Assembly: GCA_028688835.1 (NCBI GenBank)
Contig: JAQTXL010000003.1
Location: 1-44,010 of the forward strand
Direction: 5' to 3'
DNA length: 44,010 nt
Source: Candidatus Nanopelagicales bacterium
GTDB lineage: Bacteria > Actinomycetota > Actinomycetes > S36-B12
In this document: one piece after another, positions 1 to 44,010 of the stretch
Layout: each line of letters opens with the position of its first letter
How positions within the stretch are numbered: the first letter of the stretch is position 1
The notes under the pieces: generated by a model
Seen by the model: the letters and a program-made list of their open reading frames with translations, nothing else
Told to the model about the DNA's origin: nothing
Databases searched by the model: none
Translations under genes and position numbers: made by a program

Positions 1-72
1 AAGCGCCCAGCGCTGTCCATAGAAGTCAATAGACCCAGCTTCAGTCACTCCGATACCGGGGCCAGAAACGAA

Positions 73-246
73 CAAGGCCCCCCGTGAGGAGGGCCTTGCC
101 ATGCGAACTTTCGTAGCGGGGAGAAACAGAGGATGCACGATCACCGGGTTGCGAGGTCAGCAGGTTCCCCTCACAAACGATCAACTCTGCACCCCCTTCT
201 GCACTCCCCAGGGGGTGCAGGTCTGCACCCACCCCGCTGACTTTCA
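73..246 (+). repeat. Dispersed repeat, copy 1
   Basis: First of four full copies of a dispersed element. It opens with a hairpin (CAAGGCCC at 73-80 pairing with GGGCCTTG at 91-98). The core starts GTAGCGGGGAGAAAC at 113, followed by GTGCA/TGCAC hairpins (CTGCACCCCC pairing with GGGGGTGCAG) and the closing box CCGCTGACTTT. It lies 55 bases beyond the stop codon of the minus-strand AhpD-like gene, so it would form that gene's 3' UTR. Its middle part resembles copy 4 more than copies 2 and 3. Bases 1-72 hold nothing I can name. Confidence 0.85.
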
Positions 247-301
247 CAAACTCACGAACGAGCACCTTGGGCTTCAACGTTGCCTTGGATCGCCATGGTA
301 G

Positions 302-844
302 TCACGCGCTAGGTTGCGTATGAAAGATGTGCGACGTGTAGTTCGTGATGGTCTTCATCGAAATCGCCAGAATGATGTAGAGGACCTGCTGCTCGGTGTA
401 ACCAGCGTCAAGGAAGCGACGGGAATCCTCACTTGTGGGCAGGCCGCGCGTGGCGACCATAGTCCGCACGAAAGACACAAGACTCTGGAGCCTGACGTCG
501 TCCAGCTGGCGCTGGTCCATGACCGCCGCGATGGTCTCCTCGGGTACCTGTGCTGATCTGGCCCCGGCACTGTGCGCCCACGTGCAGTATGTGCATCCGT
601 TGAACCTGCTGATCTCCAGCATGATCAGCTGCTGCTCGGCGGGAGTGAATCCGGACTCTTTCGCAAAGGATCGGTAGCCACTCGTGTAGGCCTCCAGCAG
701 TCCTGGCGCGTTGGCCATCTGTGCGTACAGCGCCGATACGGCCCCGGACTTCCCGGTCACCCGAGTGATGAGGTCCGCGATGACTGGATCCTCGTCCTGA
801 GCGGTTCGTGATGGCAGATTGGACTTGTACTCGGCGTAGGTCAT
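302..844 (-). CDS. AhpD-like carboxymuconolactone decarboxylase family protein
   Basis: This is a 180-residue protein of the AhpD/CMD fold. The redox signature CTYCTWAHS (Cys-x-x-Cys-x3-His) sits mid-protein, about 14 residues after an E-Q-Q-L-I-M-L helix, as in alkylhydroperoxidase-type members. The likely role is thiol-dependent peroxide or alkylhydroperoxide reduction in the cytoplasm; the substrate cannot be read from sequence. The frame is open 31 codons further upstream, but I chose the ATG at 844 because AAGGAG lies about eight bases before it and the family normally begins here. The gene stands alone with a dispersed repeat just past its stop. The setting near a thioredoxin reductase fits a peroxide-defence role. 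The family assignment is firm; the substrate is inferred. Confidence 0.85.
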   Translation of the reverse strand: MTYAEYKSNLPSRTAQDEDPVIADLITRVTGKSGAVSALYAQMANAPGLLEAYTSGYRSFAKESGFTPAEQQLIMLEISRFNGCTYCTWAHSAGARSAQVPEETIAAVMDQRQLDDVRLQSLVSFVRTMVATRGLPTSEDSRRFLDAGYTEQQVLYIILAISMKTITNYTSHIFHTQPSA

Positions 845-952
845 GGGTGATCTCCTTCTTCCCTTTGGCACAGGTGTAACCCCGTGGGAGTCACAGTGCA
901 TTCCCACGGGCCAGCGGGCAGCCGATGTCGTGCTCAAGCAGCAGGATTCGAC

Positions 953-1666
953 TCACGCTCGAGTTCCACGATCCACGATCCACGATCCACGATCCACGAT
1001 CCACGACGATGGGAATTGCGGTTCGGGAAGCCCCAAGCGCGTGAACACCTGACCTGGAATCCCTATATCAGCAACGAGCAGCGTCCCCGTCGATGCACTC
1101 TCGGCCAGTCCCCGTTTGGGGGCCGCCAGGGTGAGTGTCGCGTCTGCGGTCACATGGACGCGGCTCACGGTGCCCGCTGCCGCGGAGAAGCCAGTGGGGA
1201 CGTCGAGGGCTAGTACCGGCGCGCCTGACGTTGCCATCCACTTGATGATCGATGTGAGGTGTTCGTCGGGCTCGGTGTGAAGCGAGTAGCCGACCATGGC
1301 ATCGATGACAAGATCCGCAGCCTGAGGCGGCTCGGTCGGGGCGTGGACGTCAATGCCCATGGCCAGGAGGGTCGCGCGCTGGTGGGCACCGGCGGTGGTC
1401 AGGTTTGATGTATCGGACGTGAGATGCACATGCACGTGCACGCCCTGGCCAGTGAGGTGACGGGCAGCTGCCATGCCGCCGCCGCCGTTGCCACCTGAGC
1501 CGGCAAGCACCACGGCCGTCCTGGGCTTGAAGAGTTGGATCGCCGCCTGGGCCAGGCTCCGGCCGGCGTTCTCCATCATCTGGAGCAGCGAGACGCCGAA
1601 ATCATTGATCGCAACGCGGTCGATTTTGCGCATCTGGGCCTGGTCGACGTGGGGCCAGGACTGCAC
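953..1666 (-). CDS. nnrE: NAD(P)H-hydrate epimerase (YjeF N-domain)
   Basis: This 237-residue protein matches the YjeF N-terminal domain, which epimerises damaged NAD(P)H hydrates (R- to S-NAD(P)HX) in nicotinamide nucleotide repair. Visible motifs are MENAGR near residue 31, the glycine-rich loop GSGGNGGGG, the acidic active-site segment VIDAMVGYSL, and LALDVPTGF. The partner dehydratase domain (YjeF C) is absent, so this is a stand-alone epimerase. The start is a GTG at 1666; MRKIDRVAI shortly after it aligns with the usual N terminus. The extreme C terminus is made of a 7-bp tandem repeat (WIVDRG twice) beyond the conserved domain and is probably dispensable. It lies 72 bases downstream of the thioredoxin reductase fusion gene on the same strand. 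Confidence 0.85.
   Translation of the reverse strand: MQSWPHVDQAQMRKIDRVAINDFGVSLLQMMENAGRSLAQAAIQLFKPRTAVVLAGSGGNGGGGMAAARHLTGQGVHVHVHLTSDTSNLTTAGAHQRATLLAMGIDVHAPTEPPQAADLVIDAMVGYSLHTEPDEHLTSIIKWMATSGAPVLALDVPTGFSAAAGTVSRVHVTADATLTLAAPKRGLAESASTGTLLVADIGIPGQVFTRLGLPEPQFPSSWIVDRGSWIVDRGTRA
966..1006. repeat. 7-bp tandem repeat (CCACGAT)n
   Basis: Five exact copies of CCACGAT plus a partial sixth lie inside the 3' end of the NAD(P)HX epimerase gene. On the coding strand they give a repeated WIVDRG peptide at the C terminus. Seven is not a multiple of three, so gain or loss of a unit would shift the frame of the last residues and move the stop codon. Confidence 0.95.
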
Positions 1667-1738
1667 AGACGAGAGGGGAACGGTGCGCCGAGGATCCTGC
1701 CGCCTTGACGTGCGATGGTGGCGTGCGTCCCGATCGAC

Positions 1739-2938
1739 CTAAGCATGCCCGCCGACCTCGCTGAGGTGGTAACGCACTTGCAGGGCAACTGCGGCCCCTT
1801 CACCCACCGAGGCCGCGAGCTGCTTGGTGGACCCTGCGCGGAGGTCACCTGCCGCAAAGACCCCGGGCACGGAAGTCGCCATCGTGCGGTCCGTGACGAC
1901 GAATCCGCGCTCATCGAGATCCACCATGCCCGCAACCATCTCGCTGTTGGGCTGCATACCGATGAACACGAAGGCTGCATCTGCGGCGTGGAAGGTCTCG
2001 GTGCCATCGGGTCCGCGAAGCTGCAGTGCCGCCAGCTTCCCGCTTGGCAGGGAGCTGAAGCTCACGACGTCGGTGTGCGCGAGCACCGTCATGCGCGGAT
2101 GATCAGCGACCTTGGCCTGCAGGATTCGCGATGCCCTGGTGGCGCCGGATCGATCGATGATGGTGACGTGGTTGGCGAACTTGGTGAGGAACAGTCCCTC
2201 CTCGAGTCCGGAGTTGCCCGCTCCCAGGACCACAACCTCGCCGGCTCCACGGTAGAAGGGCCCGTCGCAGGTGGCGCAGAAGTGCACGCCGGCGCCGATG
2301 AGGTCGGCCTCGCCCGGGGCTTCGGTCCGTCGATACGTCGAGCCCATGGCCAGGATCACGGCCCCGCAGTGCACGACTTGACCCGTGGACAGCGTGACGA
2401 CGGATGCTCCACCCTCTGTGGTCAGGCCCACCACGGACACGGCCGTCAGCAGTTCCACGCTGTAACGGCGGGCCTGCTGGGCGAATCGGTCGGCGAGATC
2501 GGCGCCGGAGATGCCGTCCGGGAATCCGGGGTAGTTGTCCAGGCGCTCGGTGACCCCGGCCTGTCCGCCCAGCGCAGAGCGCTCCACGATGAGGGTCCGC
2601 AGGTCCTCACGTGCGGTGTAGATGGCGGCCGTGAGGCCCGCCGGACCGCCCCCAATGATGACAACGTCGTACGTGGACTGCACGGCAGCCCGCGCCAGCC
2701 CCAACTTCTCAGCCAGTTCCTCGTCGCTGGGCTCGGCCAGGTGACTGCCGTCGGGGAACACGATGGTTGGGATGACCTGTCTGCCCTCGTTCAGCCGCAA
2801 GACCTCCTGCAGCTCATCAGGGCTGGCCTCGAGGTCCACGTATGTGTAGGCGACGCGCTGGTCAGCCAGGAACGCCTTGCTTCGGCGGCAGTCAGGACAC
2901 CATGCCGCCCCGTACAGGGTGATCTCGGGTTCGCTCAT
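1739..2938 (-). CDS. trxB: Glutaredoxin-thioredoxin reductase fusion
   Basis: A 399-residue two-domain flavoprotein. Residues 1 to about 80 form a glutaredoxin/mycoredoxin-like domain with active site WCPDC and a VIPTIVF cis-proline strand. The remainder is a thioredoxin reductase: FAD-binding GGGPAGL, the redox-active CATCDGPF, the NAD(P)H-binding GAGNSGLE, and the C-terminal FAD motif GDLRAGSTKQ followed by AASVGEGA. NAD(P)H electrons would pass via FAD and the CATC dithiol to the fused CPDC disulfide, making a self-contained disulfide reductase. It heads the nnrE pair and follows lspA with six bases between. Similar fusions are known in actinobacteria. Confidence in the domains is high; the physiological partner is inferred. 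Confidence 0.9.
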   Translation of the reverse strand: MSEPEITLYGAAWCPDCRRSKAFLADQRVAYTYVDLEASPDELQEVLRLNEGRQVIPTIVFPDGSHLAEPSDEELAEKLGLARAAVQSTYDVVIIGGGPAGLTAAIYTAREDLRTLIVERSALGGQAGVTERLDNYPGFPDGISGADLADRFAQQARRYSVELLTAVSVVGLTTEGGASVVTLSTGQVVHCGAVILAMGSTYRRTEAPGEADLIGAGVHFCATCDGPFYRGAGEVVVLGAGNSGLEEGLFLTKFANHVTIIDRSGATRASRILQAKVADHPRMTVLAHTDVVSFSSLPSGKLAALQLRGPDGTETFHAADAAFVFIGMQPNSEMVAGMVDLDERGFVVTDRTMATSVPGVFAAGDLRAGSTKQLAASVGEGAAVALQVRYHLSEVGGHA

Positions 2939-2944
2939 GCTTGG

Positions 2945-3475
2945 TCAACCCACTGCAGCCGCCTCATCATTCCCTTCGGCATCAGTGCGCGGCTCACGGT
3001 TCGTTCCCGCCCGTGGTCTCCTGCCTGACCTGATGAGCTGCACGATGACGATAACGGCTCCGACCCGGATCGCGAGGTCAGCCACGTTGAAGGCAGCTGG
3101 GTAGCCGGGCACGGTGATCCAGTCGATGGCGCCCTCCGACCGCCCTAGCGGGAGCCGGTTCAAGATGTTGCCCACGGCACCACCGATGATCAAGCCGCCT
3201 GCCAGCACGTGCATCGCGGTGTCCGCCCACCTCACGGCTCCAAACAGGATGACGCCCAGCATCGTCAGACTCAAGGCGAGCGCCAGCATCGGTCGCCCCT
3301 CGAGTATTCCGAAGGAAACCCCTGTGTTGATCCGCACGCCGCCACGGTGCACTGCGATCGCCTTGGTCGCTTCGTCGACGACGACCACGACTAGGGCAAG
3401 CGCAGCCATGGCAAGCCGAGCCTGTCGCGGGCCGCCGCAGCCTGAGCGCCACGGCCGTGCTCGTGAGGCGATCAC
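2945..3475 (-). CDS. lspA: Lipoprotein signal peptidase (signal peptidase II)
   Basis: This 176-residue membrane aspartic protease removes signal peptides from diacylglyceryl-modified prolipoproteins. Four hydrophobic segments are visible. Conserved LspA signatures are DEATKAIA after the first segment, NTGVSFG, GGAVGNILNRL with the first catalytic Asp region AIDWI, and FNVADLAIRVGAV with the second catalytic Asp. The C-terminal tail (after RSGRRPRAG) is hydrophilic and variable. The start overlaps the end of the upstream CDP-alcohol phosphotransferase by four bases, so the two are translationally coupled. Several lipoproteins are encoded in this window (TlpA-like, multicopper oxidase, BNR protein), but lspA normally stands elsewhere, so a second genomic copy is possible. 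Confidence 0.85.
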   Translation of the reverse strand: MIASRARPWRSGCGGPRQARLAMAALALVVVVVDEATKAIAVHRGGVRINTGVSFGILEGRPMLALALSLTMLGVILFGAVRWADTAMHVLAGGLIIGGAVGNILNRLPLGRSEGAIDWITVPGYPAAFNVADLAIRVGAVIVIVQLIRSGRRPRAGTNREPRTDAEGNDEAAAVG

Positions 3476-4086
3476 GCCAGTGCCCGGTATCCGACGACGA
3501 GGCGTGCCACTGCGCTGGCCAGGACTACACAGGCCCAGGCCCAGGCGATGGCGTCAGCAGCACCGGGCATCAGACACCAGAGGCTGTGGACGGCGATCGT
3601 CTCCGTGCCCTCGGCGATCCCGCCCAGGAAGGACAGCGAACGCCCGTCATCAATCTGCCGACCTGTGCGCTCGGCGATGGACGAGTACGCCAAGAACGCC
3701 GAGCCATTCACGTAGTAGCCCAGCAGGACGAACATGAATGGCAGCAGCGATTGCCCTGAGCCGACGCCGACGCCGACGCCGATCACGAAGGCCCCGTACA
3801 CGATGAAATCGGCGGTGATGTCCAGAAAGCCGCCTGCGGCTTGAGGCGGTGCCTCAGTTGCGCGACGCCTCGCGAGGGCGCCATCCAGTCCATCGGCAAC
3901 CCGTGACGCCAGCCAGAGCACGAGCGCGAGCCACCAGTGCGCTCCGGCTGCGCTGACAGCGGCCGAGACGCCCAGTACGAGCCCAAGGAGAGTGAGCCGA
4001 TTGGGGGTGACTGCAGATCGGTCGACCACCGCCGCTAGCCGGTCGACGGGCGTCCGCATCGCTCTTCGGGCCACCGTGTCAAGCAT
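3472..4086 (-). CDS. CDP-alcohol phosphatidyltransferase family membrane protein
   Basis: A 204-residue integral membrane enzyme of the CDP-alcohol phosphotransferase family, which joins CDP-linked diacylglycerol (or a similar donor) to an alcohol in phospholipid synthesis. The signature is present as DGLDGALAR followed by G-G-F-L-D-I-T-A-D, that is DG-x2-AR ... G-x3-D-x3-D. The gap between AR and G is 11 residues, longer than the usual eight. The frame is open upstream, but the sequence there is arginine- and serine-rich without family features, so I placed the start at ATG 4086, which overlaps the end of the TVP38 gene by eight bases (ATGCTTGA). The acceptor alcohol cannot be predicted. Confidence 0.75.
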   Translation of the reverse strand: MLDTVARRAMRTPVDRLAAVVDRSAVTPNRLTLLGLVLGVSAAVSAAGAHWWLALVLWLASRVADGLDGALARRRATEAPPQAAGGFLDITADFIVYGAFVIGVGVGVGSGQSLLPFMFVLLGYYVNGSAFLAYSSIAERTGRQIDDGRSLSFLGGIAEGTETIAVHSLWCLMPGAADAIAWAWACVVLASAVARLVVGYRALA

Positions 4087-4828
4087 CAAGGCCTCCGTCT
4101 GGAGCCCCAGCCGCGACACGCGCCTTGCGGCGGAGCGCGACGGCAATGCCTGCCAGCGACAGCACCCCAAAGGTAGTCGCTGCCACGACGAACTCCCAGG
4201 ACCCCGGCTGGCGCCCAAAGGCGCCGAGGGCAACGTAGGCGGCGGTTCCCGGCAGGATTCCGATGAGCGTGCCAAGTGAGTAGGCGAGGACGCCGATGGA
4301 TGTCAGGCCGGCTGCGTAGTTGATCACGGTGAAGGGAATCACCGGAATCAGGCGCACGAGCACGATCGCCGACATGCCGAATCGAACGATGAGTGCATCA
4401 AGGCGCTTCAGGTGCCGACCGGCCATTCGTTCGACTGCGTCACGGCCCAAGAATCGTCCGAAGACGAAGGCAAGCAAGGCGCCGACCATGGCAGCCGCGA
4501 TGACGATCGCGATCGCCGGCCAGAACCCGTACACGAGTCCGGCAGCGGCGCTGAGTGCCCCTTTGGGCAGGACCAGCAGCGTGCTCGCCGCGTAGAGCAC
4601 GACGAACAGCACGATGCCTCCACCGCCCATGTCCTGGACCTGGGCGCGCACAGCATCGATATCAGGCACACCAAGACGCAGGGCGACGACCACGCCAGCC
4701 AGCAGCAGTGACAACAGCAGCGAGAAGCGCACCCACACGCTTGCTCCGGAGCCTGCCACGCGCCTCATTTCGATCGTTGGACGTGATGGGAAGGCTTTGA
4801 CGCCGTCGATGTGTTCCCGACCTGACAA
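4079..4828 (-). CDS. TVP38/TMEM64 (DedA-like) membrane protein
   Basis: A 249-residue polytopic membrane protein of the TVP38/TMEM64 (VTT/SNARE-associated) family. An N-terminal transmembrane helix is followed by the re-entrant core: FGRFLGRD, the arginine-containing RLIPVIPFTVINYAAGL stretch, and GTLIGILPGTAAYVALG. Family members are thought to act as lipid scramblases or transporters in membrane homeostasis. It heads a tightly overlapping run with the CDP-alcohol phosphotransferase and lspA (overlaps of eight and four bases), suggesting a membrane-lipid operon. The start could be ATG 4828 or the internal MRRVAG at 4768. It is divergent from the ABC substrate-binding gene, with 21 bases between. 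Confidence 0.8.
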   Translation of the reverse strand: MSGREHIDGVKAFPSRPTIEMRRVAGSGASVWVRFSLLLSLLLAGVVVALRLGVPDIDAVRAQVQDMGGGGIVLFVVLYAASTLLVLPKGALSAAAGLVYGFWPAIAIVIAAAMVGALLAFVFGRFLGRDAVERMAGRHLKRLDALIVRFGMSAIVLVRLIPVIPFTVINYAAGLTSIGVLAYSLGTLIGILPGTAAYVALGAFGRQPGSWEFVVAATTFGVLSLAGIAVALRRKARVAAGAPDGGLDA

Positions 4829-4849
4829 CGGAATTCTCCGAGGGAGGAA

Positions 4850-6118
4850 ATGATGCGCAGTCGTCGCCCACGACGAAGGCTCAGCAATGCGGGACTGGGC
4901 CTGGTCGCTCTTGCGGTTGCCATCATCGTGGCGTCAGCCACCCTGGCGCCGGTAGCATTCGCAGCGCCGACGCCTCAGGCAAGCGCCTGGGCGAATATCG
5001 AGCGGACGGCCCGGGGACAGACGGTGTCCCTGTGGATGTGGGGAGGCGACCCTCAGGGAAATGCCTACGTCGACAACGTCCTCACTGCGGCGGCCGCAAA
5101 GCTGGGGGTAACCCTCGCCCGTGTGCCCATAGCCGACACCAAGGACGCCTTGAATCGCGTGCTTGCCGAGCACCAGGCTGGGCGCACCGACGGATCCGTG
5201 GATCTGATCTGGGTCAATGGCGATAACTTCCGCACTGGCGTCCAGGCGGGAATCTGGAAATGCGGTTGGGCCGATGCCCTTCCGAACATCGCATACACGG
5301 CTCCCGGTGATCCACTGCTGGCAAGCGACTTCGGCACGCCCGTGCGAGGTTGCGAATCCCCCTGGCACAAGGCCCAGTTCACCTTCGCCTACAACGCCGC
5401 TCGCGTCGCGAACCCACCCACCACGATGCCCGCACTCATGACGTGGGTCCGCGAGCACCCGGGCCGATTCACCTACCCTGCACCGCCCGACTTCACCGGC
5501 TCCGTGTTCATGCGCGAAGCGCTCTACGCGACATCAGGCGGCTACGCCAACGTCCCAGCATCATTCACCCAGTCGGCCTACGACCGACTCACACCCGCGC
5601 TGTGGACCACCCTCAAGAGGCTGCGCCCGGCACTGTGGCGCGCCGGGCAGACCTACCCCAAGGACTCAACCCAACTGGATCAGCTCTTCGCAAGCGGTCA
5701 GGTGGACTTCACCATGACCTACGGCCCCGCAACACTGACGGCGCTCGTAGCCAAGGGCACATTTCCCAGGACCACCAAGGTGCTCACCCTCAAGGAAGGA
5801 ACAGTCGGCAACGCGAGCTTCCTGGCCATTCCGACCACCTCAGCGCACTTCGCCGCAGCCCAGGTCGTCGCGAATCTTGCCCTCTCGCCTGAACAGCAAG
5901 CGATCAAGGCCGACCCCCGCGCCTGGGGTCAATTCACCGTGCTTGACGTGAAACACCTTCCCCCAGCACAGGCGCAAGCCTTCGCGAACCTCCCAAAGTC
6001 GAACGTGGTGCCGACGTACCCGGTGCTGGCACGGCACGCCAATCCCGAGCTCTCGGCCTCGTGGATTCCCAAGCTCGACGACGGATGGCGGCGTCAGGTC
6101 CTCACGGGCGGCGAATGA
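4850..6118 (+). CDS. YnjB-like ABC transporter substrate-binding protein
   Basis: A 422-residue secreted solute-binding protein. It starts with a long Arg-rich n-region, a hydrophobic core and an AFAAP signal-peptidase I site, so it is probably exported; there is no lipobox cysteine. The mature part begins WANIERTARGQTVSLWMWGG and has the type-2 periplasmic binding layout (VDLIWVNGDNF, WHKAQFTFAYN, DFTMTYGPA), most like the YnjB group (COG4134). The substrate is unknown. The ATG follows GGAGG (GAGGGAGGAAATG). The stop codon overlaps the next gene (ATGA), so the four genes 4850-8902 form one operon and one importer. Confidence 0.85.
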   Translation: MMRSRRPRRRLSNAGLGLVALAVAIIVASATLAPVAFAAPTPQASAWANIERTARGQTVSLWMWGGDPQGNAYVDNVLTAAAAKLGVTLARVPIADTKDALNRVLAEHQAGRTDGSVDLIWVNGDNFRTGVQAGIWKCGWADALPNIAYTAPGDPLLASDFGTPVRGCESPWHKAQFTFAYNAARVANPPTTMPALMTWVREHPGRFTYPAPPDFTGSVFMREALYATSGGYANVPASFTQSAYDRLTPALWTTLKRLRPALWRAGQTYPKDSTQLDQLFASGQVDFTMTYGPATLTALVAKGTFPRTTKVLTLKEGTVGNASFLAIPTTSAHFAAAQVVANLALSPEQQAIKADPRAWGQFTVLDVKHLPPAQAQAFANLPKSNVVPTYPVLARHANPELSASWIPKLDDGWRRQVLTGGE

Positions 6119-6951
6119 AGCGCTTCGTCCTGCTCATCCTGCCTGCAGCTGTCCCCACAGCTCTTGTCCTGGGCGCCGCTGTGACCATGGGTGTCGCACA
6201 AAGCATGGGGCTGACGCCCGTGGCCGGTGGCCCACAGTCCAGCCTCGATGCCTACAGCGCAGTGGCCTCGAGTGGCGAGCTTGCGCCAGCAGTTGTCATC
6301 TCCCTTTCAATCGCCCTGGTGGCCACCGCAATTGCCATCGCTGTCGGCTTCACCACCGCCCTGGCCATGACCACCACCCGGTTCGGGAGCAAGGTGTTGA
6401 AGGGACTGGCCATCAGCACGATCCCCATCCCCCACGTCATCGGTGCCGCAGCCATCGGGCTCCTGTTGGCCGACTCCGGCTGGCTGGCGCGACTGTTCGG
6501 ATCGACAGCAGGCAATTGGCCGCAATTCGTCGCTGGACCCTGGTGGGCAGCAACCATCATCGAATACGCATGGAAGGAATCCGCCTTCATCGCACTGGTC
6601 GTCGCGGCTACGCTCTCTCGCGATGCCGACGAGCTCGCCAAGACCGCAGCCGTGCTCGGAGCTGGGCCAGCAGCGCGCATGCGATACGTCACGATGCCGC
6701 TGGCGACCCCGGCATTGATCCTCGCTGGGACACTGTCGTTCGTCTACGCGCTCGGGTCCTTCGAGGTCCCGTGGCTCCTGGGACGCGCCTACCCAGAGCC
6801 ACTGCCCGTCCTGGCGTACCGCCTGTTCACGTCCACCGACCTTGAGGTGCGCCCACAGGCCTTCGCGGTGTCAATGGTGACGATGGCCATCGCGCTGGTG
6901 ATCGGCGTCAGCGCCCTGAGGCTCTTTCGTCGCCAGGTAGTCACAGCATGA
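6115..6951 (+). CDS. ABC transporter permease, YnjC N-half-like
   Basis: A 278-residue permease with about six transmembrane helices and a binding-protein-dependent transport loop: the EAA-type motif reads DELAKTAAVLGAGPAARMRYVTMPLATPALI, quoted only to about 30 residues from 6630 to 6720 in position terms. The ATG at 6115 overlaps the upstream stop by four bases; an in-frame extension to 6061 lies inside the binding-protein gene and was rejected. In Escherichia coli YnjC is a single double-length permease, whereas here the two halves are separate genes. It would pair with the 6948-7805 permease to form the membrane channel of the importer. Confidence 0.85.
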   Translation: MKRFVLLILPAAVPTALVLGAAVTMGVAQSMGLTPVAGGPQSSLDAYSAVASSGELAPAVVISLSIALVATAIAIAVGFTTALAMTTTRFGSKVLKGLAISTIPIPHVIGAAAIGLLLADSGWLARLFGSTAGNWPQFVAGPWWAATIIEYAWKESAFIALVVAATLSRDADELAKTAAVLGAGPAARMRYVTMPLATPALILAGTLSFVYALGSFEVPWLLGRAYPEPLPVLAYRLFTSTDLEVRPQAFAVSMVTMAIALVIGVSALRLFRRQVVTA

Positions 6952-7805
6952 ATCGACGTACGACGCGCGCGGCGGTGACAGCCACCGCAACCCAGTGGCT
7001 ACTGTCCGCCTGGTTCTTGCTCCCGATGATCCCTGTGATGCTGTGGGCTGTGGCACGAACTTGGCCCGCCCCACTGCCGCTGCCCAGTGATTGGGGCTTC
7101 AGTGGCTTCCTCGATGCCCTGCATGACAGTGCCACATCGGCGTTTGGAGCCTCGCTCATCCTCGGCACGCTCACTGCTGTGCTGGCGACCCCTGCCGGCG
7201 CGATGGCCGCCTACGCTCTGGCCTACGGACATCTGCGCGGTCATCGGTCCCTGTCAGTCCTGCTCATCGCACCTGCCTTCGTTCCTCCTTTCGTCATCGT
7301 GATGGGCCTGAACGTCACACTCTTGCGACTCCACGTCCCCTCACTGGCAGGAATATCACTAGTGCTCATGGTCACGGCGATCCCCTACACCACGTTTGTC
7401 ATGCGCTCGGCATTTGCCGGGTACGACGTGACCGTCGAGGACGAGGCCCGGATGCTCGGCGCAAGCACACGTGCCGTGTTGACACGCGTGCGACTGCCGC
7501 TACTGGCACCGGCTCTTGCCACGTCGGCCTTCCTTGCGTTCCTGGTCGGGTGGAGCGATTACATCGTCACCCTGCTCATCGGTGGAGGACAGTTCGTGAC
7601 CGTCCCGATCCGGATCGCCGCTGCAGCCTCGGGCACCGGCAATGAACCGGTGATCGCGGCGCTGTCGATCACTGCGGCAGCCCCCCCACTGCTGCTGCTG
7701 GTCACTGTCGGCCTGCTCTCGCGCCAACGCAGGCGCCGAAGGGCGTCCGCGAATCCAGTGACACACACGCCCGCTTATCTGACGGCAAGTGGTGCCCTGC
7801 GATGA
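6948..7805 (+). CDS. ABC transporter permease, YnjC C-half-like
   Basis: A 285-residue second permease subunit with a similar six-helix plan. The coupling loop is seen as DEARMLGASTRAVLTRVRLP, the EAA-like helix that docks on the ATPase. The gene overlaps both neighbours by four bases (ATGA at each junction). The C-terminal tail after the last helix is basic (RQRRRRRA) and cytoplasmic. Together with the previous gene it makes a heterodimeric membrane domain. Confidence 0.85.
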   Translation: MNRRTTRAAVTATATQWLLSAWFLLPMIPVMLWAVARTWPAPLPLPSDWGFSGFLDALHDSATSAFGASLILGTLTAVLATPAGAMAAYALAYGHLRGHRSLSVLLIAPAFVPPFVIVMGLNVTLLRLHVPSLAGISLVLMVTAIPYTTFVMRSAFAGYDVTVEDEARMLGASTRAVLTRVRLPLLAPALATSAFLAFLVGWSDYIVTLLIGGGQFVTVPIRIAAAASGTGNEPVIAALSITAAAPPLLLLVTVGLLSRQRRRRRASANPVTHTPAYLTASGALR

Positions 7806-8902
7806 CCGCCGCCGTGGACCTGGTCAATTTGACCCGCACCTACCCGACTGCATCTGCACCTGCACTGAAAGGGGTCGATCTGACCGTTGAACCTGGTCAA
7901 GCGGTCGCCGTGCTTGGCCCGTCCGGCTCAGGCAAGACCACGCTGCTGCGACTCGCCGCAGGCCTGGATGCACCCGACGACGGGGATATTCGCCTCAACG
8001 GCGCAAGCGTGCTCCACCTTCCCCCGCAGCGCCGCGGCATCGCCATGGTCTCCCAGCGACCACTGCTCTTCCCGCACATGTCCGTGCTCGACAACGTCGC
8101 TTTCGGACCTCGAATGGCCGGGGCTGGTCGCATGCAGGCGAGGAACACGGCCACGCGATATCTGGAACTTGTAGAGCTACCCGGATTCGGCAGGCGCCGC
8201 ACCACCGAGCTGTCAGGTGGCCAGCAGCAACGCATCGCACTGGCGCGCGCCCTAGCCGCCACCCCGCAGGTCCTACTGCTCGATGAGCCTTTCAGCGCAC
8301 TCGACTCCGAGCTGAAGTCGCAGATGCATCAACTGCTGCTGGAACTGCGAGCGGTATTGCAGCCGACCATCATCATGGTGACCCACGACCACCACGAGGC
8401 GATGCTCCTGGCCGATTCCGTCGCGATCATCATCGGTGGCATGCTCCAGCAGCACGGGCCGGCGCAATCCCTCTTCACCCACCCTCAGTCCCTGGCGGTC
8501 AGCAGGTTCCTCGGCGGGAGAAACGAGATCTCAGGGGAGATGCGTGGTCGCGCATTCCATTGCAAGCTTGGCGTCCTCAGGCTCGCTGACGGGACCGCAT
8601 GCGCACAGGGTCGCGCCGTCATGGTCATCCGGCAGGAAGCTGTACGACTGGTCGAGCTCACAGCCACGGATGCCGATACTCGTGGCATCATCACGCACGC
8701 TGTCGCCCACGGCGCGCGCACCTTGGTTGAGGTGTGCGCTGAAGGGGTGCCCCTGCAGTGCGAAGTCCCACCGGGTACTCCTATTCACGTGGGTGATCAC
8801 GTGGGTGTCGCGCTTCCCGTCAGTCAGCGACAGGTGTTGCTCGATGATCCGTGCCCGGCGCCATCGAGAGTCGGGACTCCTGCCGTTGAGCATGTGCACT
8901 GA
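7802..8902 (+). CDS. ABC transporter ATP-binding protein, YnjD-like
   Basis: A 366-residue ATPase subunit. It has Walker A GPSGSGKTT near residue 39, a Q-loop SQRPLLFP, the signature SGGQQQRIALARAL, Walker B VLLLDEPFSALD and the switch histidine VTHDHHEA. Beyond about residue 240 lies a C-terminal extension of TOBE type, as in sugar, iron and spermidine importers, which may sense substrate or regulators. The start overlaps the permease stop (ATGA). Its last 79 bases overlap the 3' end of the convergent radical SAM gene on the opposite strand, so the two 3' ends are constrained together and transcripts may collide. Confidence 0.9.
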   Translation: MTAAVDLVNLTRTYPTASAPALKGVDLTVEPGQAVAVLGPSGSGKTTLLRLAAGLDAPDDGDIRLNGASVLHLPPQRRGIAMVSQRPLLFPHMSVLDNVAFGPRMAGAGRMQARNTATRYLELVELPGFGRRRTTELSGGQQQRIALARALAATPQVLLLDEPFSALDSELKSQMHQLLLELRAVLQPTIIMVTHDHHEAMLLADSVAIIIGGMLQQHGPAQSLFTHPQSLAVSRFLGGRNEISGEMRGRAFHCKLGVLRLADGTACAQGRAVMVIRQEAVRLVELTATDADTRGIITHAVAHGARTLVEVCAEGVPLQCEVPPGTPIHVGDHVGVALPVSQRQVLLDDPCPAPSRVGTPAVEHVH

Positions 8903-10308
8903 TCAGCGACCACCGGGATGATGGGCAGCAGCGTGCGCAACTGCGCATTCTCGTCCGCGTCGAGCACTGCGTGCTGGGCACAGGCCGGCACGAGCATCCC
9001 GGTCTCGGGGTGGGCCATGGTGTACACGCAGGCCTGCAGCCGTTCCTGTGTCGCGCGGATGTGTGGATCCTCACTGACCTGATCATCCTGCAGCATGGCC
9101 CAGGCTGGTGCGACGTCTGCGGCGTCCATGAACGCATGCAAGACGAAGGTCATCGGCCAAACTCTTCCGTGGCGAAGTGCGCCCAGCCCGCCTGCGCGCT
9201 GCACGAGGCCGCGCGCGTAGCGCAGTCCCACGGGAACGACGTGTGGATGGGCTGCCACCCCGCGGGCCAGGCGCAGCGCCGCAACCCACTTGGGCACGCC
9301 ACCAAGCGTGATGCCGCCAAGATTTGTGAGGAACGTGTCGCGGGCTGCAAGGTCATGCGGGCTGGTGTCGTCGATCAATGGATGCCACGTCGATCCAATC
9401 ATGAAGCCGAACGATGTCCGATTGCATCGCTGGTCGCCGAATTGCAGGCCGGCATATGGCACTCTCGTGCCGATTCCTGTCTCGATCTGCGTCCATAGGT
9501 CGTCATTGGTGATCTCGCGGTAGGAGCCATCCCATCGTCGGTCGTCGCCCACGAACGCGGCAGGCTGGAAGGACAGCATCGAGAAACCCATCATGGAAGC
9601 GGCATGAGCAACTTCGGCCACCTCGGCCAGATTCGCTGGCGTCACGGTCATGTTGTGCGCCAGGAATGAGCGCACTCCGTGCTCACGGCGAAGGCGCGCG
9701 AACATCTGCACGAAGGCGCGTCGCGGCCCGTGGAGATCAGCCTCGGTCCTTGGCCTTGGCATCGTGCGGCGACTGCGCATGAGCGAGTCGAAGTGGGCCG
9801 CGAACGACAGGCGAGTGAAGCGCCGTCGGCCATCGGGGCCCACTGCCAGCCGCTGCAGGTAGTCGTAGTCGAAGTCGCCGTGGGTCATGCTCATGGGCTC
9901 ACGCCCATGGTCGTGCATGACGTGGAGCACTGCTGCGTGGTCGTCTGGCGTCAGCAGCGATACCTCGCCGCCGATGAGCTGGGCATGCCCTCGTGGTCCT
10001 CGACGGGCACGCAGATAGGCCATCTGCCTCGCGACCTCACGAACTGTGTGCTCGCCGTCGATGCGAACCTTGTTGGCGTCGCTGGAGTGATAGCAGGGCT
10101 TGCAGGTCAGGTTGCACTGCGGGAAGACTCCATGAGTGCCCTCGCAGCCGATGGCATGACGGCCGACCACCTGGGCTGATGTTCGCACCCCGGGCGGCAA
10201 GGCCTTCCATCGCTCCCGTAAGCGATCCCGGAACTCAGGATCGATCGCGCGGGTCCGGCGTTCTAGGTGTCGAATACGAATGCGCAAACGCGCCCAGGGA
10301 GTTGCCAC
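8824..10308 (-). CDS. Radical SAM protein of unknown function
   Basis: A 494-residue radical S-adenosylmethionine enzyme. The cluster-binding motif is C65-N-L-T-C69-K-P-C72 (CxxxCxxC), followed by a GGEVSLL segment that corresponds to the GGE motif binding the SAM amino group. Two further cysteine groups occur: C-N-R-T around residue 290 and several cysteines near the C terminus (PACAQH, DQCTCS), which could hold an auxiliary cluster. No neighbour points to a peptide or cofactor substrate. The start is GTG at 10308. The last 26 residues are encoded across the convergent ABC ATPase gene and may be a non-conserved tail. I do not recognise the subfamily. Confidence 0.8.
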   Translation of the reverse strand: MATPWARLRIRIRHLERRTRAIDPEFRDRLRERWKALPPGVRTSAQVVGRHAIGCEGTHGVFPQCNLTCKPCYHSSDANKVRIDGEHTVREVARQMAYLRARRGPRGHAQLIGGEVSLLTPDDHAAVLHVMHDHGREPMSMTHGDFDYDYLQRLAVGPDGRRRFTRLSFAAHFDSLMRSRRTMPRPRTEADLHGPRRAFVQMFARLRREHGVRSFLAHNMTVTPANLAEVAEVAHAASMMGFSMLSFQPAAFVGDDRRWDGSYREITNDDLWTQIETGIGTRVPYAGLQFGDQRCNRTSFGFMIGSTWHPLIDDTSPHDLAARDTFLTNLGGITLGGVPKWVAALRLARGVAAHPHVVPVGLRYARGLVQRAGGLGALRHGRVWPMTFVLHAFMDAADVAPAWAMLQDDQVSEDPHIRATQERLQACVYTMAHPETGMLVPACAQHAVLDADENAQLRTLLPIIPVVADQCTCSTAGVPTLDGAGHGSSSNTCR

Positions 10309-10355
10309 GGGTCGATAACCCGCGCCGCAGACTCATCTATTCCGACTGCTGTTGG

Positions 10356-10625
10356 TCACTCCTGCGCGAGAGCCCGCTGCACAGCCTGTCTGACGCGATC
10401 GACTGCCTCAGGGGTTGGCTCCGCGTCCTGGCCGTAGTCGCGAAGCGATGCGTGCAGCTCCTGGTACTCGCGTGCCAACCCGGTGCAGCGGGCACAGACG
10501 TCAAGATGGGCCTGCACACGCTGCCGATCGCCGTCGGACAGTGGGGCAGACGGGTCGCGATCCAGGAACTGCTGCAGCCGACGCGCGGTACGCCGGCATT
10601 CGATCATCTGGCGGGGGGATGTCAT
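10356..10625 (-). CDS. Zinc-binding anti-sigma factor (ZAS/RsrA-like)
   Basis: An 89-residue protein with a conserved cysteine near residue 10 (IECRRTARRLQQFLD) and the zinc motif HLDVCARC (HxxxCxxC), the pattern of ZAS anti-sigma factors such as RsrA, in which disulfide formation releases zinc and frees the sigma factor. The ATG at 10625 overlaps the stop of the sigma gene by four bases (ATGA), the standard sigma/anti-sigma arrangement. The frame is open further upstream but only inside the sigma gene. A close paralogue lies at 15221-15496 without a sigma partner. The redox-rich surroundings support thiol sensing, which is inferred. Confidence 0.88.
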   Translation of the reverse strand: MTSPRQMIECRRTARRLQQFLDRDPSAPLSDGDRQRVQAHLDVCARCTGLAREYQELHASLRDYGQDAEPTPEAVDRVRQAVQRALAQE

Positions 10626-11179
10626 GTGAGCCTCCCTGAGGCCTTGAGGTGCTTGCGTAGGCGATCGCGGGCCCGATTGAGCCGCGACATGACGGTGCCG
10701 ATGGGGATGCCCAGTGCCTGAGCACACTCGGCATACGTGAGCCCGTGGACGTCGACCATCACTAGGACTGGCCGGAACTTCTCGCCGAGCGAGTCGATGG
10801 CCTGCTCAAGGTCGTCGTCAAGCACGTGGGTCGCGACCGCCTCATGCGGGGTCTCGGGACGGTGCGCCCCGAACGCTGGCTTGGGGTCGGCCAGGACAGC
10901 CCAGTCGTCGACGAGATCGGGTCGCGTACGCCGTCGCAGATTCGACGCGGTGTGGCGCTGGATGGTCAGCAGCCAGGCGCGTGGGTGGGCTCCGTCGAAG
11001 CCTTCCAGCGCGCGATAGGCGCGGATCACGGTCTCCTGGACCAGATCCTCCGCGTCCGCCTCGGATGAGGTCAGGGTTCGTGCCACGCGCAGCAGCACCG
11101 GCAACTCGGGCTCCACATACTGCGCGAAGGCGGCCCGGCGATCCGCGTCGCTCAGCGGTCCGCTTTCGGTAGGAGTCAC
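10622..11179 (-). CDS. ECF-type RNA polymerase sigma factor
   Basis: An approximately 185-residue extracytoplasmic-function sigma factor. Region 2 is seen in SEADAEDLVQETVIRAYRAL and AWLLTIQRH, and region 4 in DVHGLTYAECAQALGIPIGTVMSRLNRARDRL, the helix-turn-helix that binds -35 elements. I favour GTG 11179 as the start because GATAAT (11186-11191 on the complement) stands exactly six bases before it, which would give a leaderless mRNA; a GTG at 11227 is also in frame. It is coupled to the ZAS anti-sigma gene and divergent from the TlpA/CcdA pair, a likely target of the same redox regulation. Confidence 0.88.
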   Translation of the reverse strand: MTPTESGPLSDADRRAAFAQYVEPELPVLLRVARTLTSSEADAEDLVQETVIRAYRALEGFDGAHPRAWLLTIQRHTASNLRRRTRPDLVDDWAVLADPKPAFGAHRPETPHEAVATHVLDDDLEQAIDSLGEKFRPVLVMVDVHGLTYAECAQALGIPIGTVMSRLNRARDRLRKHLKASGRLT

Positions 11180-11185
11180 GCGGCC

Positions 11186-11191
11186 ATTATC
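11186..11191 (-). promoter_or_regulatory. Putative -10 box, leaderless ECF sigma transcript
   Basis: GATAAT on the minus strand ends six bases before the GTG start at 11179. This places the transcription start at or next to the start codon. No clear -35 hexamer is visible. The same geometry is seen at 19309 (TACCAT, six bases before ATG 19321). Confidence 0.5.
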
Positions 11192-11317
11192 GCCTGCCAG
11201 AATCCCCACCGATGTGCCCTGACCCACAGCCGCACGTGAATCCAGCCATGGGGTGCGAATCGGGAATCACGGGCGCCTCCCACCGGGTTACCCTCACCGA
11301 TATCTCTCTGGAGGCCC

Positions 11318-11890
11318 ATGATGCGCACGACTACTCGATCCTTGTCGCTTGTGGGCGCGCTCGTGGCTGCCGGCCTCGCAATGGCAGCCTGCGGAGCGTC
11401 GGCGGCGTCACCAGCGCCACCCTCCACACCCGTCGCCAGCCTGCCCCCTCAAGCACACGGGGCGCGTCCTTCTGCAGCCACGCCGCAGGCACTCGCCTTC
11501 ACTGCGACAACCGTCGACGGAGCCGCCTTCAACGGCGCCAGCCTGACCGGCAAGCCCGTGGTGTTCTGGTTCTGGGCACCGTGGTGCACGGTGTGTCGCG
11601 CCGAATCCCCCGATGTGGCCAAGGTCGCAGCCGAGTTCAAGGGCAAGGTCACCTTCATCGGCATCGCCGGTCTGGGGCCCGTGCAGGATATGCGCGCCTT
11701 CGTGTCGCAGACCAGCACCGGAGGGTTCACGCACCTCGCAGACGAAGACGGGAGCCTGTGGTCGCGGTTCGGCGTCGTGGCCCAGCCGTCGTTCGTGTTC
11801 GTCACCCCTGACGGGCAGTCCCAGGAGTTCACCGGTGGCCTTGGCGCCGATGACCTGCGGACGGTGGCCAGCAAGCTGCTGGTCGCCTGA
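11318..11890 (+). CDS. TlpA/DsbF-like thioredoxin-fold lipoprotein
   Basis: A 190-residue exported thiol-disulfide protein. A signal peptide ends in the lipobox LAMAAC, so the mature protein should be lipid-anchored at C24 or C25. After a low-complexity Ala/Pro/Ser linker comes a thioredoxin fold with active site WAPWCTVC and the cis-proline strand VAQPSFVFV. It resembles the mycobacterial Mpt53/DsbF type and probably reduces or oxidises disulfides outside the membrane. ATG 11318 follows CTGGAGG. Only seven bases separate it from the CcdA-like gene, its probable electron donor. Confidence 0.87.
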   Translation: MMRTTTRSLSLVGALVAAGLAMAACGASAASPAPPSTPVASLPPQAHGARPSAATPQALAFTATTVDGAAFNGASLTGKPVVFWFWAPWCTVCRAESPDVAKVAAEFKGKVTFIGIAGLGPVQDMRAFVSQTSTGGFTHLADEDGSLWSRFGVVAQPSFVFVTPDGQSQEFTGGLGADDLRTVASKLLVA

Positions 11891-11897
11891 GGCGATC

Positions 11898-12773
11898 GTG
11901 GATTCAGGACTACTGGCGCTGGCGCTTGTCGCCGGGGCCGTTGCTGCGTTCAATCCCTGCGGATTCGCCCTCCTGCCCGCCTACCTGACCGTGCTCCTCG
12001 CTCAGGCGCCATCGACAGCACCTCAAGGACCAGCGCTCATGGGGGCGCTGGCCCGGGCGGCGCGATTCGCGACAGGCATGACCGTGGGCTTTGTCGCCGT
12101 CTTCGGGATCTTCGGCTTGGCCGTGTCGCCATTGGCGCTGTCGTTCGAACGTTACCTGCCTATCGTGACGGTGGTGGTGGGCGTCGCACTGGTGCTCCTT
12201 GGACTGTGGCTCCTCATGGGTCACTCGCTCGCAATCCCCGGACTCGCGGGCCGCGGACGCGGACCCACAGGCGCCTGGACTTCGCAGGTCGGCTACGGGG
12301 TGACGTTCGCCCTGGCTTCTTTGTCGTGCACCGTCGCACCTTTCCTGGCGGTGACGTCGACCGCCCTGCACGCCGGCAGTCTCGCCCAGGCCATGGCCGC
12401 CTTCATCGCCTACGCCCTGGGCATGGGCGTGGTCGTCCTGGTCCTCGCCGTCGCCATGGCAACGGCGAGCGCTGGGCTTGCATCCCGCATGCGACGCGCT
12501 GGCCCGGTGATCACGCGCTTGAGCGGAGGCCTGCTCGTGCTGGCCGGGATCTACCTGGCCTGGTACGGATGGTTCGAGATTCGCGTCCTGGGTGGGAACA
12601 CGGATTCCGACCCCGTGGTGTCTGTCGTGGTCAGCATTCAAGGATCACTCACACGCTGGGTCGCAAGCCTAGGTCCGAGCGCACTGCTCCTCGCCGCAGG
12701 CACACTGATTGCCGGCGCCGTCGTGCTCGTCTCCCTGCATCGTCGACGAAGTCGCCCCTCGGCAGCGCCTTGA
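11898..12773 (+). CDS. CcdA/DsbD-like cytochrome c biogenesis transmembrane protein
   Basis: A 291-residue membrane protein with about seven or eight helices. The two redox cysteines lie in AAFNPCGFALLPAYL (first helix) and ASLSCTVAPFLAV (mid-protein), the hallmark of CcdA/DsbD transmembrane electron carriers, which move electrons from cytoplasmic thioredoxin to extracytoplasmic thioredoxin-fold partners. I placed the start at GTG 11898 after GAGG; the same frame is open back to 11613, but that part lies inside the TlpA gene. With the TlpA-like lipoprotein it forms a two-gene thiol-export unit divergent from the ECF sigma factor. Confidence 0.88.
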   Translation: MDSGLLALALVAGAVAAFNPCGFALLPAYLTVLLAQAPSTAPQGPALMGALARAARFATGMTVGFVAVFGIFGLAVSPLALSFERYLPIVTVVVGVALVLLGLWLLMGHSLAIPGLAGRGRGPTGAWTSQVGYGVTFALASLSCTVAPFLAVTSTALHAGSLAQAMAAFIAYALGMGVVVLVLAVAMATASAGLASRMRRAGPVITRLSGGLLVLAGIYLAWYGWFEIRVLGGNTDSDPVVSVVVSIQGSLTRWVASLGPSALLLAAGTLIAGAVVLVSLHRRRSRPSAAP

Positions 12774-12820
12774 CCAGAATCCAATTCCTGACGAACCGCT
12801 TGGGTGCATCGAGCTGTCCG

Positions 12821-13633
12821 CTAGGCGGCTCGGACCGCAATCGTGCGACGGATACTCACCGGCAGCTGCGCCCCGGGTCTGGCGGCTCGCGCGAGCCGCG
12901 CAATGGCACGTTCTCGTCGAGGGGCCTTCACATGCGGAAGGTAGAGGGCCTCTACAGCGAGCCGGGCATGTTCCGGTTCCTCAAGCGGGTAGCCGAATCT
13001 GAGGCCTTCGTCCGCGGTCACCGTCAGTCCCGCCTCGGCAAGCATCCGCGCGAACCGTGACCTGCCGAACCTCTGGGGCATCTCGGGCAGGTGGCGAAGC
13101 CCCGAGACGACGGTGAGGCCGCGCATGAGGTCGCTCGGCACGACGGGCCAGGCAACGGGCCTGATCGTCGCCAGGGTTCCGCCCGGACGCAGTACCCGGG
13201 CCACCTCGGCCAGCGCGACGTCGATGGGGTCCAGCAGCATGATGGCCATGGAGCAGATCACCACGTCCACGCTCGAATCTTCAATGGGCAGGCAGGTTGC
13301 ATCAGCCAGCGCGACCGGTCCGCGGCCAAGCTCTCGGGCCAACGCCAGTTCCTCGTGCGAACGGTCGATACCGAGGTAGGTCTTGGCCCCTTCAAGCAAG
13401 GACCGCAGGGGTGCGCTTCCGCAGGCAATGTCCAGGACATGCCCTGGGGATGCCGGCAGCGCGGATCGCAACCACGCATAGGGCGTCCCCACATCGTGCC
13501 GCCAAGCCGAGGTGAGTACCCGCTCGGTGATTCCGGGGTGGTGCGCGTGAAATTGCGTGAGATAGCCCGCCCAAAGTTCACCGCTGCGGCCTGCATGCGC
13601 GTGCACTGCACCGGACGCCGAGACGCGCGTCAC
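12821..13633 (-). CDS. Class I SAM-dependent methyltransferase
   Basis: A 270-residue methyltransferase of the UbiE/Methyltransf_11 type. Motif I is VLDIACGSAPL around residue 65, an acidic residue that binds the ribose follows in YLGIDRS, and motif II/III is VDVVICSMAIMLLD then VARVLRPGGTLATIRP. The substrate cannot be predicted. The start overlaps the end of the glutaredoxin-like gene by four bases, so the two are coupled. The C terminus is rich in arginine (RRERAIARLARAARP). Confidence 0.83.
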   Translation of the reverse strand: MTRVSASGAVHAHAGRSGELWAGYLTQFHAHHPGITERVLTSAWRHDVGTPYAWLRSALPASPGHVLDIACGSAPLRSLLEGAKTYLGIDRSHEELALARELGRGPVALADATCLPIEDSSVDVVICSMAIMLLDPIDVALAEVARVLRPGGTLATIRPVAWPVVPSDLMRGLTVVSGLRHLPEMPQRFGRSRFARMLAEAGLTVTADEGLRFGYPLEEPEHARLAVEALYLPHVKAPRRERAIARLARAARPGAQLPVSIRRTIAVRAA

Positions 13634-13902
13634 GCCAGTTCCGCGAGCCGCTGGATAACTGAACGGCTTGAGGGCTCGGTCATCGTGCTGCCGTCAGAGA
13701 AGACCAGCGTCGGCACTGACAGATTGCCGTCATTGACACGCTTGACGAACTCGGCTGCCGATTGCTCCTGCTCGATGTCGATCTCTCGAAATGAGACGCC
13801 AGCACGATGCAGCTCGGCCTTCAGACGGCGGCAGTCACCGCACCACGACGTCGTGTACATCGTGATCCGCAGGTCCATTGATTCGGGCATTGAGTCCCCC
13901 AT
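13630..13902 (-). CDS. Mycoredoxin/glutaredoxin-like protein (CGDC)
   Basis: A 90-residue glutaredoxin fold with active site SWCGDC, a VPTLVFSDGS cis-proline strand and a C-terminal helix. Mycoredoxins, which reduce mycothiol mixed disulfides in actinobacteria, usually carry CGYC or CAYC; the Asp in third place resembles the CPDC of the fused domain at 1739-2938. Three methionines (13902, 13890, 13878) could start translation; AGAGG precedes the first and GGGGGA the second. It is coupled to the downstream methyltransferase gene. Confidence 0.82.
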   Translation of the reverse strand: MGDSMPESMDLRITMYTTSWCGDCRRLKAELHRAGVSFREIDIEQEQSAAEFVKRVNDGNLSVPTLVFSDGSTMTEPSSRSVIQRLAELA

Positions 13903-13985
13903 CTCGGCCTCTGTCGTTCAGATGGCCACGCTCGGGAAACCCGTCGGAGCGAACTGGTATTCCCTTGGCCGAGGCCTCAGCGAGC

Positions 13986-15116
13986 TCACAGCACGCGTCC
14001 GGCGCCGCTGTAGTGCTCGGCGTACCAGGGGCCCAGGTAGTCGATGACCTCGACTCCGTCGGACGGATTGGATGCGCTGACCATCTTGCCATTGCCGACG
14101 TACAGCGCCACGTGGTGTGCGTCGCCGCGGAAGTAGAACACGAGGTCCCCGGGCCGAAGTTGAGAACTTGGGATGCGCTGCACCTGATTCCATTGCGCAT
14201 AGCTCAGGGAGGTCAGCCCCACTCCCCCGCGCGCCCAGGCGGCGGCCGTCAGCTTGGAGCAGTCCCACGAGGTCGGAGGATGGGCGTTCAGCGAGTATGG
14301 AGATCCGACGTGCGACAGGGCGTACTTCACGGCGGCCATGGCCCGTGAACTCACACCCCGGGGCCTTGCGGCCGGCGATGCCAATGCCTGCGCGAGGCGC
14401 CCAGCCTGTGCTTGAGACTGACGGGCACGGCCGTTTGCCTCGGCGGCCAATTGCTTGCGTTGCACTGGCTGCAATGACGCAAGCAGCGAACGGGCCTGGG
14501 CCAGTCTGGAGTCGATCGTCTGCTTCGAAGCACGCATCTGCTCAAGTATCCGGCCTGCGATGCGACCCTGATCGGCAAGCGCAGCTGTCCGCTGCGCAAC
14601 GGCGGCACGCGCAGTCTGGGCGCGCCGGATGCTTGCTGCCTGTACGCGGGCTACCGCATCGAGCCGGCCAGCTTGGGACAGCAATTCGCGCGAGTCCCCT
14701 GCCAGGAGCAGGTGCAGTGAGGGTGGCAGGCCTCCAGCCATGTACGCAGCCCGCGCCAATGCGTCGGCCGTCTCTTCCAGAGTTGCCAGCCTGGATCGCT
14801 CACGCCCCAGTCGAGTGCGCAGGCTGGACTGCAGCTGGCGCGTCTGCCTCAGTTGCGCCAGAGCCTGCTTGTAGTCCTCGTTGGCTCCCGCGGCACGCAT
14901 CTCCAGATCGGTGACCTGGGCCCGCACGGTGCCGATGTCCTGCTGAGGGCTGGCAAGCGCCTGGTGCGCGGCGGTTGGCCCGCTGGTCAGCGCGACCACC
15001 ATCACGAGGCCCACCACGCACCTGACCAGCACTTTCCGACGCCATTGGTGGACTCCCGGCCTCGAGGAGGGTTCCCGGTCTGGGGTGAGTTTGGGCGTGC
15101 CAGAACCGGCTGTCAT
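13986..15116 (-). CDS. NlpC/P60 peptidoglycan endopeptidase with coiled coil (paralogue 1)
   Basis: About 376 residues: a signal or anchor segment (VVGLVMVVALTSG), a long coiled coil (DIGTVRAQVTDLEMRAAG onward, rich in Gln/Arg/Ala), then an NlpC/P60 cysteine-peptidase domain. The catalytic Cys is in SWDCSKLTAAAW and the His in HHVALYVGNGKMV. The usual DCSG is DCSK here, so a glycine next to the nucleophile is replaced by lysine; the paralogue at 34718-35830 keeps DCSG. The architecture matches RipA/Cgl-type wall hydrolases that cleave D-Glu-mDAP bonds during cell separation. I chose ATG 15116; 15230 is also in frame. Confidence 0.87.
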   Translation of the reverse strand: MTAGSGTPKLTPDREPSSRPGVHQWRRKVLVRCVVGLVMVVALTSGPTAAHQALASPQQDIGTVRAQVTDLEMRAAGANEDYKQALAQLRQTRQLQSSLRTRLGRERSRLATLEETADALARAAYMAGGLPPSLHLLLAGDSRELLSQAGRLDAVARVQAASIRRAQTARAAVAQRTAALADQGRIAGRILEQMRASKQTIDSRLAQARSLLASLQPVQRKQLAAEANGRARQSQAQAGRLAQALASPAARPRGVSSRAMAAVKYALSHVGSPYSLNAHPPTSWDCSKLTAAAWARGGVGLTSLSYAQWNQVQRIPSSQLRPGDLVFYFRGDAHHVALYVGNGKMVSASNPSDGVEVIDYLGPWYAEHYSGAGRVL

Positions 15117-15220
15117 CGCTTCGCCGCCATGGTCAGGAATGTCCCGAACGAGGCCGACTATTCCAATTCTGGTTTTTTGGCCGAGGGAAGAATGCGGATC
15201 CATCGATGTGTTTCGTACTG

Positions 15221-15496
15221 GTGAAGACACGTCAGCGTTGGGTCACCTGTAGGTGGACTGCGCGTCAACTCCAGCGCTATCTCGATGCCGATCCCAGCGC
15301 GAAGCTTGACCAGCAGCGCATCACCCTGGTCGAGCGGCACCTTGCGACGTGCGCGCGCTGCACGACGCTCACGGCCGAGTACCAACACCTGCTGCTCCTG
15401 CTGCACGAACTGGGTTCAGCACATGCACCGGAAGAACACCTGGTACGCCAACTCCAAGACCACCTGCACGTCGTGCTCGCCCAGGAGCACCCATGA
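15221..15496 (+). CDS. Orphan ZAS anti-sigma-like protein
   Basis: A 91-residue paralogue of the anti-sigma factor at 10356-10625. Both share the pattern C-R-x-TAR-x-LQ-x-[FY]LD-x-DPSA-x-L, then HL-x-x-CARC-x-x-L-x-x-EYQ. The zinc motif here is HLATCARC. The start is set at GTG 15221 because it places the first conserved cysteine at residue 10, exactly as in the paralogue; an in-frame ATG lies at 15206. No sigma gene is adjacent. Instead its stop overlaps the start of a flavin disulfide reductase (ATGA), suggesting a redox switch for that enzyme or for a distant sigma factor. This link is inferred. Confidence 0.8.
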   Translation: MKTRQRWVTCRWTARQLQRYLDADPSAKLDQQRITLVERHLATCARCTTLTAEYQHLLLLLHELGSAHAPEEHLVRQLQDHLHVVLAQEHP

Positions 15497-16947
15497 ACGC
15501 CCAGGCCTCGCTCACGTGGGATCTGGCAGTCCTGGGAGGAGGAAGCGCCGGCATTGTCGCTGCCAAGACAGCAGCACAACTGGGGGCTCGCGTGGTGCTG
15601 ATCGAGGCCGAGCGGACGGGGGGTGACTGCCTGTGGACCGGGTGTGTTCCCAGCAAGGCACTGTTGGCGGCCGCCGGCGCCGCTGCGGACGCGCGCAATG
15701 CCGGACGATTCGGCATTCATGTCACTGGCACGACCGTCAACTTCACCGAAGTCATGGATCACGTTCGTCGCTCGATCAGGCGGATCGAGCCGGTGGATTC
15801 GATCCAGGCGCTGAGCACCGAGGGCATCAGCGTCATCACCGGCAGGGGCACCTTCCTGCCCTCGGGCGCACTCGACGTCGAAGGCCGGGTGGTGCAGTAT
15901 TGCCAGGCGCTCCTGGCTACCGGGGCCTCTCCGGCGATTCCGCCGATCCCTGGGCTCGAGACCATGCCTGTGCTCACGTCTGACACCCTGTGGGACCTTG
16001 ACGTGCTTCCTGAACGCCTCGCGATCCTGGGCGGCGGCAGCATCGGCTGCGAGCTTGGCCAAGCATTCGCTCGTTTGGGATCCCAGGTCACGATCATCGA
16101 AGCCGCTGGGCGCATCCTGCCGCGCGAGGACCCGCGCGCCGCTGCCGCCGTGCAGCGCTCCCTCGTACGCGACGGGGCGCGGATCCTCCCGAACACCACG
16201 GTTGCCCGTGTCCAGGGATCACCCGATGGCTCGGGATCGCTCATGCTTGAGTCACCTGGTGGTGGGACTCACCAGGTCGAGTTCGACCGGCTGCTGGTGG
16301 CTGTTGGGCGGACTCCGAACACCAGCGGGCTTGGACTGGACGTGGCTGGTGTGCGGCGCGATGAGCGAGGCTACGTGCTCGTCGACAGGGCCCTGCAGAC
16401 CAGCAATCGCCGCATCTGGGCCGCCGGCGACCTGACTGGGTATCCGCAGTTCACGCACACTGCGGGAGTTCACGGCAGCCTCGCAGCCAGCAACGCCGTG
16501 CTGGGCCTGCGCCGCAAGGTCGACATCATCGCCATCCCACGCGTCACGTTCACTGACCCAGAAGTGGCGTCAGTCGGCGCTGCCACGTGGGGACACACAG
16601 CGGATGCGAGGATCTCGCTGCCGACGCGCGAACATGTACTGGTCGATCGGGCAGTCACCCATGACGACACGGACGGCTTCGCCTGCCTGGCCATCGACCC
16701 TCGGGGTCGCATCGCGGGCGCAGCTCTTGTTGGCCCACGCGCTGGCGAAAGCCTGGGCGAGCTGACACTTGCGGTTCGTCTGGGCCTGAGCGCTCGAGAT
16801 ATCGCCGGCACCATGCACCCCTACCCGACCTATGCTGACGGAGCGTGGAATGCCGCCATCGACTCGACCAAGGCGCAGCTCGCACGTCCGTGGACGCGCA
16901 GGACCCTGACCGCCCTACTCAAGCTGCGTCGCGCACGCCTGCGCTGA
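15493..16947 (+). CDS. FAD-dependent pyridine nucleotide-disulfide oxidoreductase (mercuric reductase-like)
   Basis: A 484-residue class I flavoprotein disulfide reductase. It has the FAD loop VLGGGSAGIVAA, the redox pair GGDCLWTGCVPSKALL (C-x4-C), the NAD(P)H Rossmann loop ILGGGSIGCELGQ, the FAD motif RRIWAAGDLTG, and the C-terminal dimer-interface segment MHPYPTYADG with the active-site His. The group includes mercuric-reductase-like and dihydrolipoamide-dehydrogenase-like enzymes. There is no N-terminal metal domain and no C-terminal vicinal cysteine pair, so true mercury reduction is unlikely. ATG 15493 overlaps the ZAS-like gene by four bases. Nearby mycoredoxin genes suggest a low-molecular-weight disulfide substrate. 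Confidence 0.87.
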   Translation: MNAQASLTWDLAVLGGGSAGIVAAKTAAQLGARVVLIEAERTGGDCLWTGCVPSKALLAAAGAAADARNAGRFGIHVTGTTVNFTEVMDHVRRSIRRIEPVDSIQALSTEGISVITGRGTFLPSGALDVEGRVVQYCQALLATGASPAIPPIPGLETMPVLTSDTLWDLDVLPERLAILGGGSIGCELGQAFARLGSQVTIIEAAGRILPREDPRAAAAVQRSLVRDGARILPNTTVARVQGSPDGSGSLMLESPGGGTHQVEFDRLLVAVGRTPNTSGLGLDVAGVRRDERGYVLVDRALQTSNRRIWAAGDLTGYPQFTHTAGVHGSLAASNAVLGLRRKVDIIAIPRVTFTDPEVASVGAATWGHTADARISLPTREHVLVDRAVTHDDTDGFACLAIDPRGRIAGAALVGPRAGESLGELTLAVRLGLSARDIAGTMHPYPTYADGAWNAAIDSTKAQLARPWTRRTLTALLKLRRARLR

Positions 16948-16969
16948 AGAGGTGGGGTACGTGCAGTCC

Positions 16970-17278
16970 CTAACCCACGCGGGCTAGGGCAGCGGCGATC
17001 TGCTCGACCGTCGGCGCCCCTGCAAGACCAGCGCCCGTCGCATAGAGCCGGCAGGCAAGGCCAGGGGCACCCGCCTGGTCAGCGAACAGATCGCGATCGT
17101 CGACAACGATGGTGGGACTTCCCGCGAACCCCAGTTCATCCGCCTGGGCCTGTGTCGTCACTTCGACAAAGTCGATCAACGTCCCGGCCAGCTGGTCGAT
17201 GTTCAGCGCCTGCTGGAGGTTGTTCGCGGCCGACAGCCAGTTCGGGCAGTCCTTGAAGTACATCAGAGTGACGCGCAT
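16970..17278 (-). CDS. Small thioredoxin-fold protein with single active-site Cys (CPNW)
   Basis: A 102-residue protein starting MRVTLMYFKDCPNW, a thioredoxin-like fold in which the usual CxxC is replaced by C-P-N-W, leaving one active-site cysteine. The strand GSPTIVVDD supplies the cis-proline. Similar small proteins are often found with mercury or arsenic genes and annotated as thioredoxin family. ATG 17278 follows GGAGG at good spacing; the in-frame ATG at 17290 is less likely. It is convergent with the flavin reductase gene, with 22 bases between. A monothiol role such as glutathionylation-type chemistry or metal transfer is speculative. Confidence 0.72.
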   Translation of the reverse strand: MRVTLMYFKDCPNWLSAANNLQQALNIDQLAGTLIDFVEVTTQAQADELGFAGSPTIVVDDRDLFADQAGAPGLACRLYATGAGLAGAPTVEQIAAALARVG

Positions 17279-17329
17279 GGTTGCCTCCATCTGCTAATCG
17301 TGCCGCAAACGGCAAGTGCGGAACTCGAA

Positions 17330-17581
17330 TCAGGATGCAGCAGCCAGTCGATCCAGGACCATGGCGACGGGCGGATTCGTCATCGCTGTGCCGTCGGCAA
17401 AGACCAAGGTCGGCACCGTACGGTTGCCGCCGTTGACGCCTTCTACGAGCGCTGCAGCAGCTTCGTCGGTCTCGATGTCGACCTCGGTGAACACAACTCC
17501 TGCTCGTGCCAACTGCGCCTTGAGTCGCTGGCAGTAGCCACACCATTGCGTGCTGTACATGGTCAGTCCGGATGCGTTCAT
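17330..17581 (-). CDS. mrx1: Mycoredoxin (CGYC glutaredoxin)
   Basis: An 83-residue glutaredoxin-fold protein with active site QWCGYC, the cis-proline strand VPTLVFADGT and helix NPPVAMVLDRL. CGYC matches actinobacterial mycoredoxin-1, which reduces mycothiol-protein disulfides. The frame is open far upstream but without family features; ATG 17581 sits at the family's normal N terminus (MNASGLTMYST). It is homologous to the CGDC protein at 13630-13902 along its full length. The gene symbol is by similarity of the motif only. Confidence 0.83.
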   Translation of the reverse strand: MNASGLTMYSTQWCGYCQRLKAQLARAGVVFTEVDIETDEAAAALVEGVNGGNRTVPTLVFADGTAMTNPPVAMVLDRLAAAS

Positions 17582-17666
17582 CAGGGCGCCTTTCGACTCA
17601 GATCGTGTCGTGGAAACCCGCCACGCTCGCGCGATATTCCATCGAGCGCGTGGCCCGCGCCGCAGT

Positions 17667-18425
17667 TCAGCGCTCACGCCCAGCGCGCAGGCCACCGGTG
17701 ACCGGCGTGAGGTCCTCATCGCGCGACAACTGGACCAGCAGGGTGACGTCAACGACCTGGATCCTGCCCCGACGCAGCCGCACGAGCCCGCGCTGGCGCA
17801 GGTCGCCGAGCACCTTGGTGGTCGTCTCCCTGGTGGTGCCCACGAGGTCGGCCAACTGCTCGTGGGTGAGCCTCACTTCGCCCCCATTGTCGCGAGCCAA
17901 GGTGGCAAGTGCCGATGCGATCCGGGCCGGCACGGACATGAGCACGGTGTCACCCAAACGGCGCTCGAGTTCGAGGACTCGCGCACCGAGCACTTCGGCG
18001 ACGCGGGCTGCCACCCTGGGATCGGACAGCAGACGCTCATTGACGTCGCTGCGGCTCATGATGCAGACCAGACTGGGTTCCAGCGCCTCGGCGTACGTGT
18101 CGTCCAGCTGCTGCCCCATCGGGAGCATCTGGCCGAAGATCTGCCCTGGCTCGATGATCGCGGTGGTCAGGCTGCGCCCGTCGGCGGCCAGCCGGTACAG
18201 GCGCACCCGCCCCGCCTTGAGGATGAACAGCACCTCGTTGGTCTCATTAGGCGAAATCAGCAGCGTTCCGGCAAGAACGTCCTTCATCTGCGTGGATGCT
18301 GCGATGCCTTCGACCTCAGCCATACCCAGGTCCCGAAAGATGTCGACCTCAGCAAGTCGCCAGACCTTGTCCGGCAGCGTCCAGCCCTTGGCGCCGTTGG
18401 CGTGAGTGTCAGTGCCCATCGGCAT
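17667..18425 (-). CDS. Crp/Fnr family transcriptional regulator
   Basis: A 252-residue regulator with an N-terminal cyclic-nucleotide-binding-type beta barrel (residues about 25-140: LAGTLLISPNETNEVLFIL, GQIFGQML) and a C-terminal winged helix with recognition helix LADLVGTTRETTTKVLGDL. No FNR-type cysteine cluster is seen, and the phosphate-binding cassette is not a clear cAMP-binding one, so the effector is unknown. ATG 18425 follows GAAGGG. The start overlaps the 3' end of a thioredoxin-like gene by 17 bases, so sensor and thiol protein may be co-expressed. Confidence 0.85.
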   Translation of the reverse strand: MPMGTDTHANGAKGWTLPDKVWRLAEVDIFRDLGMAEVEGIAASTQMKDVLAGTLLISPNETNEVLFILKAGRVRLYRLAADGRSLTTAIIEPGQIFGQMLPMGQQLDDTYAEALEPSLVCIMSRSDVNERLLSDPRVAARVAEVLGARVLELERRLGDTVLMSVPARIASALATLARDNGGEVRLTHEQLADLVGTTRETTTKVLGDLRQRGLVRLRRGRIQVVDVTLLVQLSRDEDLTPVTGGLRAGRER

Positions 18426-18717
18426 TCAGCCCTTCAAGAAGGTCGGCTATGCGCCGCGGCTCGGGATTGCCCAGTGACACGACCTTCCCGTCGACCAGGT
18501 ACGTGGGGGTCCCGATGAGGGTAATCCCTACAGGCGCATCCTCGCGGTCCACATCGATGACACTGACCGTCAACCCGGGCACCAATTCGGCGATCTCGGC
18601 GAGCACCTGCGGTGTTCGCCTACAGGCCACGCAGTGGTCGGCGACCAGGACGGTGAGGTGCGGGGCCTGAGTGCTGGCCCCGCACACGAGTTCACTGTGC
18701 AGCACGCGTGGTCGCAC
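18409..18717 (-). CDS. Thioredoxin-fold protein (CVAC)
   Basis: A roughly 100-residue protein with the strand LTVLVADHCVACRR, a CxxC redox site after the first strand, and IGTPTYLVDGK with the cis-proline. It is a minimal thioredoxin or glutaredoxin fold of unknown partner. The start is uncertain: GTG codons lie at 18717 and 18705, both inside the upstream membrane-protein gene's 3' end. Its neighbour downstream is the Crp-type regulator. Confidence 0.7.
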   Translation of the reverse strand: MRPRVLHSELVCGASTQAPHLTVLVADHCVACRRTPQVLAEIAELVPGLTVSVIDVDREDAPVGITLIGTPTYLVDGKVVSLGNPEPRRIADLLEGLNADGH

Positions 18718-19165
18718 CCTGCTTGAGCACAGCGGCAGTCACCAGCCCGAGGATGGCGCCGAAGATCATGTGGCCCATGAGTGACTTCCATGCCATGGCG
18801 TCGAACTGGAACGTGGGCATCCCGAGCTTCGCCGGCATGAGCAGCAGCGCTCCCAGCACCCACCAGGCGACGCCGTACATCACCCCGATGACTGCGAACC
18901 CAACGTAGCCAGCACGAACCTGGGCCACGATCACACCGAATGCCACGCCCAGCGCCATGGAGATCGCGAGGTGGGCCAGCCAGCCGACCACCACCGAGTC
19001 GCTCCCCACGAGCATCGCGATCTTGGGCATGAACGACATTATCTGCATCATCATCCCGAACACCATGCCGCCCAGGATGCCGCCGGCAAGGCCGCCGATT
19101 GCGCCTCGGGTGATCGCCTCAGTCGAGGTCCGCTGCCGTGTTCTGTGTGCCAGTGCTGTAGCCAT
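18692..19165 (-). CDS. Glycine-zipper membrane protein of unknown function
   Basis: A 157-residue protein with about four hydrophobic segments. The first is glycine-rich (GAIGGLAGGILGGMVFGMMM), and the others include MALGVAFGVIVAQV, WWVLGALLLMPAKLG and MIFGAILGLVTAAVL. I do not recognise the family with confidence. ATG 19165 follows GGGAAGGGA; the frame is open to 19300 but lacks features. Its end overlaps the next gene (CVAC thioredoxin fold), so three genes 17667-19165 run as one operon. Confidence 0.7.
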   Translation of the reverse strand: MATALAHRTRQRTSTEAITRGAIGGLAGGILGGMVFGMMMQIMSFMPKIAMLVGSDSVVVGWLAHLAISMALGVAFGVIVAQVRAGYVGFAVIGVMYGVAWWVLGALLLMPAKLGMPTFQFDAMAWKSLMGHMIFGAILGLVTAAVLKQGATTRAAQ

Positions 19166-19308
19166 GTGCAATCCCTTCCCAATCGCGCCGCATCTCGACG
19201 CTGCAGGCACGCTATGAGCACGTCGCACTGCAGTTCTGTGGGCTGGCTTACGTTCCGCGACAAATGCCAGAAGCCGTGAATTCCTCGGCAAATCGCGCAT
19301 CAGCGACC

Positions 19309-19314
19309 TACCAT
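19309..19314 (+). promoter_or_regulatory. Putative -10 box, leaderless peptidase S51 transcript
   Basis: TACCAT fits TANNNT and ends six bases before ATG 19321, so transcription should begin at the start codon. No Shine-Dalgarno sequence precedes this ATG, which supports leaderless translation. No clear -35 box is visible. Confidence 0.45.
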
Positions 19315-19320
19315 CGCAAC

Positions 19321-20001
19321 ATGACCTCCACCACGTACCTCAGCTCCAGCGGCCTCGCCGAGGACCGCAAGGTGCTCGCAGCAACCACTGACCACGCACG
19401 CGCCTGGGTGGTGCTCAACGCGCTCGACGGATCCAGCGCCGCGCGCCAGAACGCCTACGAATCCGAGGCGGCCGGGCTAGTAGCACTGGGATATGGCTGC
19501 CAGGAACTCGACCTCCGCGACCACTTCGGGGCAACTGATCAGCTCACAGAAGCACTCGCAAAATCACAGCTGGTCTGGGTCGCCGGTGGCAACACCTTCG
19601 TGCTCGCCCGCGCTACTGCACAGTCAGGGTTCGACGAAGCACTGCGACAGGTGCGCGAAACCCAGGATCTGAGCTACGGCGGCTACTCGGCTGGCGCGTG
19701 CCTGGCTGGCCCGGATCTTGCCGGCATTGACCTCATGGACGACGCGCAGTTCCTCCCTGACGGCTATGGTCCGGACACTGCCCCACGCACCCTGAGGCTC
19801 ATCGACGAGCGCATCGTGCCGCACTGGAAGTCCAAGTCACCAGAATCCTCAGGCGCCTCCTCGGCGGCGAAGTTCCTGAAGAAGGCACGCCTGCAGTTTC
19901 GCTGCCTCAAAGACGGCGAGACCTACGTCATCGGCGCAGCAGCCGCGGCGAGTGACGACCTTGCGATGCGCATGGCCACCATGCCGCACCTGCACTGCTG
20001 A
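19321..20001 (+). CDS. Peptidase S51 family protein (dipeptidase E/cyanophycinase-like)
   Basis: A 226-residue serine peptidase of family S51. The strand WVAGGNTFVLARA precedes the nucleophile elbow YGGYSAGACLAG, where Ser is the catalytic residue, and VPHW supplies a histidine-containing segment. Family members cleave Asp-X dipeptides or cyanophycin-derived peptides. The start is ATG 19321, which has no ribosome-binding site but is preceded by a suitable -10 box; an in-frame ATG at 19264 is less likely. The two residues around the catalytic Ser are conserved, so it should be active. Confidence 0.82.
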   Translation: MTSTTYLSSSGLAEDRKVLAATTDHARAWVVLNALDGSSAARQNAYESEAAGLVALGYGCQELDLRDHFGATDQLTEALAKSQLVWVAGGNTFVLARATAQSGFDEALRQVRETQDLSYGGYSAGACLAGPDLAGIDLMDDAQFLPDGYGPDTAPRTLRLIDERIVPHWKSKSPESSGASSAAKFLKKARLQFRCLKDGETYVIGAAAAASDDLAMRMATMPHLHC

Positions 20002-20065
20002 CAGGACGACCTGCAACGTCGAAGTGGCAGTCTCCACGAGCCGTTGCCATCTGAAGGAGACGCGC

Positions 20066-20425
20066 ATGGAGATACCAAAACCCAGCGATCAGGCCAAGGC
20101 CCTATTCCGCGATCTCATCCCTGACGTGCCTGGCGTTGCTGTGAAGCCGATGTTCGGCAATCTCGGTGCCTACATCAACGGCAACATGTTCGCCGGGCTC
20201 TTTGGCGAGGACCTCGGGGTGAAGCTCATCGAGAAATCCAGTCGCGACGAACTCACTGCCATCGACGGCACCGGACCATTCGGCCCAGCCGAACGACCAA
20301 TGGGCGGCTACACCTCACTTCCGTCCACGTGGGCGTCGATGCCGACGATGGCCTCCTCGTGGGTGCAACGCGCGATGCTCGAAGTAGGAGCCCTGCCCCC
20401 GAAGAAGGCAAGGGTGAAGAAGTAG
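20066..20425 (+). CDS. TfoX N-terminal domain protein
   Basis: A 119-residue single-domain protein similar to the N-terminal half of TfoX/Sxy: VKPMFGNLGAYINGNMFAGLF, then GVKLIEKSSRDEL and GYTSLPSTW. In gammaproteobacteria TfoX is a competence regulator; free TfoX-N proteins in actinobacteria have no established role. It ends in a lysine-rich tail (PPKKARVKK). ATG 20066 has AAGGAG at good spacing. About 100 bases after its stop lie the terminator hairpin and repeat copy 2. Confidence 0.83.
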   Translation: MEIPKPSDQAKALFRDLIPDVPGVAVKPMFGNLGAYINGNMFAGLFGEDLGVKLIEKSSRDELTAIDGTGPFGPAERPMGGYTSLPSTWASMPTMASSWVQRAMLEVGALPPKKARVKK

Positions 20426-20524
20426 TCCCGGCAATATGCGTTGCACCGAATACCGCCATGCCGTTGAGAAGGTGTGACCACCTTTGCCGAATTCCATGCC
20501 GCAAATGAGCGGGGTCCTCCGAAG

Positions 20525-20562
20525 CGACAGAGGGCCCCTGATCTCTCAGGGACCCTCTGTCG
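20525..20562 (+). terminator. Strong hairpin in front of repeat copy 2
   Basis: CGACAGAGGG (20525-20534) pairs with CCCTCTGTCG (20553-20562); the stem continues through CCCTGA/TCAGGG with one mismatch. It could end transcripts from the TfoX-N gene and, being symmetric, from the opposite strand. There is no long T run. The same hairpin occurs before copy 4. Confidence 0.6.
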
Positions 20563-20730
20563 TACCGAACGTTCATTTAGTTGAACGTTCAATTTCGTAG
20601 CGGGGAGAAACTGAGGATGCACGATCACCGGGTTGCGTGCCCCGCGGGTTGCCCTCACAAATGATCATTCCTGCACCCCCCTCTGCACTCCCCTGGGGGC
20701 GCAAGCCTGCACCCCCGCCGCTGACTTTCA
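20525..20730 (+). repeat. Dispersed repeat, copy 2
   Basis: A full copy: terminator-like hairpin, then two GAACGTTC palindromes (20567-20574 and 20583-20590), the GTAGCGGGGAGAAAC core from 20598, GTGCA/TGCAC hairpins, and the CCGCTGACTTT end box. Its core is closest to copy 3 (both read GGGTTGCGTGCCCCGCG), while the hairpin and palindromes match copy 4. It ends ten bases after the HigA-like gene's stop. Bases 20426-20524 hold nothing else I can name. Confidence 0.87.
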
Positions 20731-20739
20731 TCAATGCGT

Positions 20740-21036
20740 TCAGGCGACTGCCTTGGGCTTGAGTTGGACCGTAAGCGTGGTGTCGAAGGCGCTGGCGATG
20801 CGCTGGAGGATCGGCAGAGTCGGCGTCGTGCCGCCGGCCTCAAAACGAGCAATCGCGGGCTGCGTCATGCCGGTCAGCTTTGCCAGGTCGCGTTGACTCC
20901 AACCGCGCCCCTCGCGCAGGCCACGAACCTGCTCCCCAAGCTCGAACGCGAGCTTGGCCGCGGCATACGCGGCCTCAACCGCCGAGTCGCCCGCGCGAGC
21001 GGCCTGCAAGTCTTCCCATGACGTGCGTGCCATCAC
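20740..21036 (-). CDS. HigA-like XRE-family antitoxin
   Basis: A 98-residue helix-turn-helix protein. An N-terminal helix (ARTSWEDLQAARAG) that probably covers the toxin is followed by an XRE domain: VRGLREGRGWSQRDLAKLTGMTQPAIARFEAG, positions about 38-69. Its start (GTG 21036 or ATG 21033, with GAGGAGGAG before it) overlaps the toxin stop, giving the toxin-first order typical of higBA. It should bind its own promoter, probably at the inverted repeat 21378-21393. It lies directly against repeat copy 2. Confidence 0.85.
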   Translation of the reverse strand: MMARTSWEDLQAARAGDSAVEAAYAAAKLAFELGEQVRGLREGRGWSQRDLAKLTGMTQPAIARFEAGGTTPTLPILQRIASAFDTTLTVQLKPKAVA

Positions 21037-21365
21037 TCCTCCTCATCCACAAAGTGCTCGGCCTGCATGCAAGCGAGCAACGACCTCTTCGCCCGCACCA
21101 CCTGTGCCCGATCCCTGTCCTTAGTCTTCGCGAAGACCGTCAGCAGGATGATCCGCCGCCCTGGGGCGATCCAGTGGGTGATCCGGATCGCCTGTCGACC
21201 CAGGTCGAACCGAGGCTCCCGCAGCTTGCCGTCCAGTTGCTTGGTGTACGGCTCGGCGAGCAGGACACCTCGCTCGGCCAGGAGGTCGACGTAGAACGCC
21301 GCATGACCGAACTCATTGCCCGCGAGCCCCTCGCGCCAGTCCCGGACTTCAGGCTCAAGTTCCAC
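21033..21365 (-). CDS. HigB-like RelE-superfamily toxin (Gp49-like)
   Basis: A 110-residue protein of the phage-derived Gp49/HigB group (PF05973 type): an N-terminal VRDWREGL helix, DLLAERGVLLAEPYTKQLDGKLREPRFD, and the core strand RITHWIAPGRRIILLTVFAKT, then a basic helix (RDRAQVVRAKRSL). Family toxins cleave mRNA on the ribosome. The first codon is GTG 21365, twelve bases after a TGGTAT -10 candidate. Paired with the XRE antitoxin gene downstream. Confidence 0.85.
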   Translation of the reverse strand: MELEPEVRDWREGLAGNEFGHAAFYVDLLAERGVLLAEPYTKQLDGKLREPRFDLGRQAIRITHWIAPGRRIILLTVFAKTKDRDRAQVVRAKRSLLACMQAEHFVDEEE

Positions 21366-21377
21366 CGAACCCCAGAC

Positions 21378-21393
21378 ATACCAATGATGGTAT
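21378..21393. promoter_or_regulatory. Inverted repeat operator upstream of the HigBA-like pair
   Basis: ATACCA at 21378-21383 and TGGTAT at 21388-21393 form a perfect 6+4+6 inverted repeat about a dozen bases upstream of the toxin start. The right half read on the minus strand doubles as a plausible -10 box. It is the expected place for autorepression by the antitoxin. Bases 21394-21542 have no gene. Confidence 0.6.
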
Positions 21394-21542
21394 CACTCGT
21401 GTGATGCCGCCGAGCCCATAGCCCGTGAGGCAACTGCACTCGGGGTAGTCCGGGTGAGTTGGAAGGTGAGGTGGGGAGTGGAGGGCCACACCAAGCGGCG
21501 CCATCCACCCTCGCTCGCCGACTGTCGGCCGCGAGGCCGCGC

Positions 21543-22508
21543 CTAGCCGTCCTGCATACCGGCTCCGGACACTTCGCTGAGTACGCGCTCGATGATGTCC
21601 GGAATGGCGTCGAGCGCGGCGTCGAGTAGCGCCTCCACGACAACTGCTGTCGCCGCGGTGTTGACGTCGATCGCGCGCTTCCACGCGTCGGGCTCGTAGC
21701 GCGTCAGCATCGAGAGTGAGAACAGGATCACCCACCACAGCATCATGGGATGCAGCGTCGCCGGATCGCCTTCCACGGCCGGCAGAAGTACCTCAGAGTG
21801 TCGATATGGCCGGCCCGGGCGCCGAATGGCCCACGGCACGGCTGGCGAGAAGTTCACTTGAACAGTTCGTCCATCGTCTGAGTAGTGCACGCTCTCCAGC
21901 TGGAAGCCGCGCAGATCGGGGTATGCGGTACATAGCTCCGCGTACGCAGCATCGTCGAACACATGACCGGTGAGCGGCACTGAATTGATTGCGTACAGAA
22001 TCCGTTCGCCTCGACTACCGCTGTGGTCGCTCACTAGATGCGTTCTTCGGCGCCGCAGTCGCGGCTCGGACAGTCCAACGTCGACAACCATCGACCAGAG
22101 ATCCGACAGCGTCTGCGACCGCAGCATTGGCGCTGAATGCAGCAGTCGGCTCAGTTCGGTGAAACTCGTTCCTGGCTTACCATTCCCCCACACCGTGGTC
22201 GAGAACAGATCGGTTCCGCCGGCGACGTTTGCGAAGTCAGCGTGGATCCCGTGTCCCCGCAGCCGGAGGCCGCTTTCCGCAGCCACGGCAATGGCGCGAC
22301 CAGCCTGAGATAGGCCATAGAAGAGGGGCAGAGCCCGGGTGGAGTGCTCCGCAAGAGCGGCCGTACGGAGCAAGTCTTCGGCCTGCTCGAGAGCGGACAC
22401 GAACACGTCGCGATCACTGTTCGCGACAATATCGCGGCTTCTCCACGCGCGGATCAGTCGCCACGACTCCTGTCGACGGCGCTGCTCGACCTCCCAGTAA
22501 GTGGGCAT
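21543..22508 (-). CDS. YaaC-like protein
   Basis: A 321-residue protein resembling the YaaC family. The features that point there are the helical segment ALEQAEDLLRTAALAEHSTR with PLFYGLSQAGRAIAVA, and near the C terminus LWWVILFSLSMLTRYEPDAW with long helices (NTAATAVVVEALLDAAL, IPDIIERVL). YaaC proteins are mostly helical, of unknown biochemical activity, and turn up near nucleases and other defence genes. It begins three bases after the membrane nuclease gene's stop, so the two are one operon. I see no catalytic motif. The family assignment is by eye and moderate. Confidence 0.65.
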   Translation of the reverse strand: MPTYWEVEQRRRQESWRLIRAWRSRDIVANSDRDVFVSALEQAEDLLRTAALAEHSTRALPLFYGLSQAGRAIAVAAESGLRLRGHGIHADFANVAGGTDLFSTTVWGNGKPGTSFTELSRLLHSAPMLRSQTLSDLWSMVVDVGLSEPRLRRRRTHLVSDHSGSRGERILYAINSVPLTGHVFDDAAYAELCTAYPDLRGFQLESVHYSDDGRTVQVNFSPAVPWAIRRPGRPYRHSEVLLPAVEGDPATLHPMMLWWVILFSLSMLTRYEPDAWKRAIDVNTAATAVVVEALLDAALDAIPDIIERVLSEVSGAGMQDG

Positions 22509-22511
22509 TGC

Positions 22512-23567
22512 CTAGCCCGGGACGGTCGCTGCGCGCTCGATAGCAGCGGCTAGCGCCAAGGTGTCGTTGGGCCCGTTCCATTTCACGACGCTGACCGTGC
22601 CGTCGTTCGCGAGCGGGAGAGGCACGTCGATCGGCATTGCCATAACTAACGGCACCGAGCCATGCGCCATGTGATTGCGTAGTAGGCGTGCGATGCCAAC
22701 GGCCGCTCGCGCCGCCTCCGGCCGACCAGCGTACTTGACCTCAATATCGACCCGCCTTCCCTTCAAGTCGACGGTCGCGTCAAAGCCTGTATCGCCAGAC
22801 TTTGTTGCGGGCGTCACATTGATACCCATTCCTCTCAGACCCGAAAGCGCGCTGAGGACCTCGGCCTCGTATGCCCGTGCTTTACCGCCGGAACGGTCTC
22901 GGGCCACTCCACTCGGCCGGGAGCTCGGCGCAGATGGATCCACCGCGCCCGGCGATTCCTCGGTGTCTGCCATTCGAGTGCGGAGTTCATCCAGCATGCC
23001 CTTCCATGCTGATCCCTGGACGTCATCGGTTGCTGTGTCGGCCAAGCGCTCCAGGATGCTGACTGCCACAGCGTCCGGGAACGGTTGCTGGCGCGTGTCT
23101 GGCGGGAAGGCACGGTCCGAGAACCATTCAAATCTGCCCCACCACTTGTCCGCTGCCGCGGCCAGCCGCTGGTGCTCCAACAGTTGTCGTGAAACGCGCA
23201 CTTGATTCGAGATGCCGACGAACGCGATGACTGCCGCGATGACCGCCGCGAGACCCGCAGCGCCCGGGCTACGAACAAATTCGCCGAGCCACGTCCGAAC
23301 GTTTCCCTCCCGAGCGGCGCCGATCCAGATTGCTATGCCTGCTCCGACGAATAGGCTGGCGATCGCCCCGAGGATAGCTACCCACAGGGGCGGCCGCCAT
23401 CGCTGACGGGCGGCTGAGCTCACGGCACGTCTACCTTGTCCGACGGGCGCACGAAGCGCAGAATCATGGGTCGCCGCAGATCCCTCAAGTGTCCCCCGTA
23501 GCGCTCGTAGCGAATCGCAGCGTAGCGCCGCAGCGCTGGTCCGCGAACAGAACTTGCTGGAGGTCAT
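22512..23567 (-). CDS. Membrane-anchored PD-(D/E)XK nuclease-like protein
   Basis: Up to 351 residues. Two hydrophobic segments (about 62-82 and 101-118) are followed by a helical linker and a C-terminal restriction-endonuclease-like domain: YEAEVLSALSGLRGMG, then GDTGFDATVDL with D263 and DIEVKY with E276 and K278, the D-x12-ExK core of Mrr-type nucleases. The domain should face the cytoplasm and could cut DNA at the membrane. The N-terminal 48 codons lack features; a GTG at 23423 just before the first helix is an alternative start. It is co-transcribed with the YaaC-like gene and divergent from the GHKL-nuclease gene. The family is not one I can name. Confidence 0.7.
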   Translation of the reverse strand: MTSSKFCSRTSAAALRCDSLRALRGTLEGSAATHDSALRAPVGQGRRAVSSAARQRWRPPLWVAILGAIASLFVGAGIAIWIGAAREGNVRTWLGEFVRSPGAAGLAAVIAAVIAFVGISNQVRVSRQLLEHQRLAAAADKWWGRFEWFSDRAFPPDTRQQPFPDAVAVSILERLADTATDDVQGSAWKGMLDELRTRMADTEESPGAVDPSAPSSRPSGVARDRSGGKARAYEAEVLSALSGLRGMGINVTPATKSGDTGFDATVDLKGRRVDIEVKYAGRPEAARAAVGIARLLRNHMAHGSVPLVMAMPIDVPLPLANDGTVSVVKWNGPNDTLALAAAIERAATVPG

Positions 23568-23693
23568 CGAGATCCGGCGCCACCAGCCTTGGACTCCGCT
23601 GGCTAGCGGACGAGTCCATTGGCGAAGGTCGGCATAGTGTCACTGTTGGCTGGAATCGCTTGCACGGTCAGTCCTGTCTGGAAGGATCACGGA

Positions 23694-25673
23694 ATGCCGC
23701 AGATCCGTCTCACCGCAGGCGACCCGCTCGTCGCTCGGCTCGCTCACGAGAGCAACCCCGTCAAGGCCGTGATCGAACTCATCTGGAACAGTTTTGACGC
23801 CGACGCAGATCAGGTTGCCGTCGAGCTCGACCGCAACGATGCCGGCGGCATCGAGGGGGTCACGATCATCGACGACGGCCACGGCATCCCAGCCGAGGCG
23901 ATCGAGGCGACATTCCGAGAAGTCGGTGAGTCCTGGAAGCGGGGCGCGACTCAGACACACGGGAAGGGCCGCCCGCTGCACGGAAAGATGGGTGAGGGGC
24001 GCCTGCGCGCTCTCGCCCTTGGAGAACGGTTCGACTGGAACACGACGGCGGTCTGCACCGACGGCGTGACGAGGTGGGTTCTCGTTTCGGGAACCGTAGA
24101 CTCGCGAAGCGACTGGTGGTACTCGGAGCCCACTGAGACCCATGCTGCGACGGGAACCACGTTTCGCGCGACCGGACGCCAAGGACTCGACCGCCTAGAG
24201 AGCGCCGCTACGGTGCAGCAGCTTGTAGCCACGTTCGCGCCGTATCTGATCGCACAGCCCTCGATCGAACTCACGTATGACGGCACCAAGCTGGATCCCT
24301 TGGAGCACCGCTCTCGGGACAAGGACGTGCCAATCACGTGGACGTTCGAAGGAACGTCTCACTCAGCACTGCTCACCATCATCGAATGGGACAGCGGCTC
24401 AGAACGCTCGCTCCATTTGTGCAACTCGGCGGGAGTCTCGCTCCTTGAGGGCCAGAAGCCTCCGGCGGCTGATTTTCCGTATACGGCATACGTGCGCTGG
24501 GATGGGTTCGACGATGACGCGCACTCGTGGGTGATCGCCGACATGGATCCGGATGCATCCGCGATCGGCGGCCTTCGACAAACAGTGATGCGAGAACTGC
24601 GCGACTACATTGACAGCCGGGAAGCCGAGGATCGACGTGGCCTCGTCCAAGTCTGGATCGACAACGGCACGTTTCCGTATAGCGGGGCTCCCGAGAATCA
24701 GGAGCAACAGCTCGAACGCTCTGCCTTCGAGCTCGTTGCAACAAAGATGCGGCGTTTCATTCCGACGCAGAAGCCGGCGCAGAAGTTGACGCTCGGCCTG
24801 CTGAAATCTCAGTTTCAGGCAAATCCCGGCGACTTGGCTGAACTCCTGCAGCACTGGGCGGGCCTGAACGATACGGACCGCGACGACCTCGATCGCCTGC
24901 TTCGCACTACAGGCTTCTCCGGTGTAATAAGGGCGTCGTCCAACGTGACCAAGCGGATCGCGTTCCTCGCCGCGCTCGAGCAGATGATTTTCGATCCCGA
25001 CATAGCTCCCGAGGTCGGCGAGACGGCGCATCTCCATCGGATCGTCGAGAAGGAACTATGGCTCTTCGGTGAGCAGTTCAACATGATGTTGAGCGAGCGC
25101 GGATTGACTGCTGTGTTAGAGCAACACCGCCGACTGCTTGGCGAGAACGTTATCGTCGGGGACGTAGTTCGCCGCCTTGATGGACGGACGGGACGAATGG
25201 ACCTCGTGCTGTCTGGAACTGCGAGAGAGCCTGGACGCCACCGCCACCTAGTCGTTGAGCTGAAAGCGCCGGACGTCAATGGCGGGCTAACAGAGCTCGC
25301 CCAGATCAAGTCGTATGCGCGCACTGTGACGCACGATCCGCGCTTCTCGAGTACGACAACGATCTGGGACTTCGTTCTAATCGTCCGAGAGATGGATCCC
25401 GAAGTGATCGTGGAGGTAAACCAAGCTCGACGGGAGCCGGGCCTGGCATTCGAGTCGGACGACGCTGGCCATTCAGTGCGGGTCTGGGTGCGTAGGTGGT
25501 CAGATATCATTGCCGAGGCTCGCGAGAAGCTCGATTACATCCAATCGCACTTGAAGTACGACCCATCAGTCGCTGACGCACGGGAGTATCTGAATCTTCA
25601 TCACGCAGAGTTTCTACCTGATGCGCTGCGGGGCACGATTGTCGACGTAGAGCGCCCGGACGAATCTCCTTAG
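23694..25673 (+). CDS. GHKL (Hsp90-like) ATPase with C-terminal PD-(D/E)XK domain
   Basis: A 659-residue protein. Residues 1 to about 200 form a GHKL ATP-binding fold: N-box ELIWNSFDADA (E28, N32), G1 box DDGHGIP (D60-G64) and a lid with HGKMGEG (96-102). The middle is helical and unassigned. Near the C terminus, RMDLVLSG (D503) and VVELKAP (E522, K524) make a D-x18-ExK nuclease core, similar in wording to Shedu/DUF4263-type nucleases. An ATP-driven clamp with its own nuclease fits a DNA-sensing defence protein. ATG 23694 has AAGGA before it; a TTG at 23619 is in frame. No partner methylase is present. Confidence 0.75.
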   Translation: MPQIRLTAGDPLVARLAHESNPVKAVIELIWNSFDADADQVAVELDRNDAGGIEGVTIIDDGHGIPAEAIEATFREVGESWKRGATQTHGKGRPLHGKMGEGRLRALALGERFDWNTTAVCTDGVTRWVLVSGTVDSRSDWWYSEPTETHAATGTTFRATGRQGLDRLESAATVQQLVATFAPYLIAQPSIELTYDGTKLDPLEHRSRDKDVPITWTFEGTSHSALLTIIEWDSGSERSLHLCNSAGVSLLEGQKPPAADFPYTAYVRWDGFDDDAHSWVIADMDPDASAIGGLRQTVMRELRDYIDSREAEDRRGLVQVWIDNGTFPYSGAPENQEQQLERSAFELVATKMRRFIPTQKPAQKLTLGLLKSQFQANPGDLAELLQHWAGLNDTDRDDLDRLLRTTGFSGVIRASSNVTKRIAFLAALEQMIFDPDIAPEVGETAHLHRIVEKELWLFGEQFNMMLSERGLTAVLEQHRRLLGENVIVGDVVRRLDGRTGRMDLVLSGTAREPGRHRHLVVELKAPDVNGGLTELAQIKSYARTVTHDPRFSSTTTIWDFVLIVREMDPEVIVEVNQARREPGLAFESDDAGHSVRVWVRRWSDIIAEAREKLDYIQSHLKYDPSVADAREYLNLHHAEFLPDALRGTIVDVERPDESP

Positions 25674-25710
25674 CCTCGACGCAACGTGGTCGAGCCCGGA
25701 CGGCTAGTGA

Positions 25711-26598
25711 TCACCATTTGCGGCTCATCGGCGCAAGTTTGTCCCACGCGGGCGAGCCCTGGAGCACCACTTCGACGATCTCGTCGGGGCGCACCAGGTC
25801 TACGTGTGTCTCCAACCCGGGATCCATGCCGAGACGGACCGCGACCAGCCGGCGCGCCAATTGGGGGTCACGCACACCGCGTCCGTGACGCGGACCCCGA
25901 GGAGGGAGCGCTGCGATGACCACCGCAGCAGTACCGATGCGGCCGAGTTGCTCTAGCGCAGGGTCAGGGAGCTTGTCGTCGAGCTGCCAGTAGATCGCTT
26001 CACCACCCCAATAGGTAAAGAGGCGCCAGAACCCGCTTCGGTGCTGCAATGACAGCCGCGACCCGGAGAAGCACACCCGATCCGAGCGCCCCGCCCTAAC
26101 GGCATACTCCAACGCGATTGGCCGCAGCCGTTCGGCGAGAGTCCTATCCATCGCGCCCACTGCGATGGCGGAGTCGAGGCGGAAGTTGACGAGTTCCGGC
26201 GTCAGCGGAAACATTCCGCGCTCCTGGATCGATTCCACTTCGTGCGGAAGTAGCCGCGTCGCGTGGTACAACGCGAGCGGGGTATAGCCGATCGCCTCGT
26301 CGATGACTGCGGTCTCCTCGCGGCCAAGCGCGATCTCGTCCGGGCCGATTGACGTCTCCTCGTTGTATTCAAAGTCGGCCAGATCCGGGCGCTCCCGAAT
26401 GACCTCGTCGACTGCGTAGCCAACTTCCCACGGCCAGGACTCCTGAACGTCCAAGTCGAGCAACACGTACTTCTCGCTCTCCGTGAGAGCTGCCAGCCGA
26501 TCGCTCCCGGACCCTCGTCCGTTGTTGAAGGCCGCAGTTTTGAACTTACCCGGGCATTTGAACTCACCGGGGCACCACAAATTTAGCATCATCGCCAC
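25711..26598 (-). CDS. Unknown protein, possible ADP-ribosyltransferase-like fold
   Basis: A 295-residue protein I do not recognise. LALYHATRLLPHEVESIQERG near the centre recalls the His-Gly-Thr type first motif of PARP/diphtheria-toxin-like ADP-ribosyltransferases, and LFTYWGGEAIYW later could supply the Tyr and Glu, so a mono-ADP-ribosyltransferase is possible but unproven. The N terminus holds a tandem CPGEFK-CPGKFK hexapeptide with two cysteines. The start is GTG 26598 with no strong ribosome-binding site. It is convergent with the GHKL-nuclease gene, 37 bases apart, and probably belongs to the same defence cluster. Confidence 0.6.
   Translation of the reverse strand: MAMMLNLWCPGEFKCPGKFKTAAFNNGRGSGSDRLAALTESEKYVLLDLDVQESWPWEVGYAVDEVIRERPDLADFEYNEETSIGPDEIALGREETAVIDEAIGYTPLALYHATRLLPHEVESIQERGMFPLTPELVNFRLDSAIAVGAMDRTLAERLRPIALEYAVRAGRSDRVCFSGSRLSLQHRSGFWRLFTYWGGEAIYWQLDDKLPDPALEQLGRIGTAAVVIAALPPRGPRHGRGVRDPQLARRLVAVRLGMDPGLETHVDLVRPDEIVEVVLQGSPAWDKLAPMSRKW
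26539..26574. repeat. 18-bp tandem duplication in the 25711-26598 gene
   Basis: Two 18-base units (26539-26556 and 26557-26574) match at 16 of 18 positions and encode CPGEFK and CPGKFK in frame near the N terminus of the protein. Cys-Pro-Gly twice, six residues apart, could bind a metal or simply be a recent duplication. Confidence 0.85.
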
Positions 26599-26645
26599 AC
26601 AAACCAGAGGCGGTTACGGTGCGCGTAGGTGATGTTCGTGATGCC

Positions 26646-26681
26646 GGCGCCGCTTCAGGCTTCGGGCGATGGAGCGGCGCC
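26646..26681. other. Perfect hairpin in the 26.6-26.8 kb gap
   Basis: GGCGCCGCT (26646-26654) pairs with AGCGGCGCC (26673-26681), nine perfect base pairs. A second stem, TGACCTC/GAGGTCA, lies at 26763-26786. There is no T run. The gap 26599-26879 holds these and the deleted repeat copy, and no convincing gene. Confidence 0.55.
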
Positions 26682-26797
26682 CTATTGCATCTCTACAAGC
26701 GCTTCTTCGATCGAGGTGGGGACTCCAGTTTGATTTCCTCGCTGACCTGCCCTACGCCCTGGTGACCTCTCTGAGTCTGGAGGTCAGTCATGCGGAA

Positions 26798-26876
26798 GTT
26801 CACTTAGTTGAACGTTCAAGACTGCCACTCCTGCACTCCCCGGGGCGCAAGGCCGCAGCTACCCCGCACACTTTTG
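26798..26876 (+). repeat. Internally deleted repeat copy
   Basis: It has the left part (GTTCACTTAGTTGAACGTTCAA, as in copies 2 and 4) and the right part (CTGCACTCCCCGGGGCGCAAG, then CCCCGCACACTTTT as a decayed end box) but lacks the GTAGCGGGGA core and the middle. It ends three bases beyond the AbiEii stop, the same placement as the full copies. Confidence 0.7.
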
Positions 26877-26879
26877 ATT

Positions 26880-27761
26880 TCACTCTCGCACCGATTTCTC
26901 GATCCGGTCGACGAAGGATTGGACTCGCAGGACAGCTTGCTCGACGTCGGGTGCGAGGACGAGTTCGTCGAGGCCTTCCATGGCCCGAACATATATCGAT
27001 GGCCAATGGGGCAAAGTAACGAGAACCGGCGGCCATTGATGCTTGCTCCGGCCAGCGAAGACCGCGACACACGCGGCACGCGTGTGGTCAAGGGGCTCGT
27101 CAACAAGCAGCGCTTCGAGGAGTTGCAGGTCGACCAGATCGTGTGCTCGATCATTCGCACGTGGCTCATCGACAGTCTCGGTGCAGGCGTGGAGTTTCTG
27201 CGCGACCTGCCAGGGCAACGTCATACACGGGACTGCCCCGCTGTTTGGTAGCCCCACGAGTGCGAGAGCTTCGGAACTGACCTTGTCGTAAGAATCGCCG
27301 TTACCCGCCTCGATCGGAGACACCTCGATCGGGACCGAGACGAAGGACTTGCCCTGGTAATTGATCTTCGCTGTGAATCGGAATGCATCAGAACCCAGCG
27401 CCGGAATCTCGAACGCAACCGGTGGCGTGAACACGGCAGTGAATCCCTCCCACCCTTGTGCACCTGCCTCGGCGAGCAGGTCGTGGACGGTAGCGATATC
27501 GCCACGAATGACTGCGTCAAGGTCCTTGGAGGTTCGAGATGCCGGAATACCGCGCCGCAGTTCGAGGGAGACGCCGCCCTTGACCAGCAGCAGCGGGTCG
27601 CCGTGGTCGTCAGTTAGCGCCGAGAAGAACTGGGTGACGACCAGAACGCCAACGTGCTGTTGGAGGCGACCAAAGACGATTCCCTCGCGCTTCGCAGCAG
27701 CTGCCAGACGATCTCGCAACGCCCGCAGATTCGAAGGGGACGCGTCATAGCGCGACGTCAT
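26880..27761 (-). CDS. abiEii: AbiEii-like nucleotidyltransferase toxin
   Basis: A 293-residue protein of the AbiEii/type IV toxin family. The nucleotidyltransferase core is LLVKGGVSLELRR followed by RTSKDLDAV, where the acidic pair would bind Mg-nucleotide, and the downstream segment QVAQKLHACTE with RANDRAHDLVDLQLL is the second family signature. Such toxins add nucleotides to tRNA 3' ends or otherwise halt growth during phage infection. The start overlaps the antitoxin gene by four bases. The deleted repeat copy lies just beyond its stop. Confidence 0.87.
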   Translation of the reverse strand: MTSRYDASPSNLRALRDRLAAAAKREGIVFGRLQQHVGVLVVTQFFSALTDDHGDPLLLVKGGVSLELRRGIPASRTSKDLDAVIRGDIATVHDLLAEAGAQGWEGFTAVFTPPVAFEIPALGSDAFRFTAKINYQGKSFVSVPIEVSPIEAGNGDSYDKVSSEALALVGLPNSGAVPCMTLPWQVAQKLHACTETVDEPRANDRAHDLVDLQLLEALLVDEPLDHTRAACVAVFAGRSKHQWPPVLVTLPHWPSIYVRAMEGLDELVLAPDVEQAVLRVQSFVDRIEKSVRE

Positions 27762-28327
27762 CTACGTCTCCCACCATTCGTGCCACGCACGTCGATGCGA
27801 GTGCGCAATGCACGTGCTTCGTCCCGCCGCAGATCACCCTGAGCTTCGGCTTGATCGACCGCCAGTCGAAGTTGGTAAGGGTCGGTCCCTCCGGCCAAGC
27901 AGTCTCGGACCGTACGGGCAACTGTGGTGACGGGAATATCGTCGACCTCCGTAACATCGCCCAACGCAAGGTCTCGGCGGTGCAGGCGATACAGCTCGCC
28001 ACCGGCACCGCGAGGGTGATTGGCGCGCGGCACGGTCAGGTGAATGCGCGATGGGTTGACGTCGGATAGTCCGTGCAACACCAGCGCCGACTCGTCGGAG
28101 ACCACGCCCCTGCCCAGCGTCCAGGCAACCGCCTCAGCCAGATCGTCATGCCGGGTGCGCGGCAAGATGGGCACCCGATAGGCACCCCGGCCCACGCGCT
28201 CTAGGCGCCCACGGGCAGCCATCACCCGCAGCTGGGCCGGATCTATGCCAAGCGCTCGGGCATCACGCGTGGTGATGTATCCGTGCTGCTCCACGGCTCG
28301 CTCGAGCACCCGATCCCTCACATTCAT
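27758..28327 (-). CDS. abiEi: AbiEi-like antitoxin
   Basis: A 189-residue AbiEi-type antitoxin. An N-terminal winged helix (ITTRDARALGIDPAQLRVMAARGRLERVGRGAYRVP) leads into the C-terminal domain with SDESALVLHGLSD, IHLTVPR and DIPVTTVARTVRDCL, all family hallmarks. It should repress its own promoter at the inverted repeat just upstream. ATG 28327 lies seven bases from a TACGCT -10 candidate with no ribosome-binding site. It is coupled to the toxin gene (ATGA). Confidence 0.87.
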   Translation of the reverse strand: MNVRDRVLERAVEQHGYITTRDARALGIDPAQLRVMAARGRLERVGRGAYRVPILPRTRHDDLAEAVAWTLGRGVVSDESALVLHGLSDVNPSRIHLTVPRANHPRGAGGELYRLHRRDLALGDVTEVDDIPVTTVARTVRDCLAGGTDPYQLRLAVDQAEAQGDLRRDEARALRTRIDVRGTNGGRRR

Positions 28328-28336
28328 GTGCTAAAG

Positions 28337-28353
28337 CGTATCAAACTGATACG
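28337..28353. promoter_or_regulatory. AbiE operator: perfect inverted repeat
   Basis: CGTATCA-AAC-TGATACG, a 7+3+7 perfect inverted repeat starting ten bases upstream of the AbiEi start. On the minus strand it overlaps TACGCT, a -10 candidate, so AbiEi binding would block its own transcription. This matches the known autoregulation of AbiE systems. Confidence 0.65.
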
Positions 28354-28387
28354 GATAAGCACACAAAAGCAGGCCAGCACCTCTCCG

Positions 28388-28535
28388 GAATCATGGGTGC
28401 AGATTGCCCTGGGCTGCACTCCCCCGGGGTGCAACGAGACACAGATCCAGTCCTGCCGCCTCCTGCACCGGGGGTGCAGCACGCGGGTACACCGGGTGCA
28501 GGCTGCGCCTACTTTCCGCCTACTTTCACCTGTCG
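28388..28535. repeat. Degenerate GTGCA/TGCAC hairpin cluster
   Basis: Several short palindromic blocks such as CTGCACTCCCCCGGGGTGCA and CTGCACCGGGGGTGCAG resemble the hairpin part of the dispersed repeat, without its GTAGCGGGGA core. The end reads GCCTACTTTCCGCCTACTTTC, a short duplication. It may be a decayed extra copy next to copy 3. The gap 28328-28840 contains no gene. Confidence 0.55.
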
Positions 28536-28565
28536 GGAGAGGCAGAAAATCGTACCGAAATAGGA

Positions 28566-28593
28566 CAAGACCCCCCAGATTTGGGAGGTCTTG
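28566..28593 (+). terminator. Hairpin at the edge of repeat copy 3
   Basis: CAAGACC with CCC pairs with GGG and GGTCTTG in a ten-plus base-pair stem. The sequence differs completely from the hairpins before copies 1, 2 and 4, but its position does not, so the structure rather than the sequence appears to be kept. Confidence 0.6.
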
Positions 28594-28737
28594 AACCTAA
28601 TTTGGTAGCGGGGAGAAACTGACAATGCACGATCACCGGGTTGCGTGCCCCGCGACTTGCCCTCACAAATGATCATTTCTGCACCCCCTTCTGCACTCCC
28701 CTGGGAGTGCAACCCTGCACCCACCCCGCTGACTTTC
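28566..28737 (+). repeat. Dispersed repeat, copy 3
   Basis: A full copy: hairpin, core GTAGCGGGGAGAAAC from 28605, GATCACCGGGTTGCGTGCCCC, then TGCACTCCC/GGGAGTGCA hairpins and the CCGCTGACTTT end box. The GAACGTTC palindromes are absent. It lies about 100 bases beyond the histidine kinase stop and about 240 bases upstream of the AbiEi start. Confidence 0.87.
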
Positions 28738-28840
28738 GCCCGGATCACGCGGCCGTTCCACCAATGAATCGTGCGTCCAGGGATTGCGATGGCAGGAGAC
28801 TCAGTGGGGTGGACGATACCTCGATCGTAGTTCCGCGCGC

Positions 28841-29950
28841 CTAGTTGAGATGCTCGATTCTGGGCAAGCGGATGGTGAAGGTGGAGCCCTTCCCTGGGCC
28901 GTCGCTGGCGGCGGTAAGCGACCCCCCGTGATCGATGACGATCGCCCGGGCGATGGTCAGGCCCAGGCCGCTGCCCTCGGCACCCGTTGCGACTCGCGCG
29001 GGGTCGACTCGGTGGAATCGCTCGAAGATGCGTTCGATCTCCTCGGCGGGGATCCCAGACCCCTCATCGATGATCTGCACCGATACCTCGGTCGCCTGTC
29101 GGCGAGCCACCATCTGGACGCCGTGCGATGCCGGTGTGTAGCGCAGCGCATTCTCGAGTAGGTTGGCGAGAACCTGCTGGAGCCTGACTTCGTCTCCCAG
29201 CACCGGCAGCGCTTCGGCGGGTGCATCGAGGGTCAACGTGAGACCCGCGGCTTGAAAGCCTGGCGCCGCAGCGGCGACTGCGGTCTCGCAGGATGCTCGA
29301 AGATCGATCGGCGAGAACTCCATCCCTAGGGCGTGCTCCGCCGCAGCTGCAGTCTCGCGCAGGTCGCGGGCGAGTCGATTGAGTCGGTGCACCTGGTGGC
29401 GCATGGTGTCCCACGACTCGGTGGAAGGCGCAAGGACCTGGTCCTCGAGCCCGTCGATGTACGCCTCGAGCGTTGCCAGAGGCGTCCTAAGCTCATGCGC
29501 GAGGTCAGCCAGCAGCCGCGACCTCGCCGCCTCTGAATCACCCAGGCGAGTCGCCATGACGGTAAACGCGTCCGTCAGCCGCGCGAGTTCGCTGCTGAAG
29601 CCTGCATCGGGAACGACAACGTCGAATCTCCCGGCGGCCACGGATTCAGCAGCTGTGGCCAGCTGCTCGATCGGTCGCGTGACACGCCTGACCAGGATCC
29701 AGGACACCACGCCTGCTGCGGCCACGGAGATGACAGTGGCCACGGCCACGGAGATGAAGAACGCGTAGGCGAAGGCCTCCTCGGCGTGGAGTTGCACCTC
29801 TCCGGTTGCCATGCCGAAGTGACCCAGGTGCTGGTGGAACAGCGTTGGCGCGACGAGCAGTGCGGTCACGATCAGTGTCACAGTTCCGATGAGCACGACG
29901 ATGGTCTGCACCAGCATCATGCGCGTGGCGAACCGTGGTCGCCGCTTCAT
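28841..29950 (-). CDS. Sensor histidine kinase of a copper-linked two-component system
   Basis: A 369-residue membrane kinase: TM1 about 11-33, a very short outer loop, TM2 about 61-86, a HAMP domain, dimerisation domain with phospho-His H152 in LAHELRTPLAT, and an HATPase domain with N, G1 (DEGSGIP) and G2 (GSGLGLTI) boxes. The loop is histidine- and methionine-rich (FHQHLGHFGMATGEVQLH), suggesting direct metal sensing. ATG 29950 overlaps the regulator stop by four bases; the long frame upstream is a shadow of that gene. Context with a copper oxidase and a copper ATPase supports copper as the signal. Confidence 0.88.
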   Translation of the reverse strand: MKRRPRFATRMMLVQTIVVLIGTVTLIVTALLVAPTLFHQHLGHFGMATGEVQLHAEEAFAYAFFISVAVATVISVAAAGVVSWILVRRVTRPIEQLATAAESVAAGRFDVVVPDAGFSSELARLTDAFTVMATRLGDSEAARSRLLADLAHELRTPLATLEAYIDGLEDQVLAPSTESWDTMRHQVHRLNRLARDLRETAAAAEHALGMEFSPIDLRASCETAVAAAAPGFQAAGLTLTLDAPAEALPVLGDEVRLQQVLANLLENALRYTPASHGVQMVARRQATEVSVQIIDEGSGIPAEEIERIFERFHRVDPARVATGAEGSGLGLTIARAIVIDHGGSLTAASDGPGKGSTFTIRLPRIEHLN

Positions 29951-30648
29951 GCCGGTATCACCAGTCCGTAGCCGACAGCCCGGACGGTGCGAATGAATCG
30001 GGGCGCGGTGGCGTTGTCGCTGAGTTTGGTGCGCAGGTGTCCGACGTGGACGTCGACGACGTGCTCGTCGCCGATCCATCCTGGGCCCCACACAGCTTCG
30101 ATGAGCTGTGCGCGCGTGAGTGCGGTATCGGGTCGTGACATGAGGGCAGCCAGGAGGTCGAATTCCGTCCGCGTGAGTTCCACAACTGTGCCGTCGACCG
30201 CGGTCGAGCGTGCCTGGAGATCCAGCACGAGCCCAGGCATCGTCAAGGGCTCCTGCGGGGCAGACATTGCGGGTGAAGTTCGGGGTCGGCGCAGCATCGC
30301 CCTGGCCCGGGCGATCAGCTCGCGCGGGGAGAAGGGCTTGACGAGGTAGTCGTCGGCGCCCATGGTCAGGCCCAGAATCTTGTCGACTTCTTCGTCGCGC
30401 GCGGTGAGCATGATGATATAGGCGTCGCTGAACCCACGGATGAGGCGGCAAGCCTCGATGCCGTCGAACCCCGGGAGCATGACATCCAGGACGATCAGGT
30501 CGGGTCGTTGCATGCGGGCGACTTCGACCGCGTCAGGTCCGGTGTGTGCCAGGGACACGTCGAAACCCTCGCGCACGAGGTAACTGCTGATCACGCTCGT
30601 GAGCGGAATCTCATCATCGACGACCAGGACACGGAGTGCATCAGCCAT
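29947..30648 (-). CDS. OmpR-family response regulator
   Basis: A 233-residue regulator. The receiver domain has the acidic pair DD at 11-12, phospho-acceptor D55 (LIVLDVMLPG) and the conserved lysine in YLVKPFSP. The C-terminal winged helix has ELTRTEFDLLAALM and the recognition region EHVVDVHVGHLRTKL. OmpR-type proteins bind direct repeats about 11 bases apart, the spacing of the motif at 30995, 31029 and 35961. It overlaps the SHOCT gene upstream by eight bases and the kinase downstream by four, so the three genes form an operon. Confidence 0.9.
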   Translation of the reverse strand: MADALRVLVVDDEIPLTSVISSYLVREGFDVSLAHTGPDAVEVARMQRPDLIVLDVMLPGFDGIEACRLIRGFSDAYIIMLTARDEEVDKILGLTMGADDYLVKPFSPRELIARARAMLRRPRTSPAMSAPQEPLTMPGLVLDLQARSTAVDGTVVELTRTEFDLLAALMSRPDTALTRAQLIEAVWGPGWIGDEHVVDVHVGHLRTKLSDNATAPRFIRTVRAVGYGLVIPA

Positions 30649-30910
30649 GTGCAGTGGTCCCCGGATGCTCCAGGAGCCTGCGTGCCTCTGCGTAGGCCTG
30701 GGCGTCGAGCTCGCCGCTGGCGAACCGTCGATCCAGGATCGCTCGGGGAGACTCTGCCGACAGCGTCGCCTGCTTGCCGCTGCCGTGGGTGAAGCGGATG
30801 ACCGCCCAGATTGCGAGGCCGATTAGGGCGATCCAGAAGATCATCATGAAGCCCATCCCCCACCAGTTCGTGCCGTTCCAGCCATTGCCGTCCTGCCACC
30901 AGCCCATCAT
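30641..30910 (-). CDS. Small SHOCT-domain membrane protein
   Basis: An 89-residue protein with a Trp/Gly/Asn-rich N terminus (MMGWWQDGNGWNGTNWWGMG), one transmembrane helix (FMMIFWIALIGLAIWAVI) and a C-terminal SHOCT helix pair (AILDRRFASGELDAQAYAEARRLL). SHOCT domains are short helical modules that assist oligomerisation. Such proteins commonly accompany copper genes in actinobacteria. First gene of the regulatory operon; its upstream region carries the recurring motif. Confidence 0.83.
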   Translation of the reverse strand: MMGWWQDGNGWNGTNWWGMGFMMIFWIALIGLAIWAVIRFTHGSGKQATLSAESPRAILDRRFASGELDAQAYAEARRLLEHPGTTAHG

Positions 30911-30994
30911 CGTTGGGCCTCCCTGCCTCTACACGCCGTGCGGCGCTCTCTGCATCCATTGTCGCCCCGACTCGCATCCACCAGGGCCGCGGTC

Positions 30995-31012
30995 GATCAA
31001 GATTTGATGAAG
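30995..31012. promoter_or_regulatory. Putative response-regulator box 1
   Basis: GATCAAGATTTGATGAAG; read on the other strand it is TTCATC-AAATC-TTGATC, two hexamers 11 bases apart, fitting an OmpR-type dimer site. It lies between the divergent SHOCT operon and the multicopper oxidase gene. Confidence 0.6.
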
Positions 31013-31028
31013 GGCGGCCGCGCGCGAC

Positions 31029-31046
31029 CTTGATCGAATCTTCATC
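31029..31046. promoter_or_regulatory. Putative response-regulator box 2
   Basis: CTTGATCGAATCTTCATC: TTGATC and TTCATC 11 bases apart, the same two hexamers as box 1 in the opposite order and orientation. It is about 85 bases upstream of the multicopper oxidase start. Confidence 0.6.
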
Positions 31047-31129
31047 GTTTCTGGCATCTGCGAATCCACGAGCGGGTCGATGCTGGAGACAGCCCGGTGA
31101 TAGCACCGGAACGTGCCTGGAGGATCGTC

Positions 31130-32587
31130 ATGGAGCTCACCCGAAGGCAGTTCGGACTTGGCTTCCTGGGCACCGGGCTTGCGCTGGGCGTGGCCGCGTG
31201 TGGCGGCAACCCAGCCTCGCTGGCAACCAGCACGCTGGCCCCGACTAGCGCTCGTGCGACTGGGCAACTGCGCAAGTACACCCTGAATGCCAAGGCGACT
31301 CGCGTGGATCTGGGCGGTCGCATCGTGGACACGTGGGCGTTCGGCGACACGATTCCCGGGAAGCCACTGCGGGCGACCGCCGGTGATCGGGTGCAGGTGG
31401 CGTTCTCGAACGACCTGCCGATGGCCACGAGCGTGCACTGGCACGGCCTGCAGATCCTGAACGCCATGGACGGCGTGCCGGGCGTCACCACACCTGAGAC
31501 TCCCGCAGGTGGCGCGTTCGCCTTCGACTTCGTCGTCCCCAACGCGGGCACCCACTGGTTCCACCCCCACCACGGGCTTCAGATGGACCGCGGCCTGTAC
31601 GCGCCATTCATCGTCGACGACCCTGCCGAACCCGGGTCATACGACCACGAATGGATCCTGGTGCTGGATGACTGGACTGACGGTCTTGGCCAGAGCCCGG
31701 AGCAGATCATGGCCGGGCTGCAGACAAGCACCGGCAGCGGCTCGGGCGGCATGGGCGGCATGAACATGGGTGGGATGTCGGGCATGCAGGGCATGGATGG
31801 CGGCGACGTCACCTACCCGGCCTACCTGATCAACGGGCGCATGGCATCAGACCCGGACACACTTGCGGCCAAGCCCGGCCAGCGCGTGCGCCTGCGGATC
31901 ATCAACGCCTCCGCCGACACGATCTTCACCATCGCCCTCGACGGGCACGACCTGAACGTCACCCACACCGACGGATACGCAGTCAAGCCCACGACCACGC
32001 AGGTCCTGCGCATCGGCATGGGCGAGCGCTACGACGCGATCGCCACCCTCGGTGACGGAGTGTTCACGCTTGCCGCCCAGCCCTACGGCAAGCAGGGCCT
32101 AGCCCGGGCCCTCATCCGCACCGGTGGTGGCGCAGTACCGAAAGCCAGCTACCGGCCCAGCAACCTCGACGCATCTCCGCTGACCTTCGATGCGCTCCAG
32201 GCTGCCCCTGGCACCGCGCTTCCAGCCGCATCGCCCGACACGACGCAAGACCTCGTGCTCGCCGGTTCGATGGCGCCTTACACGTGGACCATCAACGGTG
32301 CCACCTACGACCAGACCACGCCGCTGACCATCAAGGCCGGCCAGACCGGCCGCCTGCGCATCGTGAACCAGTCGATGATGTCCCACCCCATCCACCTGCA
32401 CGGACACAGCTTCCAGATCGGCGACGCCGGTGGCACCGGCCCCCGCAAGGACACCGTGCTGGTCCCACCGATGCGCGGAGTCAACGTCGACCTGCTGGCC
32501 GACAACCCCGGGAAGTGGATGGTCCACTGCCACAACGCCTACCACGCCGAAGCCGGGATGATGACCCGCCTGGACTACGCCACGTAG
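31130..32587 (+). CDS. Multicopper oxidase (CueO/laccase-like), Tat lipoprotein
   Basis: A 485-residue secreted oxidase. A twin-arginine signal (TRRQFGLGFLG) ends in a lipobox-like GVAAC, so export folded via Tat and lipid anchoring are likely. Copper sites: HWHG, HWFHPHHG, HPIHLHGH and the type-1/type-2/3 signature HCHNAYHAEAGM. A methionine- and glycine-rich insertion (SGGMGGMNMGGMSGMQGMDGG, about 31735-31800) resembles the CueO Met-rich loop that binds Cu(I). It probably oxidises Cu(I) to less toxic Cu(II). ATG 31130 follows CTGGAGG. Confidence 0.9.
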   Translation: MELTRRQFGLGFLGTGLALGVAACGGNPASLATSTLAPTSARATGQLRKYTLNAKATRVDLGGRIVDTWAFGDTIPGKPLRATAGDRVQVAFSNDLPMATSVHWHGLQILNAMDGVPGVTTPETPAGGAFAFDFVVPNAGTHWFHPHHGLQMDRGLYAPFIVDDPAEPGSYDHEWILVLDDWTDGLGQSPEQIMAGLQTSTGSGSGGMGGMNMGGMSGMQGMDGGDVTYPAYLINGRMASDPDTLAAKPGQRVRLRIINASADTIFTIALDGHDLNVTHTDGYAVKPTTTQVLRIGMGERYDAIATLGDGVFTLAAQPYGKQGLARALIRTGGGAVPKASYRPSNLDASPLTFDALQAAPGTALPAASPDTTQDLVLAGSMAPYTWTINGATYDQTTPLTIKAGQTGRLRIVNQSMMSHPIHLHGHSFQIGDAGGTGPRKDTVLVPPMRGVNVDLLADNPGKWMVHCHNAYHAEAGMMTRLDYAT

Positions 32588-32666
32588 CGCCCCGATAGTG
32601 CGCCACCAGTCATCCACCCAACGCTCAGCCTCTGACTGATCACCCCAACTAAGGAGACGCCACCAC

Positions 32667-33311
32667 ATGAACCGACGCTCACTGACCAAGGCCACCACCG
32701 GCATCGCACTCACAGCACTGATCACCACCTTCGGCGCTACCCAGTTCGCCAACGCAGCCAACACACCGATGCCGATGGCCTCAGCCTCGGCATCCAAGAC
32801 CATGGCGCACGGCGCCAAGGGCGACATCGCGTTCGCGCAGATGATGATCCCCCACCACCAGCAGGCCATCGACATGGCAGACCTGGCCATGATGCACGCC
32901 AAATCCCCTGGCGTCATGAACCTGGCCAAGCAGATCAAGGCAGCCCAGGACCCCGAGATCACCAAAATGGGCGGCTGGCTGACCAAGTGGGGAGTCTCCG
33001 AATCCTCGAGCTCATCCACCTCCACAGCCAAGCCCTCCAGCAGCGATCCCATGGCCGGCATGGACATGGGCTCACATGGTGGACCAGGCATGATGACCGA
33101 CGCCGACATGGCCAAGCTCTCAGCCGCACGAGGCGCTGCCTTCGACTCGATGTGGCTGCACATGATGATCACCCACCACCAGGGCGCCATCACCGACGCG
33201 CGTCAGGTTCTGAAGACCACCAAGGACGCGGCAGTGGCCAAGATGGCCCGCAGCATCATCAGCGGCCAGACCGCACAGATCGCAACCATGAAGCAGATGC
33301 TGGCGAAGTAG
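32667..33311 (+). CDS. DUF305 family exported protein
   Basis: A 214-residue protein with a signal peptide (LTALITTFGATQFANAAN) and a duplicated DUF305 core: MMIPHHQQAIDMADLAM and MMITHHQGAITDA. The HHxxAI motifs and many methionines (PMAGMDMGSHGG) suggest metal binding, and the family is often found beside copper genes. A serine-rich linker separates the halves. ATG 32667 has AAGGAG upstream. It is 79 bases after the oxidase gene. Confidence 0.87.
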   Translation: MNRRSLTKATTGIALTALITTFGATQFANAANTPMPMASASASKTMAHGAKGDIAFAQMMIPHHQQAIDMADLAMMHAKSPGVMNLAKQIKAAQDPEITKMGGWLTKWGVSESSSSSTSTAKPSSSDPMAGMDMGSHGGPGMMTDADMAKLSAARGAAFDSMWLHMMITHHQGAITDARQVLKTTKDAAVAKMARSIISGQTAQIATMKQMLAK

Positions 33312-33346
33312 GACCACGCATCAGCCCAAGGACAGGGAACACAGAC

Positions 33347-33556
33347 ATGAACTCAGCGAGCTACGCCGTGCAAGGGACCACCTGCATGCACTATGTCAAC
33401 GCCGTCACACCGAAGGTGAACGCAATCGATGGCGTCGCGGTCGACCTGCGACCCGGGGATGTCTCCCAGGAGCGCATCACCAGTGCGACCGCACTCGATG
33501 ACCAACGAGCGCAGGCAGCGCTGCAGGAGGCGGGCTACCCGCTCGTTCCCGCATGA
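33347..33556 (+). CDS. HMA-domain copper-chaperone-like protein lacking the second Cys
   Basis: A 69-residue protein of CopZ/HMA type: YAVQGTTCMHYVNAVTPKV, then IDGV-x-VDL, and a C-terminal AALQEAGYPLVP helix-strand. The standard metal loop is GMTCxxCV; here it reads G-T-T-C13-M-H-Y16-V, so the second cysteine is a tyrosine. Binding could use C13 with M14 or H15, or may be lost. The start ATG 33347 is ahead of the recognised fold. Its stop overlaps the start of the BNR lipoprotein gene (ATGA). Confidence 0.8.
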   Translation: MNSASYAVQGTTCMHYVNAVTPKVNAIDGVAVDLRPGDVSQERITSATALDDQRAQAALQEAGYPLVPA

Positions 33557-34497
33557 TCCACCGTCAGGGAGTCCAGGGCCGCGCTCTTGCGCTCGTCCTT
33601 GGCTTGGCCAGCGCAGCAACCGTCCTGGCAGCCTGCTCATCGACATCCGGCGAACCGATCCCGCAATCCCCGGCCAGCGCTCCCGCACTTGCAGAGCAAC
33701 CCTCCCCCGGGGTCGCACCAACAGCTGAAGTCACGATCAGCACGGACTCCCTGACGGGGCATATCCACAATCTCGTCCTCCATGGCGGCACGATCTTCCT
33801 GGGCACGCATGACGGGATCTGGAGTCAGCTCCACGGGCAGCAGCCTCAACGCGTGTCAGAAGAGGGCTTCGACGTCATGGGCCTGACCCGAACGGGGAGC
33901 ACCTGGCTCGCCTCGGGACACCCAGGCCCGAAGATGCAGGCACCCTCAAACCTTGGCCTGGGCATCTCCACCGACGGCGGGCGCACCTGGGTGAAAGGCT
34001 CCCTGGGAGGGCAGGTCGACTTCCACCGCCTCGTCGCACAAGGGGCCGTCGTCATAGGGATCGACTCGGGCGATGGTGTGCTGTGGCGAACGGACAACAT
34101 GGGGCGCACGTGGCACAAGCTCGGCACACCGCCGCTCTTTGATCTCGCGATCGCGCCCGACAACACCTCCATCGTCATCGGCACCACACAGAACGGGGTG
34201 GTCCGGAGTCTCGACGGTGGAACGACGTTCACCCTCGATGTCGAGGGTCCACTGCTGGCCCTGCTTTCGGCGACAGCGGACGGCGTGTACGGCGCTGGCG
34301 CCAACGGCGCCATCTACTTCTCAGCTGATGCAGGCAAGACCTGGCAGCCACGCGGCACTGTGAGCGCACAGCCCACTGCACTGAGCGCCGAGGGGAGCAC
34401 CGTGGTTGCGCTGGTCGGCAACGTGGTCGTGGAGTCACGTGACGGCGGCCGGACCTTCCAGGACCGATTGAGCATCAATGGCGTCGACGACCATTGA
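33553..34497 (+). CDS. BNR/sortilin-like beta-propeller lipoprotein
   Basis: A 314-residue lipoprotein (signal ending VLAAC) with repeated Asp-box/BNR motifs: STDGGRTW, RTDNMGRTW, SLDGGTTF, SADAGKTW, SRDGGRTF, each at the end of a propeller blade. It resembles the F510_1955-type proteins that appear in copper clusters of actinobacteria; no glycosidase activity can be claimed. It is coupled to the HMA-like gene by a four-base overlap and is the last gene of the oxidase operon. Confidence 0.83.
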   Translation: MIHRQGVQGRALALVLGLASAATVLAACSSTSGEPIPQSPASAPALAEQPSPGVAPTAEVTISTDSLTGHIHNLVLHGGTIFLGTHDGIWSQLHGQQPQRVSEEGFDVMGLTRTGSTWLASGHPGPKMQAPSNLGLGISTDGGRTWVKGSLGGQVDFHRLVAQGAVVIGIDSGDGVLWRTDNMGRTWHKLGTPPLFDLAIAPDNTSIVIGTTQNGVVRSLDGGTTFTLDVEGPLLALLSATADGVYGAGANGAIYFSADAGKTWQPRGTVSAQPTALSAEGSTVVALVGNVVVESRDGGRTFQDRLSINGVDDH

Positions 34498-34539
34498 TGC
34501 TCCGTCTGCCCCGCTATCACTTCGCTGCCGCGACCCCAA

Positions 34540-34701
34540 CTAGTTGATCAGTGCGCGCCAGAGCAATGCCACCGCGACCACTGCCCCGGACAGCCCAGCG
34601 AGCATGACCCTCCACCGCGTCACTCGTCGGCGGCGGTAATTCCTGCCTACCAGCATCCCGGGCCCCGCCGGGTCCTTCAGTAGGCGCACGCGCACCGTCA
34701 T
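34540..34701 (-). CDS. Small single-helix membrane protein (53 aa)
   Basis: A short gene with a basic N-terminal half (GRNYRRRRVTRWR) followed by one hydrophobic helix (VMLAGLSGAVVAVALLW), ending at TAG 34540. Its ATG at 34701 lies 16 bases after the stop of the NlpC/P60 gene on the same strand, suggesting co-transcription. A positive-inside orientation would put the arginines in the cytoplasm. No family is recognised. It may assist secretion or anchoring of the wall hydrolase, which is inference from position only. Confidence 0.5.
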   Translation of the reverse strand: MTVRVRLLKDPAGPGMLVGRNYRRRRVTRWRVMLAGLSGAVVAVALLWRALIN

Positions 34702-34717
34702 CGACGGCGCTCACGCA

Positions 34718-35830
34718 TCACAGCACGCGCCCCACGCCCGAGAAGCGCTCGCGATACCAGGGTCCGAGGAAGTCGATGAGCTCCACCCCGTCACTGGGAT
34801 TGGACGCACTGACCATCTTGCCGTTGCCGACATAGATCGCAACATGATGCGCACCTGAACCGAAGTAGAAGACCAAGTCACCCGGACGGATCTGCGACAC
34901 CGGCACGTGCCGGGTCTGCGAGTACTGCGACCGCGAGTAGTGCGCGAGGCCGACCCCAGCCTGGCGCCAGGCAGCCAAAGTGAGGCCAGAGCAGTCATAG
35001 GTCTGCAGCCCATCCTGCGCGGCCACATACCGCTTACCAACTTGAGACAAGGCGAATCGAACAGCCTTGGCAGCCTTGCTGGACCCCACATAGCCCTGAG
35101 CGGCCGTGCCTGGCTTTCGCGATGGCTGCGTCACCGAGGACTTGGGCGGACTGGACGCCAACGCTAGCTGTCGCTTGGCGGCTGCCGCGGCCTTGATGGC
35201 CTGACGACGCTGCTGGAGCCTGATGCGCTCAAGTCGCTGCCGCTGCGCTGCAGACAGTTGGGACAGCACGGACTGGGCACGGGCGAGATTCTGGTCGGCA
35301 GTCGCCTTCGCCGATGCCATCTCAGCGCTCAGTCGTCTGGCAGCCTCGGTGCGCTGCTGGACCTGCGCCTGGGTTTGACGCAACCGCAGGGTGGAGGTCT
35401 GCCAGCGACGAAGGACCGACTGCTGCGACTTGGCCAACTGCTCCATCGCGGCCCCCTGTGCCAGGAATTGCGCTGGATCATCGGCAAGCATCAACTGCAA
35501 CGACGCATCCAGGGATCCCGACATGTACGCAGCACGAGCAAGCGCATCGACCAGACGCGCGGTCTGCTGCTGCCGCGCGCTCTGCCGGCCTGCCGTCTGC
35601 CGCAATGCCACCAGCTCTAGGGCAACCGTGTTCAAATTGCTGCGCGCCTCGTTATAGCGCTCAGTCGCGCCTTCAGCGACTCCTTGCAGATCCCTCACCT
35701 GGCCCTGCACTTTGGCAATCTGATCCGCCGGGCTCGCATGCGCAGGTGGACCAGACAGCAATCCGGCACCCAACGCAACCACAAGGCCCGCTAGAAGCAC
35801 TCGCGCCCAAGACCCGGGCGCAGTCATCAC
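34718..35830 (-). CDS. NlpC/P60 peptidoglycan endopeptidase with coiled coil (paralogue 2)
   Basis: A 370-residue secreted wall hydrolase: a signal peptide (VLLAGLVVALGAGLLSGPPAHA), a long Gln/Arg/Ala coiled coil, a linker, and an NlpC/P60 domain with YDCSGLTLAAW (catalytic Cys), HHVAIYVGNGKMV (catalytic His) and PSDGVELIDFLGPWY. It is homologous along its whole length to 13986-15116, differing mainly in the linker and in keeping DCSG at the nucleophile. It is divergent from the copper ATPase, with a putative response-regulator box in between. Confidence 0.9.
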   Translation of the reverse strand: MMTAPGSWARVLLAGLVVALGAGLLSGPPAHASPADQIAKVQGQVRDLQGVAEGATERYNEARSNLNTVALELVALRQTAGRQSARQQQTARLVDALARAAYMSGSLDASLQLMLADDPAQFLAQGAAMEQLAKSQQSVLRRWQTSTLRLRQTQAQVQQRTEAARRLSAEMASAKATADQNLARAQSVLSQLSAAQRQRLERIRLQQRRQAIKAAAAAKRQLALASSPPKSSVTQPSRKPGTAAQGYVGSSKAAKAVRFALSQVGKRYVAAQDGLQTYDCSGLTLAAWRQAGVGLAHYSRSQYSQTRHVPVSQIRPGDLVFYFGSGAHHVAIYVGNGKMVSASNPSDGVELIDFLGPWYRERFSGVGRVL

Positions 35831-35960
35831 AGGCCTTCCTCATGCCGCAGCCACCCGAGGCACCCGCCCAGATCTCCACCGGCGGCAGGACTGCAGACTC
35901 GATGCACGCGGAGCATGCTCCAGTCTCGACGACATCGAGCAAGCATCTGGGCAGTGATCC

Positions 35961-35977
35961 ATGAAGATTTGATCAAG
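35961..35977. promoter_or_regulatory. Putative response-regulator box 3
   Basis: ATGAAGATTTGATCAAG, whose complement gives TTGATC and TTCAT 11 bases apart, the same motif as at 30995 and 31029. It lies between the NlpC/P60 gene and the copper ATPase, 159 bases upstream of the latter's start. Confidence 0.6.
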
Positions 35978-36135
35978 AAGCCGTTTCACAATCACACAAT
36001 CCGCTTAACGTCAGCAAGGATGGCATCTCAATCACTTTCGCTGTCGCGTCCAAGTGCCGTGACCGGTCCGCGCTGCTCAGCTGGATGACTGGTCCTACAG
36101 TGTGACGAGTTGCGGACTACCACTTGGGAGTTGCC

Positions 36136-38574
<2,439 letters not shown>

Positions 38575-38704
38575 CAACCCGGCGCCGACGGCATCACGAT
38601 GCAGGCCATCGCGCAACTTGCCAAGTACGGAGCGCGGCCACGCCGTCGACCGGATGTGACCATTTACTGTCGCAGACTACCGCACGCGCAACGCGATCCT
38701 CCGA

Positions 38705-38912
38705 CACGACGAAGGGCCCCTGATCTCTCAGGGACCCTCGGTCGTACCGAACGCTCAACTAGTTGAACGTTCACTTTTCGTAGCGGGGAGAAACTGAGGA
38801 TGCACGATCAGCAGGTTGCGAGGTCAGCACGATGCCCTCACGAACGGTCACTTCTGCACCCCCTTCTGCACCCACCTGGGGGTGCAGACTCGCACCCCCT
38901 CCGCTGACTTTT
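38705..38912 (+). repeat. Dispersed repeat, copy 4
   Basis: A full copy: hairpin GGGcCCCTGA/TCAGGGaCCC as in copy 2, a palindrome pair (GAACGCTCA, TGAACGTTC), core GTAGCGGGGAGAAAC from 38780, CTGCACCC/GGGTGCAG hairpins, and the CCGCTGACTTTT end box. Its middle (GGTTGCGAGGTCAGCA) is like copy 1. It fills the gap between the CopA gene and the convergent nucleotidyltransferase gene; bases 38575-38704 have no other feature. Confidence 0.87.
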
Positions 38913-38919
38913 CCTCACG

Positions 38920-39549
38920 TCACGTCAGTGAGGGACCCTCATAGCGCGAGTTGATCGTCGGTGGCGGCGTGAGCCTTGAATGTTGGCCTTGCATCGGTTC
39001 GGTCCGTGGCTGGTCGCGCGCGACGGTGGTCTCGTCGAGGATCTCGCCTAAGAGGTACTGCGCTCGCGGTGGAATCGGGTAGCCCGGGCCCAGGCATGCG
39101 CGGGCGATGTCCAGGGCCTGCTCGACCGTGGCAATGCCGAGGGCGTTGACGAGTAACTCAAGGTCGCCACGGTCCTGCTCAACTCGGGACGCCGCAATCT
39201 TCATTGCGAGCAGATGCTCGGCACCGGCGACACACACCCGCAGGTGTGCCGATTCGAAGATCACCTGCTGGTGCGGATCCGCAGTCGGGGGCACGAAACC
39301 CTTGACTGCGTCATTGAGCCAGTCTTCCGGCAGGCCGAATTCTGCTGCTACCTCGCCGGCAGCTGCCCGAACATCAGTGGCTGGGGCGAATACGGCGTCG
39401 AGGTCTCGGGTGGTGCGAGCAGAATCGAACGTCAGCGCAATCGCAGCACCCCCGACGAGGTACATGTCAGCCGTTGTGCCTCGCCGGGCCAGTGCGTGGT
39501 CGAGCGCGTGCATCAGTTCCTGGATGCGACCGCGGTCAAACGTGGTCAC
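38920..39549 (-). CDS. DUF6036-like nucleotidyltransferase, likely toxin-antitoxin component
   Basis: A 209-residue protein with the nucleotidyltransferase core YLVGGAAIALTFDSARTTRDLDAVF, the same fold as AbiEii, followed by HLLAMKIAASRVEQDRGDLELL, a second family signature. GTG 39549 overlaps the upstream partner's stop by four bases; the frame is open further upstream without features. The last 30 residues are low-complexity and end eight bases before repeat copy 4. Members of this group are often annotated as antitoxin-like; which partner is toxic is unknown. Confidence 0.75.
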   Translation of the reverse strand: MTTFDRGRIQELMHALDHALARRGTTADMYLVGGAAIALTFDSARTTRDLDAVFAPATDVRAAAGEVAAEFGLPEDWLNDAVKGFVPPTADPHQQVIFESAHLRVCVAGAEHLLAMKIAASRVEQDRGDLELLVNALGIATVEQALDIARACLGPGYPIPPRAQYLLGEILDETTVARDQPRTEPMQGQHSRLTPPPTINSRYEGPSLT

Positions 39550-39956
39550 GCGCGCACCAAGGCCGTGTCTGTGATGAACACGCCACGGATCCGGAACTCG
39601 CCCGGCGACTGGACCAGCGCCCACGCTCGACCGTATGCCGATTCGGACACAAACCACCAGGGCCGTGCCTCGCGCCGCGGATCGCGCGCCCACTGCGGAG
39701 CAGTCCAGCCGTCTCGCTGCGCCAACCAGCAGGCAAGCGCAGCGAAGGCGGCATCGAGTCCCGAATGGCCAGTCCAGGAAGGCTCGCGCGCAAAGATCTG
39801 CGCTGCCGCTGCAAGCCCCGCGTGGCGAAGAGTGGCGTCATAGTCGTCGAGAAGCTGCAGAACACCGAAACGCCACAGGGCCTCGCTGCCTGCACTGCCC
39901 GCCTCGATGAGGGCATGCGCTTGCTGCGCAGCGCCTGCGACCAGGATGGGACTCAC
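39546..39956 (-). CDS. Small partner protein of the nucleotidyltransferase gene
   Basis: A 136-residue protein I cannot place in a family. It has an alanine-rich helical N terminus (LVAGAAQQAHALIEAG), a central PSWTGHSGLDAAFAALACWLAQR and an arginine/tryptophan-rich stretch (PQWARDPRREARPWW). It starts at GTG 39956; an in-frame ATG lies at 39998. The four-base overlap with the nucleotidyltransferase gene and its small size suggest a toxin-antitoxin pair. Confidence 0.65.
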   Translation of the reverse strand: MSPILVAGAAQQAHALIEAGSAGSEALWRFGVLQLLDDYDATLRHAGLAAAAQIFAREPSWTGHSGLDAAFAALACWLAQRDGWTAPQWARDPRREARPWWFVSESAYGRAWALVQSPGEFRIRGVFITDTALVRA

Positions 39957-40061
39957 CGGTCCAATGTACCCGCGAATCACGACACATACGTGACACACAA
40001 GCCCCGCGTCAGTCCAGTCGAGTGCGGCTCAGAGCCAAGGGTGCTGTCGCGCCTGGCGCGG

Positions 40062-40727
40062 TTACTTGATGTTGCCCGCGATCACCTCGCGCACTGGATC
40101 ACCCGTCAATGTGGCCCACGCCTTGACTGCTGCAGCCAGGGCCAGCGCCCCGCCGGGCAGTAGCTGGTGGCTGCCCTGGCCCGCGATCAACTTGTCCAGG
40201 GAGCGAAACGCCCGTCCCTTGCCTGCAAGGACCAGGATGTCGGTGGCGGATCGGCCTCCAACCCAATGCCCCTCGGGCAGCCGGGTATTGGCCGCAAGCG
40301 CTCCAGGAGCCTGAGGGGCCTGCCCCGTCATCCAGTGATCCAGGAATCCCAGGGACATCCCGATGCAACTCGCAACGGTCGCCACGGAATTGTCGTGTGA
40401 TTCAGGTTGGACCTGATCAAGGATCGCGGCCGCGAGGACCGTGTCATCTCCAAGGATGGACTCCACAACCAGGCCTAAGGTCGCCGCAGCAATCTCCCGA
40501 GCCGGCCCGACCGGGGTGAACAAAGCGAGATTTCGACGCTCCACCGCGCGAGCCATCGCTGCCTGCAGTGTGGCCAGGTCGAGCGCTTCAAGGCGGTCGA
40601 CGTCGATGCCATCCTCAGCCAACAGGGGCGCGAGCTCTGCCAGGAGCTCGTCGGCCAGGCCGTGCTTCCTTGCGACTCTCGGCGGGCCAGGGAGCGGCTC
40701 GGGTTCGCTGCGCCTGAGATCGACCAT
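40062..40727 (-). CDS. Hypothetical helical protein
   Basis: A 221-residue protein of unknown function, mostly helical and Ala/Leu-rich (LADELLAELAPLLAEDGID, ALDLATLQAAMARAVERR, AAATLGLVVESILG). No signal peptide, membrane segment or catalytic motif is visible. The ATG at 40727 is preceded by no clear Shine-Dalgarno sequence. Codon use looks native. The 334 bases between it and the tRNA contain only the tRNA terminator hairpin and a duplicated GCTGATTTA. Confidence 0.65.
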   Translation of the reverse strand: MVDLRRSEPEPLPGPPRVARKHGLADELLAELAPLLAEDGIDVDRLEALDLATLQAAMARAVERRNLALFTPVGPAREIAAATLGLVVESILGDDTVLAAAILDQVQPESHDNSVATVASCIGMSLGFLDHWMTGQAPQAPGALAANTRLPEGHWVGGRSATDILVLAGKGRAFRSLDKLIAGQGSHQLLPGGALALAAAVKAWATLTGDPVREVIAGNIK

Positions 40728-41050
40728 CGCCCTAGTGTCGCAGCCCAGCTTCCCGCCCCATCAGGACACCAGCCCCGCTGGCCGGGCAATGCGCAGTCAC
40801 GCCCGGACCCGACGAGACCTCGAGATGGCGAAATACCCGCAAAGGTCCACTGCCCCCGACTCACCTGGCGAACATGCGCGGTACCGAGGCACTCGACGCC
40901 GTTGAAGGAGATGCAGGCACAACGGAACTCGACCACAGGAGCTGCCGCCCACGCTCACGGGCACCAGCGAAGGAACCTGGCACCTTCGTACAACCAAAGA
41001 CGCTGCTGATTTACCGCTGATTTACTCGCTAAAGCGGCGTCAGAACACAT

Positions 41051-41097
41051 GCAAAACGGGCACAACCTGTCCGTTATGGACGGCTATGCCCGTTTGC
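41051..41097 (-). terminator. tRNA-fMet terminator hairpin
   Basis: GCAAAACGGGCA (41051-41062) pairs with TGCCCGTTTGC (41087-41097) with one bulged A, and an inner CCGT/ACGG stem closes the loop. It begins five bases after the tRNA 3' end on the minus strand. Confidence 0.65.
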
Positions 41098-41101
41098 ACC
41101 G

Positions 41102-41175
41102 TAGCGGGGACAGGATTTGAACCTGTGACCTCTGGGTTATGAGCCCAGCGAGCTACCGAGCTGCTCCACCCCGCG
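41102..41175 (-). tRNA. Initiator tRNA-fMet (CAT anticodon)
   Basis: A 74-base cloverleaf: acceptor CGCGGGG with CCCCGCT, an unpaired first base (C1 opposite T72) and three consecutive G:C pairs in the anticodon stem (CTGGG/CCCAG) around CAT, all initiator features; the sequence is of the mycobacterial type. The T-arm is CAGGTTCAAATCCTG. CCA is not encoded. Its 3' end (TCCCCGCTAC on the minus strand) is shared exactly by the dispersed repeats. Confidence 0.95.
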
Positions 41176-41243
41176 GTGACCTTTCGGCTTGGCCAAGGAT
41201 ACGGCAATCGGGTCCGGCCACCAAACCGGCCCCTGATCGTCGA

Positions 41244-44010
41244 CTAGGCCGAGGCCCCGGAGCCGCCGCCCGTGAGCGCCGCCTCCGCTGCTGCCGCGCG
41301 CTTGAGCGCCGCAGCCAGCTGCTTCTGCGCCTGGTCGTAGGCGGTGAAGTCGCCGTTGGCCAGAGCCGCGAGTCCGGCCGCGTAGGCCTTCTGCGCGTCC
41401 GCGATCGCAGCGCTGAGCTCGCCAGCGGCCGAGCCGTTCGACGTCGCCGACGGTGTCGGCTTCGGTGTGCCCGTGTCGGGCTTCACGTCACCCGCGTTCG
41501 GGATCGAGTCGACGGTGGCACCGGGCGAGGGTGCGAACACCTTGTTGAGGGCCGCCACGAGGGTGTCCTCCAGGGCGACGTTCTGGCCGTAGCCGACGAG
41601 CACCTTCTGGAGCAGCGGGAAGCCGTCAGCCGATGCGCGCAGGTAGACGGGCTCGACGTAGAGCAGACCGTCATTGAATGGCAGGGACAGCAGGTTGCCC
41701 AGGTCGACCTCGCTGCCGCCTCTGCGCAGCAGCGACAGCTGCGAGCTGACCGACGGATCGGACTCGAAGGCGTTCTGCACCTGCTGCGGGCCCGGGATCG
41801 TCGTGTTGCTCGGCAGTTGCAGCACCCGGATCTTGCCGTAGTCATTGAGCGGATCGGAGCTCACCGCCATGAAGCCGGCGAGGGTCTGGCGCCGAGACGG
41901 CGCGAACGTCGTCGTCAGCGAGAAGGTCGGCGCAGGCTGCCCGGGCATCTCCAGGGTCAGGTAGTACGGCGGCTGGAACACCTGGGCCGGCGACACCGTG
42001 GGATCGAAGGGGACGATCCACACGTCGGTGCCGTTGTAGAAGGTGGCGGCATCGGTCACGTGGTAGCGGCTCAGGATCGTGCGCTGCACCTTGAAGACAT
42101 CCTGCGGGTAGCGCACGTGCTCGAGCGCCTCGGCATCGATGGCGCTGCGCGGCTCGACCGTGCCCGGGAAGGCCTTCATCCAGGTCTGGAGCACCGGATC
42201 GGTCTGGTCCCACGCGTAGAGCGTGACGGTGCCGTCATAGGCATCGACCACGGCCTTGACCGAGTTGCGCATGTAGTTGATCTGGTCGATGGGGGTGATG
42301 CCATTGCCGACGGTGCGCGTGGTGAGCGAGTCGCTCGTGGCATCCGACAGGGAGACCCGGCTGGAGTACGGGTAGTTGTTCGACGTGGTGTAGCCGTCGA
42401 TGATCCACTTCACGTGGCCATCGACCACTGCTGGGTAGGGATCCTGGTCGAGCGTCAGCCACGGGGCGACCTTGCTCACGCGCTGGAGCGGATCGCGGTC
42501 GAACAGGATGCGCGACTCCGGGTTGACCAGGTCGGACAGCAGGATGTTGGTGTCCTGGAACTTGGTCGCGAACAGCAGCTTGTTGAAGAACGAGCCGACG
42601 GGCACGCCTCCAGAGCCCTGGTAGGTGTAGTTCTTCTGCCCGGTCGGGCTTGCGTCGTCGGGGTAGTCCAGCTCGACCGGGGTCTGGCCCTCAGGCGCGC
42701 CGACGATGCTGTACGGGGGCGAGTTCTCGCCGAAGTAGATGCGCGGCTGCTCGGCCTGCAGGGCACCGGTCGGCGGGATGTTGCTCGCGAAGAAGTCGGG
42801 CTGGCCGGAGGTCTGCACGGTGTTGTCGTAGGCCGCGACGAAGCCGTAGCCGTGCGTGTAGACGGCCTTGTCATTGGTCCAGTTGCGCTGGCCCTCGGAG
42901 ATGCCGTTGAGGTTGACCTCGCGCACGGCGACGACGGCTCCGCGCTTCTTCTTGTCGAGCGTGTAGCGGTCAATGTCGAGCTTGTCATTGAACGAGTAGT
43001 AGCCGCGGATCTGCTGCAGCTGGTTGTAGGTGGGCGACACGATCGCCGGATCGAGCAGTCGGATGTTCGTCAGCGTGCCCTGGCTGGCCAGCAGCACCTT
43101 CTGCGTCGGCGGGGCGACCGTGCCCGGGTAGTCGGACACCTCGGCGTCGGCGACATCGTAGGCGTCGCGCGTGGCCGTGATGTTGCGCTCGATGTACGGC
43201 TGCTCCTTGACGAGCTCGCTGGGACGCACCTGGAACTGCTGCACGAACAGCGGGTAGAGCACGCCCACAACCACTCCGGTGAGCACCATGAGTCCCAGGC
43301 CGATGATCGGCACGACCCATGCGCGACGGAAGGCGTTGACGAGGAACAGGAGCCCGACGATCAGTGCGACGAAGGTGAGGATGTTCAGCGACGGCAGCAC
43401 GGCATGCACGTCGGTGTACTTCAGGCCGGTGAAGCCTGCGACCAGCGACTGGCTCTGCGTGAGCAGGCCGAAGCGGTCGAACCAGTACGACGCGGCCTTG
43501 AGCAGGAGGATGAGCGCGATGATGAGCGACAGCTGGGTCTGGGCAGCATGGGTCGCGCGATCGCCCTTGGGCTGCAGGCGGAGCCCGCCGTAGAGGTACT
43601 GCACCACGACCGCGGCGATGAAGCCGAGGATGAGGATCGCGAAGCCGAACCCGATGAGGTACTGGATGAACGGCATCGTGAACGTGTAGAAGCCGAGGTC
43701 GAGACCGAACTGCGGATCGGTGGTGCCGAAGTCGGTGGCGTTGCGCCACAGCAGGAAGGTGTCCCACTCGCCCGCAGCGGCCACACCTGCGAACAGGCCC
43801 AGCACGATGCACAGTCCGAGGGCAAGGCGGCCGCGATACGGCTCGATGGCCTCGCGATAGCGGTCGAGGCTGGCCTGCTCCGGCGTCATGCCGCGGAACT
43901 CGGGCCGGGTGCGGTACGCCCACCACATGAACAGGAAGATCGAGACCGACATCAGCGCGCCGAAGACGACGAACAGCCCCGCCTTCACGAGCAGCTGCGT
44001 GGTGAACACC
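41244..44010 (-). CDS. UPF0182 family membrane protein (partial, N terminus beyond the window)
   Basis: At least 921 residues of a UPF0182 (COG1615) protein, a large actinobacterial membrane protein. Seven or so N-terminal helices (SVSIFLFMWWAYR, LALGLCIVLGLFAGVAAAG, FILGFIAAVVVQYLYGG and others) precede a large outer domain (PTYNQLQQIRGYYSF, YTHGYGFVAA, PPYYLTLEMPGQ). The C-terminal part is an acidic/alanine-rich coiled coil after a Pro/Thr linker. The stop is TAG at 41244. The first 40-60 residues lie past the window end. Function is unknown; it is a core gene. Confidence 0.9.
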   Translation of the reverse strand, partial: VFTTQLLVKAGLFVVFGALMSVSIFLFMWWAYRTRPEFRGMTPEQASLDRYREAIEPYRGRLALGLCIVLGLFAGVAAAGEWDTFLLWRNATDFGTTDPQFGLDLGFYTFTMPFIQYLIGFGFAILILGFIAAVVVQYLYGGLRLQPKGDRATHAAQTQLSLIIALILLLKAASYWFDRFGLLTQSQSLVAGFTGLKYTDVHAVLPSLNILTFVALIVGLLFLVNAFRRAWVVPIIGLGLMVLTGVVVGVLYPLFVQQFQVRPSELVKEQPYIERNITATRDAYDVADAEVSDYPGTVAPPTQKVLLASQGTLTNIRLLDPAIVSPTYNQLQQIRGYYSFNDKLDIDRYTLDKKKRGAVVAVREVNLNGISEGQRNWTNDKAVYTHGYGFVAAYDNTVQTSGQPDFFASNIPPTGALQAEQPRIYFGENSPPYSIVGAPEGQTPVELDYPDDASPTGQKNYTYQGSGGVPVGSFFNKLLFATKFQDTNILLSDLVNPESRILFDRDPLQRVSKVAPWLTLDQDPYPAVVDGHVKWIIDGYTTSNNYPYSSRVSLSDATSDSLTTRTVGNGITPIDQINYMRNSVKAVVDAYDGTVTLYAWDQTDPVLQTWMKAFPGTVEPRSAIDAEALEHVRYPQDVFKVQRTILSRYHVTDAATFYNGTDVWIVPFDPTVSPAQVFQPPYYLTLEMPGQPAPTFSLTTTFAPSRRQTLAGFMAVSSDPLNDYGKIRVLQLPSNTTIPGPQQVQNAFESDPSVSSQLSLLRRGGSEVDLGNLLSLPFNDGLLYVEPVYLRASADGFPLLQKVLVGYGQNVALEDTLVAALNKVFAPSPGATVDSIPNAGDVKPDTGTPKPTPSATSNGSAAGELSAAIADAQKAYAAGLAALANGDFTAYDQAQKQLAAALKRAAAAEAALTGGGSGASA

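Follow-up and report, generated by a model that had tools for sequence, protein, structure and literature searches.

A paraMORC3-type GHKL ATPase-nuclease in a probable mobile cassette of a row ending at a tRNA-Met gene

The window, that is, the whole stretch of 44,010 nucleotides analysed here, carries a 41-kb row of about five cassettes which ends at a tRNA-Met (CAT) gene (41101-41175, minus strand, ARAGORN); the last 10 nt of this gene read GTAGCGGGGA on the plus strand and are the core shared along the row. Direct repeats were found in the window, and copies of a 133-bp block were mapped on the plus strand as att copies: copy 1, beginning GTAGCGGGGA, at 113-245 (nhmmer 125 bits), copy 2 at 20597-20729 (128 bits, repeat family D1), where cassette C2 starts, copy 3 at 28605-28737 (127 bits), where C4 starts, and copy 4 at 38780-38911 (116 bits), where C5 starts. 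Cassette C1 is closed by left-end type sequence at 20510-20596, a hairpin and the TTGAACGTTCAA palindrome, with a copy at 38692-38777 (87%). Bases 1-112 resemble the terminal part of one more cassette, C0; they are 99% identical in genome G008 and 100% in G005, and in both genomes other sequence then follows. A reading of the G008 junction as an empty chromosomal site was rejected: there the terminal part of C0 adjoins the tRNA gene, and hence the junction shows that C1-C5 are missing, not that all cassettes are. Downstream of C2, cassette C3 encodes an AbiEii toxin (26880-27761, minus strand, PADLOC AbiEii E 9.8e-80) and an AbiEi antitoxin (27758-28327, minus strand, PADLOC AbiEi E 7.1e-67), and the region 26880-28738 is 87% identical in G005. 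The cargo of C4 comprises a sensor kinase, a multicopper oxidase and a heavy-metal-type P-type ATPase. The junction between C2 and C3 is decayed, with partial repeats D7 and D3 and a BLAST match at 26784 marking what is left of an att copy (26784-26874, plus strand).

Cassette C2, from 20597 to about 26819, holds a HigB/HTH toxin-antitoxin pair and four further genes. The pair consists of an HTH antitoxin-like protein of 98 aa (20740-21036, minus strand, HTH_3 E 2.5e-15) and a HigB/Gp49-like toxin of 110 aa (21033-21365, minus strand, PF05973 E 1.6e-8). Homology of the left part of C2 with three other arrays stops at 21397-21399, and no att copy was found inside C2 between the HigB and YaaC genes. 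A preliminary description of this DNA had placed four genes at 21543-26598 and had them enclosed by HigBA-like and AbiE pairs; an ORF check of the window found all four where they had been placed, and the enclosing genes are the Gp49/HigB-like and HTH pair (20740-21365) and the AbiEii/AbiEi pair (26880-28327).

The gene at 23694-25673 (plus strand) encodes a paraMORC3-type GHKL ATPase-nuclease of 659 aa, as assigned from profiles, an alignment and a fold model; the longest ORF runs from TTG 23619, and the start was set at ATG 23694 because relatives align from that codon. The protein matched Pfam HATPase_c_3 (E 1.3e-14, 54.9 bits, cut-off 25), and among 30 aligned GHKL-nucleases N32, D60, G62, G64, G97, G100, G102, D503, E522, K524, Q537 and Y541 were invariant and E28 was kept in at least 90%. 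The GHKL fold anticipated in the preliminary description is supported by the AlphaFold2 model (pLDDT 84.0), residues 7-313 of which resemble the mouse MORC3 ATPase cassette (Z 19.0, 277 residues, rmsd 3.9), a span that presumably includes the S5 domain. The second nuclease motif, D503-x18-E522-x-K524, is present as claimed. For the nuclease half, the fold search returned no solved-structure match, its matches reaching residue 395 at most, and a second look in the PDB gave nothing either, a negative that does not speak against a nuclease fold; in Pfam, the C-terminal half matched HSDR_N_2 alone (E 0.034). Relatives amounted to 538 confirmed stretches in a collection of 84,980 species, the best of them from Actinomycetota, and to 72 of 72,556 plasmid records, 35 of these with coverage of at least 80%. 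Searches of viral contigs with the single protein as query returned no close relatives, and those with an alignment of GHKL-nucleases as query returned 29 loci.

On the other strand, the gene at 22512-23567 (minus) encodes a 351-aa protein without a Pfam match that is probably a membrane protein with two TM segments, as suggested by two hydrophobic stretches judged by eye. Its motif D263-x12-E276-x-K278 reads as previously described, so that the earlier call of PD-(D/E)XK nucleases stands for the motif type, seen in both proteins. The three residues recur in one Corynebacterium plasmid protein (pTET3 relative, 30% identity). Three bases separate the stop codon of this gene from the ATG of the gene for the YaaC-like protein of 321 aa (21543-22508, minus strand), which scored over the gathering cut-off of PF14175 (E 5.3e-26, 92.2 bits, cut-off 27). 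The structure model of the YaaC-like protein was poor (pLDDT 56.8), the fold search gave nothing usable, and among the literature matches listed for YaaC nothing was relevant by title. The fourth gene (25711-26598, minus strand), convergent to the GHKL-nuclease gene, encodes a 295-aa protein that had been labelled ART-like; no family scored over cut-off, no PDB chain matched at E up to 10, and neither family profiles nor PDB sequences confirmed the label. It shares 31, 30 and 27% identity with three plasmid relatives, and the motifs H112xT114R and W197GGE200 are kept in the four sequences. Most relatives match from residue 46 onward, and therefore the start codon may lie further in. We regard the 295-aa protein as a further solo gene.

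The membrane nuclease and the YaaC-like protein may form a separate two-gene unit, which would sense infection at the membrane and cut DNA. Their spacing on the same strand and the retention of the nuclease motif in a relative speak for this possibility, which we hold only tentatively: the closest nuclease relative, on pTET3, has no YaaC gene beside it, none of 10 YaaC loci had such a membrane nuclease nearby, and relatives of the nuclease are few, with 3 in 72,556 plasmid records, a single weak match across 395 further genomes and none found in viral contigs.

Across genomes, comparison of the repeats and their flanks showed that the cassettes, as far as sequence can tell, open with the conserved block of 133 bp, in which the first 10 nt equal the tRNA end, and finish in a hairpin-rich left end. 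The block started with GTAGCGGGGA in 57 of 67 copies from twelve genomes. A 136-bp query detected it in 25 of the 85 host-family genomes and a 231-bp query in 14 of 59 relatives; it was present in 7 of the 14 genera searched and in none of 24 genomes from other families of the host order. Of the nine genomes that represent the genus, four had no copy, these being 65-87% complete. The genomes are draft assemblies, in which rows break at contig ends. Relatives of the HTH gene of C2 abut the block in 11 of 65 copies, at a distance of 13-25 nt from its end, and the other toxin-antitoxin genes found in this position encode a second HTH antitoxin (7 copies), AbiEii (3) and a ParE-like protein (3). 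Rfam gave only matches under the gathering score at the repeat, and the parts of the literature seen on such rows contained nothing that names the 133-bp block or the family. Comparison of flank pairs at E 1e-8 found 242 alike on the left, a count inflated because left ends fall into a few families, 54 alike on the right and 7 on both sides; left and right flanks reassort, and in one case right flanks from two genera agreed at 99% over 400 nt without a left match. The junctions were shown, on these alignments, to reassort at GTAGCGGGG, the tRNA-Met end.

In some relatives, a tyrosine recombinase of about 700 aa lies beside tRNA-Met or a junction. The frame of a 701-aa ORF in G020:C139 starts 39 nt from GTAGCGGGG, that of a 695-aa relative in G020:C250 starts 38 nt from tRNA-Met, and in G001 a third such gene lies some 1.1 kb away from tRNA-Met. 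Residues R224, K274, R357, H381 and Y392 were invariant in six aligned recombinases, and we take them to be the catalytic R, K, H/KxxR, H and Y of tyrosine recombinases. The class assignment rests on these aligned residues because the score against Pfam Phage_integrase, 21.7 bits, is under the cut-off of 27.1. With its predicted catalytic residues complete, this large protein is the likely recombinase of the tRNA-Met rows. Members of this recombinase family were detected in 7 of the 85 host-family genomes and in 5 of 25 block-carrying genomes, as short fragments in two of these five; none was found in the genome of the window (96.7% complete) or in G486 (100% complete), where ten block copies are kept.

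These data also bear on the possibility that site-specific insertion is not involved and that the repeats represent MITE- or REP-like elements or mere spots of homologous recombination. The rows first examined held no intact recombinase, and repeats that are 70-90% identical could recombine by homology. However, the 60 copies on contigs with at least two of them share one orientation on every contig (15 of 15), the junctions change at GTAGCGGGG, the tRNA-Met end, the tRNA gene ends the row in four genomes (that of the window, G008, G016 and G486), and in G020 the recombinase gene sits next to the tRNA or a junction, which together leave this explanation very unlikely.

The preliminary description had combined the four genes into one ATP-gated four-protein anti-phage system whose two nucleases include one placed at the membrane. 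The genes do adjoin, two of them almost touch, and both nuclease motifs look intact; however, the co-occurrence check that the same description had named as able to refute the system was negative, with a YaaC, membrane-nuclease or ART-like gene near none of 89 loci of GHKL-nuclease relatives and none of the 29 loci on viral contigs, within the flanks examined. Together with the YaaC loci lacking the membrane nuclease and the finding that each gene has relatives standing apart from the other three, this makes a single system highly improbable. The most widespread neighbour cluster, own relatives aside, was present at 10 of 90 GHKL-nuclease loci. The four genes are mixed cargo, not a new four-part anti-phage system, and the locus is a caution against taking adjacent defence-type genes for one system where accretion at a tRNA gene has assembled them.

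We return to the cassette reading, and consider it very probable that C2 is a mobile cassette in a row inserted at the 3' end of tRNA-Met, with a paraMORC3 GHKL-nuclease among its defence-type cargo. According to our proposal, the large tyrosine recombinase, whose gene some relatives carry next to tRNA-Met or a junction, would act in trans on cassettes lacking a copy of their own, cutting in the core and reading the block repeats (TGCACCCC-type). The HigB/HTH pair, whose position beside the block recurs in other cassettes, probably stabilises C2, the rest of which would be defence-type cargo. By analogy with VcSduA, MORC and MutL, ATP binding may close a dimeric GHKL clamp on DNA, and the closed clamp would license cleavage of phage DNA by the C-terminal nuclease, with no need for the other three genes. 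More broadly, we somewhat favour the idea that one actinobacterial-type family has in its tRNA-Met rows an integron-like system of gene exchange, in which short cassettes, mostly without their own recombinase, share one attachment block, often have an adjacent toxin-antitoxin gene and are both inserted and exchanged among genera by the large tyrosine recombinase in trans, defence cassettes such as C2 being part of the stock. A classical integron with attC sites is hardly credible, since, despite the row of cassettes with toxin-antitoxin genes and the repeat beside a gene 3' end, the core is a tRNA gene end, the cassettes hold several genes in both directions, and an integron integrase over the TIGR02249 cut-off was found in none of 40 genomes (nor in 14 control genomes, a search without a positive control). 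If the row works as proposed, there would be, besides integrons, another route by which defence and toxin-antitoxin cassettes are stocked and shuffled; the 133-bp signature makes such rows searchable in any genome, and the candidate recombinase opens them to bench experiments.

With respect to known systems, the GHKL-nuclease belongs to the paraMORC3 family, which Iyer, Abhiman and Aravind described in 2008 and which is characterised, in the portion of that account available (PMC2292703), by a GHKL plus S5-type ATPase module and a C-terminal D-ExK nuclease domain, with a subset standing alone without constant neighbours. The present protein has intact ATP motifs, an S5-type module by the MORC3 match and no conserved neighbours. 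The earlier statement that no named system has this gene set is correct as far as the set goes, although the protein at its core had already been named in 2008. The family is prevalent in proteobacteria and Bacteroidetes according to the same portion (PMC2292703), whereas the present copy lies in an actinobacterial-type genome, within a tRNA-Met cassette. VcSduA (Shedu type I-D), as presented in the part of its description seen (PMC12137116), has the same domain plan of N-terminal GHKL and C-terminal PD-(D/E)XK, stops phages alone and needs E27 and K557, which would correspond by position in the plan, without an alignment of the two proteins, to E28 and K524 here. Of the anti-phage role suggested previously, the part concerning the GHKL-nuclease may be retained on this analogy, and that concerning one multi-gene system is given up. 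No Shedu model of PADLOC 2023 matched, and no DUF4263 match was obtained in Pfam or PADLOC at E up to 1, profiles that may still miss a DUF4263 domain. The BbrUII/HgiDII restriction enzymes (NCBIfam NF050001) share an N-terminal stretch (residues 25-112, E 3.1e-12), but assignment to them was rejected at 45.9 bits against a curated cut-off of 550; in contrast to these enzymes, no methyltransferase was seen in C2. N6_Mtase was not found in the host genome, and one N6_N4_Mtase is encoded on another contig.

The row itself is bounded by a tRNA gene and marked by tRNA-end repeats, as are the additive islands of Alteromonas (PMC4119200), Actinomarinales (PMC7771536) and Methylophilaceae (fGI-2, PMC10872708), in which, by the parts of these reports seen, a tRNA gene is the target for successive cassettes. 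In contrast to them, the rows here share the block across genera, abutting toxin-antitoxin genes and, in some genomes, the recombinase by the tRNA. Tycheposons, as far as covered in the same source (PMC10872708), are similar in their tRNA-Met border, cargo islands and a tyrosine recombinase in some genomes, whereas no recombinase was found in the row of the window, and its cassettes are short, many and united by a common block. The row is thus a new variant of tRNA-targeted additive islands, with an organisation that resembles an integron.

The four genes at 21543-26598 very probably belong to a mobile cassette in a row of cassettes ending at tRNA-Met, the GHKL-nuclease being a paraMORC3 protein. 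All four reading frames were found where the preliminary description had placed them: the YaaC-like protein (321 aa) scored 92.2 bits against a Pfam cut-off of 27, and HATPase_c_3 (E 1.3e-14) marked a clear GHKL domain in the GHKL-nuclease (659 aa). Pfam matched nothing in the membrane nuclease (351 aa) and no family over cut-off in the 295-aa protein, first called ART-like. Pfam and PADLOC also recovered the flanking pairs described there, an HTH protein and a Gp49/HigB-like toxin on the left, AbiEii and AbiEi on the right. ARAGORN additionally called a tRNA-His at 20907-20999, within the HTH gene, which is probably a false call. The 44,010-base contig is one of 220 in a 2.3 Mb genome that is 96.7% complete.

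The proposal that these genes form a new multi-gene anti-phage system, an ATP-gated DNA sensor with two nucleases, one of them at the membrane, was not borne out: conserved co-occurrence is absent, as tblastn (E 0.01) placed a YaaC, membrane-nuclease or ART-like gene beside none of 89 GHKL loci (80 from the genome collection, 7 from plasmids and 2 from further genomes; the flanks reached 9 kb at most and were often shorter). When 65 ORFs within 400 bp of the GHKL gene were scanned at up to 40 dereplicated genome loci, neighbour families had mostly one member each among the 25 listed of 163 (PADLOC) and the 25 listed of 50 (Pfam); these include Type I methyltransferase, HamA, UzuA, ArdC, relaxase and integrase, along with SNF2-helicase models of several systems, perhaps reflecting one protein. 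The most widespread neighbour cluster reached 10 of 90 loci, and the surroundings of the GHKL-nuclease are defence-like and mobile, without a fixed partner. A set resembling a type I restriction system lies near paraMORC3 at loci L054, L069, L070, L072, L074, L076, L080 and L090; such clusters occur at 7 to 10 loci, mostly of related Streptomyces, with a peptidase-type gene also present in seven of them (YgjP-like by Pfam in the one scanned). At locus L021 an ApeA-like gene (6-1163; PF18862, E 9.6e-16) lies about 330 bp upstream of the paraMORC3 gene.

The other three genes were also followed elsewhere. Ten loci with a YaaC relative were examined, five from the 17 plasmid records, four from viral contigs and one from a genome whose flanks were short; the membrane nuclease was at none of them. 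A lone YaaC gene is found in three viral contigs (L135 5956-7002, L136 5962-7002, L137 1050-2102), on the strand opposite to the surrounding putative tail genes, a usual spot for an added phage gene; these lone genes suggest that YaaC is able to act alone. Relatives of the membrane nuclease were detected in 3 of 72,556 plasmid records, while 395 other genomes gave a single weak match, and no YaaC adjoins the pTET3 relative. Twelve plasmid records hold relatives of the 295-aa protein, and by tblastn the other genes were absent near the three examined; in viral contig L134 (3397-6570) a relative lies near a Z1-domain/SNF2-type ATPase gene (Z1 E 1.8e-21), a defence-like setting.

The GHKL-nuclease was confined to the window's own genome among 59 relatives. 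Some match was seen in 55 of 396 genomes sampled from the phylum, near full length in G419 and G132 besides the own genome, the remainder being short and falling almost entirely within the ATPase part. Relatives occur in 72 of 72,556 plasmid records (35 of them covering 80% or more of the protein, none reaching 60% identity), at 29 viral-contig loci and in 538 confirmed stretches of the genome collection, where the top identity among the best 80 of 538 was 49% (Arthrobacter, Flexivirga). Across 30 aligned GHKL-nucleases the ATP-site residues and D503, E522, K524, Q537 and Y541 are invariant. In an AlphaFold2 model (mean pLDDT 84.0, pTM 0.56), Foldseek and a second-look aligner found the N-terminal half to resemble the ATPase modules of Hsp90, MORC and MutL; mouse MORC3 had the highest Z (19.0 over 277 residues, rmsd 3.9), and E. 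coli MutL reached Z 15.9. Structure matches scarcely cover the nuclease half, and its fold assignment therefore relies on the motif and predicted secondary structure. The protein fits the domain plan given for paraMORC3 by Iyer and colleagues (PMC2292703), namely GHKL, S5 and a RecB-like restriction-fold domain, a subset being standalone. The same plan is seen in VcSduA of Vibrio cholerae, which, according to a 2025 report, is anti-phage in E. coli by itself, protects V. cholerae from phage X29, loses activity through E27A and through K557A and is placed by its authors in Shedu type I-D (PMC12137116). Since Pfam found no DUF4263 match in the GHKL-nuclease, it was filed as paraMORC3 and not as Shedu. 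The GHKL-nuclease is quite probably anti-phage; ATP-dependent closure of a GHKL dimer on DNA would free the nuclease against phage DNA.

The row in the window consists of C1 (113-20596), C2 with the four genes and the HigB/HTH pair (20597 to about 26819), C3 with AbiE (from there to 28604), C4 with a sensor kinase, a multicopper oxidase and a heavy-metal-type P-type ATPase (28605-38779) and C5 (38780-41100); the C2/C3 junction at 26784-26874 is decayed. The HigB/HTH part of C2 is 84-86% identical to three other arrays, with matches stopping at 21398, 21397 and 21399, and the four genes were therefore probably added to a toxin-antitoxin end common to other cassettes; a fourth array, in genome G016, stops matching earlier, at 21082. 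G005 shares the stretch 26880-28738, made up of AbiE and the block after it, at 87% identity. Among the 65 block copies with enough downstream sequence (proteins named from Pfam), 11 have a relative of the C2 HTH protein 13-25 nt beyond the block, with HigB following in 10; there is a second HTH antitoxin at 6-9 nt in 7, with its HigB-like toxin in 6, AbiEii at 52 nt in 3 and a ParE-like toxin at 24-29 nt in 3.

A repeat search detected a 139-nt direct repeat at 20591, 28599 and 38774; a further copy lies at 109-246, and the interval from the 295-aa gene to AbiEii holds partial ones. A 231-bp query found the repeat in 14 of 59 genomes and in none of 24 genomes from other families of the order, and a 136-bp query in 25 of 85 family genomes and 7 of 14 genera, but in just 5 of 9 genomes of the genus. 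From stretches of twelve genomes, that of the window included, 67 distinct copies (at least 50 bits) were kept. Their conserved block is 133 bp long and opens with the core GTAGCGGGGA, present in 57 of 67, with which the tRNA-Met gene (41101-41175, reverse strand) ends. Within the block, at 20617-20664, GGGGAGAAACTGAGG is followed by a 15-codon frame, MHDHRVACPAGCPHK, that is almost unchanged in the copy at 28605; it is perhaps a leader peptide, or perhaps simply belongs to the site. On fifteen contigs there are at least two copies (60 altogether), in the same orientation within each (15/15); the corresponding chance of 2^-45 assumes independent copies, which those of a tandem row are not. A row terminates at tRNA-Met in the window, G008, G016 and G486, the last holding ten copies within about 51 kb before it. 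The 112 bases before copy 1 are 99% identical in G008, where they join tRNA-Met directly, and identical in G005, where another cassette follows. Comparison of 61 junctions (57 copies and 4 tRNA ends; E 1e-8) gave 242 matching left-flank pairs, a count inflated by left ends belonging to few families, 54 right and 7 both, and the right flanks of G020 and G486, of two genera, are 99% identical over 400 nt without a left match. Because pairs seldom match on both sides and a right flank is shared at 99% across genera, the junction sides reassort, and recently. This pair of right flanks (L198, about 8066, and L231, about 10022), set beside unrelated left flanks, reads as a recent cassette exchange.

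Integrases were surveyed by Phage_integrase in nine genomes of the genus: the window genome has two such proteins, whose length and sequence are Xer-like. None of the integrases listed lay on contigs from which rows were taken. A profile of thirteen genus integrases against 3,206 frames of the rows and window gave two short remnants, at L241 and at L233, the latter about 300 bp beyond a block; nine further genomes added a 110-codon piece just beyond a block in G502:C38. An open 701-codon frame in G020:C139 (L262 3493-5595), reached from a match under cut-off in those nine genomes, starts 39 nt from GTAGCGGGG, with a decayed block after it. In Pfam it scores 21.7 bits for Phage_integrase (cut-off 27.1) and 25.6 for HTH_17 (cut-off 27). 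Seven of 85 family genomes have relatives of it, and 5 of these seven carry the block. In G020:C250 (L271 1159-3240) a 695-aa relative, 70% identical, starts its frame 38 nt from the tRNA-Met end, its first in-frame ATG being about 116 nt away. The relative in G001 (32% identity) lies about 1.1 kb from tRNA-Met, that in G012 about 1.4 kb from an end which resembles tRNA-Met in sequence but is truncated by the locus edge, and G503 has fragments of the recombinase start beside a tRNA-Met-like end and beside a block copy. Six aligned members all have R224, K274, R357, H381 and Y392, the residues with which tyrosine recombinases usually catalyse, and an HTH-like extension is seen at L262 and L271. 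No match was found in 20 of the 25 block-bearing genomes, the window's included, so that, if this is the enzyme, it often acts from elsewhere or was lost.

With this recombinase found, integron-like exchange, in which short cassettes sharing a block would be moved in trans by a large tyrosine recombinase, passes from evenly balanced to modestly favoured, and confidence in the mobile cassette carrying a paraMORC3 gene, already high, rises slightly. That the repeats are MITE-like elements, unlikely before, is now very improbable, as the large recombinase lies near junctions or tRNA-Met in some relatives. A classical integron is very improbable too, since IntI passed the model cut-off in none of 40 genomes, in a search that had no positive control. 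In the cassette row the toxin-antitoxin genes may serve to keep cassettes in place.

Taken together, the GHKL-nuclease adds a new member to a known family of defence proteins, within a known kind of island. Arrays of cassettes added one after another at a tRNA gene have been described as additive flexible islands (PMC4119200, PMC7771536, PMC10872708), and the row is likewise built of successive cassettes at a tRNA gene. It differs from the islands as described there in having one 133-bp block common across genera, toxin-antitoxin genes adjoining that block and, in some genomes only, a large recombinase beside the tRNA.

Follow-up and report, generated by a model that had tools for sequence, protein, structure and literature searches.

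The window analysed here is a 44,010-nucleotide stretch of DNA from Candidatus Nanopelagicales bacterium (assembly GCA_028688835.1, contig JAQTXL010000003.1, positions 1 to 44,010). The forward strand at 23694-25673 carries a single uninterrupted open reading frame of 659 amino acids, which begins with an ATG at 23694 and closes with a stop codon ending at 25673. An AAGGA-like ribosome-binding site lies directly 5' of the start. The protein comprises, in order, a predicted GHKL ATPase, an S5-like domain, a helical middle and a PD-(D/E)XK nuclease, as judged from an alignment of 69 diverse family members (A2) and an AlphaFold2 model of the whole protein (mean pLDDT 87.3) for which the input alignment was built from genome and viral contigs. 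Its surroundings include a RelE-like/HTH pair, a YaaC-like gene and AbiEi/AbiEii. The first of these, a RelE/Gp49-like toxin gene with an HTH antitoxin-like gene, occupies 20740-21365 of the reverse strand; ARAGORN places a 93-base tRNA-His within the HTH frame on the same strand, which is probably a false call. The AbiEi/AbiEii toxin-antitoxin pair at 26880-28327, also on the reverse strand, was matched strongly by PADLOC models (E 7e-67 and 1e-79). A 351-amino-acid gene at 22512-23567 (reverse strand), divergent from the gene under study, has no Pfam match. By eye, its C-terminal half contains D-x-T-V-D...D-I-E-V-K, typical of Mrr-like PD-(D/E)XK proteins, after a probable membrane segment.

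The GHKL/Bergerat domain spans approximately residues 7-187 (23712-24254, forward strand, as are all features of the gene given below). Pfam HATPase_c_3 matches residues 23-145 above its cut-off (E=1.3e-14). The first-pass annotation held that the N, G1 and lid motifs were complete and the positions that it gave were correct: the N-box E28-LIW-N32 (23775-23789), the G1 motif D60-D-G62-H-G64 (23871-23885) and the ATP-lid motif G97-K-M-G100-E-G102 (23982-23999) all have their numbered residues invariant in 69/69 members of A2, together with W31, D35, K82, R93, H96 and R103. When the composition of the protein was shuffled 20,000 times, the ordered triple of motifs appeared twice. Residues 7-320 of the model match MORC3 (Z 19.0, 279 residues aligned; model residues 7-315 for the ATPase domain assignment), and the GHKL and S5 part as a whole resembles the structures of MORC3, TRAP1/Hsp90 and MutL. 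The S5-like transducer region covers approximately residues 188-323 (24255-24662), with a long terminal helix at 290-323 by DSSP of the model, and the MORC3/TRAP1 matches reach model residues ~312-323. The MORC3 and TRAP1/Hsp90 matches thus confirm that the model has the Bergerat fold and, after it, an S5-like transducer. The resemblance to MORC ATPases is one of fold, whereas the MORC-specific GhXhhpXXRhl motif of the S5 domain was found in 0/69 members and the family, unlike the MORCs, has a nuclease domain. No conserved S5 lysine/arginine finger could be identified with confidence in A2, in which the candidates R238, R309 and R342 are basic in 88-97% of members. A phmmer search of the PDB with the single protein returned just weak matches to MutL N-termini and one chance match, and all matches that Foldseek listed for the whole model were to GHKL proteins.

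The helical middle, approximately residues 324-417 (24663-24944), is where model confidence is lowest (pLDDT < 50 at residues 402-414), and it leads into the predicted Shedu-like PD-(D/E)XK domain at residues 418-645 (24945-25628). A D..ExK..Q pattern appeared in 6,617 of 20,000 composition shuffles of the protein, about a third, so that the pattern alone proves nothing and the presence of a nuclease has to be supported independently. Such support comes from conservation and from fold. D503 (25200-25202) and E522-L-K524 (25257-25265), which had been proposed as a complete catalytic set, were correctly placed and D503, E522 and K524 are invariant in 69/69 members. A further residue that had been overlooked, E443 (25020-25022), is equally invariant and aligns with the invariant E484 of a related family linked to restriction-modification (R-M). 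E443 therefore completes the predicted catalytic E-D-ExK tetrad. Y541, W558 and W602 are also invariant in this half, Y541 lying in the Q537-IKS-Y541-A helix (25302-25319) in which Q537 is kept in 67/69. When residues 418-645 were modelled alone (228 residues) the prediction was confident (pLDDT 93.2, pTM 0.90), and the first three ranks of a VIA-align search with this model were all Shedu proteins, namely B. cereus Shedu (8ti9, Z 10.0, rmsd 3.6 over 144 residues) and E. coli SduA, EcSduA (8ps4, Z 9.8; 8ps5, Z 9.6). The conservation of the tetrad and a confident fold whose best solved matches are Shedu together argue that the nuclease is real. The likeness to Shedu-type nucleases that had been suggested from the wording of the sequence is consequently reasonable at the level of the predicted fold, where it is not exclusive since EndoMS (Z 9.3) and the nickase N.BspD6I (Z 9.2) lie within 1 Z of Shedu. 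Foldseek of the nuclease model alone gave no match at E<=0.001, with Shedu absent among the top 50 listed; Pfam applied to the single protein gave for this half only a sub-threshold HSDR_N_2 match, and one member of the family matches Cas4, a RecB-type nuclease. Structure prediction, which had been proposed as a check on the assignment, yielded both a Bergerat fold and a nuclease core, and the invariance of both sets of residues supports the view that two active sites are intact in one polypeptide.

The relationship to Shedu proper is distant. Canonical Shedu, in which DNA ends are sensed and nicked by a homotetrameric nuclease core, resembles the window protein in its predicted nuclease fold and has the same E-D-ExK core (in a Shedu alignment, A5, E239, D282 and K298 are invariant and E296 nearly so) but its N-terminal domain is not GHKL, and the window family falls below the threshold of the Pfam model of the Shedu nuclease. 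This model, SduA_C/DUF4263 (PF14082), matched 0/69 members at E<=0.01 and nothing in the window's own genome, so that 'Shedu' is used here for a structural and distant-profile relationship. Direct hhalign comparison of the family with canonical Shedu gave a weak match (69%, E=4.4e-5, 56 columns) in which the D and ExK residues were nonetheless aligned with each other. A stronger connection was provided by the R-M-linked family mentioned above (alignment A4), a second group of GHKL-nucleases that was found via SduA_C itself, which matched 3/11 of its members. The window family aligns with A4 collinearly over its full length (99.8%, E=8.7e-30, 538 columns) and through its nuclease part alone (E=2.7e-13), and A4 in turn aligns with canonical Shedu (E=3.7e-13). 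As judged from these profiles, the sequence link of the window family to Shedu is indirect, through A4. The two families differ in their setting, since members of A4, found in bacteria and haloarchaea (L139, L187, L189-L193), mostly adjoin C5-methyltransferases and several have Vsr endonucleases, whereas the window family is not so placed and forms a separate clade, the split having 100/100 support in the tree.

The first-pass annotation stated that the usual N-terminal partners of Shedu-type nucleases are not GHKL domains, and two published descriptions speak against this. The pairing was predicted by Iyer, Abhiman and Aravind (2008; PMC2292703), who defined paraMORC3 as a GHKL and S5 module with a C-terminal RE-fold nuclease bearing E-D-ExK, proposed that it drives DNA looping with ATP and recognised a standalone subset lacking conserved neighbours, mainly in Proteobacteria and Bacteroidetes. 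The window family agrees in three respects: an S5 domain follows a GHKL domain whose ATP-binding motifs are conserved, a C-terminal nuclease of predicted PD-(D/E)XK fold carries the tetrad in 69/69 members, and no conserved gene neighbourhood was seen among 249 flanking ORFs. Compared by published description only, paraMORC3 thus has in common with the window protein its architecture, intact GHKL motifs and standalone habit, while the closest relatives of the window protein are actinobacterial. More recently, Adams et al. (2025; PMC12137116) described VcSduA of V. cholerae, a protein with an N-terminal GHKL ATPase and a C-terminal PD-(D/E)xK domain (DUF4263) that blocks Drexlerviridae and vibriophage X29. 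Mutation of either the ATPase (E27A) or the nuclease (K557A) abolished phage defence. These authors predicted an entwined dimer, proposed gating by an ATP clamp and classed the protein as Shedu type I-D, which is present in about 1.2% of genomes. VcSduA, again compared by published description only, is like the window protein a single gene with a GHKL ATPase at the N-terminus and a PD-(D/E)XK nuclease at the C-terminus; it was reported with DUF4263, whereas the model for that domain detects none of the 69 members of the window family. The distance between the E of the ATPase and the K of the nuclease is 530 residues in VcSduA (E27 to K557), 493-521 in the window family and 498-565 in A4. By this spacing, VcSduA falls outside the range of the window family and within that of A4, which tends to set it apart from the former without being decisive. 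Given paraMORC3 and VcSduA, it was already known that a Shedu-like nuclease can have a GHKL partner, the novelty that had been implied for the fusion does not hold and the window protein joins a known architecture.

Homologues of the window protein are widespread. Searches with tblastn recovered full-length homologues, mostly of 28-39% identity, on plasmids of Streptomyces, Rhizobiales, Rhodobacterales and others, and in two Pasteurella phages. Profile scans with the first alignment confirmed 319 stretches in genome contigs and 33 in viral contigs; the scan of viral contigs with the alignment gave 31 loci on viral contigs and that with the single protein gave no matches. The closest relatives in the genome contigs are actinobacterial, the nearest being from Arthrobacter (49% identity), and the family extends through Actinobacteria, Proteobacteria, Cyanobacteria, Planctomycetota and others. 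The annotations of members go no further than 'ATP-binding protein' or 'hypothetical protein'; the PADLOC (2023), NCBIfam and Pfam Shedu models that were run did not identify the family. Matches on Campylobacter plasmids were rejected as members, as the ATPase only was aligned and most of these proteins bear the annotation histidine kinase; one lies beside a response regulator. Several incomplete copies were also seen. On Curtobacterium plasmid pS16 (L020:4959-5732) a nuclease-only ORF of 245 amino acids is 42% identical to residues 400-651, with no GHKL ORF seen just upstream, and may be a partner-less nuclease or a remnant. The member on pRM41A of S. meliloti Rm41 (L025) is interrupted near residue 467 by an IS21-type insertion with both halves retained. 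An actinobacterial copy (L195:991-2199), a 402-amino-acid ORF with the helical region and nuclease and without the ATPase part, is probably a decayed gene.

The distribution is patchy and the genes are mobile and stand alone, in some cases at sites known to carry defence cargo. The window gene is accessory: it was found in 0/8 genomes of the same genus and in 2/195 relatives, and the family in 8/297 genomes of the class, the window's own genome being counted in both of the latter. Carriers include plasmids, prophages and a P4-like satellite. In the flanks of 68 loci (249 nearest ORFs) no neighbour family occurred in more than 2 loci, and there is therefore no obligatory partner for the family. 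The flanking proteins include integrases and the products of unrelated defence genes (GajA, BrxH, type II R-M, SoFic and ShosT). The late region of the Pasteurella phages Pmp14 and Pmp3 carries the member as its single piece of cargo. Among 5,426 E. coli genomes, 11 hold a copy 97.8-97.9% identical to the Salmonella member, all annotated only as 'ATP-binding protein'. In the one of these 11 genomes that was inspected for position, E. coli 19SZHZ713Rt (NZ_CP080070.1 1168005-1169990; L194:15001-16986), a P4-like satellite is inserted at ssrA, and the homologue (WP_021536577.1) is all that separates its psu gene from its integrase gene. The psu-int locus of such satellites has been shown to be a reservoir of anti-phage systems and an antiviral hotspot (Rousset et al., 2022; PMC9122126).

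We propose, with a probability of roughly 0.7, that the window gene is mobile and encodes, on its own, a nuclease that is directed against phages and controlled by an ATP clamp. In favour stand the two invariant active sites, the predicted folds, the profile links to A4 and Shedu, the patchy and mobile occurrence, in part at defence-cargo sites, the defence genes near some members, AbiEi/AbiEii and the RelE-like/HTH pair near the window gene, and the loss of defence when either site of VcSduA is mutated; the spacing in VcSduA and the lack of a confidently placed S5 finger weigh against. That it defends against phage is the part of this proposal that we consider well on the probable side. The N-terminal GHKL and S5 module would dimerise on binding ATP to form a clamp, which may sense foreign or replicating DNA or a DNA structure made by the phage, and closure of the clamp or hydrolysis of ATP would then bring two C-terminal Shedu-like domains into a cutting-competent arrangement on DNA. 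This scheme is drawn by analogy with MutL, MORC and VcSduA: binding of ATP would be expected to close a GHKL dimer around DNA and so to place two nuclease domains. Gating of the nuclease by ATP, as the first-pass annotation had suggested, is plausible and somewhat favoured. We also lean towards the protein cutting phage DNA, with survival of the host, rather than killing the cell.

A different role is suggested by restriction enzymes. The best NCBIfam match of the window protein is BbrUII/HgiDII (NF050001, E=3e-12), its best PADLOC matches are REase_II models, the A4 family adjoins C5-methyltransferases and R-M genes lie near some members of the window family, all of which would fit a type II R-M system in which the protein, a BbrUII/HgiDII-like GHKL enzyme, is the restriction subunit and a partner DNA methyltransferase shields the host. 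The likeness to BbrUII/HgiDII is, however, confined to the ATPase (residues 25-112) and scores 45.9 bits against a cut-off of 550. No methyltransferase domain was found in the scanned genes flanking the window gene, one C5-methylase was present among 102 flanking proteins of the family, no neighbour family is shared by more than 2 loci and the methyltransferase-linked family is cleanly split from this one, so that we regard this explanation as unlikely. We think it equally unlikely that phages are not the main targets and that the protein chiefly attacks plasmids or competing mobile elements. Many of the carriers are themselves plasmids and satellites, and ATPase clamps that act on plasmids, of the Wadjet-like kind, exist. 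The related VcSduA is nevertheless active against phages (PMC12137116) and the psu-int site at which the E. coli copy lies is a hotspot of phage defence (PMC9122126). Recruitment of a MutL-type housekeeping factor to DNA repair outside R-M systems, an idea raised by Iyer et al. (2008; PMC2292703) for some standalone paraMORC3s and in keeping with the similarity of the ATPase to MutL and MORC, is very improbable. A gene that is lacking from all 8 genomes of the same genus and from most of the class, that is carried by phages, satellites and plasmids and whose E. coli version occurs in so few genomes does not behave as a housekeeping gene.

The alternative to which we give most weight, while holding it to be the less likely outcome, is abortive infection, in which the protein on sensing phage would degrade host and phage DNA alike and the cell would die, with no selective cutting of phage DNA. 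Many defence nucleases are suicidal and no target specificity is encoded in the sequence of the window protein. Against this, VcSduA was protective at every multiplicity of infection (MOI) tested, which its authors read as direct restriction with survival of the host (PMC12137116), and DNA ends are the cue for EcSduA, a Shedu protein whose N-terminus is of another kind (PMC12904381).

A further and more tentative possibility, which we rate below an even chance by some way, is that its family is a large sister family of Shedu type I-D that is missed by current defence-annotation models, and that its clamp reads a feature of phage DNA (ends, topology or replication structures) unlike that read by VcSduA or by canonical Shedu. 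Were this so, the family would stand as a class of its own among ATP-gated nucleases directed against phages. The findings would extend GHKL-gated Shedu-like nucleases to a broad family distinct from the proteins detectable by SduA_C, and the intact copy in the E. coli P4-like satellite offers a convenient experimental system in which to ask whether phage defence can involve activation of a nuclease by a clamp of the MORC/MutL type.
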